Shown here piece after piece: positions 1-64,000 of a stretch of DNA of 64,000 nt. Position numbers and translations under genes: made by a program. Source of the stretch: Membranipora membranacea (lineage: Eukaryota > Bryozoa > Gymnolaemata > Cheilostomatida > Membraniporidae). Location of the stretch: positions 20,556,283 to 20,620,282 of the forward strand of contig OU612066.1 in the NCBI GenBank assembly GCA_914767715.1, in the 5' to 3' direction. The stretch's first letter is position 1. Every line of letters begins with the position of its first letter. The notes below the pieces were generated by a model. That model saw only the letters and a list, made by a program, of their open reading frames with translations. It did no database searches and was not told the origin of the DNA.

Positions 1-723
1 ATTATGTTCACCTCCCATACACAACGCTCAGCACCCAGATCTACCCTCCACCAGGCTGGCTCACTATGAGATGTTCTGAAGGACGTGTCAGGATCGCCAT
101 CTATACCAAGACAGGCTTCTGTATCTGTTGTATCCTGGCTACTCATCGAAGCCTCTCCAACTATATAAATATTAGATAATGTATCAATCACAAAAGCGGT
201 GATGTCTGTGACACTGATAATTTTAGTACCATATTTTCTCTGTTCAAATGAAAACCGAATCAAATAAATAAACATTCTATTAATCTTGTTTTGAAGATAA
301 CTTTTTAACAGTTTTTTGGTCAATGTATTAATGTGATAGACCACAGTTGAATTGTCTCCTCGGTAAACGAGGGAAGATAACTATCTGGCATTAGCTTTAA
401 ACCGTGCTTTGTCTTTTCAAATGATATTTGAATAAAACATTGGCTTGCCTAGCAATAGTTGTCTCTAGTGAAGCTCATGTACAGCCGCATATACCAAGGA
501 CTGATTTCTTTTCTGGGACGCCCAAACTGCAGCTCATTGACCAAATGTGACCCACTATAAAATTATATTTTTTTAGTCCAAATAATAACTCCTGAATGCA
601 ATATTTAGAAATAAATAAGACTTTTTTTTCAGGGGACCTCCTAGCAGCCATATATAATCTCAAAGGCAAACTAAATTTTGCCTACTAAAATTTTCTAAAC
701 ACTTTGCTTATTTCGACTAATAA

Positions 724-870
724 TCTAGTATAAGCGCTCAGACGGCTCCACTGCGATTTAGTGGCATTATATTATCAACCACACTCTTTCCCATTACATT
801 AACATACAATCATTATGGAAATGAGTGGCTGCCACCAACTCACATTGGGGCCGTCTGAGCATTAGACTAG
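724..870. mobile_element. hAT-like MITE, family A copy 1
   Basis: This short non-coding element has terminal inverted repeats around the motif GCTCAGACGGC; its right end reads inward as CTAGTCTAATGCTCAGACGG. Flanks are ACTAATAA (716-723) and ACTAATAC (871-878), a 7/8 target duplication. It lies in the intron between the PAN and discoidin exons of pseudogene copy 1. The same insertion sits at the same place in copy 3 (21041-21206), so it predates their duplication. Confidence 0.7.
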
Positions 871-1674
871 ACTAATACATAGCAATACATTCTACTAACC
901 TAAAGCCAAGTTCTCAGCACTTGATCTCACAAAGTTGAACTCATTGCTGCTCGTTATCGCCTCAGATTCTGTTCTTGCACAAGTTGAGTAGAGATAACAC
1001 ATTTTGGTGCTTGTTCTGTAACTGAAGGCTGCACAGTCACCAGCTGAGAGGCAGGAAACTCCACACTCTATTCCCGATCGGTGTGATACGGCGGCTTTCT
1101 CTGGAGTTGGAGTTTCGGTGGAGAAATCAAGTTTGATATGTTATCTAAAATGAGGGAGACGAAAAAAAGTTACCGTAGGGATGTAAAGATACTTGTTGGT
1201 TCAGTATCCTCCTATTACAAATGCACAAAACTTGTTTAGGATATTGTTGTGTCATTGACAGCAAGATTACTCGTTAGATAGCTCCTGTTATATAAAGTTA
1301 AATTCAAGGGAACGAGAGTTACCTCGACTTACAGGAGGCAATCTTTCCACCAACAATAATTCATGCCAAGAAGAGTACTGAATTTTTTGCAATGCAAAGC
1401 TGACATAACTTTATCATAATAATGATAATAATGGCTGTTCGTCTAGATAGACGATGACTGCACCAGGGTGTTTGCTAGGAAGAGGTTGTTCAGTGACGTC
1501 CAGGTTTACAAGTCATTAGTGCCACTCTTCTACAAGGCAGGAGCTGCAGTGGTTGGTGACAGCATCGTCCTATATAGAGCTATACCAAGCAGGAGGGTTC
1601 TTCTATCTAATGCACAATGTTGTTGTACATACAGAGGACCTATTATTTTTGCTCCTGATCCGAACTTTGTGATC

Positions 1675-1760
1675 AGTCAAAGTCGAAACGACTTTTGGTA
1701 CCAGATGGGATTCGAACCCACACATAAGTAACTACCCGGCTATAACATGCATGGTCTTTG
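1675..1760 (-). repeat. tRNA-like (possible SINE) sequence
   Basis: On minus there is an A-box-like TAGCCGGGTAGTTA followed at tRNA spacing by a B-box, GGTTCGAATCCC. Both are signatures of RNA polymerase III internal promoters. No full cloverleaf is evident, so this is either a SINE head or a decayed tRNA. It lies in an intron of pseudogene copy 1. Confidence 0.3.
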
Positions 1761-2844
1761 TGTAGCACTTAAATCGATAAACCTTTCTTTGATGAATTAC
1801 CAATCGATAATTACCCCTCTGGTTGAGTTTTTAAATTGAGTTGAAGAAATATCCTCCGCAGATCTGGGTGCCATCGCCGTGACAGCCACTGCTACAACTA
1901 TGTTCTTCTGTGCCTAGCTGTGGGTCCCATAGCTATCACCACAATAACAGTACTCTCCATACTGTGTCCCAGCATAAGTAAATCCTTCATAAAAAAGATG
2001 GGATGGGCAATTTACCAACCAATTTACTTACCGGATATGTAAGAAAATTGACAGCATGGAGTTGTGAGACAGTATTTTATCAATTTAACTCAATTTAACT
2101 CAATTTACTCAAGGGTTTTTTAGTTATTTGCACTAGATTGGAGACACCGTAATAATGTGATTAAATATTTGAAAATGTAAAAAGCTATATTTCAAATACC
2201 ATTGCACATCTATGAAAACTTTGGCCAAACCTTGATCAGTACATGTCTGCACGCATATTTCGTTAGTGAGTGTGTATCCAATATGATTGATAGATCCAGT
2301 CAAATCTCTGGGATTTTCTCCATCAGTGAAACATCCAAGATATTCTAGATCACCACTGCATAACGCCGACACTAAGAAAACAGGACAGAATTGCTATGAA
2401 AGAGCTGAATATTAAAGGAATGTGAATGTGAAGCCTAAGTTCCATCAATCATCATGGACATCTAGAAGATAAAATTATTTGCAGTGAGACCAAACTTTTA
2501 TTTTAGCATACTATCATTACACTCTACTTTTTGGCAGGCAATATACTATCTGACGAGAAATTTACTTTAGCTTTTTTGCATGAATCTAGCATATCAGCTA
2601 CATCTATACTGGGCAGGCAGTTGGGGGTTGATATAACACCCTGTGAGAGGGGGCATTAAGGTTATGGGTACACATGTACATAGTAGATTAACGGCTCTGC
2701 TCTAGTTGATGGATGTTTTATTTCACTATCGACCAAATTCCTACCATGAGAAAAATCTCGCAAATCCTAAATAAATTGCGGCTCACCATGTACTATTTGC
2801 AGAGTTATGTACCACAAAAGACTCCACCAATGCTTATATTCCAT

Positions 2845-5800
2845 CCTGACTCCTGTAGTTTGCTGCTGAAAATGATTTATACGAATCAAAGCACAAAAAG
2901 TAGGCTTGTATTTAAGCCTATATCTGCCATCTTTCAAGTATTTGGCAGAAATTAAAAGTACATCCCAAGTTGAACCATGCATTGTATTGACACCTTCAAA
3001 CATTCAGGCAGGAAAGATTTCATTTGTACAGATACATAAATCCTTCTATAATATGTAATCGTTACCGAAGCCAGGATATTGACTGGTCTTCTTACATCCT
3101 AACTCGACAGCTTATATTTACTCTATTTTTGCTATTTTTAAATATTTTTCTGCCTGTTACCTAGCATCCACTGAGGTGCTGTTATACATATAATATATTG
3201 ATTTTGTATTGAATTTGTTTGTCCAAAGCTAAACTTATATCATGGGTTTAGCATTTAATCATGTTCACAGATTAATATATTACTGTTATTGATATTTTTT
3301 TCACAATCTCAACATAAATATTAACCAATTTAAGTTCAATAAATGGAACTCCAGAGTTTAGCAGCCCCTATCAACTTTTAGGAGTAATCTTGGTTACATT
3401 TATCTCCCTTATAGCTAGATCTTTGGTTGAAAATGTCTTTATTTGTGACCCACCATGCATAAAAGGTGCTTCCACACTGCAATTTGCAGGTTTTACAGGT
3501 ATAATAGGGACAATTGTAACATATAAAAGTTTGACCATAACTGACTGATAACTCCAGAAAAAGAGTCCATTCTTGTAATTCAGTAGAAACTACAGATTTA
3601 AACAATGATGTGAGCGAAAGTTTATTAGCAGATTTTCAGGATTGTCATTTCAACCTCATCATCAAACCCTAGATATAACTCTCTGATTGTCGGTGTATTC
3701 TCTGTGGGTTAATATAATTTAGCCAGAGAAATGTATAGCTAGTTAGCTCTTATATATGCTTAATATATCATAATTATTCAAATAAGTTCCCAACAATACC
3801 AGCAACGTAATTCTTATGGTTTCAACTTGTGTAAAAATCCGTATATTGGCAGTGATACTTTGATCTTAGCCAATAGGCCGTGAAGCGGAAATCAGGCCGG
3901 ACATGTTTACTCTAGGCTTGTGTCTGCAGATGAGTTTTACCAGCTGTTATATTTCCTTGAGTGTTAACAGTCTCTTGATGTTTCTTTTGCAAATTTGGGA
4001 AGATAACCTTATGGAAAACGGATTAATATTGGTTCACATTCGATAAGCATATTCCCTGTGATATTGAGCAGACATGAACCTTGCATACAGGTCCCAGGCC
4101 AGATGGTAGAGAGGTTACAAAATATGGCCAACGTACATGAAACTTGCGAGATGCTTGAATTTTGTACTATGTGACTTGAACTATTGTCGTATCGCTAATT
4201 ATGATGATGCAACTCAACGCCGCAAAATGAGAAGAGTGACTTACAACGGAAGACAAGAACTTTTGTTCTTATATCATGTCATCCCATCAATTACATTGTG
4301 GGAAGCGACAGACATTTAACCGCATATATAACTGTTACTCAAAATGCTCATGAGGCAGAACGAAAAATAAATACAAATTTCTTTTTTCACACATCAGACA
4401 ATACCCTCTCTTATAATAGCCTACTGGAATCAATCAATCACCTATCTCTTATTTTCCTCAAACTAATTAATTTTATTTTATACATCATGATAATATGCTG
4501 ATTATATCTGGAGTACCATGGAATGCATCGTGGAATACTACCATTATTACCATTGTTGTGTTTATGTTTCTGTTATCGTAATTTCTGTCAAACTTTCATG
4601 AATAAATTTTAATCTAACTGTAAATAAGCAGTGATATCATGTGTGGATGTTTTTAAATATCAACATAATTGCTGCCGTACTACTTATATTGAATAATATT
4701 AGAGTTAAATGATTCATGTGATACACCGGCAGTCTCTGTGATAAGACCCATGGGCACAGAGATAGTCGAGAGTAGTTGACAGAAATGAGCACAAAGACAT
4801 TACATTCGGTTATTTTCGATAAGTGAACAGTACTTGGCCTCATCATAAGCTTTTCTCTCAGCTGACACAGCGCAAGTTAAGAAAAACTTCATGCATCAAA
4901 GAGGTAAATTCTATTGTCAATAAACCACTTTGACAGTTTATAAGGATAAATTACAGCAAAATATTTAAATCACAGTGATCAATTTCGTGTCAATACCTGT
5001 CACTGGTGTCAGAATGTGTTTTTGCTGTTGTAGTGTCAACAAAGTCTTAAAGCTGGTGGTGCCAGCTTACACAAAATGAGGGCTGATATGTAAGATTGCT
5101 GAGAAAGGTATTCCAGTACCTTAAGAACTCACAGAGAATCAGCTAAGCTAAACTATAAGACAGTGTTTGACATTGGTTCAAAAATAACAACCCTAGTCTT
5201 GTCTTGTCTTATGAGGAGGACTGAGATAGATGAGGGAATAAATCAGTCAGAATACAGGTGATATTCGGCACTCATTCGTATTCAGAGGCCACAGACAATT
5301 TGACTTAGCATATATTGGTGGTAATTCTGTAAGACAATTTTATAAAGTCAGACAGATCTATAGTTGTGTTTAAGGTTTTGATATATATATATATCTTGTG
5401 TATATTCTTCCTAATTTTTGAGTAATTCAGGCAAATTAAAACAAAGTGAATATTGGAATCCGATATCGCAACGCATTTGAAAAAGGATGACTCCTCTGTG
5501 ATGTTCATTCTGTATAAGTGTTCTCTGAATGGACCATGAGCTGTGATAGTATCTACAACATACGACAGAAGTGGCCTTTTGAGTTGCAACAGGGGTTATG
5601 ATATTTGACCCTTGATATGTCTTGTCATGGCTTCTTTGTTTTATGACTGTTTGAGCAATAGGTTCAGGATTGAAGGTATCAAGCACACTAATTATTATCC
5701 AAACCTTGAGGAGTGAACGTCATGATGAGGAATCTTTGATATTCTAATCCAAGATGAGTCTTCAAACTCGATTACCACTATGCAATTTTTTCTTTTGGAA

Positions 5801-6214
5801 TTTTGATTTACGATTACTAAAATATACCAATCTGTTACATGATGAAATATCAAACTCAAAAGATGAACGTGGCGATATGAAATAGGAAGAATCAATACTA
5901 TAAAATGAATATACAATCTCAATGAGTGCTAGGAAACAGAAGAAAAACATTCATAAATATAGCAATAAAAAAGTACATACGTCCTGCCAAGTTTAGAGGG
6001 AAAGAGTATATCTCTTAAATCCATGAATTATTGATATGACATGAGAATAAGCAGTTCTGTAAGATAAAGATTTCACCCTAAATGTTTGAAAATGCCAATT
6101 GTGACATTTTCAAAATCAATCTGTGGAATGGCACAAGTTTGATATTAGATATTATTTATGCGCAAATTTCGACGTATTTTGGAAGATCATCATTTCTGCC
6201 CAACAATATTTAGG
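2845..6214. other. Intergenic region between head-to-head WSC copies 1 and 2
   Basis: No gene is supported here. Upstream of the copy 1 leader exon there is a TATA-like stretch on minus (2915-2908) about 65 nt before the ATG, matching the better TATA of copy 2. The part up to 4640 is the duplicated block shared with 23650-25130. Around 5000-5180 there is decayed similarity to 25200-25400. From 5895 on, the DNA repeats the upstream region of the copy 4 fragment (13115 onward). Confidence 0.6.
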
Positions 6215-6222
6215 TATAAATA
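6215..6222 (+). promoter_or_regulatory. TATA box of WSC gene copy 2
   Basis: The sequence TATAAATA lies 58 nt upstream of the proposed ATG at 6273. It is conserved in position and context at 13445-13452 (TATAAATA) before the copy 4 fragment and at 27848-27855 (TATAAAAC) before the copy 5 relic. A weaker equivalent precedes copy 1 on minus. Conservation while nearby DNA drifts supports a core promoter. The transcription start is not shown. Confidence 0.55.
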
Positions 6223-6272
6223 CGGATGACTTTGGTACTTTAATTCATTTAATAAGATTTTCAAACATCAGG

Positions 6273-9200
6273 ATGGACTATAAATTTTTGAGGAGCCAAT
6301 TATGGTACATAACTCTGAGAATAGCGCATGGTGAGTCATCAATTAATTGAGTTTTTTTCATTTTACCACAGGATCTTCACTTACCTTTTACAATCTGAGA
6401 TCAAATTTATTAACTCAGTAATAAAAATTGGTGATTTTCCACGGCCACAAGATACTCTATTCAACCCTTAACAATCTGGAATAAAATTTTTTTAACATTG
6501 ATTTGAATATAGTTAGTGGCTCAGAAAAAAGTATTCAATGTATATACAATGTACAGCAAACACCAAGTATTTTGTACACGCATATCATATTATAAGGTCT
6601 GATTCACTAAAACACAGAATGGAGGAATTAATGTTCATATTCACACACCAATGACTTCCAGAACCCTTATTTTGAATAGCTCACCTGGGCGTACTTTGGA
6701 TGACGCTCATATGTTAGGTTTTTTGTTATGCAGATAATTAATGTATTAATTAGTTTGTGGTTAAACACTCAAATGAATAAAATGTCAATTACAAGTTAGT
6801 TAGTGAGCAGTAAGCAGAAATGAAAGTTTCAGTAATCCAGGCACCGCTTTCATAACTACCATTGTTTTTTTTTTAGTTTCAGCGTTGACCAGCTGTGATA
6901 TTGAATATTTAGGATGTTTCCTTGATGATTTACCCAGGGATTTGAATGGATCTTACAATGACATGCCATCAAACCTAACAAATGAGTTATGTGTGCAAAC
7001 ATGTACTGATCAAGGTAAGGTCTTTGTTCCATGAGCAACAACCCCTCTGTCTCTGAGTTATGGAAAACAGAAGAATTTTTGTTTGCTTTACTTATGCTTA
7101 TCCCATCTTCAAAGATTTAATCAAATTAAATCTTCTTCAAGTATTTTAAATTTTAAAATAGAGCAAATACACGTAAGGGCAGCGGGGTCAGGAAAAACCA
7201 TTAAAGACATTTCAGCACTTATTACCAAGCAGTGAATGCCACATACGCTCATTCACCATGGTCATGGTGAAACCATACGTTGCTTGATAAGATGAAATCT
7301 AATTCATATTGCAAGGTTATACATATGCTGGTACAATGTATCGTCAGCGTTGTTTCTGTGGCAACAGCTATGGAACTTATGGCCAGGCAGATGAATCTAG
7401 TTGTTACATGGCATGTTCAGGTGATGATGCCCAGATCTGTGGAGGGAGCATGAGGAACTCAATTTACGAGCTCAAACAAACAGGTTAGTACTATTCATTT
7501 CTCTGTTAGAGGTTTTCAGAATTTAAAGGCAACCTTTTTCCACACAAAGCAAAACCAAAACAAGTAAACAAAATTGTATTGGGATCGCATATTGAATATC
7601 CTGTGACTAACGCAGTACAATTATATAGCAGTACAATCTGATCTTTATTGTGACTGTGCAACTGTTATCTGGTAATCCTGAGAAAATGACATATATTAAT
7701 ATGAGGATTTAGCATATAAGAGAGAAAAATGAGATAATTGCTGGATAAACTATAGTAATAGCAAAAAAAATTATGCTGGCAAATAGTATCTGCCTCTCTT
7801 AGGAAAACACATGACAATATTTGTGCCATACCTATGACAGTTTATCATACATTTATGCATATTCAATTTATGGGTATGATTGCTGACAAAATATAGATGC
7901 GGAGAAATAAAAACCTTCACATTATAGGGGGATAGCTTTGGAATCAGATTTAATAGAGATAATAGGCTATATTACTAGTTCTGATACACATCGACTGAAA
8001 TAGTAATGCGTTTAATAATAATGCGGAATTTGTACACAGAAGATAAATGACATAATATTTGGTAAATCATCAGCAATTAAATCAATGTGATAAAACATTT
8101 ACATGTAGAACGAGCCATGAAGTAAACCAGGGTAGTTTGCAAGAGATGCTGATAAAAATACAAGACGTATTTGTCTGTTTTTATACAATACATGTTTGTA
8201 GAAAATATGATAAGAATATTGAAAATGCATTCACAATAAGAACGTAGTGTCCTTGGTTAAGATGTGTCCAGTTCGGATGCTCGATTACTAGATAAGTATG
8301 TTTAATATATACATGATAAAGCTATGAGCATGGGAAAGTCTTTCCTATTGTTTTAGGTGATAAGAAATAAAGCCTTCTATTGTTATAAAAAGACACATTG
8401 TGAGTGCATTGCATTATGAGTCATAAGTATTACATATGAGTAATCAAGGCCTTGTTTACGGTAGACCACTGATTGACGACCCCCAGCGCAACCCCCACGT
8501 TTACGAAAATACTTTAAAAGTTTTGTACCAAGGCACCCGACTTTTTCAATAACCCTCAATCGCAATGGTGCAGTCTGCAATCTGCAGAGGGTGAAACTTC
8601 AACTCTATTTACAAACCCGAACAAAGGGGTTATTAAAGTCTATGTGCTCTGATGGCTGCATTGCGAGTTAGTGGCATCAGTGCATTATCAAACACCCAAT
8701 TTCAATTTTAATTTTTTGATTATTTGAAGAGATCAATGAGTTGCAGCCGCAAATGGAGAAATTCAGAATATTAGTCTTGTTTGACTTAGCAAGCTTTAGC
8801 ATTTAAGTTCTCAGCTCGCCCCATGATTTTAGTGGAAAGCCTTAATGTATATGAGATTTACACCTGATCACAGTTTCATTTCGAATCATGTGGGACAACT
8901 ACGAAAATCAAGCAGTTTGTCGGTTGAAGATATTGAATAGAACATTTCTGTGAGAGGACAACTTCTACCAATTTGGCGTACATTCTTAGACGGTGAAATT
9001 GTGTGTTTGATAATGATAATGCCACTAACTCGAAGTGCAGCCGTCTGAACACTTAGGCTAGGGTTATTTTCGTTAAATACTGTCAATGCACAGTAGGCAT
9101 TAAGATTTCTTTTTCACATTATAAGAGTCAATTTCAATTCTCAACTATGGCACAGTCTAAATCAGACAACACCAATAAAAAAAATGATGATCTGATTTTG

Positions 9201-10871
9201 TGGAATTGATGGAGAGTTTCTTAACTATTAAATTATTTGTAATGGAAGTCTTGTTTTTCTCTCTTTTATTATGATGACATAGCGGTAGCGATGAGGATTT
9301 CCCAGTCTAAATTTGAACGATCAGGCAAAATAGAATTGGCTTCAACACCAGAGAAAGCTGCGGGATCCCATCGCTCTGGACTCGAGTGTGGAGTTTCCTG
9401 TTTTTCAGCTGGTGACTGTGCAGCCTTCAGTTACAGAACCAACACCAAAAAATGTTACCTCTACAAAACATGTGCAAGACCAGAATCTGAGGCGATAACA
9501 AGCAGCAATGAGTTCAACTTTGTGAGATCAGGCGCTGAGAACTTGGCTTTATGTGAGTTAGTCAAATTAGTTTACCTCATATCATACTTAAGACGGCAGT
9601 GGTGATGCCAAACAAGCAACCCCTGTAGAACCAGAGAGTTTGTCCCCTAACTCCCTGGTAGGACTGAAATTATGCTAATAGTATTATCTTCCCATGTTGC
9701 ATGCGAGGACAATCCTCTTGTGGTTCATTATCCATATATTGGATCAGTGTCTTTGGGACATATCTCCCTGATTAGATAAAAAGGTACATAAAGATTCATA
9801 TTTAACTGTTTAGGGTATGGATCTTTAAAATCATTCAAATTACATGTATTAATAGCGATGCTAAAGTAACCCTGACCACACATAAAAAAAGTAATGGATT
9901 TTCGATGGAACAACACTATTTGTTTGCTACATTGCCTGTGAATTTTACAGCTGGAGAGGCTTCTATGAGTAGCCAGAATACATTGTATGAAAATGCCTGT
10001 CTTGGTATAGATGGAAATCCTCGCACATCCTTCAGAACATCTAATGTTGAGCCGGCCTGGTGGAGGGTAGATCTGAGAGCAGAGCGTTGTGTATGGGAAG
10101 TGAACATAATCATCAGCAATCCGTCTGGTAAGTCTAGTTTTTAAGTTACAGACACCTCAGCAATCAAATGTCTCAGCATTTGTTTGGACAAAAATGGCGT
10201 GTGTATTGGGTTCAAGAGTTTTACCAACCAAGTTTTTAGAAACAGTTCATGGTCCACAGCGAACCCCAAACATCACAGCAGTTGGTCAAGACTTACATGG
10301 CTTGTGTATCAGGTTCAAGATTTTAGGCCTACACCGCTAAACATGAATATATGGTAATCAGGCATTTATGCAAAGCAGACTGTTGTGTGCCCTACCTGCT
10401 GTAAAGGAGCCTGGCATTAAAGCATCTAGAAGTATAATTTGCGTTTATCAGGATTGGGACTGTAATTTTGGGGTTTGTTTTCTTGTAAGATTTCTGCGAA
10501 TAGATTATTAAGATTTAGATTGGCTCTGTACTTTATTACCTAACCTGACCAAATGGCTTCACTTGCATCACACAAATTGTCGGTTTAAATTTCTTCTCAG
10601 TAAGAAATTTTTTTTAATGCACGTCATTTTCAATTCTTCTTCAGTAATAACCGTTGCCGCCAAGCCAACAGACTTGGTAATAACAGTCACATATGTTGCA
10701 TCTACCTCGACTGATGATATGAATACCTTGTGCGGACAGATCGATGGTGAAGTAACAGAGGATAATCTCATTGTATGTGACCAGCCTCTACGTGGACGCT
10801 ATGTGCAGGTGCACAACTCAGGTCACAGTGCTGACTTTCACCTGGCTGAAGTGCAAGTATTTGGATTTTAA
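6273..10871 (+). CDS. Secreted WSC-PAN/Apple-discoidin (F5/8C) protein, copy 2
   Basis: Six exons: 6273-6330, 6877-7014, 7316-7483, 9283-9552 (or 9289-9552), 9951-10127 and 10645-10871. All introns are phase 1 with GT/AG borders, giving 345 residues. Residues 1-22 form a signal peptide ending HVSA. A WSC domain follows (about 25-118; paired Cys, ITNEL-type LTNELCVQTC and YAGTMYRQRCFCGNSYG motifs, ending DAQICGGS). Next is a PAN/Apple domain (about 130-205, with GLECGVSC and CYLYKTCAR). The C-terminal domain is F5/8C/fucolectin-like (214-345, with WWRVDL and HLAEVQVFGF). WSC and discoidin folds bind glycans, so a secreted lectin-like or matrix role is inferred. The canonical F-type lectin fucose triad is not obvious. 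Start: first ATG in a leader exon conserved in five copies. It sits head-to-head with copy 1. Confidence 0.85.
8635..9060. mobile_element. hAT-like MITE, family A copy 2, with perfect 8-bp TSD
   Basis: This is a 426-bp element in the intron between the WSC and PAN exons of copy 2. Its ends are about 60-bp inverted repeats sharing GGCTGCA, GAGTTAGTGGCAT and ATTATCAAACAC. It is flanked by identical GGGTTATT at 8627-8634 and 9061-9068. An 8-bp duplication is usual for hAT-superfamily elements. There is no transposase. The same inverted-repeat sequence occurs at 724-870 and 21041-21206. Confidence 0.8.
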
Positions 10872-13501
10872 TAGACAACATTTTAGTATTTCATATAGTG
10901 TGCATGAGTGACAGGATTGATTGATCTTTGGGCTAATTGGTTAAGATGACAGGGTGATTTGCAATCGACAATAATTTCTTGTCAATGGCTTATGAAAGAA
11001 GTCTTAAGGATTGTTGCAGTTAGTTTCTCATATGATACAGTAGTGATGTCTTAACGTGTTATCACCAAATTTATGGTCAAATACTGTTTTCTGCATGACA
11101 ATCCCAATTTTGGGTTTTGAAAACATGGGAGTAATTTTTTGATTGGCTTTAGGTTATTTTCTATGCTCTAGAACCAAATTTTAAGGCAATCAATTTTTTC
11201 AGTGTTTTCGAAAAAAATGACTTGTTATAAAACATTTATACCCAAAACACCCCTATCCTACAGTAGTGACATCTGTATGTGTTTCTGATAGTTTTTGAGC
11301 TTCATCATCAATTTTGAGTTGAAAAACTATCTTCTGCGTTTCTTGGGAACGTGGTAAATGTTTTTCACCATTTAAGAAAACAATTTTCCGCTTTGTCGTG
11401 TTCTCCGGAACCAGTATCTGACTCATACAGTGTTAAAATAAAACTTTTTGTTTAGCGCAGTTTTTCTTTACTAGTAGTCCACCTTTTGATCATGAATAAA
11501 TAACTTAATAAATGATTTCTTTGTCGAGAACTATTATAGATTTACTAATGACAAATTAGTCTTGATGCATTTTTCTCATGGAACAAAGTTCATGATTTTC
11601 TAGTTGGTATCAAAGATGTTTATTTATCGACAGTACCAGATCTTGGGTCTAGCATCAGGGTCTTTTACAGGGTTGTAAAAGAGCAAGCATTTATTTCTCA
11701 AGGCCAATGGTAAATGCATACAGGGATACAATGTCTTGTTATGCTAGAGTAACCAGCTGGAATTGCTGATCTATATATTATTTAAACATTTATTACTCTA
11801 CCGGTTTAGCAAGAAATAAAAAAGAAAACCTCCTCACTAGAGTTTGTTCCCTTTCCTCATATGATTCGGCACATACACAATACAAATCTTCAACTGAGTG
11901 ATTTTTCATTGTTGCGCTATAAAATACACTAATAGACTGTTTGGATGTAGCTTTCTGGGGCTGGTTTTAATTAGAGATTCAGCCGTGCTTTCACTGCTAA
12001 AGGCCAGCTAAAGCTCAGCCACTCACCAAATCGGGTTTCAATTAGGGTAAATTTAACACACTCATAGCTGATGCTTAGCCGAATCTTGGCTGTTCTGTTT
12101 CAGACGGCTATCACTCAGCCACCATGCTATTTCGAATGTAATAATATCCTAATTGATTGAATAGTATCATACTATTGTCATTTATGATAAAAATTACGAT
12201 TCATCAAAGTGTAATCAATCTGCAATGACAATAGACATAAAAACTCAGACTTAAAAACTCTGTCGTGTTTAGTGATAATGTGAGATTTCTCCAAAATCAA
12301 TATCACTCTACCAAGCTGAGTGATAACTGAGTGATAGCAGGGCCTAATTGTAACATGATTAAGTGGCTGCTTAGATCTGGCTAAAGCTCAGGTAAATGTC
12401 TGCTAAATACAATTTAGCCGGATCCTAATTGCAACCAGCCCCAGGTGTACTATGAAGTGAGCAAGTGATAATCTTGATTTTACAGAGAAGTTAACCCATA
12501 GTCATGTCAATAAAAGTTTAAAAATTTAGGCATGAACCCTATCAACATCTTCCAAACTTAACTGGACTCATTGTCTTTCTGGTTTTATTTAAGGTTGAAG
12601 CTGTTTGGTGCAAAACCTGCGCTTATGGTTATTTTTCCTAATGGAAAATTGTAGTGTAAACTATAGTCATGCTGTTCAGCACAGTATCAAGAATTGAACT
12701 TCACGTTATATATTGAAGGCTCACTTGGCAGTATTGGGTCACCTGGTTCAGATACTGTGCAGTCATTATCTAGTGTGAAAAGTGGATGCATCACAGTCAG
12801 ATAGAGTAGTGAGCGTAGTCTGGTGCAAGCTCACTAACTTATGAACTCTTGGTGTTAGAATCATTGTTTTTCAGCATTCACACCGTTATTTTCTCTAGAA
12901 TACATTTGAATACAAAATTTTCATTCTAAGGTATGCTCGCATTTATTTTGCGGAATTGTCACAGAATTCGAGATAAGTAGTGCGTTTTAGCTCAATTCCC
13001 ATGTACTCACTTTCATTTTATTTGGTAGGTTTTGATTTTGTTGTTATAATCGAGGATAAGCATGATTAAATATCAAACTAATGTAAGTAGGAGTAAATAT
13101 ATTAAGAAAAATCAATACTATAAGATGAATATACAATCTCAATGAGTGCTAGGAAACAGAAGAAAGACATTCATAAAAAGCAATGAAAAAGTACATACGT
13201 CCTTATCTCTTAACTTCATCAATTATTGATATGACAGGAGGATAAGCGTGTCTGTAAGAAATTAGATCTACCCACAGATACCAATTCCACCCTGAAGCCT
13301 GAATGTGCCAATTGTGACATCTTCAAAATCAATCTAAGGAATTGGCACAACTGCGATACTTGATAACATTTCTGCGCAATTTGGGCTCTGTTGAGTTTAG
13401 ATGTACTTTTGAAGATCATCATTTCTGCCCAGGTCAAATTCAGGTATAAATACGGATTAATTTTGTGCTTTGATTCATTTAATACGATTTCAAACATCAG
13501 G
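10872..13501. repeat. Segmental duplication, left partner of 25690-27905; no gene
   Basis: The 3' flank of WSC copy 2 from about 11160 is repeated in direct orientation from 25690 onward. Shared landmarks include CCCAAAACACCCCTATCC, a TGATCATGAATAAATAACT stretch, and GGTTGAAGCTGTTTGGTGC against GGTTGAAACTGTTTGGTGC. From about 13000 the DNA becomes the upstream region of the next WSC copy. About 11940-12440 here contains an insert absent from the partner, delimited by TTTCTGGGGCTGG at the left and CAGCCCCAGG at the right. I see no coding exon. Confidence 0.75.
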
Positions 13502-14167
13502 ATGGACTATAAATTGTGGTACTTAACTCTGAGAATAGTACATGGTGAGTCAACATCAATGTTTTTAATTATTTTAGTTTTTTCTTCACCTTAACACAGG
13601 GTCTATACCAACCTTTTACAATTTGAGATCAAATTTATTCACTCAATGATAAATATTGGTGATTATTAACGGCCAGAAGATATATATAGACTATATTTAT
13701 ACCCCTTTACAGTCTGTATAAATGTTTTAACATTGATTTAAATTATTTCATAAGTATCCTCTGACTGTCAAAAAAGATTATCCACATCAAGTTTTAACAA
13801 TGTACCGCAATCATCAAGTCTTTTGTACATCTATATTATATTGTTGAGTGTTACCCACTAGAACACAGCACGGAGGCATTATTATTCATATTCACACGCA
13901 AATGACTTGCAGAACCCTCATTTTCAATAGCTCACCTGAGCGTATGTTAGATGTCACTGATATGTTAGGTTTTTTTGTTATACAGAGAATCAATGCTTGA
14001 TTTGTTTGGTGAAACACTATTACTTTAGTTTCAGCGTTGACCAGCTGTGATATTGAATATCTAGGATGTTTTCACTGATCAAAACACCAGAGATTTGACT
14101 GGATCTGTAAATAACTTCGGATCAACGCTCACAAATGAGTTATGTGTGCAAAGATGTACTGATCAAG
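13502..14167 (+). pseudogene. WSC gene fragment, copy 4 (exons 1-2, frameshifted)
   Basis: Two exons related to copy 2 remain. Exon 1 (13502-13544) encodes a leader five codons shorter than its relatives. Exon 2 (14029-14167) carries the first half of a WSC domain. Exon 2 is 139 nt against 138; an extra T after the GCF codons shifts the frame and creates TGA within a few codons. Downstream of the insertion the original frame still reads a good WSC (LTNELCVQRCTDQG). No WSC second half, PAN or discoidin exon follows before 17446. The upstream TATA at 13445-13452 is intact. Confidence 0.85.
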
Positions 14168-14519
14168 GTAAGGTCTATGTTTCATGAGTTACAACTCCTA
14201 CCTCCTATGTCTCTGAGAAACGGAAAACAGAGGATATTCTGTATGCTTTACTCACGCTTTTCCTAACTTTAAATATTTAAGCGAATTAAATTTTTGTATC
14301 ATCAATTAAGTTAAGTGTGCTTGACTGCTTGAGTTCCTAAACTGAAAACCGGACCCACAAGCAATAAAAAAAATGCATAGATACTAAGACCAAGGAGTTA
14401 GACTTATGTAAAGAGGTCATTAATTGGCCTTCTTTGTGGCACTACACTGCAAACACGTATCTCATAGTTGATCGGCAAGTTGTGTGTCGGCATATTGATC
14501 ATCCAGATGACTTTATTTA

Positions 14520-15067
14520 TGGGGCTCCCCCCACACAGGACTGTCTATAATATCTATAAATTAAGAATCCCAATCTATAAACTTAAGCGCGCTGCGATGG
14601 CATGTGGCTTTTGGACTAATGAATGCCATCAAATCCTTTAAATTATATCCCATCATGCGCTGTCAATCTGTAAAACCTTTGCTGATTTGCTGTTTTTATT
14701 CTCAAAGTATATCATTCCAGCTATTGGCTGATTTCTCTTCATACCCACTCTCACTGGCCCACTCATTTCATCAATAGACTGACATTTGGGAAATTCCAAA
14801 AACCTGGGGTCTGGGGAAAACCCATTAGATTGTAAACATCTGAATGTTTGCTTTGCTACACAACGACCATACACACACAAAGAGAGCACAGGAGACACAC
14901 AGCACTGACAGCACTTTAGAGATACATTAAGAAATCTATAAATCTATATCTTTACATTGATAACATCTATAAATCTATATCTTTACTTGCATCTATCTAT
15001 AAGCCTACAAGCCTATAAGCTAAGAAATGGTCATCTATAATCTATACTATAAGTAGGGGGGGCCCCA
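14520..15067. mobile_element. MITE-like element with GGGGC-rich terminal repeats
   Basis: The left end reads TGGGGCTCCCCCCAC and the right end, reversed, TGGGGCCCCCCCTAC (13/15 identical). Flanks are TTTATTTA (14512-14519) and TTTATTTC (15068-15075), a 7/8 duplication. Interior sequence near the right end is made of irregular CTATAAAT repeats. There is no credible transposase. It lies shortly after the broken copy 4 fragment. Confidence 0.6.
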
Positions 15068-15844
15068 TTTATTTCCAACAATATGATGATAGACCACTGG
15101 GCCGTAGGCTGGTTTTAATTTTGTTGTCATCACCTTATGTTCAACCGTTCTGAAAGGGAAAATGATAATTTGATCAATCAATGCAGAAACCAAATGAGAT
15201 GCTCAACTGTGAAAAAAGTTTATATTCCTGGGTTAGAGATAGAACTAAGAGGTCATTGACTGAAAGAGTTGAACGTAATATGACAGTCAAACATTGCCAC
15301 AGACCCAGACAGGTTTTGGAGTAGGACCATTGGCCTTGGGTCATAGATAGATAGTATGCCAGTAAGGGTGCTGCTGCATCATCATCAACATTCCACCAAT
15401 TCTTAGACTCCGATTCACTGTAACAATGACAAAAATTAAATACATACATACATAGATTCTACAGATTGGTCTGGGAACTGCCTGTAGTGATCAAGGAGTA
15501 CTCCTAGCTAGTCCTTGCCGGTACTTTGTAAGATAGATTGGGTGGTGACAATCAGAACAGTTCACCTGACAGACACATCTCCTCTGCATATATATTTTCC
15601 AAGGTGGCTCTATGTTGAGAATGTCTGATAGTGATAACATTAAAAAGGTCACCTTTTAGTGCTCAGGCTAGTGAGTGATGCTCTAACCTCAAAGTCAGGC
15701 CTAGGACCCAATTATCAGACTCAGCTATCAAGATGGTGCAGACCCAGTTGTTAACAATCATACCTCCAAAACCCAAGTTGACTCCAACTTTTTCTCCGAC
15801 TGAGTAGTGTCAGACTATCAAATTCATGAGTTGTGTTCTCATGG

Positions 15845-15975
15845 CTTCAAAGTTTGAAACTAGCCGTGCTGCACCACACATAAAATGCCTCTAGCCGAGC
15901 TGCGCCACATGTAAATTGCATGTAGCCAAGCTGCGCCATTCCCAAGTTATTTTCCCCAGTGGCGCAGCTCGTCTG
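15845..15975. repeat. Three imperfect GCTGCGCC repeats plus an inverted copy
   Basis: Three tandem units about 33-35 nt apart contain TAGCCGTGCTGCACCAC, TAGCCGAGCTGCGCCAC and TAGCCAAGCTGCGCCA. A fourth copy, TGGCGCAGCTCG, follows at about 15959-15970 in the opposite orientation. Together they could fold into alternative hairpins. Confidence 0.65.
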
Positions 15976-17288
15976 CGGTAGTCATGAGCTGGGACCATGA
16001 CTGTTTTCATGAAGCATCAGCTTTGAGCATCAACAGATCTGCCTGTGGTAGGTGTAGAGTTTTGTCCAATGGCTCAAATGAGAGCTTAGAACCTCATTGG
16101 GTATCCACTTTTAAAGTCTGGTTACATAAAAAATGACACATTGTATTGAAAATATTGGCAATTGAAGCAACACCAGATTCTAAGAAAGTAATGGCACTTA
16201 ACAATGTTCAACCTACATTTGAACTTGATATATCGAAACAGGACTTAACCTGGTGACAGGGGCAACAATGTGTGCAGTCAAGACGACTCCTGAACATATT
16301 TGTGAGCCCTGAACATTTCCAGTTTCAATGATGTTTTTCCTAGTCAGATTACAGGCATGTGGAAGCTATGAGGTACCAATACACCGCAGGTTGCCTGAGA
16401 GTCATGTCAAGTAAAGTGGTAACGCCAAGTGGACATTTTTGTTACTTATCATTATTAACACTGAATTCTAATGCCAGGTTTTTGTCCAGGGGGGGACTCA
16501 CCAAAATTTACACACCATGCTCGGCCTAAAAGCACGTTTAAGGGGGTGTTTTGGAGAGTTGGAGCTGCACAGTGAAATCTATAAATAAGGGGTAGTTGTG
16601 CATAACACACCAAGTGCAAAGGGCTAGGATCAATGTATGCATATAGTGTTAGTGAAAAGGGGGTAGATCCTGTGCTATTCAGAGTGATAAGGCCCCCCCC
16701 CTCATGTCAAGTTGCTGGATGGGAACCTAACCAATCTGATTGATGACAAGTTTATGAGCTGAAGATGTTTACACATAACCAGGGAACAATCTTTTCTTCC
16801 CCTTGACCTCAGAAACCGGATATAGGACCATAAACATCTACAGGTAAATATAACTCAAAAAGTATTAACATTATCATACTGCTTGCAGTATGATTTCAGA
16901 CTATGACCTTTGTTGTGAATGAGTTTAGATGAATGTGGTTACGCGTAATGTGAATCTGAATCCTAGTAGAGATTGTGAGTATGAGGAATTTTATGTATTA
17001 CATTTGCTAGTTGCCTTCTCGTGTACAAGAGAAGACAACTACAAAGTATCACAAATATGTTTAACAGTATGAATGGGAAGCCCTAGTTCATACATGAATG
17101 AACATGGATGATTAGGGAGAGTGAGTGAGGTATTAATAGGAAGTAAAGAGTTTAGCTCGGAGACTCCTGATCCACCGAGAGAACTGAGCACAACAAAAAT
17201 ATTAATTGGAGCTGAAATATGTGGCGGCAGGACCCAGATATCTAGCCACATATTCAGTATTAGATAGTATTAGAAAACCACCAGAAAA

Positions 17289-17341
17289 TAACAACAAAAA
17301 CAGCAACAAACAACAACAAACAACAACAAACAACAACAACA
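17289..17341 (+). repeat. CAA-rich microsatellite
   Basis: Simple repeat of AAC/AACA units, about 53 bp. Confidence 0.8.
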
Positions 17342-17445
17342 TGATTGCGTGATTGTGCTTGCGAGTTAATATCTTGTTCTGTTTATATTTTTATATGTTT
17401 TCTATCATGACGTTGTCTCTCACCCATGTTTTTGTCTATCTCTAG

Positions 17446-18849
17446 GTTCGATATCACCGTAACAGGACAGGTCGATCAGGATTAAATTACTTTGATGGTT
17501 GTCGATTCAGAGGTAGAATAGTGTAATTCGGTGAGTTGTATATTTATATGAATTGAGCATCTGCCATTAACTAGTTGTTAGTGTACACCCCAAAGTTCAC
17601 CATTTCAAGTGTCTCACCTTCATACAACCTTCCTTCAATTTGTCATCTGCAATTGGCGTGTGGGAAATAGGAAGAAATTGAGGTTATTTTGAGATCAATT
17701 TTAGGTGATTCTACATGTTCAGAAGAAGTTGTAACTCTGTTCAAAGGTAAGTGAAGGTGTAAAAAGTGGTTAAAGAGGTCACAGAAACATCAATAAGATT
17801 TAGAAATGAATGATATTTATTTGGTAGAAGCTAAAAGTTTTAGTAACTCCTCCATCACCCAGTCACTCACAGTCACACACAACAATCAAAAAGTCACACC
17901 ATCTTTAAAATTTTTCTTTGCCTTTACTAGGCCTATATTATATCAGTCCCTTTTCAGCCACAGGAGGAATTTTATTACCTTAACCTTGCAGACAAGTTTG
18001 CTACTAGGGGTAGTTTTCTACCACATTCATTTCCTTTTTTTGATTTATACTGCTGTCACTGTGCATGTGGTGCCCTGCGGTAAAGTTCAAAGTAGTATAG
18101 AATCCTTCTGCTGTAAGTTTAGTCAACCGGTCAGTCTGGCAGTAGCATTTCTGTTCACTCTATAGGCCTATGTATCAATAACCTCTGTTGTAGATGAAAT
18201 GATAACAGCACAGTCATTGAAAATGAAGACGGATTCGGAGGTTGAGGAGGTACTGGCCATGATAAGAGTCAGAGGAGCTAGAGCTCTAGTGAGAACCAAA
18301 CTCAAACATCTGCGGGCTGAAGTGAAGGTATATGTTCAAACCATGTGCGCTCACTGAAACATGATTCAAGCACACAGTTGTGTCTATGTTCTGTATTCCT
18401 GTGTTCTGTATTGCTCTTGAGTGGACATATATCACAAGGAAATTGATCATCACTTTAAGGAATGTTCTGTGAGGAGTATGCGGAGTATATAGGATGTCAG
18501 TGGGGAGGCGGTTAGCATGCTCTGTCTAATTTTCTACCCTTTTTATGCATGTTGCATCTGGTCTATTTACGGTTGGTTACAGTTCTGTCTTTACCAAGTC
18601 TTAAAACCTGTTCCGCCATCGGTGGTGGGAAAGCTAATATTATATTGTCACAAATGTGATATTTCACGTAACACTGACTGACTGTAATCTCAAACTCAAA
18701 CTTCACATTTTTACTATCAGGAGACTACTGTAGCCACAGACATTGCCATTGTCTCAGCTGCTAATCAGCCACCTGCTCAGAAAAGTGATGAAGATGTGAT
18801 AGTTATGGAGTTGGTCATTGACGGGCAAGACCAATCTGTACCAATCTAG
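17446..18849 (+). CDS. Unidentified protein, last four exons
   Basis: Exons 17446-17512, 17705-17746, 18194-18327 and 18721-18849 all have GT/AG borders and fit one reading frame (phases 0, 1, 1, 0). They give 123 residues and a TAG stop. The order is a basic segment (RYHRNRTGRSGLNYFDGC), a short acidic linker with Cys, a helix-prone charged segment (EVEEVLAMIRVRGARALVRTKLKHL, split here: EVEEVLAMIRVRGARALV then RTKLKHLRAEVK), and an acidic hydrophobic tail ending DGQDQSVPI. I do not recognise the family. The basic part and mixed-charge helix would suit a nuclear or scaffold protein, but that is a guess. The 5' exons were not found. It sits between the two WSC duplication blocks and is unrelated to them. 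Confidence 0.6.
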
Positions 18850-19913
18850 CTAGGTTTTCTTACTTTCTCTTTCAGTAACATTGTACCTAGCTTGTCTCTC
18901 CTTTTTCTTGAAGCGTATGTAAATGGTACATGTACATATAGCCATAACCTGAGGATAAAAATCTCAAAAATATATGCATGGTTTTATACTGGTTCAAACA
19001 ATTATACTGTGATGCATCCATATCTTCACAGGCATGCGCTTTAGCTCTGAAGAAATGAAACATCCAGCATGTGGTGGTGTTAAGGGGTGCTGAAGTAAGG
19101 GGCCTGGATTAGCAAAAATAGGGGTGAATATGAATCCAACGAACACAGTGGAAAGGGTAATGTAGTCAAATCAAGCAAAGCAGTGTTAGAGGGTAGTGAC
19201 TTTGTGGGTTGGCCTAGCATGGTGGGGTTTTTTCTGGTGAGTCCCCCCCTGGGGGTTTTTGTATGTTTCCTAATACACTGATATTAGCAAAGCCTTTTTG
19301 GCTAGATCAACCAAAGATTTATAATCCCTCCCTTGTTTTCCGCAAAAACTCCTTACAAGGTCGTATTGTGTTGTGCTATGTGCAGAGATAATGTTATCTC
19401 ACTTGAACTGAATCCAAAAATCACATGATTGGACACATTAATGACATTATCAGCAGATGGTGAGTAATACAATAATGAGTCATGGTTTTGTAATTGAAGA
19501 CTTTGTCATCTAAACCACTTTTTTTATTATTCACATGCCGAATGGATATATGAGAAAAGAAAAACTTTTGTTTGAGGTCCAAAACTAAAAAAGAATCTGT
19601 CAAGACAAATCACCAGCATAATACAAAAGTGTTGAAAGTGTTGAACTAAAAAAGAGGAGCTATCTATAAGTGAACAAAAAGGAGATAACGACTAGTGAAG
19701 AAAAGTAATTGCACAAAAAATTAAAATGATATAAATTAACACTGTCGTTGTTATAGGACTATATTCTTCAAAGAACATAGAATGAGAGGATGAATGTTGC
19801 AGAGTAAACCTGAGCCAGCTGCAAATAGAGTTTTCAAACATCCTGCATAACCAAAGGGTAGTTTCCATGTCACTCTTTCGGATCCTACACTAACTTTAAC
19901 AAAAAGCTGTCTT
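18850..19913. other. Intergenic, tail-to-tail between two genes
   Basis: This lies between the stop of the unidentified plus gene and the stop of the minus WSC gene copy 3, so it should hold both 3' untranslated regions. I see short G and C runs near 19240 and nothing else. Confidence 0.5.
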
Positions 19914-21731
19914 TTAAAATCCAAAAATTTGCACCTCAGCCAAATGGAAGCTGGCACTGTGACCTGTGTTGTGCACCTGCGCATAGCGTCCGCTTAGAGG
20001 CTGGTCGCACACAATGAGATTATCCTCGGAAACTTGTCCATCGATCTGTCCACACAAGGTATTCACGCTCATATCATCAATCGAGGTAGATTCAACAGAT
20101 GTGACTGTTATTACCAAGTCTTTCGGGCTGGCGGAACCAGTTATCACTACATAAAAATTGAAATGGACTTTGTCAAGTTGTTTTTCTTGCCGGAAGAATA
20201 AAATAAGATCTACTGTAGCGCAAGGCAAGTAATTTGGTAAGGTGACTTTCAGATATTACTTTATCCAGAACGGTAAGCATAAAGATTAAACCTTGAAATG
20301 GCAGGCCAAGTCCATGTCTTAAAAACTTGACTCACCTGACGAATTGCTGATGATTATGTTCACCTCCCATACACAACGCTCAGCACCCAGATCTACCCTC
20401 CACCAGGCTGGCTCACCATTAGATGTTCTGAAGGACGTGTCAGGATCGCCATCTATACCAAGACAGGCTTCTGTATCTGTTGTATCCTGGCTACTCATCG
20501 AAGCCTCTCCAACTATATAAATATTAGATAATGTATCAATCACAAAAGCGGTGATGTCTGTGAGACTGATAATTTTACCACCATATTTTCTCTGTTCAAA
20601 TGAAAACCGAATCAAATAAACAAATATTCTAATAATCTTGTTTTGAAGATAAGTTTTTTAACAGTTTTTTGGTCAATGTATTAATGTGATAGACCACAGT
20701 TGATTTGTCTCCTCGGTAAACGAGGGCAGATAACTATCTGTTATTAGCTTTAAACCGTGCTTTGTCTTTTCAAATGATATTTGAATAAAACATTGGCTTG
20801 CCTAGCAAATGTGACCCACTATCAAATTATATTTTTTAGTCCAAATAATATTTCCTGAATGCAATATTTAGAAATAAATTAGACTTTCTTTTTCAGGGGA
20901 CCTCCTAGCAGCCATATATAATCTCAAAGGCAAACTTCATATTGCCCACTAAAACTGTCTAAATTGTAAATTTGGCCCGTGTTAGATAAAGTTTGTGCAC
21001 CCCTGCTATATAAGAACACTTTGCTTATTTGGACTAATACTCTAGTCGAAATGCTAAGGCTCAAGGCTAAGGCTCCTGCGATTTAGTGGCATTAAATTAT
21101 CAACCACACTCATTTCCATTACATTATCATACAATCATTCTGGAAATGAGTGGTTGATAATTTTATGCCACCAACTCACATTGGAGCCATCTGAGCATTA
21201 GACTAGACTAATACGTAGCAATACATATTACTGACCTAAAGCCAAGTTCTCAGCGCTTGATCTCACAAAGTTGAACTCTTTGCTGCTCGTTATCCCCTCA
21301 GATGCTTTTCTTGCACAAGTTGAGTAAAGATAACACATTTTAGTGTTAGTTATGTAACTGAAGCCTGCACAGTCGCCATTAGAAAAGCAGGAGACTCCAC
21401 ACTCTAGTCCTGATCGATATGGTCCTGAAGCTTTCTCTGGTGTTGACACTGAGTCTATTTTACTTGCCCGTATGAATTTGGGTGGAGAAGTCAAGTATGA
21501 TACGTTATCTAAAATAGAGAGACAAACAAAGTTACAGTACTACAAATGCATAAAAAAGCATATATGTCTACCTGCTTGGCACACTGTTGTGCTGTGTTGT
21601 GCCATGGACAGGAAGCTTACTCATTAGAGAGCTCCAGTATTCTAATGTTGAAGTTCAGTAACTTTGATTCACTGCATTATGATGCGTTGATTATGATGTC
21701 ACTATAGATTAAAAAAATATATACACATATG

Positions 21732-21771
<40 letters not shown>

Positions 21772-23646
21772 CACTTTATTATTGCCGATCAAAGTCAATG
21801 ACAAATAAGACCATGCATAAACAAATAAATAAAAACAAAACAGTCACGTGTATTTATGGAGAATATCGCTGTCTATAAATGATGTGACATCATATTGATG
21901 TGAGTGAGAGTTACCTTCACTTATGGAAGGCACCCTTTCCACCAACAATTAATTCATGCCAAGTAGAGCTTTGAATTTATTTCCATGCAAATCTGACATA
22001 TCTTTATCATAAGTAACTGCCCTTATCCTTGACACGAAGCTACAAAAAAAGTAGCCGCGTGACAAGGCTAATCTGCCTGACTATGACATGCAGGCGTGAC
22101 GTAAAGGCGGGGGGCAACTCTGAACGCAGGAAAGTGGGTCAAACTTGATCTAGTCTTTGTGTAGTATTTGAATTAATATCCTCTGTATAATGAAATAGCA
22201 TGTGATAATTACCTCTCTGAATGAGGTTGTAAATTGAGTTGAGGTAATGCCCTCCGCAGATCTGGGCACCATCGCCGTGACAACCCATGTTACAATAATG
22301 ATCTTCTATCTGACCGCGAGAACCATAGCTATTCCCACAGTAACAGTAAACTCCGTTCTGTGTCCCAGCATATGTATATCCTTGCAAATTAGATGGTATG
22401 TCAGATATGTGAGAAAGTCGACAGCATGGAGTTGTGTGATATTATTTTATCAGATGAGTGTTTCAAATGTTTATTTGAACTAGATTGAAGACACCGTATA
22501 AATTGATTCAATATTAGAAAAGGTAGAATGCTATATTTTATATACTAGTGCAATTACTAATTTAGAGGACCACAGCAATACATAGTCGGGCAGCTAGTTC
22601 TGCAGCAGTTACGCAATATTTTCACACTTTAAAAATTCAGAGCACTTGCACTGTACCAGCCAAACAAACAATCACTTCTATCTGCTTGGGAGAGCTGTAT
22701 AAATTAATAAATGGAGTTATCCACTATTGTAAAATGTCTCCCGACAATGGAACTATATTTATTTTAAATTTATTTAAAAGAATAGTAATCAAAAGTATTT
22801 TGACTTGGTAGCACATATAGCTGCCAGACTATATATTGCTGTCGTCCTTTTGAATACTTTAAAGTATGAAAACTTTGAGATGAAACTTGTATTTATTGTA
22901 ACCTTTGGCCATACCTTGATCAGTACAAGTTTGGACACATAATTCGTTTGTAAGAGTTGATCCGATGTGATTAATGGATCCAGTTAAATCCCTGGGCTCT
23001 CCATCATTGAAACATCCTAGATACTCAAGATCACCGCCGCATAACGCCCACACTAAAAAGCAAAAAAGTTACAGCTATAGACGAGCTGGATATCAAAGGA
23101 GCGCGAATGCGGAGCCTTAGTTACATCAATCATCATGGACTTCTAAAAGAAATTTACAGTGAGACCAAAAATGTATTTTAGCATACTTTTATCATTCTCA
23201 TTGAAATTGATATATCAATACAAAATTGATATATCTGATTACACGCTATATATTTGAGGGACATTATACTTAAATTTGACATGATTCTAGCATATCGTCT
23301 ACATCCGTAGAAAAATGATTTAGTCTTTGCAGAACCTTAATACTATCTGACACACTCTCTCTACGTCAACCAATTATTCTATATACTGTTTCGGCACTTC
23401 AATTTCCATTGAATCGCAGTTCAAATTGATATTTCACCCAGCGGGGGGGGGTGGGGGCATCAAAGTTAAGAGACACATGTACATTGTAGTTTAAGGGCTC
23501 TGCTCTAGTTGATGTCGTTTCGCTTCCACCACATCCCCATTCCCACCATGAGGAAAATCTTGAAAATTCTGAATAAACTGAGGCTCACCATGTGCTATTC
23601 TCAGAGTTATGTACCACAAATGACTCCACCAACTTTTGTAGTCCAT
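19914..23646 (-). CDS. Secreted WSC-PAN/Apple-discoidin (F5/8C) protein, copy 3
   Basis: Six exons on minus: 23646-23589, 23052-22915, 22380-22213, 21508-21236, 20512-20336 and 20146-19914. All junctions are phase 1, giving 348 residues. Exons 1, 2, 3 and 5 have exactly the lengths of copy 2 (58, 138, 168, 177 nt). A signal peptide (hydrophobic WWSHLWYITLRIAHVWA) precedes WSC (LTNELCVQTC, YCYCGNSYGSRGQ, AQICGGH). Then come PAN/Apple (GLECGVSCFSNGDCAGFSY, CYLYSTCAR) and a discoidin/fucolectin-like domain (WWRVDLGAERC, HLAEVQIFGF). All expected Cys are present and no lesion is seen. It lies inside the block duplicated from 1-4640, but unlike copy 1 it stays open. A secreted glycan-binding role is inferred from the domains. 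Confidence 0.88.
21041..21206. mobile_element. hAT-like MITE, family A copy 3
   Basis: The element is 166 bp with the same inverted ends as 724-870 and 8635-9060. It is flanked by identical ACTAATAC at 21033-21040 and 21207-21214. It occupies the intron between the PAN and discoidin exons of copy 3, orthologous to the insertion in copy 1. Confidence 0.75.
21717..21776. repeat. TA dinucleotide microsatellite
   Basis: About 60 bp of mostly alternating TA with a few CA steps, in an intron of WSC copy 3. It is absent from the matching intron of copy 1. Confidence 0.85.
22025..22071. repeat. Short hairpin element, also at 41919-41965
   Basis: About 47 bp running from ATCCTTGACACG to CGTGACAAGGCTA, with an internal GCTAC/GTAGC pair. 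An inverted relative is at 41919-41965. Short similar flanks (CTGCC) are seen on both sides here. It is absent from the otherwise duplicated block at 1-2844. Confidence 0.5.
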
Positions 23647-25689
23647 CCTGACTCCTGTAGTGTGCGGCTGAAAGTGAGTTATATGAATCAAAGCAAAAAA
23701 AGTAGGCTTGTATGTAAGCCTATGTCTGCTATCTCTCAAGTATTGGCAGAAATAAAATGTACATCCCAAGTTGGACCATACATCGTATTGACACCTTCAA
23801 ACATTCAGGCAGGAAAGATTTCATTTGTACAGATACATAAATCCTTCTATAATATTTAATCGTTTCCGAAGCCAGGATATTGACTTGAGTTCTTACATCC
23901 TAGCTGGACAGCTTATATTTACTCTCTTTTTGCTATTTTTGAATGTTTTTTTCCTTGTTACCTAGCACCCACTGATATTCTGTAACACATATATTGTATT
24001 GATTTTTCTGATTTTGTTTGATCGAGCTAAACTTATGGGTTTAATATTTTATCATGTTCACGGATTTAAAGGGATGTTTTACAGTTATTGCCATCCACAT
24101 CCAAAAATAAATACGAACCAAAAAGGTTCAAAGAGGAGGACAGCATTCTTACACACATAATATAACAGTATATTAACGAGACTCCTAAAGGTGTGAAAAT
24201 CAATAATCCAAATAAAGATAACAAAATTATAAAGCCAGCTGCTATCCAATATTCAGTCATACTTGTGGTCGCAGCATGTTTATTATTGCTAGGTTCTTAT
24301 TCACAAATTGCGTTAATTGTGTCCCACCATGCAAAAAGGCTGCATGTTTAAGAATATCCCACAATGCAATTTGCAGGTATTTCAGATTAAATAAGGACAA
24401 TAACTATACATAAAAGTTTTACCGGATCTAACTGTCTGAATTGCAGGAATTTTATTAGAAATTCAAAATGAATATTTCAAAATGCTGACTAAGAGGAGAA
24501 GCTTGTGAGTACGTTCACAGGAGTCATCTCCACCTCACCAACAAATCAAGCTACAGATAACTCCTCTGATTGTCTGAGTATTCTCTGTGGGTTAATATAT
24601 TTTAGCCATGATATATATTTAGTTCGTTCTTATATATACTTAATGTATTATAATGTATTTGTATATCTACAGTCCCCAACAATATCAGCAACCTATTTCC
24701 TATGGTTTCTACTTATGTTAGAATAATCTTGACTTTTTATTCCATCCTTTTTCTTTGATTTTGGAATTTGTCATATGCAGTTGATCACAAACCAGAAAGA
24801 AGGAATCAGGTCAAAACATGTTTATTGTTTGTTTATGTCCTCAGATGGGTTTGACCAGCTGTTATTCCCTTGAGTGTTTACAGTCACAAAATGAGAATAG
24901 TGATTTACAAGAGGACAACTACACGGTTTCGAGACCTCTGATGCGTTGTAATTTTTATTCTTATCTCATGTCATCCCATCAATGACATTGTAGGAAGCAA
25001 CAAACATTTTTAGCGTATATATAACTGTTACTCAAAATGCTCATCAGCAGGCAGAAGGATAGATAAATTTTACACAAGAATCTTACTGTAAATAAGTTGT
25101 GATATCTTGTGTGGATGTTTTATTTGCCAACTATATAACAATTGCTGTGATATTGTAATATTGTGAAATAAATACTTGTATCACTTTAGTGCCAGTATGT
25201 GTTTTACTCAACAAAATCTGAAAGCTGCAAATAGCCTCAGTGGTGCCAGCTTACAAAAAAAGAGGGCTGGCATGCATGGCCGAGAAGTGTATTTCAGTAG
25301 CCCAAGAACTCGGCTACACAATCATACTAACAGAGTTTACCAGTACATACTCCCAGGAATCGGAGCTAAGCTAAACTTTTCGACAGTGCTTGATTTAGAC
25401 TATGAAAACAATTACCCTAATTATTCAACCCTCGAGGATAGTGTAAGAGCAGTGCACAGAAAGATTTCTGTCTTGGCAAGGAAACTTTATAGTTCTGTTT
25501 CAAAATGAGAAGTGTGTATTCAATTCCCATAAACACATTTTCTTCTTAGTTGGGATGTTTTTATTTTTGAATTTATATCAAGCATAAACATGATTGAATA
25601 TCAAACTCAAGTAAGTAAGAAGTTAGAGTAAACAAAATAAGAAAAATCGATATTATAAGATGCATAAACATCATATCTATGAATGCTTG
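23647..25689. other. Upstream region of WSC copy 3 and deletion scar
   Basis: Up to about 25130 this matches 2845-4640. A 110-codon open frame at 25176-25508 lies in DNA whose relative near 5000-5180 is shattered, so I do not call it a gene. From about 25514 to 25690 the sequence matches the upstream region of the plus-strand WSC copies (13000-13160). At 25690 it jumps to the downstream flank of such a copy (like 11170). Confidence 0.6.
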
Positions 25690-27963
25690 ATAACAGAACC
25701 AAATTTTAAGGTAAACAATATTTCGAAAAACATGACTTATTATTGATCATTTGTACCCAAAACACCCCTATCCTACAGTAGTAATATCTGCATGTGTTTC
25801 TGATAGTTTTTTGAGCTTCATCATCAATTTTGAGGTGAACAACTATCTTCTGCGTTTATATATACTTTTATTGTCAATCTACAATCATCTTTAGGAATGT
25901 TTTTCATGCAGTGACAGAACAAATACATTAAACAATAAGGAAAAGCGGAGAGAAAAAGAAAAAAAAAATACATTAGTAATAAAAATTAATAAGATTTATA
26001 GTGAACGTTTCTTGGGAACGTGGTAAATGTTTTTCACCCCTTAAGAAAATAATTATGAATTATTTTCCACTTTGTTGTGTTTTCCAGAACCAGTATCTGA
26101 CTCATACAGTGTTAATATAAAACTTTTTGTTTAGAGCGGTTTTTCTTTACTTGTAGTTATTCACCTCTTGATCATGAATAAATAACTCTTATTTCTTTGT
26201 CGAGAACTATTATAGATTTACCAATGACAAATGACATGATGAATTTTTCTCACAGAACAAAGCTCATAATTTTCTAGTTCACAGTGAATTGAATGCACTA
26301 TCATTGCCAACGGTTAACATACATAATTTTTTTCTTTCCATTATTTCCAGTCCTGCTTCAGCTAAGCACATCAACTTTTGACCGAATTTTCCAAGCCACT
26401 TACTCTTGAAGGGGATTTTTCTGAATCATGGACAAACTATGGAAAATATCTCTTAAAACTAAATTTTGATTTTTCTTGCGCCCAATACCAAAATCCTTTT
26501 CAGCTCCTACTGTGCAAGCCACTCAATTCGATTTCGTTTCAAACTGTAATGCCAAAGGGAAAACATATCTTTTGCAAAGCTCAGCCCTAATCTGGATGAA
26601 AATCGCATTTAATTCACTGAGACTTAAAAAGGGCCCGTCGAGCATAGCAACCCTTAGGGATACAATGTCTTGTTATGCTAGACTTAGAGTAACCAGCTGG
26701 AATTGCTGATCTATTATCTATTATCTGATTATTTACCAGTTTAACAAGAAATAAAAAAAGAAAACCTCCCTTTCCTCATCTGATTCAGCACATGCGCTGC
26801 ACAAAATCTTCAACTGTTTGATTGGCAGAGGTTTTCATGTTTGCGCTATAAAATACTGAAATGGACTGTTCGGATATAGCTTTCTGGTGTATTACGAAGT
26901 GAACATGTGATAATATTGATGTAAAAAAGAAGTGAACCCATACACAGAAGTTAATAAAGGTTTAGACCTACATACTAAACCCTATCAACATAGATAGCCA
27001 GAATTTGCACAGCCTCTTCCAAACTTAACTGGACATTTTGTCTTTCTGGTTTTATTTCTGGTTGAAACTGTTTGGTGCAAAATTTGCGCTTATGGTTATT
27101 TTTCCTAATGGAAAATTGTAGTACAAACTATAGCAAGGTAACAAAAAATAAATATCATGTTAATTATTGAAGGCTCACTTGACAGCAATATTGGGTCACC
27201 TGGTTCAGATGCTGTGCAGTCATTATCTAGTGTGTGAATGCATCATCACAGTCAGATAGAATAGTGAGCGTTGACTGGTGCAACCTCACTAACTTATGAA
27301 CTGTTGGTGATAGAATCATTTTTTTCAGCATTCACACCTATTTGCTCTAAAAGTGCATTTGACTACAAGATTCTTTTGTTCTCATTGATTTTGCAAAATT
27401 GTCACATAATTTGAGATAAGATAATGTGTTTAAACTAAATCCCCATGAACCCACTAACTTATTATTTGGTATGCTTTTCTTTTGGCGTCCCAATCGAGCA
27501 TAACCATGGAAGTAAGAGTAAACAAAAATTAAAAGAACAATATAATAAGACATATATAATATATACAAGATAGCTATGAATGCTAGGTAACAGAAGAAAA
27601 CATTCGTTAGTTGCTATAAAAAAGAACTTAAGTGCTGCCAAGTCTGAAAGGAGACTAGATCTCTTACAGTCTTAGCTCCATGAATTATTGAATTGATAGG
27701 AAGATAAGTCTGTCTGTGAGAAATCTAATCTCTCTAAATTCCAGCCTGAATGTTTAAATATGCCAATTGTAACATCTTCAATATCAATCTAATTAACGAC
27801 ACAAGTTTGATATTTGATATAATAAGTGCTGAAACTTGAGATTTAGGTATAAAACCGGATCACTTTAGTGGGTTGGTTCATTTATTTCGATTTTCGAACA
27901 TCAGGATGGACTATAAATTTTGGTGAAGTTAGTTGTGGTACATAACTCTGGAAATAGCACACG
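25690..27963. repeat. Segmental duplication, right partner of 11160-13545
   Basis: Direct-orientation copy of the 3' flank of WSC copy 2 and the upstream region plus leader exon of the next plus-strand copy. It lacks the roughly 500-bp insert seen at 11940-12440 and has its own insert around 25855-26005. Confidence 0.75.
27906..27963 (+). pseudogene. WSC leader-exon relic, copy 5
   Basis: The exon is 58 nt, the same length as the leader exons of copies 1-3, beginning ATGGACTATAAATTTTGG. The seventh codon is TGA. The donor GTGAGT and the upstream TATA-like TATAAAAC (27848-27855) are kept. No further WSC exon follows; a transposon-like element starts 53 bp downstream at 28016. Confidence 0.8.
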
Positions 27964-28015
27964 GTGAGTCACCATAATTTATTTTTGTTTTTTTGCCTTA
28001 CTACATGATCTTTAC

Positions 28016-28633
28016 TAGTGATAGCAACGAGACGGATCTCACGTGACTTGTCTCCTCGGGATAGTATCTCGTCCCGTCGAGACAGACAACTCCTAATACA
28101 TGTCGGGGCTACTAGCATTGTAAATTGTAGTAGCTGGACAAAATATTGCCTACACCCAGACTCGAACGAGTGACTTTGTGTTCAGCAGTCCACGCTCTTA
28201 CCCATTATGCCACAGAGTTAATATGTCGTCATATGAAATTAAGACTATGATACTATGAAAAGATAGTTATTAGTCATACTTTTGCTGCGATTATTAAACG
28301 GCTTACAACACTACATGAAGCTTTCTTTAGGCATCTATAATTCAATAAATACTTGACAGAATTTGATGAAACTTGGTCTCAACATAGTTCCTTTTTTCTA
28401 GATGATACAAACAAGCAAACAAACAAACCCGTTACAAACTGAATCAAATGTACTATAAGCTGATTGCACTAGTGATAGTGAATGAATATCCACCATTCTT
28501 TTATATTGCGATATCTGATGAATGTTTTATCGGCATTGATATATGTCTCGGTCTCGTCTCGGTCTCGTCCAGAATTTTCTTGCTGTCTTGGTCCCGTCCC
28601 GTCTCGCCAAAATCTGACAATTTGCCATCACTA
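28016..28633. mobile_element. Candidate DNA transposon relic
   Basis: The left end TAGTGATAGCAA matches the right end reversed, TAGTGATGGCAA (11/12). Direct repeats CTTTAC flank it (28010-28015 and 28635-28640, one base off the right end). Both ends carry GTCTCG/GACGGGAC repeats in opposite orientation. A tRNA-like segment with TGGCATAATGGGTA and CGTTCGAGTCT boxes lies inside at 28140-28214 on minus. No transposase frame is seen. It interrupts what would have been intron 1 of copy 5. Confidence 0.5.
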
Positions 28634-28934
28634 ACTTTACTCATAAATTTAATAACAAAACCTAGACAGGATACTGTACATAGCTAAAGGTATACAGCTA
28701 TAGAAGCTAAAAAAACATTGAGGCACATAATTGTTGGTGAAGTTACTTCATTGGTGGGATTGCGTAATTAAAATGGCTGTCCTTTCCATACCACCTATGT
28801 GGTAGACAGCCTGAGTATCGTTGTCGTATTATGTGGCGGACATCCCTCCATGTTTAATGATGAGGGTATGATGTAGTGGGTGTTAGTATGTGATTTCAAC
28901 TACCAAGTAACAAAAGAGATGATGTGAAAATATT

Positions 28935-29000
28935 TGGCCTCATCGGGATTTGAAGTCGGGCCTCTCGCATACACACTAACCACTCAGCCATGCATGCCGC
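28935..29000 (-). repeat. tRNA-like (possible SINE) sequence
   Basis: On minus an A-box TGGCTGAGTGGTTA is followed by a B-box-like ACTTCAAATCCC at tRNA spacing. The anticodon arm cannot be folded convincingly. A SINE head or decayed Ser/Leu-type tRNA is possible. Confidence 0.35.
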
Positions 29001-29298
29001 TTCAGCTTACAGATTTAAATTTACATGAATGGGTAAAGTAAGATGTTGTTTAGTTATTAATTGATTTCAAGCTTTCATAGCGCTTATCAGGCAAAATAAG
29101 TCTAAAAAATATAATTAGCACCCCCTCAACTGGTTTTACTGTGTGGTTGAAAACGGACTGTGATTCAGCCATTTTTTGAAAAAGTGGTATGAGGCATTAA
29201 TTGGGGTTCTTTTCTTTTTTATACACATTCATTTATCATTAACACAAATCTGAAGTTTTGTGGATTATTAGGTCTGAGTCGCTGAAACACTGCACAGA

Positions 29299-29339
29299 GT
29301 TAATATCACTGAGTATATATCCTTACTCTGTGGATTTAT
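29299..29339. repeat. Decayed member of the GAGTAAGGATAT palindrome family
   Basis: CACTGAGTATATATCC followed by TTACTCTGT resembles the insert at 51225-51251, with mismatches in one arm. The flanks no longer form a clear duplication (GTTAATAT and GGATTTAT). Confidence 0.45.
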
Positions 29340-32300
29340 TGTTTGATTTTCTTGATGCCCTTACTCTCTTCTGTTACTTAACAATATACTCACCCCGATC
29401 CCCTTCCCACCTCCCACAATTATATTACATCGTATTTTATTATGTTATGTTATATTATATTATATTATATCTTACCTTGATCTCAATATCATCACCAGTT
29501 GTAACAGCCATATCAAGAGTCATTTTCGATTATCTCGAATTTGCTTGAGTGTCCAGAAAATATATTCATAATGGTTCAGCTTGCCTGCGGTCAGTAACAG
29601 TCCAGTCCAGTCTGTCTGCCAAACAGATCAAGTTACGGTCTTATACCCCTCACCATGCCAAAAGGTTCCTGATCTTCACAAAGTGATATCGATTGGATGA
29701 CATAAGAAAAGGGTATAAATGGCGATGATAACATGTCTGCAGTATTCTTGGCTACTCATTATCACAGGAACAGTGTGACTCAATTTATTCTTCTTCCTCA
29801 ACGTGATGTGCTTTTACGAATTGCAGCTCATCAATGAAATTATCAGAATTACAACAGTTGCCTAATGAGCAGGTTTGATATTGGGAAGGAACTTGCCTGA
29901 AGGCAAAAAGGATAGTTTCAGTTCTAATTTTTAGCTTACATTTATGAAAATTTATGCAGCTCAATTAAATCTGATACACTGCTAATTTGATTTACAGGTT
30001 GTTATGAAAGTACATGCCAGTTTTATCAATGTTCGACTGGTGGCAGTGACAGGAGTCAACTCTACAAATTTCATCATTCATTAACAGACCCTGTATAGAT
30101 GGGTGATCCCGCGAAGGGGGAATAAGGGGCCTTCCTGAAAGGATTTTTGAAAAATTGAAGCAGTTTTTAGGGGTTTCAGCCCTATTTGGAATTGACAAGC
30201 AAGTGGCAAGGGACAAAATTTTACCTCTGATCCCTACTGTGAATCACTCTGCCTGCAGAATAGCCTTGTGACATAGTCTATCTCTGGGTTTCCATTGTTT
30301 TCCCAATTTCGGTACTCAGACTAGGTGAATTAGTTCAAGCCCTATGCTGCAGAGACGAACGTATGCCTCAACAGTTCGCACATGCACAGACTGACTGTGA
30401 ATGGTTAATCCATTAACCTCGACCTTCAGCCCTTAACTGAAGGAGTTAGGAGTGCTCTTGGGATCTTTGAGGTCCAGGTTCAGTTCCCCGCGCCGGCAGT
30501 CATTTCTTATTTAGTACTAGGGCACCATTCATCCTAGCCAGGTCCTTGTGGAATGGGACTAAAAATACCGGATGTTTTACACTCCACATGCAGCAAAAAT
30601 AACCTCTTTTACATAAATTATATAGGGTGTGGCATGAGTACTATGGGTCCCAGATCCTGAACTCAAGAGAAGATAACTCTCTCCGCTCCAAATATGATGC
30701 AGGAACTTTGACTTCAAATTTCTCCATCTGATTAAATTCCTAACTACTCAAATCCCGGATCCTGGAGATTGAACAGGTCTCCCCTTACGAGTTGGAAAAT
30801 AGCAAGGTCATGTTTAAAAACAAAATTACTTGCTCTTTTCCATGTAACTCATCGTGAATTGAGTGAGTGGACACAAAAGTACATTTGGTACTGTGACGAA
30901 ATCAGGTCAATTTTACTATACGCTAATCATTTTGGAGTTGGCACTAATGACTGTCGGGTGACTTTCGCCAACTTTCATTCACTTTTGTTTATTGCTGAGC
31001 AATTGATGCAAATAGATAGTAGATAGATAGATAGATAGTGAGTTGGTAATGTGTGTGCGGGTAAGCGTGCTAAAACGTGATATTTGATGCAACATGAATG
31101 GAAGAGTTGTCTTTTGTAACTTTAACCTATCCTACGTTGATAAAACTGTCATATCTTAATTACTGTGTGTTAACAAAATTCTGATGCAAAGCAATAAAAC
31201 CTCATAGAAAACAAAGAGCTGGCAACTGGCATCTGACCAGATTCATTTCTATTTCATGACACCTGCTCTTACTAAAATAATTACCCTAGTAGAGGCTGGC
31301 CCTTGCAAAAACCTCCGCACCACTTGGAATACTATTATTACATCTGTATGTATTACCTAGGTAAATTTCCCTGATGTATTGGGATGTTTTCTTGAACTGC
31401 AATTTTAGCCTGTCCATATTATCAAAGTAGTATTATCTCCTGTGTGGTTATGCAGCAACCCACTGGTGTGAATTGTCATGTTTGTATCAGTATCAATTAA
31501 AAGTTTGACAACTTGTTTGAAATTGTGGTATTAGGTCAGACTCGTGCTAACAGAATGAATTAGGTTTTCGGGTGAGGACTGTGGCCAGCCAAACCATAAG
31601 CCCATTTATTTGTAGTGACCTCACTTAGATTGCTGCAGAATTCATATTGTCAAGCTAGCAGAAAACAATGTCCATACATAGCTTCATTTGTTTTAAATGT
31701 TATATTGGTTATTATAGAAATTTCATGGAAATCAATTATTGGTAATGAGTGGAAGAATAGATTTTATGACTCTACCATTAGTAAGATAGCAATGAAAATT
31801 CCCTTTTTGTATAGTATAAGAAAGATTTGTGGCTGAGGCCAGTCAGTCCTGGGCTGGTGATAAGCTGTTGCCCTTAGGTCGCTATTAAAGTTTGTTCCCA
31901 AAAACTAGGCTTGTTTGCTGACTAATGAAACAAGTATGATAAGAGTAGTGGTTAGGCCCACAAAAGAAATTGAAGTTTCATCGTGACTGTATACGACAAA
32001 AGGTCCCACTTGTAAGGATTTTCCATTTGCTGTCAAAGCTATTTGGGAATTCGACAAATATTTATAAATGTATTGATTTCTTTTACCTGTGTATTATTGA
32101 AATTCCCTGATTAAAAACTTGTAGTTTATAAAGCTGAGGATAACGGCCTGTATGGTACCAAATCTTAAATAGTAGACCTGCATGTATGGTATAAAATATT
32201 TGTACTGGGAACGCCCAAAAATAGCTGGTTACTCATCTTTCATCTTCCTTCTAACAAAATGTGCACCAAAATATTCTGTGTGGCAAATTTGTAGATTGAG

Positions 32301-32344
32301 GACCTGCATACAGTAATACATAGTATATAGGTTGGTTGATATCA

Positions 32345-32548
32345 ATGGAGCGGAAAAGTTTGATTCAGAGTAGAAAAGATTGATGCAGCAGAACAAAAAG
32401 TTTGATGCAGAGTATAAAAGTTTGATGCAGAACAGAAAAGTTTGATGCAGAACAGAAAAGTTTAATTCAGAGTAGAAAAGTTTGATTAAGAGGAGAAAAG
32501 TTTGATGCAGAACTTGAAAGTTGGATGCAGAAAAGTTTAATGCAGGCC
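32345..32548 (+). repeat. Minisatellite, about 20-22 bp unit
   Basis: About nine to ten imperfect units of AAAAGTTTGATGCAGAACAG, varying at the GATGCAG/GATTCAG step. Confidence 0.85.
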
Positions 32549-33239
32549 TTTTTTAAATTAAATTCACCGCAGATAAGTTTAATTTGATCCGGCTTTCTGG
32601 GCCACGGTACTTTTTGCTTTCAAAAAAGTTGTAATTTTGAAATATTCGATTAACAAACTGCAATTCGTGGAACTCACATCACGTTCAGGAAATAGAATAA
32701 ATTGAGTCACGCATGATAAGCACCGTGTCCCTGGGATAATGACAAGTCGAGAGTATTACAGATAGGTCTCATGCCAGAAACCGGTGCCATTTTTACCCAT
32801 ATCTTATGTCATCCGATCAATTTCACCTTTTGAAGAGACAGGAACCTTTTAGCTAGCTAGGTAAGCTGTAACCTGATCTGTTCAACAGGCAGAGACTGGA
32901 CTGTTACCTGATCGCAGCTAAGCTGAGCCATTGTAGATCTAATTTTTCCGACACAAAAACAAATTAAAAATAATCAAGATAATTGAAAATGACTCTTGAT
33001 ACGGCTGTTACAACTGGTGGTGAAATTGATGTTGGGAGATGTGATGGGGATTGGGGTGAGTATATCAATAAATAACAGAAGATAGTTTGGGCCCTCAATG
33101 ACTTAATTCATTAAAACCAATTGAACCGGTTAAACACTCGCGGTTCTGCGCCTCAATTACCCTTGCTTCTCTGCACATGGGCCCCATTCGTTAATTTTAT
33201 CATGTTTTAATATCCAAACCATGTATTGAATGAAAAATA

Positions 33240-33745
33240 AATTCAAATCACGTTTTTATCACACACAGTACCAACTGTACGTTTTCTCAAGTATTTCTAG
33301 ACAAAACTTAGTTACAAATAATAATAAAAGAAAATAACGTGAAAATAAGTGGAATTCACCAGACATTGATGCCGTTGTGTAGCTTGTATTATAATATCAC
33401 GTTTTTTATCACATTTACACACAGTGTACCAAGCATACATTTATGTTTTCTCAAGTATATATCTTAACATAACTTAGCAATAGATAAAAGAGAATGAGAG
33501 TTGGAAAAATTCACTGACATACTGTGTTATAATATCACATATACACATATGCAGTATCAAGGGTACTTATGTGTTTTCTCAAGTATATTTAAGATATAAT
33601 TAACTAAGGGAATAACAGTTGATGAAATTCACCAGACAAATTTACACAAACGCAGTACCAAGGGTACTTTTGTTTTCTCACATTTATCTTTAAACATAAC
33701 TAAGAAATAGATTAAAGTAAATACCTGCTATCGTAATTCACCTGT
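33240..33745 (+). repeat. Degenerate tandem repeat, about 105-145 bp unit
   Basis: Four imperfect units, each with CAGTACCAA (or a variant), GTTTTCTCA, an AACATAACT-like block and AATTCAC or a variant. Units begin near 33247, 33394, 33531 and 33640. Confidence 0.65.
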
Positions 33746-33958
33746 AATTGTTGCCAACAACAAAAATAATGATTAACATAATAGTAAACTTGACCTAATT
33801 TCATCACATGTAAGGAAGGAGGAAGGTTGATAATGAAATGCTACTACCAGCTATCCCAGCACAGTTTGAGCGCTGCTTAAACTAGAAACAACTGTAGGGT
33901 ATTAACTAGGAGGTTGCTGTTTGGATGGCTTCACTTTCTAACTTGAATATCAATAGGC

Positions 33959-34026
33959 ATGCTAGCATTGCCGGGGGGTCGTCGGGCGAGGGGCAAAAGT
34001 CTGGGGGGCTCAGACTATGCTAGCAT
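33959..34026. mobile_element. GTCTGG hairpin micro-element with 10-bp TSD (locus 1)
   Basis: A 48-bp insert (33969-34016) lies between identical ATGCTAGCAT copies at 33959-33968 and 34017-34026. Its right half contains GGGGCAAAAGTCTGG and ends in a hairpin with AGTCTG and CAGACT arms. Relatives are at 40092-40142, 48994-49070 and 63738-63786. Confidence 0.75.
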
Positions 34027-34796
34027 CAGAGTAACTAGGAAATTATAATCCACCCTCAATGACGTTTGTGATAGATTCTTGTCATATTTTCTCAGTGAAG
34101 ATAAAGTGGAATTACAATTTGATGCCTCCCGCTTCACAATGAAAGGTCAGGAGGCTAGGAGCAGCCTGATGGTCCAGATTTGCCACTACCACTTCCTAGC
34201 CATATCTGATCAGGACCATAAATACAGGAGTCCTACAGCTGTGTGCTGGAATGCAGTATCAAAATCCCCTCTGAATCCTTGAATTAAGAGCAGCTGGTTA
34301 CGGCTGGCAAGGGAATAGGCTTACACAGGCGGTCAAATGAAACCTGGTGGATAAAAATAAAAGAGTGGCCCGGCCTAATTGACTCCTGTGTAGAGCATTG
34401 CCCTGAGGTGTCCTGACATAATGTTATGAGCCGTCTGGTAGGAGTCATTTCGTCACTTCTGATTAGCAGGCGCTCTCGAGTAGGAGATGGCTCAAAATAT
34501 CTTTGCGCCAAAATGAGTTTACTAATACGTTGGTGTAAACCTCTAGTACAACCTGCATTACTTGGCTAACCTAGCCACATAGCCACTGAAAACAACCGGA
34601 ATTCCACTCTAAAGCAAGACATTAAAGCACAAAGCTTGAAATAAGAATTTGAAATTGTCAGAGAGAAACATTGACTACCTACTACTTACTACAACAGCAG
34701 GAAGATAGGCAAGGTATAAACTAAAAAATGTTTTACACAGCTTAATTACTTTTTGCTGATTTTGTTATGTTTTGTTAACCATGATGCAGTGAAAAC

Positions 34797-34869
34797 TGGA
34801 AGTGCCGGGTGTCGATCCCGGTGCCTCTCACATGTGAAGCCAGCGCTCTACCATTTGAGCTACACCCTC
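34797..34869 (-). tRNA. tRNA-Ala-like sequence with CAC anticodon (gene or pseudogene)
   Basis: 73 nt on minus fold to exact cloverleaf lengths: 7-bp acceptor, 4-bp D stem (GCTC/GAGC), 5-bp anticodon stem, 5-nt variable loop, perfect 5-bp T stem (CCGGG/CCCGG). The body resembles animal tRNA-Ala (GGTGTAGCTC start, CCGG-rich T stem), and a G3:U70 pair, the alanine identity mark, is present. The anticodon loop reads TTCACAT, which gives CAC (Val codon GTG). An A2:C71 mismatch, a G29:G41 mismatch and an altered T loop (ATCGACA) suggest decay. It could also be the head of a SINE. Confidence 0.45.
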
Positions 34870-36256
34870 ACCTAATATATGCAAGCGAAAATATATCAGG
34901 TGTTTGCTGAGAATATAGAGGAATATAAAAGAATTATATACTGCCAGAAGAACTTGAGGAATCATACAAGCAACAAAAAATTCTTAGAACTAATGTTTAG
35001 ATATTGTAGTTGGTAGCGCAAAGACTTGGTAACACACAGTCTGAAATCATTCCTATAGGTAATCTCAGATCCGAGGTGTCTTGTAAGAGAGTACATTAGT
35101 ATGAGTTATCCCCTCTTTGTACATGAACAGACAACTTAAATAGAAAAATATTGAATCTATTTACAGCAGGGAGTCCCTAACTCCCCACTTACAGCATTTA
35201 CAGCATTTTGTCTTACATGATGTCATTATACAAACTTCCCATTTCTGAATAATTTCTAGTCGGAAGAAGTAAGGTCCATGCTCTGACTAACACTCTGTTG
35301 ATTGTGATAAGATGCCTTTCCACAATGTTGGTGATCAGCTTTGTGTATAATTGTATCATTTAAAATGATGCTTGTGCAGCTCTGATGCGTCAGCTGGCCA
35401 AGCAAAATTGAGCCGAACAATCTGATTGAATTCCTGCTGTTGGTGGTCTTGTTTCCCAAAGCCTTGCTTACAAATGTGGTATGGGATTGGGATGTAAATT
35501 GATCGTCTTCTAAACTAATATATTCAATTAAAATCCTAATTTTTTCCATGTTTTTTGCAGTGTTATGCCCTCTTGACTTGCGAGAATTCCCTTCACTACC
35601 ACACCAGAGAACGAGATTGTTTAACCAATGAACCAAACTCCTTTAGTTTAGCCAGGGAGACCCTGGTTTAGCCCATCGTTCTAACTGATAGGAATTGGAA
35701 CTTGAGTTATACTGAGTCACTTTGCTCATGCACTGTTTTGGGTTAAGCTGAACTAAAATTACCCCTATGACATCACCCTCCCTGATGACTTTCACTTTGT
35801 GGAATTTGCAGTTTAGTTTATCAGTGATCTACATGCCCCAGTCAATATCACAAGAATCAGTATGGCAATAACAGCTTTAGTGGTTTTGTTGTGTGTTTTG
35901 TACAGACAACTAGGGGGGCAACCTGCTTCTATCTCTGAACAAGAGTTGGCTGACTATGTTCTGCTGCAGTTTATCAAGTAGACAACAACTTTTGTACATT
36001 TGCTCCAACCTAATCAGGTTTGGAGTTATCTTATATAAATGTTAAATTGAGTACAAAATGTAGTTTGTAAAAGTTCAACTATATTGTTGCTCAACCCCTA
36101 TAATAGAGATGTACAAAATTGCTAGATCATGTAGACAATTTCTTCAATGAATTTTGTTCACTGGTTCCTATCTTCGTTACAATCAACACTGGGCATATGG
36201 ATATGCATCAATTATGAACAACAATTGATGCGCACTATGACCTAGCTATCTAGCCT

Positions 36257-36307
36257 GGGCAGGCTGTCGGGGTGGGTGGGTGCCCTTGCCACCCTGACAG
36301 CCTGCCC
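36257..36307. repeat. GC-rich hairpin
   Basis: Arms GGGCAGGCTGTC (36257-36268) and GACAGCCTGCCC (36296-36307) are perfect. Pairing continues inward (GGGTGG/CCACCC) with one mismatch, making about 19-bp arms in AT-rich surroundings. No target duplication is seen. Confidence 0.7.
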
Positions 36308-37374
36308 ATGTAAATTGATGACCTTGTAATTACAGCTTTGCAAGATTCCCTCATAATAAAAGCTTGTAATTTCTAATGAACAATAAATAATAACACACTG
36401 TGAAATCTTATCTGGTGATGTACCAAACATATTATATCACACATCCTTATATCTCCTATTAGCCTTAGTAGATTAGAAATGTGAACATGCTGGAGGGCAA
36501 AGGTGAAGAGAAGTCGGCTAGTAACAGCATGTACCATAACTTGTGACATAGTTTATGTGCTCCGACTCAGCCCAAACTGCTGGTAGAGGCTTTCCGCAGT
36601 CTAGGATAAATCATAAACTGGTAAGAACGTGGTTGATAATGGATGCCACTACCAACAACGCAGGTCAAGTTGAGCGCTTTAATCAGTGGTGACAATGATA
36701 GATACCGAAACAATGCTCGTCCTTGAAACACTGGCTGCTATCTTCCTGAGAAGGTTAAACAACACCCAGAATGTGGGTCCTTGTGCCCTATTCTTGGTGT
36801 AGAATGTGTGTTGATAAGAGCCTAGAACCACTTTTATCACATCAAACGCTAATCAAATGCAATGTTGAGGGCCATTGACTTGTTGCTTGAATGATAACCT
36901 GGATGTGGCCAGAGACTGAGTAGAATAATATTATTCACTGTTGGTTTGACCAGGACAATATTGAACCAAAAATAGCGATTTAAAACAAATTATTTTATTA
37001 CAAAAATTACAATCAAATCTTTAATATTCACAATTTGCGTCTGAGAATAATGAGAATTAAAAGAAGTAACTTATATCTAAAATCTCTACAGTCTTTGAGT
37101 ATGCGACCTAGCTCCAGGAAATGGTGAAAGCTGGGGTGTTCGGCTGGAAATTGGATCTTCTTGATGATAAAATATCCTTTAAAAAGCTGAACATGGCATA
37201 ATATTTAACCCAACATAGTAGTTTTAATAATCCTTGCAAACGTATCAATATATTACATTGTGATTGAGAAAGTCATACTCGTAGTTGATTGGATAGATTG
37301 AATGAGAGATACACCGGTGGTGAGCGTAGTCTGGTGTGCTGCCGAGAGGTCGAGAGGTCACCAAGACTGCTGAC

Positions 37375-39110
37375 TTATGATCTACTAATCTCAGGGATGC
37401 CAGGTAGGTCAGCCTCGACTTCTCGAGCCTGCTGAGTAAGAGCACACAGGCCACAGAAGCAGGTCATCAGCAGATCGTTGACGCACGATCCTTCAATACC
37501 TTTCTTCTCTCGGATGGACTCTCTCTGCTTGGTCATGAAGTAGATGTTGGCTAAGGGGACCAGTGAGATCAATCCGCACTTGAGACAGTCCTCGCCATTC
37601 TATAAAAAAACAGAGATAATTTCTGAAGTTGGTTACTCGACAAATTCGAAGAAATGCCTCTTGTTGATCCCACCTCAGCAAGGATACAAATCATTCAAGG
37701 AAATTTTGAAGAAAAGAAAGTCAGCGACACTTTACATATACAATTTTGCAGAATAACTTTCTTAAATTATTCAGCGATGCGGTATTGGCAGACCCAGGGG
37801 TAAACAGTAGGCTACGCTTTTAGAAAGTGCTAGAAATCACAACCACTGAGTTTTATGCGTTTAGGACCTAGTGATTGCGATTTGAGTGGCACTACTGCTA
37901 TTTGGATTCAGCACTTCATATGAATGGACTTTAAATTCAGCTTCTAAAAGATTATTTTGGACCAAGTTTAGAGTTATCTGCCCCTTATTTCCAAAGCCCC
38001 TATTTTCGCTCACACTAGGTCACAACAAACTATTTTCTATCTTTTTGTATTGTCGGACTCTGACTACACATAATATCTAGTAACCCATAGAGTTTGCAAC
38101 GTGTTTTAATAGTTATGGCTGTGGCAGTTAGGCCCTACATGTTGGTCAAATCTCGACTGCAACACAGCATGCTTGTTGCAGTATACTAAAAACCAATAGG
38201 CTCCATCCAAGATCATTAAAATCACTTCCTGATGCCGCCTCAAAATCAAAATATATTTGGGAGTAGCTAGAGTGGCAGCGTTCATAGTTTATGGTCCAAC
38301 TAGCATACAAATCTAAGAGTTCAAATGATCATGAAATATTGTCTTGGCCTCATGTCAAAACTGCCTTGAGCCAAAACAACTATCCTAACCTCTCATTTGA
38401 TGGGGCGATAATCTTTTTTAATTTTTTTCTAACCTTGAAGTTGGCAACTTAGATAAACAATTAGTATAGAGCAATAAAATCAACTTGAGTACAAGGAATA
38501 ATTACGGAAAACAATGGATAACAATAATTTACTTTAGCATTTCAAAAATTCAACTTGTTTGCCGTAAGATTAATTTTACAACGTTGAACCATTCGTGACC
38601 CTGAGTCCCTGACCCAGGCAATAACATTTCCACAGGCCTGCTTTATGTAAAATTGCAGTAATAAGAAAATTCTTTACCATTGCCCAACAATTTAGGCCTT
38701 CTTGCCCATTAATAAGTTAATATTCAATTACAAAGTAAGGGACATGTACATTCCCCGAAACTCAATTATTCATCATTACTGGGTTCCAACAGCAATGCCA
38801 CTCCTAATTATGAAAAATTACACCACCATATTTCTAGCGATTTAATAGATGTCATCCGTTCCGGGAAAAGGCGAAATTATACAAGCTTTAATTCAGTTTT
38901 GTTGTGAGTGGACATAGTATTTGATTTTGGATGCAGCAATGCAACCATTTTGTTTAGAATTGTTCTTGTTCTGAATTGATATCATACAAAGTTAGCATTA
39001 TTTACCTTCTCTGCTGTCTTTCCGAAAACGTAGCAAGGCACAAAGTATGTCAAGGCGCACACTGGAATATTTCCGAAGCAGCTGCATAATCCATTTTTCC
39101 ACTCTGGCAT
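37375..39110 (-). CDS. PLAC8-family small cysteine-rich protein
   Basis: Two coding exons on minus, 39110-39006 and 37599-37375, joined in phase 0 with GT/AG borders. They give 109 residues, the usual length for PLAC8/cornifelin-like proteins. Family signatures are present in order: W-rich start with GLCSCFGN, PCYVFGKTAEK, a CLKCG segment, then CVNDLLMTCFCGLCALTQQAREVE. The CFCGLCALTQ block is the typical conserved Cys cluster. Members are small Cys-rich proteins, often membrane-associated, with varied and unsettled roles; the specific function cannot be read here. The start has an A at -3. A minus-strand AATAAA lies near 36990 and may end the transcript. The stop follows ISRS. Confidence 0.9.
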
Positions 39111-39806
39111 GATGACTTTTCTGTATTTACTTTCTAACTAGTCAAGATAAAATTGAGACTCTGCTGTCTTGTGTTCTACTGCGCTATAAAGTGGGTCAGT
39201 CAGTTGGCTCAGCAAACAATTACAGCAGAGTTGCCAGGGGTGTACTGAAATATTTCCTGACCCCTCGGCATTTTTTATATTTCCATCAACATATTGCCTC
39301 TATAATAAAGGATTGATTGTGGAAATCATAAAAACTTCAGGGTTTTACTAAGTGTTTTGATTTAAACCCATATTATTTTATTTTTCAATATCCAGATTAT
39401 AAAGGGGCCGATGTTGATCATTACGCCCCTTTGAGTGGCAGGGTGGGTGTGTCCTTACACTCTACGCAAGGCGCTACGCTATAGCTATACACTGTGTAAT
39501 AAAAAGCACTGTTGCTCTGCACTGGTGCAATATTGTACAAGCCTGCATTCAATAATAATGCTGGATGGGTAATTTATTACTATTCAAAATACAGGCTTTA
39601 GGAAAAGTGCTTAGTGCTGACAATTAGTACAATAGTTTTATGAGGCATATAATTATAGCATAACATCACGAATAATGACTGATAGGATTTGCAGTGATTT
39701 ACTTAGTAGGAAGTCCAAATGGGTCAAGTGTCCATGCTTACGCATAGGACTTTATCTAGGATATATGCCTTATGAGAACCTCATCCTGCTTTATTTCCAT
39801 ATACAT

Positions 39807-40540
39807 GAGCTATGGGCAACCTGCTGCCTTTTTGCCAGTGCGACTGCGGCCTTATGGGTAATATTTTGCAACCTTATTGCGGCCTTATGCCTGTGAAAAT
39901 TATACACTCAAGTTTTGTTTCCTGCATCGTCTTGTGGATGTCCAGGTATGCATTGCCCTCTGCAAGCACAATTTATTATTGGGATATCAAAATTGCTGCC
40001 ATTCTGTATCATGTAGAAGCTAAGCTACATACATATTATTAGCAACTCCCACAACATTCAAGTCAAAAAGCATCATAACTGTACTGGTGCCATCGGCCGT
40101 TGGGCAGGGGGCAAAAGTCTGGGAGTCTCCCTGCTTAGACTATACTGGTGCCAACTGTGTTTTCAAGAGATTCTGTTTGAAAAAAAACCCGAACAGTGAA
40201 GACATCGTTGTGATTCTGTGAGAGGAAAACAATTTAATAAATTCCTTCACTTTTGGATATTGAAATTACCAACTATTTTTTGCAAAGCTGTCATTTTGAA
40301 CAAGAAAGGCAGAGCTGTAGAAAAAAAAAGATGTGTTACAAGTGCTCCGGCATTTTGGCTGAAATCTTCTAGATTACCTCTCTCTCATTTGACAAGATTG
40401 GCTAAGCTAGATATTTCTGTTAAACTGATGCGAGTTGAAAAAGCTGATACTTTTTGCAACATAGCGCCTTTTTCATCGACACATAAATCTGCTTTAGTTT
40501 GTAAGAAGTATACAGTGCCAAAATGTACCTCGAAGCCATG
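39807..40540. mobile_element. Truncated hAT-like element, relative of 46200-47032
   Basis: The left part begins TATGGGCAACCTGCTGCC and follows the element at 46200 for about 700 bp (shared TTGTGGATGTCCA/CATGTGGATGTCCA region and TTTTTTGCAAAGCTGTCATTTTGA). The right terminal repeat is missing; similarity stops near 40540. It contains the micro-insertion at 40092-40142. The long open frame at 40218-40541 has no recognisable transposase motif. Confidence 0.65.
40082..40152. mobile_element. GTCTGG hairpin micro-element with 10-bp TSD (locus 2)
   Basis: A 51-bp insert (40092-40142) lies between identical TACTGGTGCC copies (40082-40091 and 40143-40152). It contains GGGGGCAAAAGTCTGGGAG and ends CTTAGACTA. 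The paralogous hAT-like element has a single uninterrupted TACTGGTGCC at 46443-46452, which is the empty site. Confidence 0.8.
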
Positions 40541-40697
40541 AAGATGTTGATTGATCAATTATATGCTGGTATAGATGTATTGATGTCGGAGAGATTCTTG
40601 GAATTTTCTTCAACCACCATCATAAATGTAATATGCATTGCTGCTTGATTTACTGTCAATTCGAGAGGCTCTTTAGCTTCATGGCACTTCATGACGC

Positions 40698-41063
40698 AGT
40701 TTAAAGTTATAGTTGCACCTCCCCATATTTGGTATAATACTGGAGGTCTCAGTCCTATTAAGCGCGCCATGGCACCCTTTTGAATAGCCTATGGACACAG
40801 TTGAAACCATAAGCTGTACTAAAATGTAAACTTTTTCTCAAATTTTCTCAAACAGGTTGTCCCGTCATTATTGCTCTATTAGTCTATAGCATATAAAAAT
40901 AAAGAGGGGACAACCTTAGTGGTTGTGAAAAGTTGATAAATTTAAGCTAATCGTTTCAACCGTGTCCATAGGCTATTTAAAAGGTAGCCATGGTGCTCTT
41001 AATTAGACTGAGACCTACAATATGATACAAAATATGGGGAGGTGCAACTATAGCTTTAAACTA
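40698..41063. repeat. Foldback (long inverted repeat)
   Basis: Arms of about 111 bp at 40698-40808 and 40953-41063 are inverted copies with scattered differences. Both carry ATAGTTGCACCTCCCCATAT or its complement and GCCTATGGACAC. The loop of about 144 bp holds a second, smaller pair (GGTTGTCCC and GGGACAACC). No coding content. Confidence 0.75.
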
Positions 41064-41529
41064 CTAAGAGCAGAAGAAAGTATTATTGTTACTGCAATTT
41101 AAATTTCTTTACAGTGTATTTCTTTAAGAATTTAATCTCATGAATCTTTGGCAGCAGAAAAAGTATAAGTCAGAATAACTTGATGATGATGATGACAACA
41201 ACAGGAGAACTATGCAATCAAGGCATCAACTCATTTACTGGTATCATGATAAGTAGAAAAAGTGTTGACAGGCGTTTGGCAAGTAAGATTGCACACCAGC
41301 CATTGACGCCCCATTTCAGTCTGGTTAATATTTACAGATGTTAAAAGAAAATTGTGTTCAATGTATCATAGAACTTTCTTAGTATAGAATCTCATCTTTC
41401 ATTCATCTGTTAACCTCTACCAAGGAGTTAGCATTAGATTTCGAGTCTTAACTCCTTGCCTATACATAGTAGAGTGAGTGTAACGTCACAGCACCAAGAT
41501 TACCGAGAGGCAGCTCACACAGATGCAGA

Positions 41530-44500
41530 TTATCTGTCCGATTTTTGCTGACTTCTCACATTTTCGTAAGCGTTGAATCCGGCCTGCTGATATTGGCGTG
41601 TCACTGACAACACGTCACTTGCCTTTGTAATTCCTCGTCCAACAATAATTATGTCAGCACCACGTAACGTCACGGCATCCTCTGGAGTTATGTACTGCTG
41701 TCCTAAACCATCCGTCTTATCACCCAGTCTCACTCCTAACAATATATAAGAACTGAATTGAACAGTTTTGCGATGCTTTGCGCCTAAGAATGGAAATAGT
41801 GAGGGAATAGAGAATAGTAAGGTCAATCAGACATTGATATGCGGCTATGCTGCAAAAATGTTACAATGCATTCTTAGAAAATTCGAATTTCTTCACAGTT
41901 TTTCATAGACACAAAACATAGCCTTGTCACGCGTCTACTTTTTGTAGTAGCCTCTTGACAAGGATACACGCAACGGTTGATATTGATATTAGGGTTCTAC
42001 CAAAACAATACAATGTAATCATGATATTAGACAGTAAAATGTCCTGGATACCTCATCAAGTTGGACAGTCTCAGTACCATATTTTTCATCGGTTAAGGGG
42101 CAGGAGGGGAAAGGGGGTTTGGGATTGAGGAAATGCTTTGATTTCAACTTCTGATGAACCCTTTTTTATAAAAACAAACATTTTTACTGTGATTCATGTA
42201 AACCAGAAAGCCAAACGTACATGAATGCATAATAAATTGAAAGACTTTTCAGATTTGGAACTTCAATCGGAAATGTGGCTAACATTTACACAAACATTAC
42301 ACATCATTGGATATAAGCCGCTGGGCATGTTGACATGTTGACATGTCGATATCACTACTTCCTCATCATCATTTATTTATCACATGACTTGCATTGTGTG
42401 CTTTTCAGATAAACCCCATGTGTTTTTTCGATAAAGAATCTTAAAAGCAAACAGCATCAACATGAAAGACAGAGTACGTTCGGTGCATTATTGCGTGACC
42501 TACAAGCTATGCGGCATGGTTACAAGTCAAACCATGGTATCTCTTTGTACTATGTACCCTGAAAGCAACCCCCACACACTCGCGCATCCTCTATTGACCG
42601 TTAATTATCACCAACTGTATAGCCTGAGCTCCAAGACATTTGCTCCCCCCTTCCCGCGGCCCTTAAATGTATGGGAACACTAAGTTAATGCAATCTGAAT
42701 CAGTAACATAGCTCGGAGGTCTTAGTATCGCTGCTATCGCTATCGCCATGGCTTCTCCGAGGAAGAACAACAATACTCTCTTGACCACCAGCTGATAACA
42801 TTATGTGGCAACAGATAAGTTATAGGGGACAGGCCGGCTGTGGCACTGTACACCATATTTGTGACATGTGCTTTGCACAGCAAGCAGACAAGGTACCTAT
42901 TAGAGGCAAGGCGAGATGAAGGCATACCGATTAATGTTGGTGGCTCTTTAGCTAACATCGTCTACCATGCAATGCCAACGCTTTTCATGTAAGGGCAGAA
43001 GTTGGCATCAAAACAATCCATGGTAATAATTACATCGGCACATCAGTGAACGAGTTAACAATAATATTCTGACATGGATACTTGCACAATAATAAAGCTA
43101 CATCGACATAGCCAACAAGTACACAGTGTGCATGATTGGCCAATGTTGGGAGGAAAGAAGAACTTGGGGAAATTATTTGTCCCTCGGCTAATACTTGACT
43201 ACGTGACATGACGGAAGTGGCCTACTGTGTCTAAAATCTGCATGTTTGTGTTCAGCGTCAGCGCGTAAAGTCAAACAAGTCAGGCAGCTGAGTTGGAGAC
43301 AGTTTTGTGGCTGATATTGGATACATTGTCTTTTTTTTAAATCAATATCATCTAGTTTACAATCCAAAATCCTGTAATCCTTCTCCCTAAAGTAACTAGG
43401 ATAGAAAATACTAGCAACGGCTTAGTTAGCTAGATTGGAGCTGACGACTTAATATTAGCTAGCACCAATTCTCTAAATTAAATTATATTAAATTAAAATT
43501 AAAAGTCAGAATTTATCTCAAGTAATGAGTTTGGCTAATCATTAGCCAGCCAAAAATTTCACTTTGTCAAGACTGGTTTTTGTTTGTTCAGTAAGGATGG
43601 CAGTGACTTTATTTAGTATCTTTGAGGACAGCACATCATGTTGTTATTCCATCATATTTCACTTCATGCTTTGTGTCAATTGTTCAAAGATCTAATACCA
43701 TTGCTATTTGTCTTATACAAAATCAGAGTTGAATAAATATAAAATTTGAAAAGGTCACTAAGACTTATATTGACAATTCTTTTGTGTCTTGGTTTTTTTG
43801 TCTACATGGATTGGACACTTAGTGTAAAAATGATGCACTGATTTGTTGAATGATGGGTGTTAAATTTTTAATAGAAACAAACTGATGAAGATTGAATTGA
43901 TTGAATCACTTTGGCACATTTAGAATTCCTGGTGGCAAAATTAATTTGAGCAGTGAACCATCAAGCCCCAGCAGGTTTGCTGATGTGAAGAAGGGCACTA
44001 AATTGAGTTATGTGCAAACTTTTATGCTGTTATGCGGGTGGGTACAGTGTATCGTAACAGGACAAGTGGATTCGACTTACGCAACAGAGAGCAAATTGGC
44101 GCAGATATTGCGGCCTCGCCAATAAGGCAATAATACTTCGCCGCCCATGCCTCGGGATGGGCGAGTGATAAGACATCGGATTTTAATCAACCTTTTTTTA
44201 AATTTTAATCAAGGTTTTCACGCAGATAGAGAGTATATTCGAATTGCAATCTTGTGTTACATGTTTATGCCACCCCCTGTCATGAAAAATATGACGTTAT
44301 TAGATACGTCACGTTGTCACAGAACTGATGCTTGCTAACCCCATATCTATTACAGTGTATAAAGAAAACCTGAGAGTTCGGTAATTCAAGTTGTTGAAAA
44401 TTTAACATAAATACTGGTTCCATTAGAACGCAGCGTCACCATTGCTTTACTGAACATATAGTCAAGGTCCCAAGACAAATCTAGTCTGAGCCCCCCAGAC

Positions 44501-47500
44501 TCTAGCCCATCCCCCCCCCTTCCGACAGGCCCACCTAAGTGATCTATATGATTAGAACACTTACCTGGAGTCATGTGTATAAGTGCCGGGTCAGATGTGA
44601 GCTTAGATTGAGATATAAACCCGATAACGAAATCACCGTGCTCTTTAGCCATATTCACCGTCGCTACGATATACCAAACAAGATATGAAACGATAAGAGA
44701 AAGCATGTACATGAATAAATTTAGGAGATTTTCAGTACATCAACAACCTTGGATCCTCAGAAATATCTGGTCAACTGCATATAAAATTTTGTCAGTGACA
44801 AGATCTTACTGGTTATTCAAGAAAATTGCATTGTGGGATACCCATCTACAATATCCCCTTTAGAAATGGTATAATCTTAGTCGTAAGTCTTATTTTCGGT
44901 TTGATTGAGCATTTGTTGCCAAAGCCAACAGTCTCAACCTATGCGATGACTGATAACTGCAAGCAACTACAAAAATGGAGTAAATAGGAGTTCCGTTTAT
45001 GGACGCCTGGTCAAATTGGCCAAGTTAGAAATCATAATCTTGATCATGACCGAAAGCAGACAGTGTAGGGAAGTTGTAGGTGGCAAGATACATAGTGTGG
45101 TTCAGCATACATTTTGGGGATTTAAGTATCATGTGGACATACCAAAAGAGTAACTTGCATTGGCTAGATTTCCCTTTGAGCTCATCTCTGCGAGTAGAAC
45201 ACAGGCTCTGCCCTTTGGTGCTCCCACCTAAAACATAATGACCAGATATCTAATTATGATGGCCTAGCTTGAGTGACTACACTATTTATGCGGAGAAGAT
45301 AAGGGAATAGTCCAAGTCACAACAGGCCACATTCTACCAGCCCAGGTACCCAGGCTACAAATGACCAGCCCACAAACAACAAAACAGACCCAAATGTCAA
45401 GACCTTTAGAATTAACTATATTATAGGATTATGTTTTACGGTACAAAATGGCTACAAAGTTCAACCACAGTGATACATATAAGTCCAAAACATATATACA
45501 CATAACAGATGAAAGCTACATATGGGAATTCATAAAGTTGTGAGATTTCTTCTCAAAACAAAATTAAAGGACTACAAGTTGAATGATAAGCACAACTTTA
45601 CTTTCACAATGACCACAAATACCTGCATGATTTCTGCACTATTTTACCTGTTTCAGAGCGTCGACGATGCCGGGACCAGGTAATGAGTGGGCGTTAGTGA
45701 AGTCAGCCCAGTCAGCTATCTTATATATACCTCCAGAATACTGCTTCTGTACTGTGCTGCCGATGTCAGCAAACTTCCTACAAAAATACCAAAAAGAAAA
45801 ATGCATACAGGTTCAACAAAAATCCTGCGACGAGAGCAGTAAGACGGACATGGAGCAGACTACAGTCACAAATGCCATAAACATATAAATAAAGTATTAA
45901 TACGTTTATGACTTTTGCACAAGGAATTAATTATACTAATCATGAGTTTTCATTGCAGTTTCTATCAGGATCTTAGTAAATGAGGGTAAGATAGACAAAT
46001 ATTTGCTGGTATGCTGTTGTACAAGGACATAAGAGCAAAGAGTATTAAAGTGTCTAGGAAAGCAAAACACAACCACTGTTCATATCAAAGCTTTGCCATT
46101 GCAATGAACAAAAATAGTAAAATTTTTTGCACAAGAACATTATTGAATTATGTAACCTAATTTAAAGTGCGAAAATCCAGGGTCTAGAAGGGTCTACAGC
46201 AGCTGTGGGCAACCTGCGGCCTTTTTTGCCAGTGCGGCCTAATTGTGGCCTTATGTCTATGAAAATCACACATTCAAGTTTTAACTGTCATGTGGATGTC
46301 CAAGTATGCATGACCCTGTACAAGCTCAATTCATTGTTGGGATACCAAAATATTGGCATTCTGTATCAACCATGCGCTAAGTTACTTACATGTAGAAAAA
46401 AAGGAAATTCCCAAGCCATTCTACACAAAAGCATCATGAATGTACTGGTGCCAACTACTTTTTCACGCGCTTCCATTTGAATAAATACCCCAAACAGTGA
46501 AGAAACTGTCGTAATATTGTGAGAGAAAAGCAATTTTCTCAATTCTTTCACCTTTGGATAATTAACTACAAACTGTTTTTTGCAAAGCTGTCATTTTGAG
46601 CAAGAATGGAAAAGTTGTTCTATCAAAAATTTGACATTGTTACAAGTGCGCCAGCAGTTTGCCTGAAATGTTCCAGATTGAATCTCATTGACAAGTATGC
46701 CAATATTTACTGCACTTCTTGAGCGCTCATCCTGCCCTTTGCCCTACTGCTCGAAACACTGGGAAACAGCCACGTACACAACCATTTCCCAGACACAAAA
46801 ATTCAGTAGATAAACAAGATAAAGCTAAACTGATGCAGTTGAAAAATCTGATGCTTATTGCGACATAACAATAACATTTTTATCGACACATAATTCTGCT
46901 TTAGTTTGTATAAAATGCACAGTGCGAAATTAAACTTCCGTTACAAGTTTGTGGCGGAAAAATATGTTGTGGCCTTTTGTGTTGATTCTGCATAAAATGA
47001 GGCCTTCTTCAAAAAAAGGTTGCCCACCCATGGTCTACAGTATGTTATCTCCCCTGTCACGGATTTGCATTTATAATATAAATGCAAATCCGTGACAGGG
47101 GAGATAACATACTGTAGACCACCTACTGATGATCCACCTACAGTATAACATTAAGCCTAGCCTGGGCTTGCCTAGGACAGTTACAAGGCTGCTCTTCTTA
47201 CACTAGAAATGATCAAAATAACAGTATTGGACAATGGTAGCGTATCAAAGATATTTTAGTGTTAACCCGTGACAGGGGAGATAACATACTGCAGACCCTT
47301 CTAGACCCTGGATTTTCGCACATTAAATTAGGTTACGTCATTCAATTATGTTCTTGTGCGAAAAAAATTTACTTTTTTTGCACATTGCAATGGCAAAGCT
47401 TTGATATGAACAGTGGTTGTTTTTTGTTTTCCTAGACACTTCTCGATTAGTTCTTATTTACAGCTGCTGTACCAGTAGAGTCTGGGGGGGAGGGGGGCTC

Positions 47501-50500
47501 AGACCTTCTTTAGGGTAGCGTCATTCGTGTTGACCTAAGGTTTAGCAGGTTTGCTTACAGTTCAGATTTGTGTGAAGATTAAGATGAGCAACAATATAAC
47601 TGGATTAAATTCTGTTTGAGATCAGATCAAATTACCGAGAACAGCCAGTTTGATAACTGGCTGAGTATATGTGGGAGATGAAGTTACAACCGATGAAGTG
47701 ACGACGTCAATCAATCTGTGCGTGATTCTGATGGAGCAAGATTTACTGGACAGAGTGAACCGTTACAGTGAGGCAACCATAACCTGGTTTGCTAGGTTTG
47801 ATCTCTTGTAAATTTAGAAGAAAGGATGAACATGAAAACTGGAATAGTATTACCAAAAGATCATTAGCTTTTACCGTAAGGGTTAGGGCCAAAACTGTAA
47901 TACAGTTTTTGCATGATTTTTGTGAAAATTTGTTTGTTTTATTGAAACTATCCCCGGGTTAGATATTCTAGGTGAAGCGGGTCGTGTAGTGACCTCGTGC
48001 CCACAGTATGGATGACCGCAAACGCACTTGCCAGCCATTGAGTCAGTACAACTTAAAAGTTTACAGAAACTACAACCCAGTATGATGCCTGAATATCATA
48101 TTGAGCTAATGACAGCCCCTGTCATTAATTATCTCATAATTGCACCAGATTGGATTGTTTTACTACAGTGCTTTGAAAAGGCGTAGCTGTATGCCTACTA
48201 GTTCCAACTTACTATAATATGCTTCCACAACTATAAACATTACAATTAGGATTGGACAGTCCAAGTGCATCCCAAAATACTTTCTGGCCATTGTTTAATT
48301 AACACATTTGAGAACGTTATGTCAAAGAGATCTAGGGGGCCTTTCAGTTAGAATGAGCAATGAGCCTTTAACCCTTCGCTAAAAAATCTCGCTCATATGC
48401 TTTTCAATCAGGCAAATTTGTTCATAGATCGTTTACACAGAATTAAGTTTAGGGAACAGACCTCTAGCTAGCTTACATGCTCAAACGTTGCAGAGATGCT
48501 GGCATTTTATTATGATAGATATTGGATGAAATTTAGGCGTAAGACTGTAAGACCGCCTGCCAAACTTATACCAGTGTAATGAGAGACTATATTTAACATT
48601 CATAGTCTCTGGTGTAATTACATGATATCACAGAGTAAGGATATATCCTCTGTGATGATATGCTATTAGCTGCTTTGTTTGTTGTGAAATCATTCTAAAA
48701 TGTTAGTTATTTATATTGTGTTCCAATGAAATTTCAAGATCCCTTTGACAGGGAAGTGATATTGGCAGAATTCCAGACCACAGCGCTGACACGAAAGGTC
48801 AATTGATTAAAAGGCTCATCTGATCCAAAATCTGAAATTTATAAATAAACATCAATCCACAAGTTTAGAAACCACACACCCTGATGATTATACAAAAATG
48901 ATTGGTCAATTTACGATAGCTAGCTAGCTGCTGCTACACAAAAGTAGGAAGTATAATTGTGACACATTTTTATTGTCTATGACGACTCCCAGTAGTCTGA
49001 GCCCCCAGACTTTGCCCTCCGCCAGACTTTGCCCTCCGCCAGACGGCCCTCTGCCAGACGGCCCTCCGGCGACTCCCAGTTTTGTTCCCCAAGTGGCAGA
49101 TTGATCATTCAAGGACACACATAATGAAATGATAATAATATTAGCTCTGTGAGTTGAGGGGCAGGCATCATAAGTTTTATGATGCCTGCCCCTCTGCTGA
49201 AGAACTGATATATTTTTGTCTGATACTAGCCTGCAATATTCTAGGTAGCTGGGTCGTTGTTTTTATTGGCCACTACCACCAACAAAGACCCGGACCCAAG
49301 TTTTACGCATTTTGGGATTGTTATAGAGGATCGAGGGGCAGTATAATTTTTAAATAAGTAAAAATATAAATAAATTAGCTGACCACTGACAACCTGCTGG
49401 AGTCGTACCTGTCTTCAAAGATGACAAAGTCATGTTTGGTAGATAACTGCACTAGTTGCTGGATTCCTTCTGATGTAAAATCGTCGAGGATATCCACATG
49501 TGTCTTCAGTATACAGATGTGAGGACCGACTTCATCTGCAAGCTACAAAAAAAAAGAAAACCCGAGTTTCTTCAGAGTCCATACTGACACTTTTGGTCAC
49601 GGTAAGGGTGGTTTAAATTGCTGCAGATTGTCTGTATCAGAGTTACAATTTTGAGGGTGCCCTTTGTACAAAACAGCAGGTAGAACTAAGAGGCGGATTT
49701 CTCTAGCACATATTTCTAGTAAAATAGTCCCGCTCACAGCCCAAATAATATTTAAAGCTTGGGGTAGGGGGTGGGACAACCAGTATATGGAGTACTTCGT
49801 TGACCTCAAAAACATGTAAAAGGCTGTCATACACTGTATTATATTGTCAATAAATGTAATGAAGTTTGCTCCGCCATAGCGGTACGCTGACATTTTGACT
49901 TTGAACAAGCAACTTCAATTGGCTAATAAAACACATATGACAAGAGATGAGCTGGTATGCAAATAGAGTTGATTCAGCACATCACCTCCCACACTTGTCA
50001 GATTGAGGAGATAGGAGTCATTGATGACTGTCTACCCTTATAATACTTCAGCCCTCTTTTAATATGACGATAATACAAGCCATGGCCGTAGATCTCTATA
50101 TTGAATCAAACTTGTACTTGTAAAGTCAACGCTTAGCTATCAGCAATATGTACATCCGTTGCTTCATTTGCATTGCACTATTTACCAAGCTATGCTGAAC
50201 TTATCTCTGTATAATATATAGTGTACTAATACTCTCACATAGTTTACATACATTGCATAAAATTTTCATGTATTACACAATTATAGCAATGACAATTTAT
50301 AATCTTTGATTATAGGGCAGCTTATTTACTATGTTATCTCCTAGTTGTAGTAATACCTCATTTCCATCTCTATTGCTTAGTATTTTGTTATTATCTTTTC
50401 AGCTTATACACAAACGCAGAACATATCACCTGAGTTCATTCATACAAGGCAAGTAATTGACCTCAAATAAAGAGCAACATGATACAATCAACAAAAGATT

Positions 50501-53500
50501 TAGTAACCCGCAGCGCAGTGGGAATTAAAAATCATTGTAAGAGTTGAAAGAGTTCAGCATTTATTTAAATCAAAGATTGATTCTTACACATGTTTGAGTT
50601 TTGTAACCTGATTGTTGAGACCAATGAACTCCCTCTAAGAGGGAGTTCATTGTTGAGACCAACGAGTAATCCTCACTGAGACATTTCTCTGAGGACAAGT
50701 ATTTTCACTATAAGTATAGTAACTACAGATAGTGCATTTTCCCTCCCTCCATAGCGGTCAGTATAATTGCACATAGAAAAACATCACCATCGGAAACCAA
50801 GTTATATATTGTATGTGTATTAATAACACGGCAAAAGTGAAGTACAAACTGGAAACAAATATTTCTCGCGTCCCCCTGCCATCCCTCATACAATTATCAA
50901 GCAGAAGATCAAAGAACTTGCAAGCAGCTCCTGTGAAAAACATGGGTCAAGTCTAAAAACAATACCAACAACAAGACATATCACTTTTACTACAAAGAAG
51001 GCCACATTTTTCCCGTGTTGCCAATACAATCAAACAAATCGATCGTGTGAAACCGCGACTAGCCATCCTACCCTTAATTCCATGCTAGATCAGATGACAA
51101 TGTCTATGTTGTATTATATTGTCCGAATAAGTCAAAGATTAGAAAGAACCCCCAGGATAGAAACTAGCTAAACTTTTTGGATCGGCCTGACTGTATAAAA
51201 CTGTTTAGCAGACCTAGATCTGATCACAGAGTAAGGATATCCTTACTCTGTGATCTGATGCCAAATCAGATTTACTGGTTGACTCCCATGAAAATGATGG
51301 GTGACATGTGATGTCTGAATTGTGTCAGCTAGCAAGCGGAATTTTCTACCGCCATGTTTGATTGCTTTAGTTTAGCAACTACAGCTATGATTCACAGCCA
51401 TTTCCGTTTCTAAACAGTTACATACTGAGCGGCAGTGCTGTTCAATATACAAATACCAATTATCACTTCATTTGGCTATTATTGACTGTTTATTATTTGG
51501 CTATATACGCTGGATCTATCTTTGCTGCTTTGAATAGCGATTATTGATAGTGAGCAAAAATGTGAATGATGTCAGTAAAATGTGCCTGGATGTTTGCTGC
51601 TAAATCTTGGTAATTGCTTCCAAAAACATTTTGTTTTCTCTTTTTGTGTCAATGAGGAAGGGAAGTATTACACTTAATAGATGGTAATTGTTGTTCCCCG
51701 GCACAGCAATATGGGGGTTCAAAATATCCTGTACCCATTGACCTCATAACAGAAAACAATTATAACCTTATGAACATCATTTGCGGAGGGGCCCAAACTT
51801 CCTGATTTGCGTTGAACTGAAATTCACCTCCCATGACAAAAGAGCGCACAACTCTTCCAGAACATGAATATTTATCACAAATTGACATTACATAAACCAA
51901 GGCTCTTCCAGACATACTAAACATGCATACATGTTGAGACAGAGATTACTCAATACCCTGTAACCAAATCGAATGGCGATCCTATGCCACAGCAAGTTCA
52001 CAGGAACAGCTTCTAAATGAATTCACAAATGTATTAAAAATTTACCTGTTTATCTTACATTCCTGTGGATTATTTATAAATCATTATTATATAATGTATT
52101 ATGGATTAATTATATATGTATTTTGGAAAACAACTTGACGTATCTGGTCTCATCATTTGGCCTTGGAATTTCACTTAGTTTCACATTTTCTTCTATCATA
52201 TAACACATTTCACATTGTCTTATCCATCCCACAGATATTTTGTGATTGAAATACAAATTACTCTATCTCCGCTGAGTTTGGCGTATCACTGCAAACCTAA
52301 ATTTGCTTCTATTTATCTACAGTTAATTCACCGGTTCAGAGCCAGGTTGCTAATCACATTTTGTGAATATTTTAATCAAACACATTTTTTGTTGACAGTT
52401 TTAATTGCAACTAATTATGACATCATTTGCCTCTGAATTCGAGATCTAGTCAACCTATTATGGTAGTAGCTGTTAATAGCCAAATAAAGTAGAATGCAAA
52501 ATATAACAGCTTACCTTGATAAGCTCAGACATAGTGGTCACATCAGCAGACACACATAGATTGGTGCTCTTCTTACTCATAATACTGAATATTCTTTTAG
52601 ACACTGGGTTCTTGCAAAGTTTACTTCTGTCGGCGAATGGTAGCAGCTGAAAATAACAGGTGAAAGTTGGTTATTTTTGGTAATTGCAATAATTCCAGTC
52701 TTTAAAATTGATCTCATGATTAATTAATACCAGAAGAGCGTCTGAGCAATTGAGAGGGAGCAGCTCCAAATTAATACACATTATGCAAATTATCACGTCA
52801 AGAACTGTTTCATACTTAGGAACATAGATTAGGGTGGACATATTTTAAGGAATCAGGGGACACAAGTAGGTTAAAAGGGCAACCAGGTTTTTGGCTTTGT
52901 TGAGCTATTACTGATTGATTAACTCATCTTGAACGTCATGTCACTTATGTTCATTTTCAAGTTCATTTGCACTGTCACTTTATGTTCAATTTTTATATGT
53001 GTTTCAAATTATCAACACGGAATACCCATCTAGCTGATGGTACATAGTACATACCTCATTGATTTTGCTGGTTCTCTGATCGATGTCAGTTTTAGCGGTC
53101 AGGGGTATACTGGCGGGATTAGTCCTGAGGAATTCCATCACCTCTTTAGCAATCTCAGAATTTATCCTCTTATGTTCGACTAGTATATCCAAAGCTTTAG
53201 ATACTCGAACCAAACTGTGATCAACATGATTGTAACAAGTTAGACTGATAACTCAGATCTAGACAATTGCAGTGGGTATGGTATGAAATAATAACATCTG
53301 ATGGTAAGATGGGGTAAAAGTCCTTTCTTCGGTTCCGCACACATATTTTATGCTCTTGATTGAGACAGAATGCCCGAACATTGATCTAGATGTAAAATTG
53401 CTAAAATATTTGTGCCTGTTCTGAGCACATTGTGGGTGACTGAACGGGCGTGAGTGAGCTGACTGGCGTGAGAGCTTTTTCAGATTTATTAACATAAAAA

Positions 53501-56500
53501 TTCAAATTTACTTGTATCAGCAAATAAATAGATCTTGACAATTCATTTCATTTTATAGTCAAAACAAACAAAAGATAACTCACCAGTGAAGCTTGATTCC
53601 GAGTTTCTCAAGATTTTTGGCGCCATGCTGTTCTCTGTCCAGTACAAGTAAAGCATCAACAGCTTCTACACCTTGTGACTTCAGGCTCTGTGAGAGAATT
53701 AACAAAATATACAATGTTACAAGCATACAGCAGCAGTGTCGAAATCACAGGGCGGGGGAGGGGGGACAGTCAAACATTGCCAGGGGCCCACATTCTGGAG
53801 TAGACCTGTGGTCGAAATACTGTGTTCTATTTAAATGCTAATAAGTGGCTTTTTAAGATGTCTTCCCTCTATATGACATATTTTGTACCGATCTAGAGGA
53901 TTGCATACGAAAGTATAATTCCGATGCTAGTCAGCAATATCAAGGTTCGTGTATTTCATATGCAGTTAAGTGTAATTGAAAAACAGAGCCATTGTGCCAT
54001 ATCTAGCTAGATCTTTTTGAATCCGTAACCCGACTAAAAAACGCACACCGAGCAAAATGACAGAAGCAGCATCACACGAAAATCAACCTCTCACAAATAG
54101 TTTAAAACAAAGAGTCCATTGGAAAACCAAAGAGATCATTGGGCAGAGCAGCAAGCGAAAACAGCACACATCACCTGGAAATGGTCATCAGATTATTAAG
54201 GGATCTATGAAAAAAATTATCCACTATTTATCAATGAATGTAGGAGTTACTTCTAGACCTATTGTCCTGAGTATTCGATTGGAAGACTTTCAGCAGTCAG
54301 CATTGGTACTGAGTAGTTATATTAGCGTCCATATTCAACTTTATACTAGCTGCGTATATGTAAAGGCTGATATTCACAACAACATGGTCTATGATGCCCC
54401 AGAGTAGGAGAGAATTCATAATTCTCCTTTTCAGACTTGAAACAGTGAAATTTATGACTAGCTTACATTTACTCAACATCGCCACTTCATATAAACCCTA
54501 GATCAAGATGGATCCAGTTTGCCTCCATTCCAGTTGCTCCCCTTCCACTGGTCACACTGCAGCATCACCAGTGGAGGGGGAGCAACTCCAAACACAGGCA
54601 AATGGTCAAAACTTAGTCTATATAAACATCCACCTTTGCTAACAAAGATTGGCACTCGGCAATATCAAACCACTCCAAGACTAGCTATACTCACTATGGC
54701 TAATATTGACATACTTGGGAAACAGGTATCCCCAACCTCCAACAGGTAGTTTTTTCTGTCACTAAATCATTCATAGGCTATGAAGCTTCACAACATCCTT
54801 TTGGGTTGTAAAACTCAAATGGTTAGAGAAAAGGATTAAAATTCCCTTCATGTTTTTGTTTGTTTGTGATTACTTTATTTTGTCGATCAAGATACAATTG
54901 AATGTATATATTAGATCTGACAGTAAATAAAATACTATAAAAAGTTCACATGGTTTGAGAATGAATATTGCACTAACCTGGCACGCTTCATAGATACCCT
55001 GTCCGCTGACCATGACGTCCTCAACTACCAGGCATTTCTGCCCCTCCTTGTACACGCCCTCAATCAATTTTCCTGTGCCATGAGCTTTCACTACTTTCCG
55101 CAATAAAACGTTATTCAATTGCTGATCCTTTGCTATGCACTAAAAACACATCATAATATAACCAATATCAATCACACAGAAAATCCTTTACAATGTTGCA
55201 CTGCAATATTAGTAACCAGTAATAAACAGGTTGTATATTTCATGAACTGAAGAACACAGAACAATAAAAGGCCCTTTTAGGGGTTTATGAAATATCAACA
55301 GCGTGTATCATAATGTTTGAAAATTTTCATGTAAAAATACTTTCTCCATTGATAGACGGCTGATCAAAGCGACATATTGGGTGAGATACCTTTTGCCTGC
55401 TAACTTCCAAATAATCTGCTGCCAAAATCTTGTTGAAAGCACAGCGACTGGGTATGTCAGCAAAACATACTCACATGAGAATCTGGATGTATGGCCCAGT
55501 CTTCTCACAATAAAACATGGCCATCATCAGGCACTGAATATGAGAATGAGAATAACACCAGAGTTTATACTTACCGTAGCAAGATGAAGAGCAGCGTATG
55601 GCACTCCACAGAGGATGTCAAACTCTACGGCATCTTCTACAAGCTTATACATCTGCTTACATATATCTCCCTGAGTAAGAAAGAGAAATAATACAAATAC
55701 ACATCAAATGAGCAAATGATTTTTTGATGAAAGGTGTGGTACTTCAAAGAGCAGCTTCACACAATCTTCTTTTGAGGTAGATGTCAATGATGAAGGGTAT
55801 TCTGTATAGCTTATCTTATTTATTGCAGCAGTAGGGGCTTATCTTTGCAACACTGAAATTTTTTCTAATTTTTCAATAAATTTCTCTGAGTTTTTATCCA
55901 ATAAACACAGCAATTGGATAAAAAATTATTTGAGAAGCTTCATCACCTACCATAAGATTAGGATGTGAGATGACCAGGCGCAAATCAACATAGATGGGAG
56001 TTATCATTCCGTTAGATAGCTTGAAGCTTCCGAATCTGAATGAGCCAATGTCATGAAGCCTGAGCACAATGTCTTCTATAGGGTCGATTATCGAATCGTT
56101 ACCGACTTGATTCGAAGCTATAAACTTCTTGACTTCAGTACAGGTGGTTTCTGTTATGATGTTCTGAGCTACCAGGGTTTCCACTACTGTCTCTGCACTT
56201 ATGACACTGTAAGCGAAGGGTTTATATGTACATTTCTATATTTCATTGGGGCACTGGATCATAAATATAGCAAAAAAAGCAAGGCAAAAACACCAATCAT
56301 TTTTACATTATGATTATCATAACATACATATTAGACAGTATACTGGGGAATAAACCAAAGAACATCACAATATTAAGAATAAAATGGACCAACAGCGGTA
56401 AAAGACAATCATCTCTTGGTTGGACATCTATCACATTCCTATTATAGATCATCGTCCTTGGACTTGGCAGTGGAGAACAGTATTTTAGTAATTGTCTTTT

Positions 56501-59500
56501 CTTGGAACAAATAAACAACTGTGTAGACAACTCCAAAGTGTTAAAACTTCTTTAGCTGTATATCCTTGAGTAGTAAATATTATTAGCTAGTTTAGTTTAG
56601 CTAGTATGGGGGTGACTCAATATTAGGAAGCACCATTTATTTTCTCTGAGTAGCATATACTCAGTTATGCCGGGATTTTTTTTTAATATGGATGTGGCCG
56701 GAGTGGGATCAGACCTAAATTTCTGGCTACCTCAGAACACAAACCTGTGGAGCTTGATTCCATTTTTCTCCAGATTTGCTCTGCCGCCTTGATTCCTGTC
56801 CAATAGCGCGATGACATCAGTAACAACAAGACCTTCTGTTTTTAGGCACTGTAAAAGACAAGCAGCATTATAAGCGAGGTGATACAGGTAGGAGAAATGT
56901 AGCTCCACTGGCTGCAGGAGGAGATGAAATTACCAGAACAACATATTCTAAATTCATATGTTTCACTTCCTTTACAATCACTCATTAGTTTAGTTAACAT
57001 TATTAGTAGAAAATAATCAGAAAGCTTACAATTTCTTGTAAAAAACGGTAATGATTGAAACTTGAGCGGAAAATGGCTAAGGCCACACGCTCGTGCAAAT
57101 TTCCACTAATTCTTGCAAATTAAATTCCGTACGAATATCAGCCTGCCACACATGATTGTCATTTCCCAAATTCGTAATAATGATTTGTGAGTGTAATCCT
57201 ACTGTAATCCTCCTCAACCAATCTAAACCATAGGCCTACAGTGATAAATAAAAATTTGAACCAAGGAGAAGCGGTTACTTCTTGTCTATTATACCAACCA
57301 GTCCAGTGATTCAGCTTCTGGATATGCTTAGGCTCAACTATCTCCTCATATTTACACAACATGATACCCCATTAGTCATTGTAACCCTTCTCCCTCTTGC
57401 TCCAGGTCCAAATCAATGAGAAACTCCACATATTGATCATCCATTCCATCGTTTAACAGACAGACAGCCAATCAAACAAATCTGACAGCCAGTCAGAAAT
57501 CATTACGTGAAAATTTATATGATTCGGATTCGTGCATCGTTAACGTTAATCGTGGGAATCCCTATTTGTACGAATGTTTTCGTGAAAATTTACACGAATC
57601 GTGAGAAAACAACCCCCGTGTGGCCTGAGCTTAAGAATCTTGCATGTGCCCCTAGTTGATGTAAGCCCCCCCCCCTCCCCTAATACTTTACGATTTTTGA
57701 ATCATGCACATATTGGTTGAAGTTGCAAATAACTGAGTCAAGGCTCATAACTTCTGAATGTCCTTCAGTAGCTCAACAACTCTCATAACTAGGTTTGGAT
57801 AAAGGTGAGCTGGCAACAACATGTCACCTGTCAGTTTTCTAACTGGGATAGACACATAAATTGATGTTTCGCAATGTATGCGGTTGTCTGGTTGTCTTCG
57901 TCAAAAAACGATAAGTACAACCTCAGTTATTGTGCAAAAAATGACTGATGGGAAAATAATCAGAATACCATGATATTTGCTTGGTTCAATCTAAGCCGGT
58001 AATAATATTTGACAATTATACTGGCCCATGCACAGGTGAATTATACACTTTCTCATGAACAATGAACGACAGCTAGGCATCTTTCAATAAATTCAGTAAA
58101 CAAGGAATGTTGCCAAGTATGATTTACCTGGGAGTAGTGAGTAGAAAAACTTGTAATAAATGAAGGGGACTGACGAAATGATACATGTAGACCCGCCTTA
58201 TATCAGAATCATGTTTTCCTTTTTTGTAGGATATAAATTGTGTAGATTGTATAGATTGCTGATAGAGGATATGTCTTTAAATTGGTTTTAAGTGTGTGGT
58301 GACTTAAAAGTGTGTGGTAAGTTGTAAATGTGAAACAAAAATTTGTCTGGTGAGGTTATCAGGTCGTAACGGACAAAGTGTCGAGCCATTGATACAACAA
58401 AAAGAAACAAAACAAAAGCCCTTGAAGCTGTGATATCTTACCGCAGCTACTTCTAGTACGCTTCCTCCACTGGTAACCACATCTTCGATAATAACACATC
58501 TATCTCCATTCTTATAAGAGCCTTCCAGTATTTTCTTAGTTCCATAGTCTTTGGTCTCCTTACGCTTCAGCAACATCGGTATGGTGTGGGTTGTTGATAC
58601 ACACTGTTAAAATATACAGTTTTTGATAGTTTTTTTTAATCCGTACTAAAAATTATATCAGCATTCTCCTAAGCTTTGGTTCAAGTCAAAAGACTGGGCT
58701 ACATCTAATCATCATGTCTGTTGGTGTCTCTAGCGTTGAGAGGACTCATGGAAACCTAACAATATGCCACATATAATTTGTGCGTGCATGCGGCATGCAA
58801 ATCAAAGATAGCCGTTTGGCAGAACTCAATTGAGGATGTACTTACGCTCGCAATTGGGAGAGCTGTATACGGAACGCCACAGATATTGTCATACTCCAGT
58901 CCTTTAAGCTTGTCATAGACTTGATTAGCAACATCCACCTGATAATCAGAGAATACATACAGACATCAATTTATTGCATAGCTAGCCTACATACATACAA
59001 GGGTGACAATGTTAACTAGTGGTTGGAAGTTGACATGCATTCAATTTAAACTATAGCAAAGTTTGTGCTGTAATAAAAGCGGAAGAACCAGTCTGTAGTG
59101 TTTTAGTTAATAAATTAGGTAGGTGAGATTTGGAGTAGACTTTTACCAGGGAGTTACAGAGACATCATACAGAGTTTTCAAACTCCTTGCTTTTACTCCT
59201 TGATTGCACAATCTGTCATTGCTCTACAAGTTCTAGTGTTGTTGTTATTAAAGAACTTCAGGAAGTCTAGTGTTGCATCCAAATATTCAGAATTTTCAGG
59301 ATTTATTTATTACTAAATTAAGTGAATAATAAGATAAGAAAGAAGAAAAAAAACTCACCAAAAGTTTTGGATGTGAAATAATCACTCTCAAATCAAAGTA
59401 TATAGGGGATTTTATACCAGTTTTCAGTATGAAAGTTCCAAATTTCACTCCTCCAATACTGTGAAGTTGAAGAATAAGGTCATTTGAATCTCCAGTGGCC

Positions 59501-59502
59501 AT
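41530..59502 (-). CDS. UMPS: UMP synthase with duplicated OPRT domain (OPRT-OPRT-ODC)
   Basis: Fifteen coding exons on minus: 59502-59359, 58938-58846, 58603-58442, 56848-56745, 56206-55951, 55670-55575, 55139-54978, 53687-53584, 53214-53055, 52646-52515, 49542-49409, 45777-45648, 45227-45143, 44663-44565, 41735-41530. They join in one frame to 688 residues; animal UMPS is about 480. OPRT makes OMP from orotate and PRPP, and ODC decarboxylates it to UMP, in the cytosol. Residues 1-168 are OPRT1, 169-205 a linker, 206-374 OPRT2, 375-427 a linker, 428-688 ODC. ODC catalytic residues K484, D488, D515, K517 and D520 are present, and a phosphate-binding R654 lies in VGRGI. The first ATG with a good context (A at -3, G at +4) was chosen. 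An open stretch upstream preceded by TTGCAG might add residues. Introns carry many small insertions. Confidence 0.92.
41919..41965. repeat. Short hairpin element, inverted relative of 22025-22071
   Basis: It runs from TAGCCTTGTCACGCG to TGACAAGGAT, with CTAC/GTAG pairing inside. The outer 8-bp arms CCTTGTCA and TGACAAGG make it a hairpin. It lies in the UMPS region on the 5' side of the last coding exon. Confidence 0.5.
44482..44540. repeat. GTCTGG hairpin micro-element relic (reverse orientation)
   Basis: TAGTCTGAGCCCCCCAGACT is the reversed terminal hairpin of the family at 33959 and 40082, followed by a C-rich tract and TCCGACAGGC. No target duplication can be seen. It lies 25 bp past a UMPS exon end, inside the intron. 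Confidence 0.55.
46200..47032. mobile_element. hAT-like non-autonomous element with 8-bp TSD
   Basis: The left end CAGCTGTGGGCAACCT matches the right end reversed, CATGGGTGGGCAACCT (13/16), in the style of hAT termini. Identical GTCTACAG at 46192-46199 and 47033-47040 are the target duplication. The 833-bp interior has no intact transposase. A truncated relative is at 39807-40540. Confidence 0.85.
47032..47120. repeat. Perfect 43-bp-arm palindrome
   Basis: Arms 47032-47074 and 47078-47120 are exact inverted copies separated by three bases. The outer ends read GGTCTACAGTATG and CATACTGTAGACC. The palindrome must have formed within the foldback; its left end is the right-hand target duplication of the hAT-like element. 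Confidence 0.9.
47478..47513. repeat. GTCTGG hairpin micro-element relic
   Basis: AGAGTCTGGGGGGG and GGGGGGCTCAGACC resemble the terminal hairpin of the 33959/40082 family. No target duplication is visible. Confidence 0.4.
48621..48661. mobile_element. Palindromic micro-insert, 25 bp, 8-bp TSD (locus 1)
   Basis: CACAGAGTAAGGATATATCC plus TCTGT (48629-48653) is flanked by CATGATAT and GATGATAT (7/8). Compared with the copies at 51225 and 62591, the right arm has lost four bases. Confidence 0.65.
48984..49080. mobile_element. GTCTGG hairpin micro-element with 10-bp TSD (locus 3)
   Basis: A 77-bp insert in reverse orientation (48994-49070) lies between identical GACTCCCAGT copies. It starts AGTCTGAGCCCCCAGACT and contains four tandem 14-bp units like GCCCTCCGCCAGAC, so it is longer than its relatives. 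It lies in a UMPS intron. Confidence 0.75.
49156..49194. repeat. Perfect 18-bp-arm hairpin
   Basis: Arms GAGGGGCAGGCATCATAA (49156-49173) and its exact complement (49177-49194) are separated by three bases. No direct repeat flanks it. It lies in a UMPS intron. Confidence 0.85.
50611..50660. mobile_element. 31-bp palindrome between 12-bp direct repeats
   Basis: ATTGTTGAGACC is repeated exactly at 50611-50622 and 50649-50660. Between and overlapping them is a palindrome with 15-bp perfect arms (CAATGAACTCCCTCT at 50622-50636) around a single central base. This is the structure expected of a small insertion with target duplication, but no second copy is seen in the window. Confidence 0.65.
51217..51259. 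mobile_element. Palindromic micro-insert, 27 bp, perfect 8-bp TSD (locus 2)
   Basis: A 27-bp insert (51225-51251), CACAGAGTAAGGATAT then CCTTACTCTGT, lies between identical GATCTGAT copies. The palindrome is perfect and extends into the target bases. Confidence 0.75.
53584..56206 (-). other. UMPS: Second OPRT domain of UMPS (OPRT2), diverged
   Basis: Encoded by exons 5-8. Exon 5 begins with the linker after OPRT1 ([17 protein letters not shown]) and runs without a break into the start of OPRT2, so the two domains are one protein, not two genes. The fold motifs remain ([25 protein letters not shown]). Against OPRT1, K27 is S232, E95 is V301, D98 is A304, T123 is V329 and S127 is G333, while K300, K303, H305 and G306 are kept. 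Those are PRPP-contacting or catalytic-loop positions in OPRT, so reduced or lost activity is inferred. Confidence 0.88.
54532..54587. repeat. 21-bp-arm hairpin
   Basis: Arms AGTTGCTCCCCTTCCACTGG(T) and its complement (54567-54587) have one mismatch and a 14-base loop. It lies in the UMPS intron between the seventh and eighth coding exons. Confidence 0.75.
56745..59502 (-). other. UMPS: First OPRT domain of UMPS (OPRT1), intact
   Basis: Encoded by exons 1-4, residues 1-168. All hallmark motifs are present: [16 protein letters not shown] (K27), [12 protein letters not shown], the catalytic loop [11 protein letters not shown] (R93, K94, K97, D98), and the PRPP-binding [11 protein letters not shown] (E119-S127). 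It closely resembles the single OPRT of other animal UMPS proteins. This is the domain expected to supply OPRT activity. Confidence 0.92.
57079..57627. mobile_element. Candidate MITE in UMPS intron
   Basis: AGGCCACACG near the left end (57080-57089) and its complement near the right (57617-57626) suggest terminal inverted repeats, with further imperfect pairing (GTGCAAATTTCCAC against GTGTAAATTTTCACG). No target duplication could be aligned, so this is tentative. Confidence 0.35.
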
Positions 59503-60712
59503 TATTGGTGTGATTTTGCACTGTGCTACTATTGCAACTTTTTCTTCCTTCTTTCTAGGCACCACCTGCTGGACTGCAATTATAAAATATATAGAGATCA
59601 AGGTTTTTTTTTTGACTCGCTCGGGTTGTGCACATGCGCATTGTCATTATTGTTGGACGAGGGAAAGGAGATTCACAAACCTTTGATTATTACAAGCCCC
59701 CTTTTTCATTCTCCCTGCATACACCTTTGGTGAAGAAATTTACTCAAACTTTACCAACTTGAAAAGACAACAGGTAGGCAATGCGATGACATTAATTACT
59801 ATTAATTAAATAGGTATGTGATGTTTGCTGTGGTCCACATGAATTAATTTCTTTAGTAATTATTTATTAGATGTTTTTTGGACCAAGAAGTAAAAGACTC
59901 CTTGGACTTGGTGGTTGAACCATGTTGTTATTCAATACAATTGGTTGGCATTGCTGCTTGATCATGCTCAGCCTCATCATGTGCAGGTTGTTGTCTACTT
60001 GGTTGGACAACACACTCATCATTTCATTACACTCATCACTACCTGACCTAAGCCTACTAACTTAGAGAGGGATGAGGTAACCTCCCCAGTACAATACTAG
60101 GGGTACTTTTATTAACAACAGCCAAAACCAATATCCCTATTATGTGACCTGCTGTCTCATTCAGTTGTCAAGTAATCGTAATGGGTGATGCTCCGAATGA
60201 GATAGAATATGTGTATGATGGTCTATAGAACTAGGCATTGTTACTGTATATGTGCAGTATAAGTTAAATCAGATTTACTATGATCATACAACATATGCAT
60301 CAGTAGTAATTTTATTCTTTACAGGTTACAGATACGCCGGTTGTAGTCTTCAATACAGAGCTTTATCCCTTCCCATCTTGATACTCTTGATGAAAGCAGT
60401 TTGTGGTCAGCCATGATGTAGCACAAGGCTTACCTCAGCAGCAGTGTAACTATTTTTGTAAGTACATGGGATAAAAATTGAAGATTAATTATTAACCCAT
60501 CATTTAAATAGCATGCACATACTTGACTTCAGACTAAATTTACTAAAGTAGGTATTACGCTATGCTGTCAAAAAAGGCATGCATAGACTATTAGTCTCTT
60601 TAGGCCGATTGGACACAATCGTATTAGTTTTGAGCTATTCAATCTTGTTTCAGGTTGTACACTACACAGGCCACAGCACACATATTTAACTTGTAAACAC
60701 TAAGCCTGAAGA
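59503..60712. promoter_or_regulatory. Shared upstream region of UMPS (-) and PIWI-like gene (+)
   Basis: About 1.2 kb separates two head-to-head start codons. It must hold both promoters and 5' untranslated DNA, perhaps with untranslated exons (TAATTGCAG at about 59577-59585 on minus could be an acceptor). I see no CpG-rich core or clear TATA. Bidirectional control is only a possibility. Confidence 0.4.
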
Positions 60713-61803
60713 ATGGCCGGTAGAGGTGGAAGAGGGTCCGCCCTCTTGAAAGCTTTAGAAGAGCCTGTTAGAAAGCCTGGAGCTGGAGCAGTTGCACTAG
60801 GCCAAGCTGGTGATGCACCCGTCATATCCAAACCTGTGAGTTTTCTCATACCAGATTTTGTTGTGTTGGTGAAATTTCTGTACTTTAGCATGCTATGACA
60901 GAAACTATATTGGAAATTCTCATATATTTGTTTATAAAAGTTTAATCTGTGCCTCCACGGATCTCTCTACACTCACTTCTAAGTAGTCACTTCTATATGT
61001 CGTAAACATGGTGCTATGCACTTAAAACATTTGTGCTAATGCTTGACCTTTACCTAAAAGTGTCAAGTTACACCGGCTGTCCATAATATGTGATCTTAAT
61101 TTTGTGTTTCACAGCCAGCAGTACCTACTGCCAGGCCTCCAGTCAGCGGTGGTCGTGGATCATATTTACTAAACTTGATACCAGCTAAACCAGACCCTAC
61201 ACCGGCCGCTCCTGTAGGCAGACCTGTGACTGCACCACCAAGCAGCGGTATCGTTACACCACAATCGGTGCCAGCAGCAGCTGCACAACCCCCGAGAAGT
61301 CGACCTACTGGCAGAGGTGCCGCCTTACTCGAGATGTGTGGGTAAGTGCATATTCTTTACCAAAAAGTTTTGGTTACGGTACTTTGCTCATTAACCTGTT
61401 CCTGACAATTTCTCTGTTCAGGTTTTCTACCATCATTAATTGTTTTGGGATAACAATGGTGAGGCATGATGTATATATAATGCTATGTGTGAAGAAACTG
61501 GCTTGAATGAAAACCATACTGATGTAAGTTTAAGACCAGTAAGATTATAGGGGGCATATTCTCATTTTTTAGACCAAGTCCACCGCGCCCAGTGAGACAG
61601 GTGAAGCCTCTTTCTCCACCAATGGCTCCAGTCACAGCACCTACTCCCGCCATGAGGAATCTCAGTCTAGGTGAGCCATCACCTCCTCCTATGCAACAAA
61701 CAAGAATACCACCTCCTGCTGCAATGGCAGCACCTCCAGAGCCTGTCACTGAACCGATGAGTAGACCTGCCATCAACAAAGACAAGGGCAATGCTGGAAA
61801 ACC
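60713..61803 (+). CDS. Probable PIWI-family protein, N-terminal exons only
   Basis: Three exons, 60713-60835, 61115-61341 and 61573-61803, join in frame (phases 0, 2, then ending phase 2) to give 193 codons. The product is rich in Gly, Arg, Pro and Ala and repeats a motif three times: GRGSALLKAL, GRGSYLLNLI and GRGAALLEMC. Arg-Gly-rich N-termini of this kind, which receive arginine methylation and bind Tudor proteins, are typical of PIWI proteins. The start MAGRGGRG fits. The PAZ and PIWI domains are not visible, so they would lie in exons beyond 64000 or the gene is truncated. PIWI proteins use piRNAs to silence transposons in the germline. Alternative: another RG-rich RNA-binding protein. 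Confidence 0.55.
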
Positions 61804-62920
61804 GTAAGTCATCAATTTGTAAGGTTCAGCTTCTACCTTATTGCTACAAGGTCATCTTTGAGCAATGTTATGAATCTGCCTATGAATTAGCAGAGGTACT
61901 ATGAACTGTATTCTCTATTTTGGCAAAAGGCTGTGATGACAGCTTGGTGAGTAGTGTTGTTTGTTCCAATATTGGGTCTATCTAGGGGTCTTAGCTATCT
62001 TTGTTTATCTAGTTTTCTGGTTGTGTCTTGATACTTTGTAGCTGTTTGTATCAAACCATCAATTGAATGTAGAACAAGCAATCATGGAAAAATTAACTGT
62101 CGAAAATTGAAAGTTGACTGTCTGATTGGCATTTGGTTTGTTGCTGGCTGCAAGTTCCCCCTCATGTTCGCTTCATAACACGCATCACTGATAGATGCAA
62201 TGATGAGCTACCTAATCCGTTATGACAAACTTTTCACTCAATGAGTTATATTGTCATTCCTACAATCAATGACTGAAGTATTTATAATCTTTGCTACAAT
62301 GTTGTCCAGTTTCACAGCATAATGATGGGTAAAAATCACTTTGACAAAATACAAAAGGTTATATTAGGTTAGGTTATGAAGTATTATTGTAACTTTGCCA
62401 AAGCTTTCTACTGTTTGATAATTACTTTGAAAGTCCAAAAAGCCACAGTGTGAGTCAATCTTTCAATTCCAAGTAACTCACATAAATAGCCCTGCTAATG
62501 GTTGACAGTAGAAGATGCAACATCACACAGCTGGATAAATGTGCATACAGGCATGCACATTTATATGTACTCAGAAAAAGTTGATGTTATCACATAGTAA
62601 GGATATATCCTTACTATGTGATGTTATACCTAGGGCTGTGTAAACCACTGGAGCTAAAATCTTCAAATTAGATGGCAATGAACCATAGTACTACATCGAC
62701 CATGATTTACGATAATCCCCTTAATCTAATTTATCTAATAGTCCATGATGACTTGCATCTCACTGTCATATATCAACCCATATCAAAGACTATGATTGTG
62801 GTGCTCAAACTCTGCCTGTGTTGCTGGTAGTGGCATTCCAACCAATGCCCAAATACTGGTTGGCATATTGCTGATAATGTAATGCCACAATATTAATAAT
62901 GTCTTTTGTCACCGCAAGAT
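61804..62920. other. Intron or intergenic DNA
   Basis: This lies downstream of the third PIWI-like exon. No further plus-strand exon is evident. It contains the palindromic micro-insert at 62583-62627 and presumably the 3' untranslated region of the minus gene ending at 62921. Confidence 0.5.
62583..62627. mobile_element. Palindromic micro-insert, 29 bp, perfect 8-bp TSD (locus 3)
   Basis: A 29-bp insert (62591-62619) starting CACATAGTAAGGATATAT and ending CCTTACTATGT lies between identical GATGTTAT copies. It is palindromic throughout. It differs from 51225 by a compensated change in both arms (GAG/CTC to TAG/CTA) and a longer centre. Confidence 0.78.
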
Positions 62921-63444
62921 TCATTGGGAGCTGCTAGCTGAAATAGCGACTGATGCGCCTGGCTTTTCGGTTACAGCTGCAATAGTCAGACCAGCGCTTG
63001 GTTTCTCCAACTCCATCCTCTCGGTGACAGCTTCAATAGTAAGGGCAGCGATTGGTTCTTTCGACTCTATCTCCGCCTTCTTTGACTCAATCTCCGCCTT
63101 CTTTGACTCTATCTCCGCCTTCGTTGACTCTATCTCCGCCTTTGACTCCTCCTTCGACTCTATCTCTTCACACATTGCGGTGTAGCTCAGCGTTATGTTG
63201 TCTAGATCAAGGTTACCGTTTGTGGATTCTGTTGTAACATCGAATAGAATTCTGATATACATCTCGCCATCTTCTGACAGTTGGTTGACCTCGCTGGTAG
63301 CGATCTTCATTTGCTGTTCTATCCAGGTTGATGTCTTTTCTGGGTGTCTCACATACCATTGAGTGTTCCTGTCAAAGTTGCGAATATGGCACATATTATT
63401 GTTTTGATGTATTGAGTTACTTAGACAGAGTTTGAACCATTTGC
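62921..63444 (-). CDS. Terminal exon: MAM-like segment plus heptad repeats
   Basis: Exon on minus with acceptor AAATGCAG before 63444 (phase 1), open for 173 residues to TGA. The first part ends in a pattern like the end of a MAM domain (GEMYIRILFDVTT then GNLDLDNITLSY), following a WYVRHPEK and W-containing segment. Next come four near-exact seven-residue repeats of KAEIES(T/K), then two copies of an L/ALTI(E/A)AVTE unit. MAM domains are extracellular adhesion modules; the charged repeat is helix-prone. The upstream exons lie beyond the window or were not found. It is antisense to, and downstream of, the PIWI-like exons, possibly nested in that gene. Confidence 0.55.
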
Positions 63445-63727
63445 CTGCATTTGGAAGGGAGCAACAGGAATGCAAGCAATTGGATTAAACTTGATCTAGG
63501 AGTTACTCGACTGTTAGTGTTTTCAAAGATCAAAGTATTTGACTGTCACATTGAAAGATCCTGCACTATAAAGCTAGGACATTCATTACTTTCAAGCTAG
63601 AATTATATTTATTTGACTCTTGGTAGAGTGGAAATGAACATACAATTATACCCAGATAGCCCAAACCAGTATCATCACATTTGAGTGCTCAGCATATTAT
63701 ATAATCACACAGATTGATTGTAAGCCT

Positions 63728-63796
63728 GTGCTATTGCGGGGGGGGGGGGGGGCGGACGAGGGACAATAGTCTGGGCGCTCAGACTAGTGCTATTGC
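63728..63796. mobile_element. GTCTGG hairpin micro-element with 10-bp TSD (locus 4)
   Basis: A 49-bp insert (63738-63786) lies between identical GTGCTATTGC copies. It starts with a run of G, contains GGACAATAGTCTGGG and ends CTCAGACTA, matching loci 1 and 2. Confidence 0.75.
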
Positions 63797-64000
63797 ATCA
63801 TAGATGTTAGGCTCCCTGCTCATTTGTTATGAACTCAGCTGCTGTAGTATTTACAAGCTAACTGACTATCTAGATAAAATTGAAAATGGGCAAAAACAGC
63901 ATAAATGCAAACCACAAGATAATTGCTTTGACAGCTGCAAGGTAAATAACTTTGTGTAACAATAATAAGCGTATGAACGACATGATGATTCATGACATAA

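Follow-up and report, generated by a model that had tools for sequence, protein, structure and literature searches.

The window, a 64,000-nt stretch of DNA from the bryozoan Membranipora membranacea, carries a gene for UMP synthase (UMPS) on its minus strand. UMP synthase is an essential housekeeping enzyme that produces the RNA and DNA building block UMP; in animals it ordinarily has two domains. Here, 15 exons running from 59502 to 41530 assemble into 2067 nt in one frame, encoding 688 amino acids and a stop, and all 14 introns have GT...AG ends. The domain order of the encoded protein is OPRT1-OPRT2-ODC. Compared to the bifunctional OPRT-ODC enzyme of animals and plants, a second OPRT thus lies between OPRT and ODC. 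The original prediction of a 15-exon, single-frame OPRT-OPRT-ODC protein, about 200 residues longer than the usual animal UMPS (688 versus about 480), is borne out by the splice assembly, the introns and the Pfam and NCBIfam matches.

The exon limits given here are those of the splice assembly, with individual residues placed by a column comparison; all exons are on the minus strand. Exon 1 (59359..59502) contains the ATG and the hood or N-terminal part of OPRT1 (residues 1-48), including Lys27, the equivalent of Lys26. Exon 2 (58846..58938) covers residues 49-79 with the GVPYTALP segment, and exon 3 (58442..58603) covers residues 80-133, with the mobile loop (R93, K94, K97 and Y99) and the PRPP loop (EDVVTSGGS). 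Exon 4 (56745..56848; residues 134-168, with DRNQGG) ends in phase 2. Exon 5 (55951..56206) is chimeric: the C-terminal helices of OPRT1 and the linker, corresponding to the start of exon 9, are fused to the start of OPRT2, corresponding to exon 1, and Ser232 replaces the Lys. The OPRT2 counterparts of exons 2, 3 and 4 are exon 6 (55575..55670; residues 254-285, with His282 replacing Pro), exon 7 (54978..55139; residues 286-339) and exon 8 (53584..53687; residues 340-374), the last being 104 nt long and of equal phase, like exon 4. The mobile loop in exon 7 is mostly retained (R299, K300, K303 and H305, with Val301 replacing Glu), and its PRPP loop is altered to EDVMVSGQG (Val329 and Gly333). 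Exon 9 (53055..53214) encodes the C-terminal helices of OPRT2 and the linker to ODC. The ODC domain starts in exon 10 (52515..52646; residues 428-471) and continues through exon 11 (49409..49542), with KTHVDIL and the beginning of FEDRKFADIG, exon 12 (45648..45777), with the remainder of that segment, exon 13 (45143..45227) and exon 14 (44565..44663), to exon 15 (41530..41735), which holds its C-terminal part and the stop codon.

Pfam PF00156 matches two stretches of the protein and PF00215 matches one. On their own, the two OPRT blocks score 31.4 and 29.4 bits with PF00156, both above the cut-off of 26.3, and both pass NCBIfam TIGR00336 pyrE (144.2 bits for OPRT1 and 119.1 for OPRT2; cut-off 106.8). 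The stricter NF010382 (cut-off 208) is passed narrowly by OPRT1, at 211.1 bits, and failed by OPRT2, at 171.4. The ODC domain passes TIGR01740 (186.1 bits, cut-off 92.3), and KTHVDIL and FEDRKFADIG, which we take to be catalytic segments of ODC, are both present. OPRT1 and ODC look catalytically intact. The protein has OPRT fused N-terminal to ODC, and since it has two OPRT blocks instead of one, it exceeds the usual two domains and is a variant of UMP synthase. An exon-wise search of the whole 339.34-Mb assembly with PF00215 placed its best candidates in three places, all of them exons of this gene, which is probably the only UMPS gene in the genome.

A protein search across related genomes, proposed with the original prediction, found the same order in other bryozoans. 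Watersipora subatra has a complete OPRT-OPRT-ODC protein (P0001) of 691 aa with 70% identity, and Bugula neritina has part of the tandem architecture in a partial model. P0004 is a 2866-bp contig with a 709-aa reading frame carrying both OPRT blocks and ODC. The database searches scored 7992, 4089 and 7995 candidates, with the best 120 of 1208, 221 and 1531 matches listed. A scan of 240 proteins for the OPRT2 signature gave five positives: among the matches listed, P0001, P0002 and P0004 have two OPRTs before one ODC, and P0009 and P0137 are fragments bearing the signature, a fragment sequence contributing the fifth OPRT2. No further protein with the tandem architecture was found among the best listed matches. 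Judged from these proteins, the architecture is common to bryozoans and not private to this genome. It had been suggested that no animal UMPS of this kind was described, and this agrees with the titles and abstract openings listed by searches of an open-access library, none of which describes it; a query by the name of the architecture gave no match.

Aligned with each other, the two OPRT blocks match at 80 of 193 residues (41% identity), and four introns coincide between them in both position and phase (48/253, 79/285, 133/339 and 168/374). One internal tandem duplication, reaching from where exon 1 starts to midway through the OPRT-ODC linker, would have doubled the OPRT domain, and exon 5 is the product that such an event would leave. 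The coordinates and content of this exon, predicted to join the first OPRT linker to the second OPRT start, are as claimed. Recent gene conversion between the blocks is unsupported, with third codon positions agreeing at 35% and fourfold sites at 10 of 32. In the trees, all five OPRT2 rows group together (100/99) on a stem measuring 1.01 changes per column. For the window, Bugula and Watersipora, OPRT2 has end branches of 0.08-0.11 and OPRT1 of 0.25-0.41; the end branches of the other OPRT2 rows are 0.28 for P0137 and 0.70 for P0004. For the tandem ODC domains, the free tree places P0004 elsewhere, and constraining them together scores better (p-AU 0.602). A clade of OPRT1 and OPRT2 has a p-AU of 0.078 with all 51 rows and 0.366 once 11 long or odd rows are removed, and a clade of the four OPRT1 has a p-AU of 0.229. 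The trees do not reject a single duplication, nor do they show it; the exon structure is its better support.

An assembly or annotation artefact is extremely unlikely, given the divergence of the blocks, the GT-AG introns, the absence of any N in the 64,000-nt window and the presence of the same order in Watersipora and, in part, in Bugula. A doubled assembly of one locus is very unlikely in view of the same divergence and relatives. The locus had been held to be a single gene, and two adjacent genes are ruled out by the reading frame, the shared introns, the Watersipora orthologue and the 709-aa frame of P0004. A chance reading frame is rejected in view of the 41% identity and the coinciding introns of the blocks. 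The Caranx melampygus model P0003 (916 aa) likewise has more than one OPRT, but there the order is OPRT-ODC-OPRT-ODC and both PRPP loops are the ordinary TSGSS; read by eye, it seems to be a merger, made in annotation, of two ordinary UMPS genes lying side by side. The UMPS of Leishmania also fuses OPRT and ODC activities, but has one OPRT and the opposite order, with ODC presumably before OPRT (ODC-OPRT); its structure 3qw4, matched by sequence, has the OPRT at residues 257-450.

By homology and fold OPRT2 is an OPRT, with V329, G333 and S232 in place of the PRPP-loop Thr and Ser and the hood Lys. Of the 48 columns that are at least 90% conserved in a background of 308 other OPRT rows, 46 are retained in the window OPRT1 and 38 in the window OPRT2. 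Residues found in less than 2% of the background number one in OPRT1 and nine in OPRT2; at least eight occur in 1 of the 308 background rows. The Ser127 of the PRPP loop, present in 308/308 rows, is Gly in 5/5 OPRT2, and Pro76 (307/308) is His in 5/5. Lys27 (303/308) is Ser in all four OPRT2 that cover the site, T123V is seen in 5/5 (Val in 6/308 background rows), and the mobile-loop Glu95 (295/308) is lost in 5/5. Loop residues R93, K97, Y/H99, G100, T101, E106 and G107 are retained in 5/5. The mobile loop has its Arg, both Lys and its Tyr/His, except for Gln at the second position in P0004. OPRT2 also retains the Glu-Asp of the PRPP motif and the Arg of DRE. Residues new to OPRT2 and common to its copies lie in or near the pocket (S232, N233, H282, Q/E332 and G333). 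On these sequence grounds, OPRT2 is probably not a working OPRT. K26 is described as contacting orotate and PRPP (in passages of PMC5430920 and PMC10087573) and as missing from some Gram-positive OPRTs (in part of PMC10087573). In two alignments with Gram-positive OPRTs, the Lys26 position is Ser or Ala. Since Lys26 is absent from some OPRTs and Val123 occurs in the background, single changes are no proof of inactivity.

Between cheilostomes, OPRT2 is conserved above OPRT1 and ODC. The window and Watersipora OPRT2 are 83.0% identical, compared to a median of 70.5 and a maximum of 81.8 in 385 background pairs, taken as pairs with ODC identity within 2 points. For the window and Bugula, the OPRT2 identity is 86.9%, with a maximum of 77.7 in 456 background pairs; the contrast with OPRT1 is smaller there (76.7% for OPRT1, over only 86 residues of a partial model, versus 87.0% for OPRT2). 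OPRT2 conservation between the window and P0004 is ordinary (57.6%, background median 57.8). Strong selection would hold OPRT2 in place. Because it is strictly preserved despite apparent active-site losses, it is probably a built-in partner or regulator.

We consider it probable that, within UMP synthase, OPRT1 is the working domain and OPRT2 is its fused partner, a pseudo-OPRT. With residues missing from its own PRPP/orotate site, OPRT2 would still keep the OPRT fold, pair with OPRT1 in the same chain and lend it a loop (R299, K303 and H/Y305). It would also occupy the dimer face of OPRT1, and in this way may set the assembly state of UMPS. In known OPRTs the mobile loop acts in the neighbouring subunit, as stated for Arg94 of M. 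tuberculosis and K103 of E. coli in passages of PMC5430920 and PMC10087573, which on our reading group Lys95 with the pocket of its own subunit. As each active site is thus covered by the loop of the partner subunit, pairing and loop donation are the likeliest role of OPRT2. The OPRT2 loop is not itself untouched (Glu95 is lost), which was counted against donation. Human UMPS dimerises via ODC, and its OPRT remains active when OPRT dimerisation is blocked (part of PMC9978035), so a donated loop may be unnecessary. An AlphaFold2 prediction for Watersipora P0001 has confident domains (mean pLDDT 88.6) and no confident OPRT1-OPRT2 pairing; its pTM of 0.51 means that domain placement is not fixed. 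There is a likeness to trypanosomatid prozymes (AdoMetDC and deoxyhypusine synthase), in which a dead paralogue pairs with and activates a working enzyme, according to PMC3663545 and PMC5201418. However, prozyme partners are separate gene products and the bryozoan OPRTs are fused in one chain; the likeness is one of analogy only, without kinship.

More tentatively, the two blocks may form a covalent asymmetric pair, in which OPRT1 is the sole working site, the dead OPRT2 lends its loop and residues that serve the dead half decay. Residues acting in cis would decay in OPRT2, and the trans loop of OPRT1 would decay in the P0004 lineage. In P0004, OPRT1 has lost R93 (308/308 in the background) and kept K94, and OPRT2 has lost K94 and kept R93. 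The P0004 OPRT1 has three rare loop residues, a number found in 0/308 background rows. A Fisher test of this complementary pattern gives 0.017 or 0.071, with the choice to include or exclude Y99H making the difference; the pattern comes from P0004 alone, the OPRT1 loops of the window, Bugula and Watersipora being intact.

Another, rather unlikely, reading is that OPRT2 is a ligand sensor, whose remodelled pocket would bind a metabolite (orotate, a nucleotide or other) and adjust, in either direction, OPRT1 or the polymer state of UMPS, with no lending of a loop. The new residues shared around the pocket, the high cheilostome conservation and the long OPRT2 stem followed by slow change would all fit a new and specific binding site, and the assembly of human UMPS is described, in part of PMC9978035, as responding to substrate through the OPRT domain. 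However, a sensor alone explains neither the retained mobile-loop residues nor the complementary loss in P0004, and a candidate ligand is not known. It is more doubtful still that both OPRTs are active and that the duplication only boosts OPRT output relative to ODC. The TIGR00336 score of OPRT2, which was counted against its inactivity, fits this reading, as do the retained Glu-Asp and Arg and the Gram-positive OPRTs without Lys26 (PMC10087573, in part), but Ser127 and Pro76, all but invariant in the background, are changed in every OPRT2, and NF010382 is failed.

The least probable of these readings, and a very improbable one, is that of two splice products, with exons 5-8 skipped for a canonical OPRT1-ODC form and retained, under some conditions, for the long form. 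Exons 5-8 total 618 nt, and an exon 4-exon 9 junction would leave an open frame of 482 aa, the usual UMPS size. This neutrality of frame is, however, a consequence of the duplication itself, and both blocks lie in one frame on the P0004 contig and in the Watersipora protein. The Ensembl annotation of Watersipora, from which P0001 is only presumed to come, is described in part of PMC12902671 as built mainly from transcript alignments.

With an extra and probably non-catalytic OPRT2 kept more strictly than the working domains between cheilostomes, this lineage offers a natural test of two questions. One is whether OPRT pairing and the exchanged loop matter in a fused animal enzyme, where the human data suggest that they may not. 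The other is how a dead copy becomes a partner. If the asymmetric pair is real, a shared-site homodimer would have been split into fixed halves of one chain, and this would have arisen once, at or before the split between P0004 and the cheilostomes. In addition, the OPRT-OPRT-ODC architecture is a candidate synapomorphy of Bryozoa, a group whose place among animals is described as debated in PMC13326412.

The fifteen exons of the original prediction (59502-41530, minus strand) do join in one frame into a UMP synthase (UMPS) of 688 residues, and each of the 14 introns between them follows the GT-AG rule. The claimed double OPRT (OPRT1 and OPRT2) with a single ODC is matched by Pfam and NCBIfam alike (OPRT twice, ODC once). 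The ODC family has three match sites in the whole assembly (339,339,785 bases, 18 contigs), all of them exons of this gene. This exon-by-exon search scored the best candidates only, and it leaves a single UMPS gene in the genome well supported, though not fully established.

Across 193 residues, the two OPRT blocks share 41% identity, and each of the four OPRT1 introns recurs in OPRT2 at the same residue and phase. Exon 5 corresponds to an exon 9 that breaks off after its first half (OPRT end and linker) and continues as an exon 1 (OPRT start). Exactly this exon map would result from a single duplication that began at the start of exon 1 and ended in the linker-coding part of exon 9.

The closest named proteins, among the best 120 of 1208 matches, are bryozoan. 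In the same matches, a search for this domain order in other genomes, as had been suggested, found it in Watersipora subatra (P0001, 691 aa, 70% identity over 99% of the query) and in P0004 (709 aa), encoded on a 2866-bp contig that appears transcript-like because it is too short for introns of the window gene's kind. Two partial models from Bugula neritina begin inside OPRT1 (P0002, 572 aa) and OPRT2 (P0009, 387 aa), and a further protein search added a fifth OPRT2 (P0137, 121 aa). A profile search with OPRT1-OPRT2 found no further tandem protein among the best 120 of 1531 matches. The matches listed in these searches include proteins of ordinary UMPS length (470-494 aa) from Lingula, Lineus, Tubulanus, Owenia, Capitella and molluscs. 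Unlike the window protein, a predicted protein of the fish Caranx melampygus (P0003, 916 aa) reads OPRT-ODC-OPRT-ODC, and is probably two adjacent UMPS genes merged by annotation. With a single frame, matching introns and relatives of the same order, the one-gene interpretation stands.

In a tree of 51 rows (42 being other OPRTs picked from those fetched), the OPRT2 sequences, including that of P0004, form a single group (support 100/99) whose stem is long, at 1.01 changes per column; for OPRT1s and ODC domains, the trees give P0004 no firm place relative to the cheilostomes. The end branch of P0004 OPRT1 is exceptionally long (1.23 here, 1.98 in a reduced tree; its OPRT2, 0.70).

Residue loss was judged against 308 other proteins (313 fetched minus the five tandem ones, with one OPRT of P0003 included), which are best matches and no random sample. 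Where at least 90% of these share one residue (48 columns), window OPRT1 keeps 46 and OPRT2 38. Numbered by OPRT1, Lys27 is Ser in the 4/4 OPRT2 covering the site (background Lys 303/308), and in 5/5 Pro76 is His (Pro 307/308), Thr123 is Val (Thr 291/308) and Ser127 is Gly (Ser 308/308). Pro88, Met89 and Glu95 are variously replaced in all five, and Tyr72 is missing in two. The loop residues Arg93, Lys97, Tyr/His99, Gly100, Thr101, Glu106 and Gly107, as well as the Glu-Asp of the PRPP motif, are retained in 5/5. A study of the E. coli enzyme has K26 in contact with both orotate and PRPP, and loop K103 at work in the adjacent subunit (PMC10087573). For the M. tuberculosis enzyme, another has Arg94 of the neighbor's loop binding pyrophosphate and groups Lys95 with its own pocket (PMC5430920), which we read as Lys95 acting in cis. 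Equivalence is based on alignments and on the R-K-x-x-K spacing of known loops, which is that of R93-K94-x-x-K97 here. Having lost residues of its own site and kept most of those of the loop, OPRT2 thus retains the greater part of what it could lend to OPRT1, the loss of loop Glu95 being an exception.

Could OPRT2 instead be a decaying relic? Its slow change between cheilostomes speaks against this. Window and Watersipora share 69.2% identity in OPRT1, 83.1% in OPRT2 and 71.5% in ODC; for Bugula, the values are 76.7% (86 residues only, partial model), 87.0% and 69.2%. Background pairs (14,878 from 173 other UMPS of 455-530 aa, with other lengths and P0003 excluded) share sequences and are not independent; in the 385 whose ODC identity differs from 71.5 by no more than 2 points, OPRT identity has a median of 70.5 and a maximum of 81.8. 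Against these, window-Watersipora OPRT1 is ordinary (70.7 in that alignment) and OPRT2 is above all (83.0), as is window-Bugula OPRT2 (86.9 vs a maximum of 77.7 across 456 pairs). Window-P0004 OPRT2 is ordinary (57.6 vs a median of 57.8), and OPRT1 is low (50.0, with 98% of 3548 pairs equal or higher). By these comparisons, OPRT2 was strongly remodeled early, with little change afterwards between cheilostomes.

The strongest hint, a complementary decay of the two domains in one sequence, comes from P0004. Its OPRT1 loop has R93 as His, G100 as Glu and E106 as Asp, with K94 kept, and its OPRT2 loop has K94 as Gln, with R93 kept; this is the pattern expected if the OPRT1 site alone works. None of the 308 background rows has three rare loop residues. 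Change is enriched in the loop (4/9 columns vs 3/39 others, Fisher p 0.017; without Y99H, 3/9 vs 3/39, p 0.071). The OPRT1 loops of the window, Watersipora and Bugula are intact. It is reasonably likely that OPRT2 is a non-catalytic partner domain; that it lends its loop to OPRT1 is a tentative reading, somewhat short of an even chance.

Intron 11 holds a 1.4-kb element (46048-47441), likely an inserted DNA transposon or MITE. Its long terminal inverted repeats, at 46048-46199 and 47289-47441, are 87-93% complementary, and a perfect 45-nt palindrome (47031-47121) is nested between them. Elsewhere in the window, exon regions with domain matches lie on both strands, at 3-380 (minus), 9243-10141 (plus) and 20322-22441 (minus). 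Matches to PAN (9243-9602, plus) and WSC (22142-22441, minus) exceed the Pfam cut-off, while three of F5/8-type-C-like kind stay under it; lectin-like secreted proteins may be encoded here in a small cluster. An open frame at 62924-63484 (minus) repeats the short motif KAEIESK and has no Pfam match.

With the terms used, no description of an OPRT-OPRT-ODC UMPS was found in the open-access literature searched, which takes in few subscription journals. OPRT-OPRT-ODC is a new form of UMP synthase and, judging from the related proteins, the tandem would extend beyond this genome to a bryozoan character.
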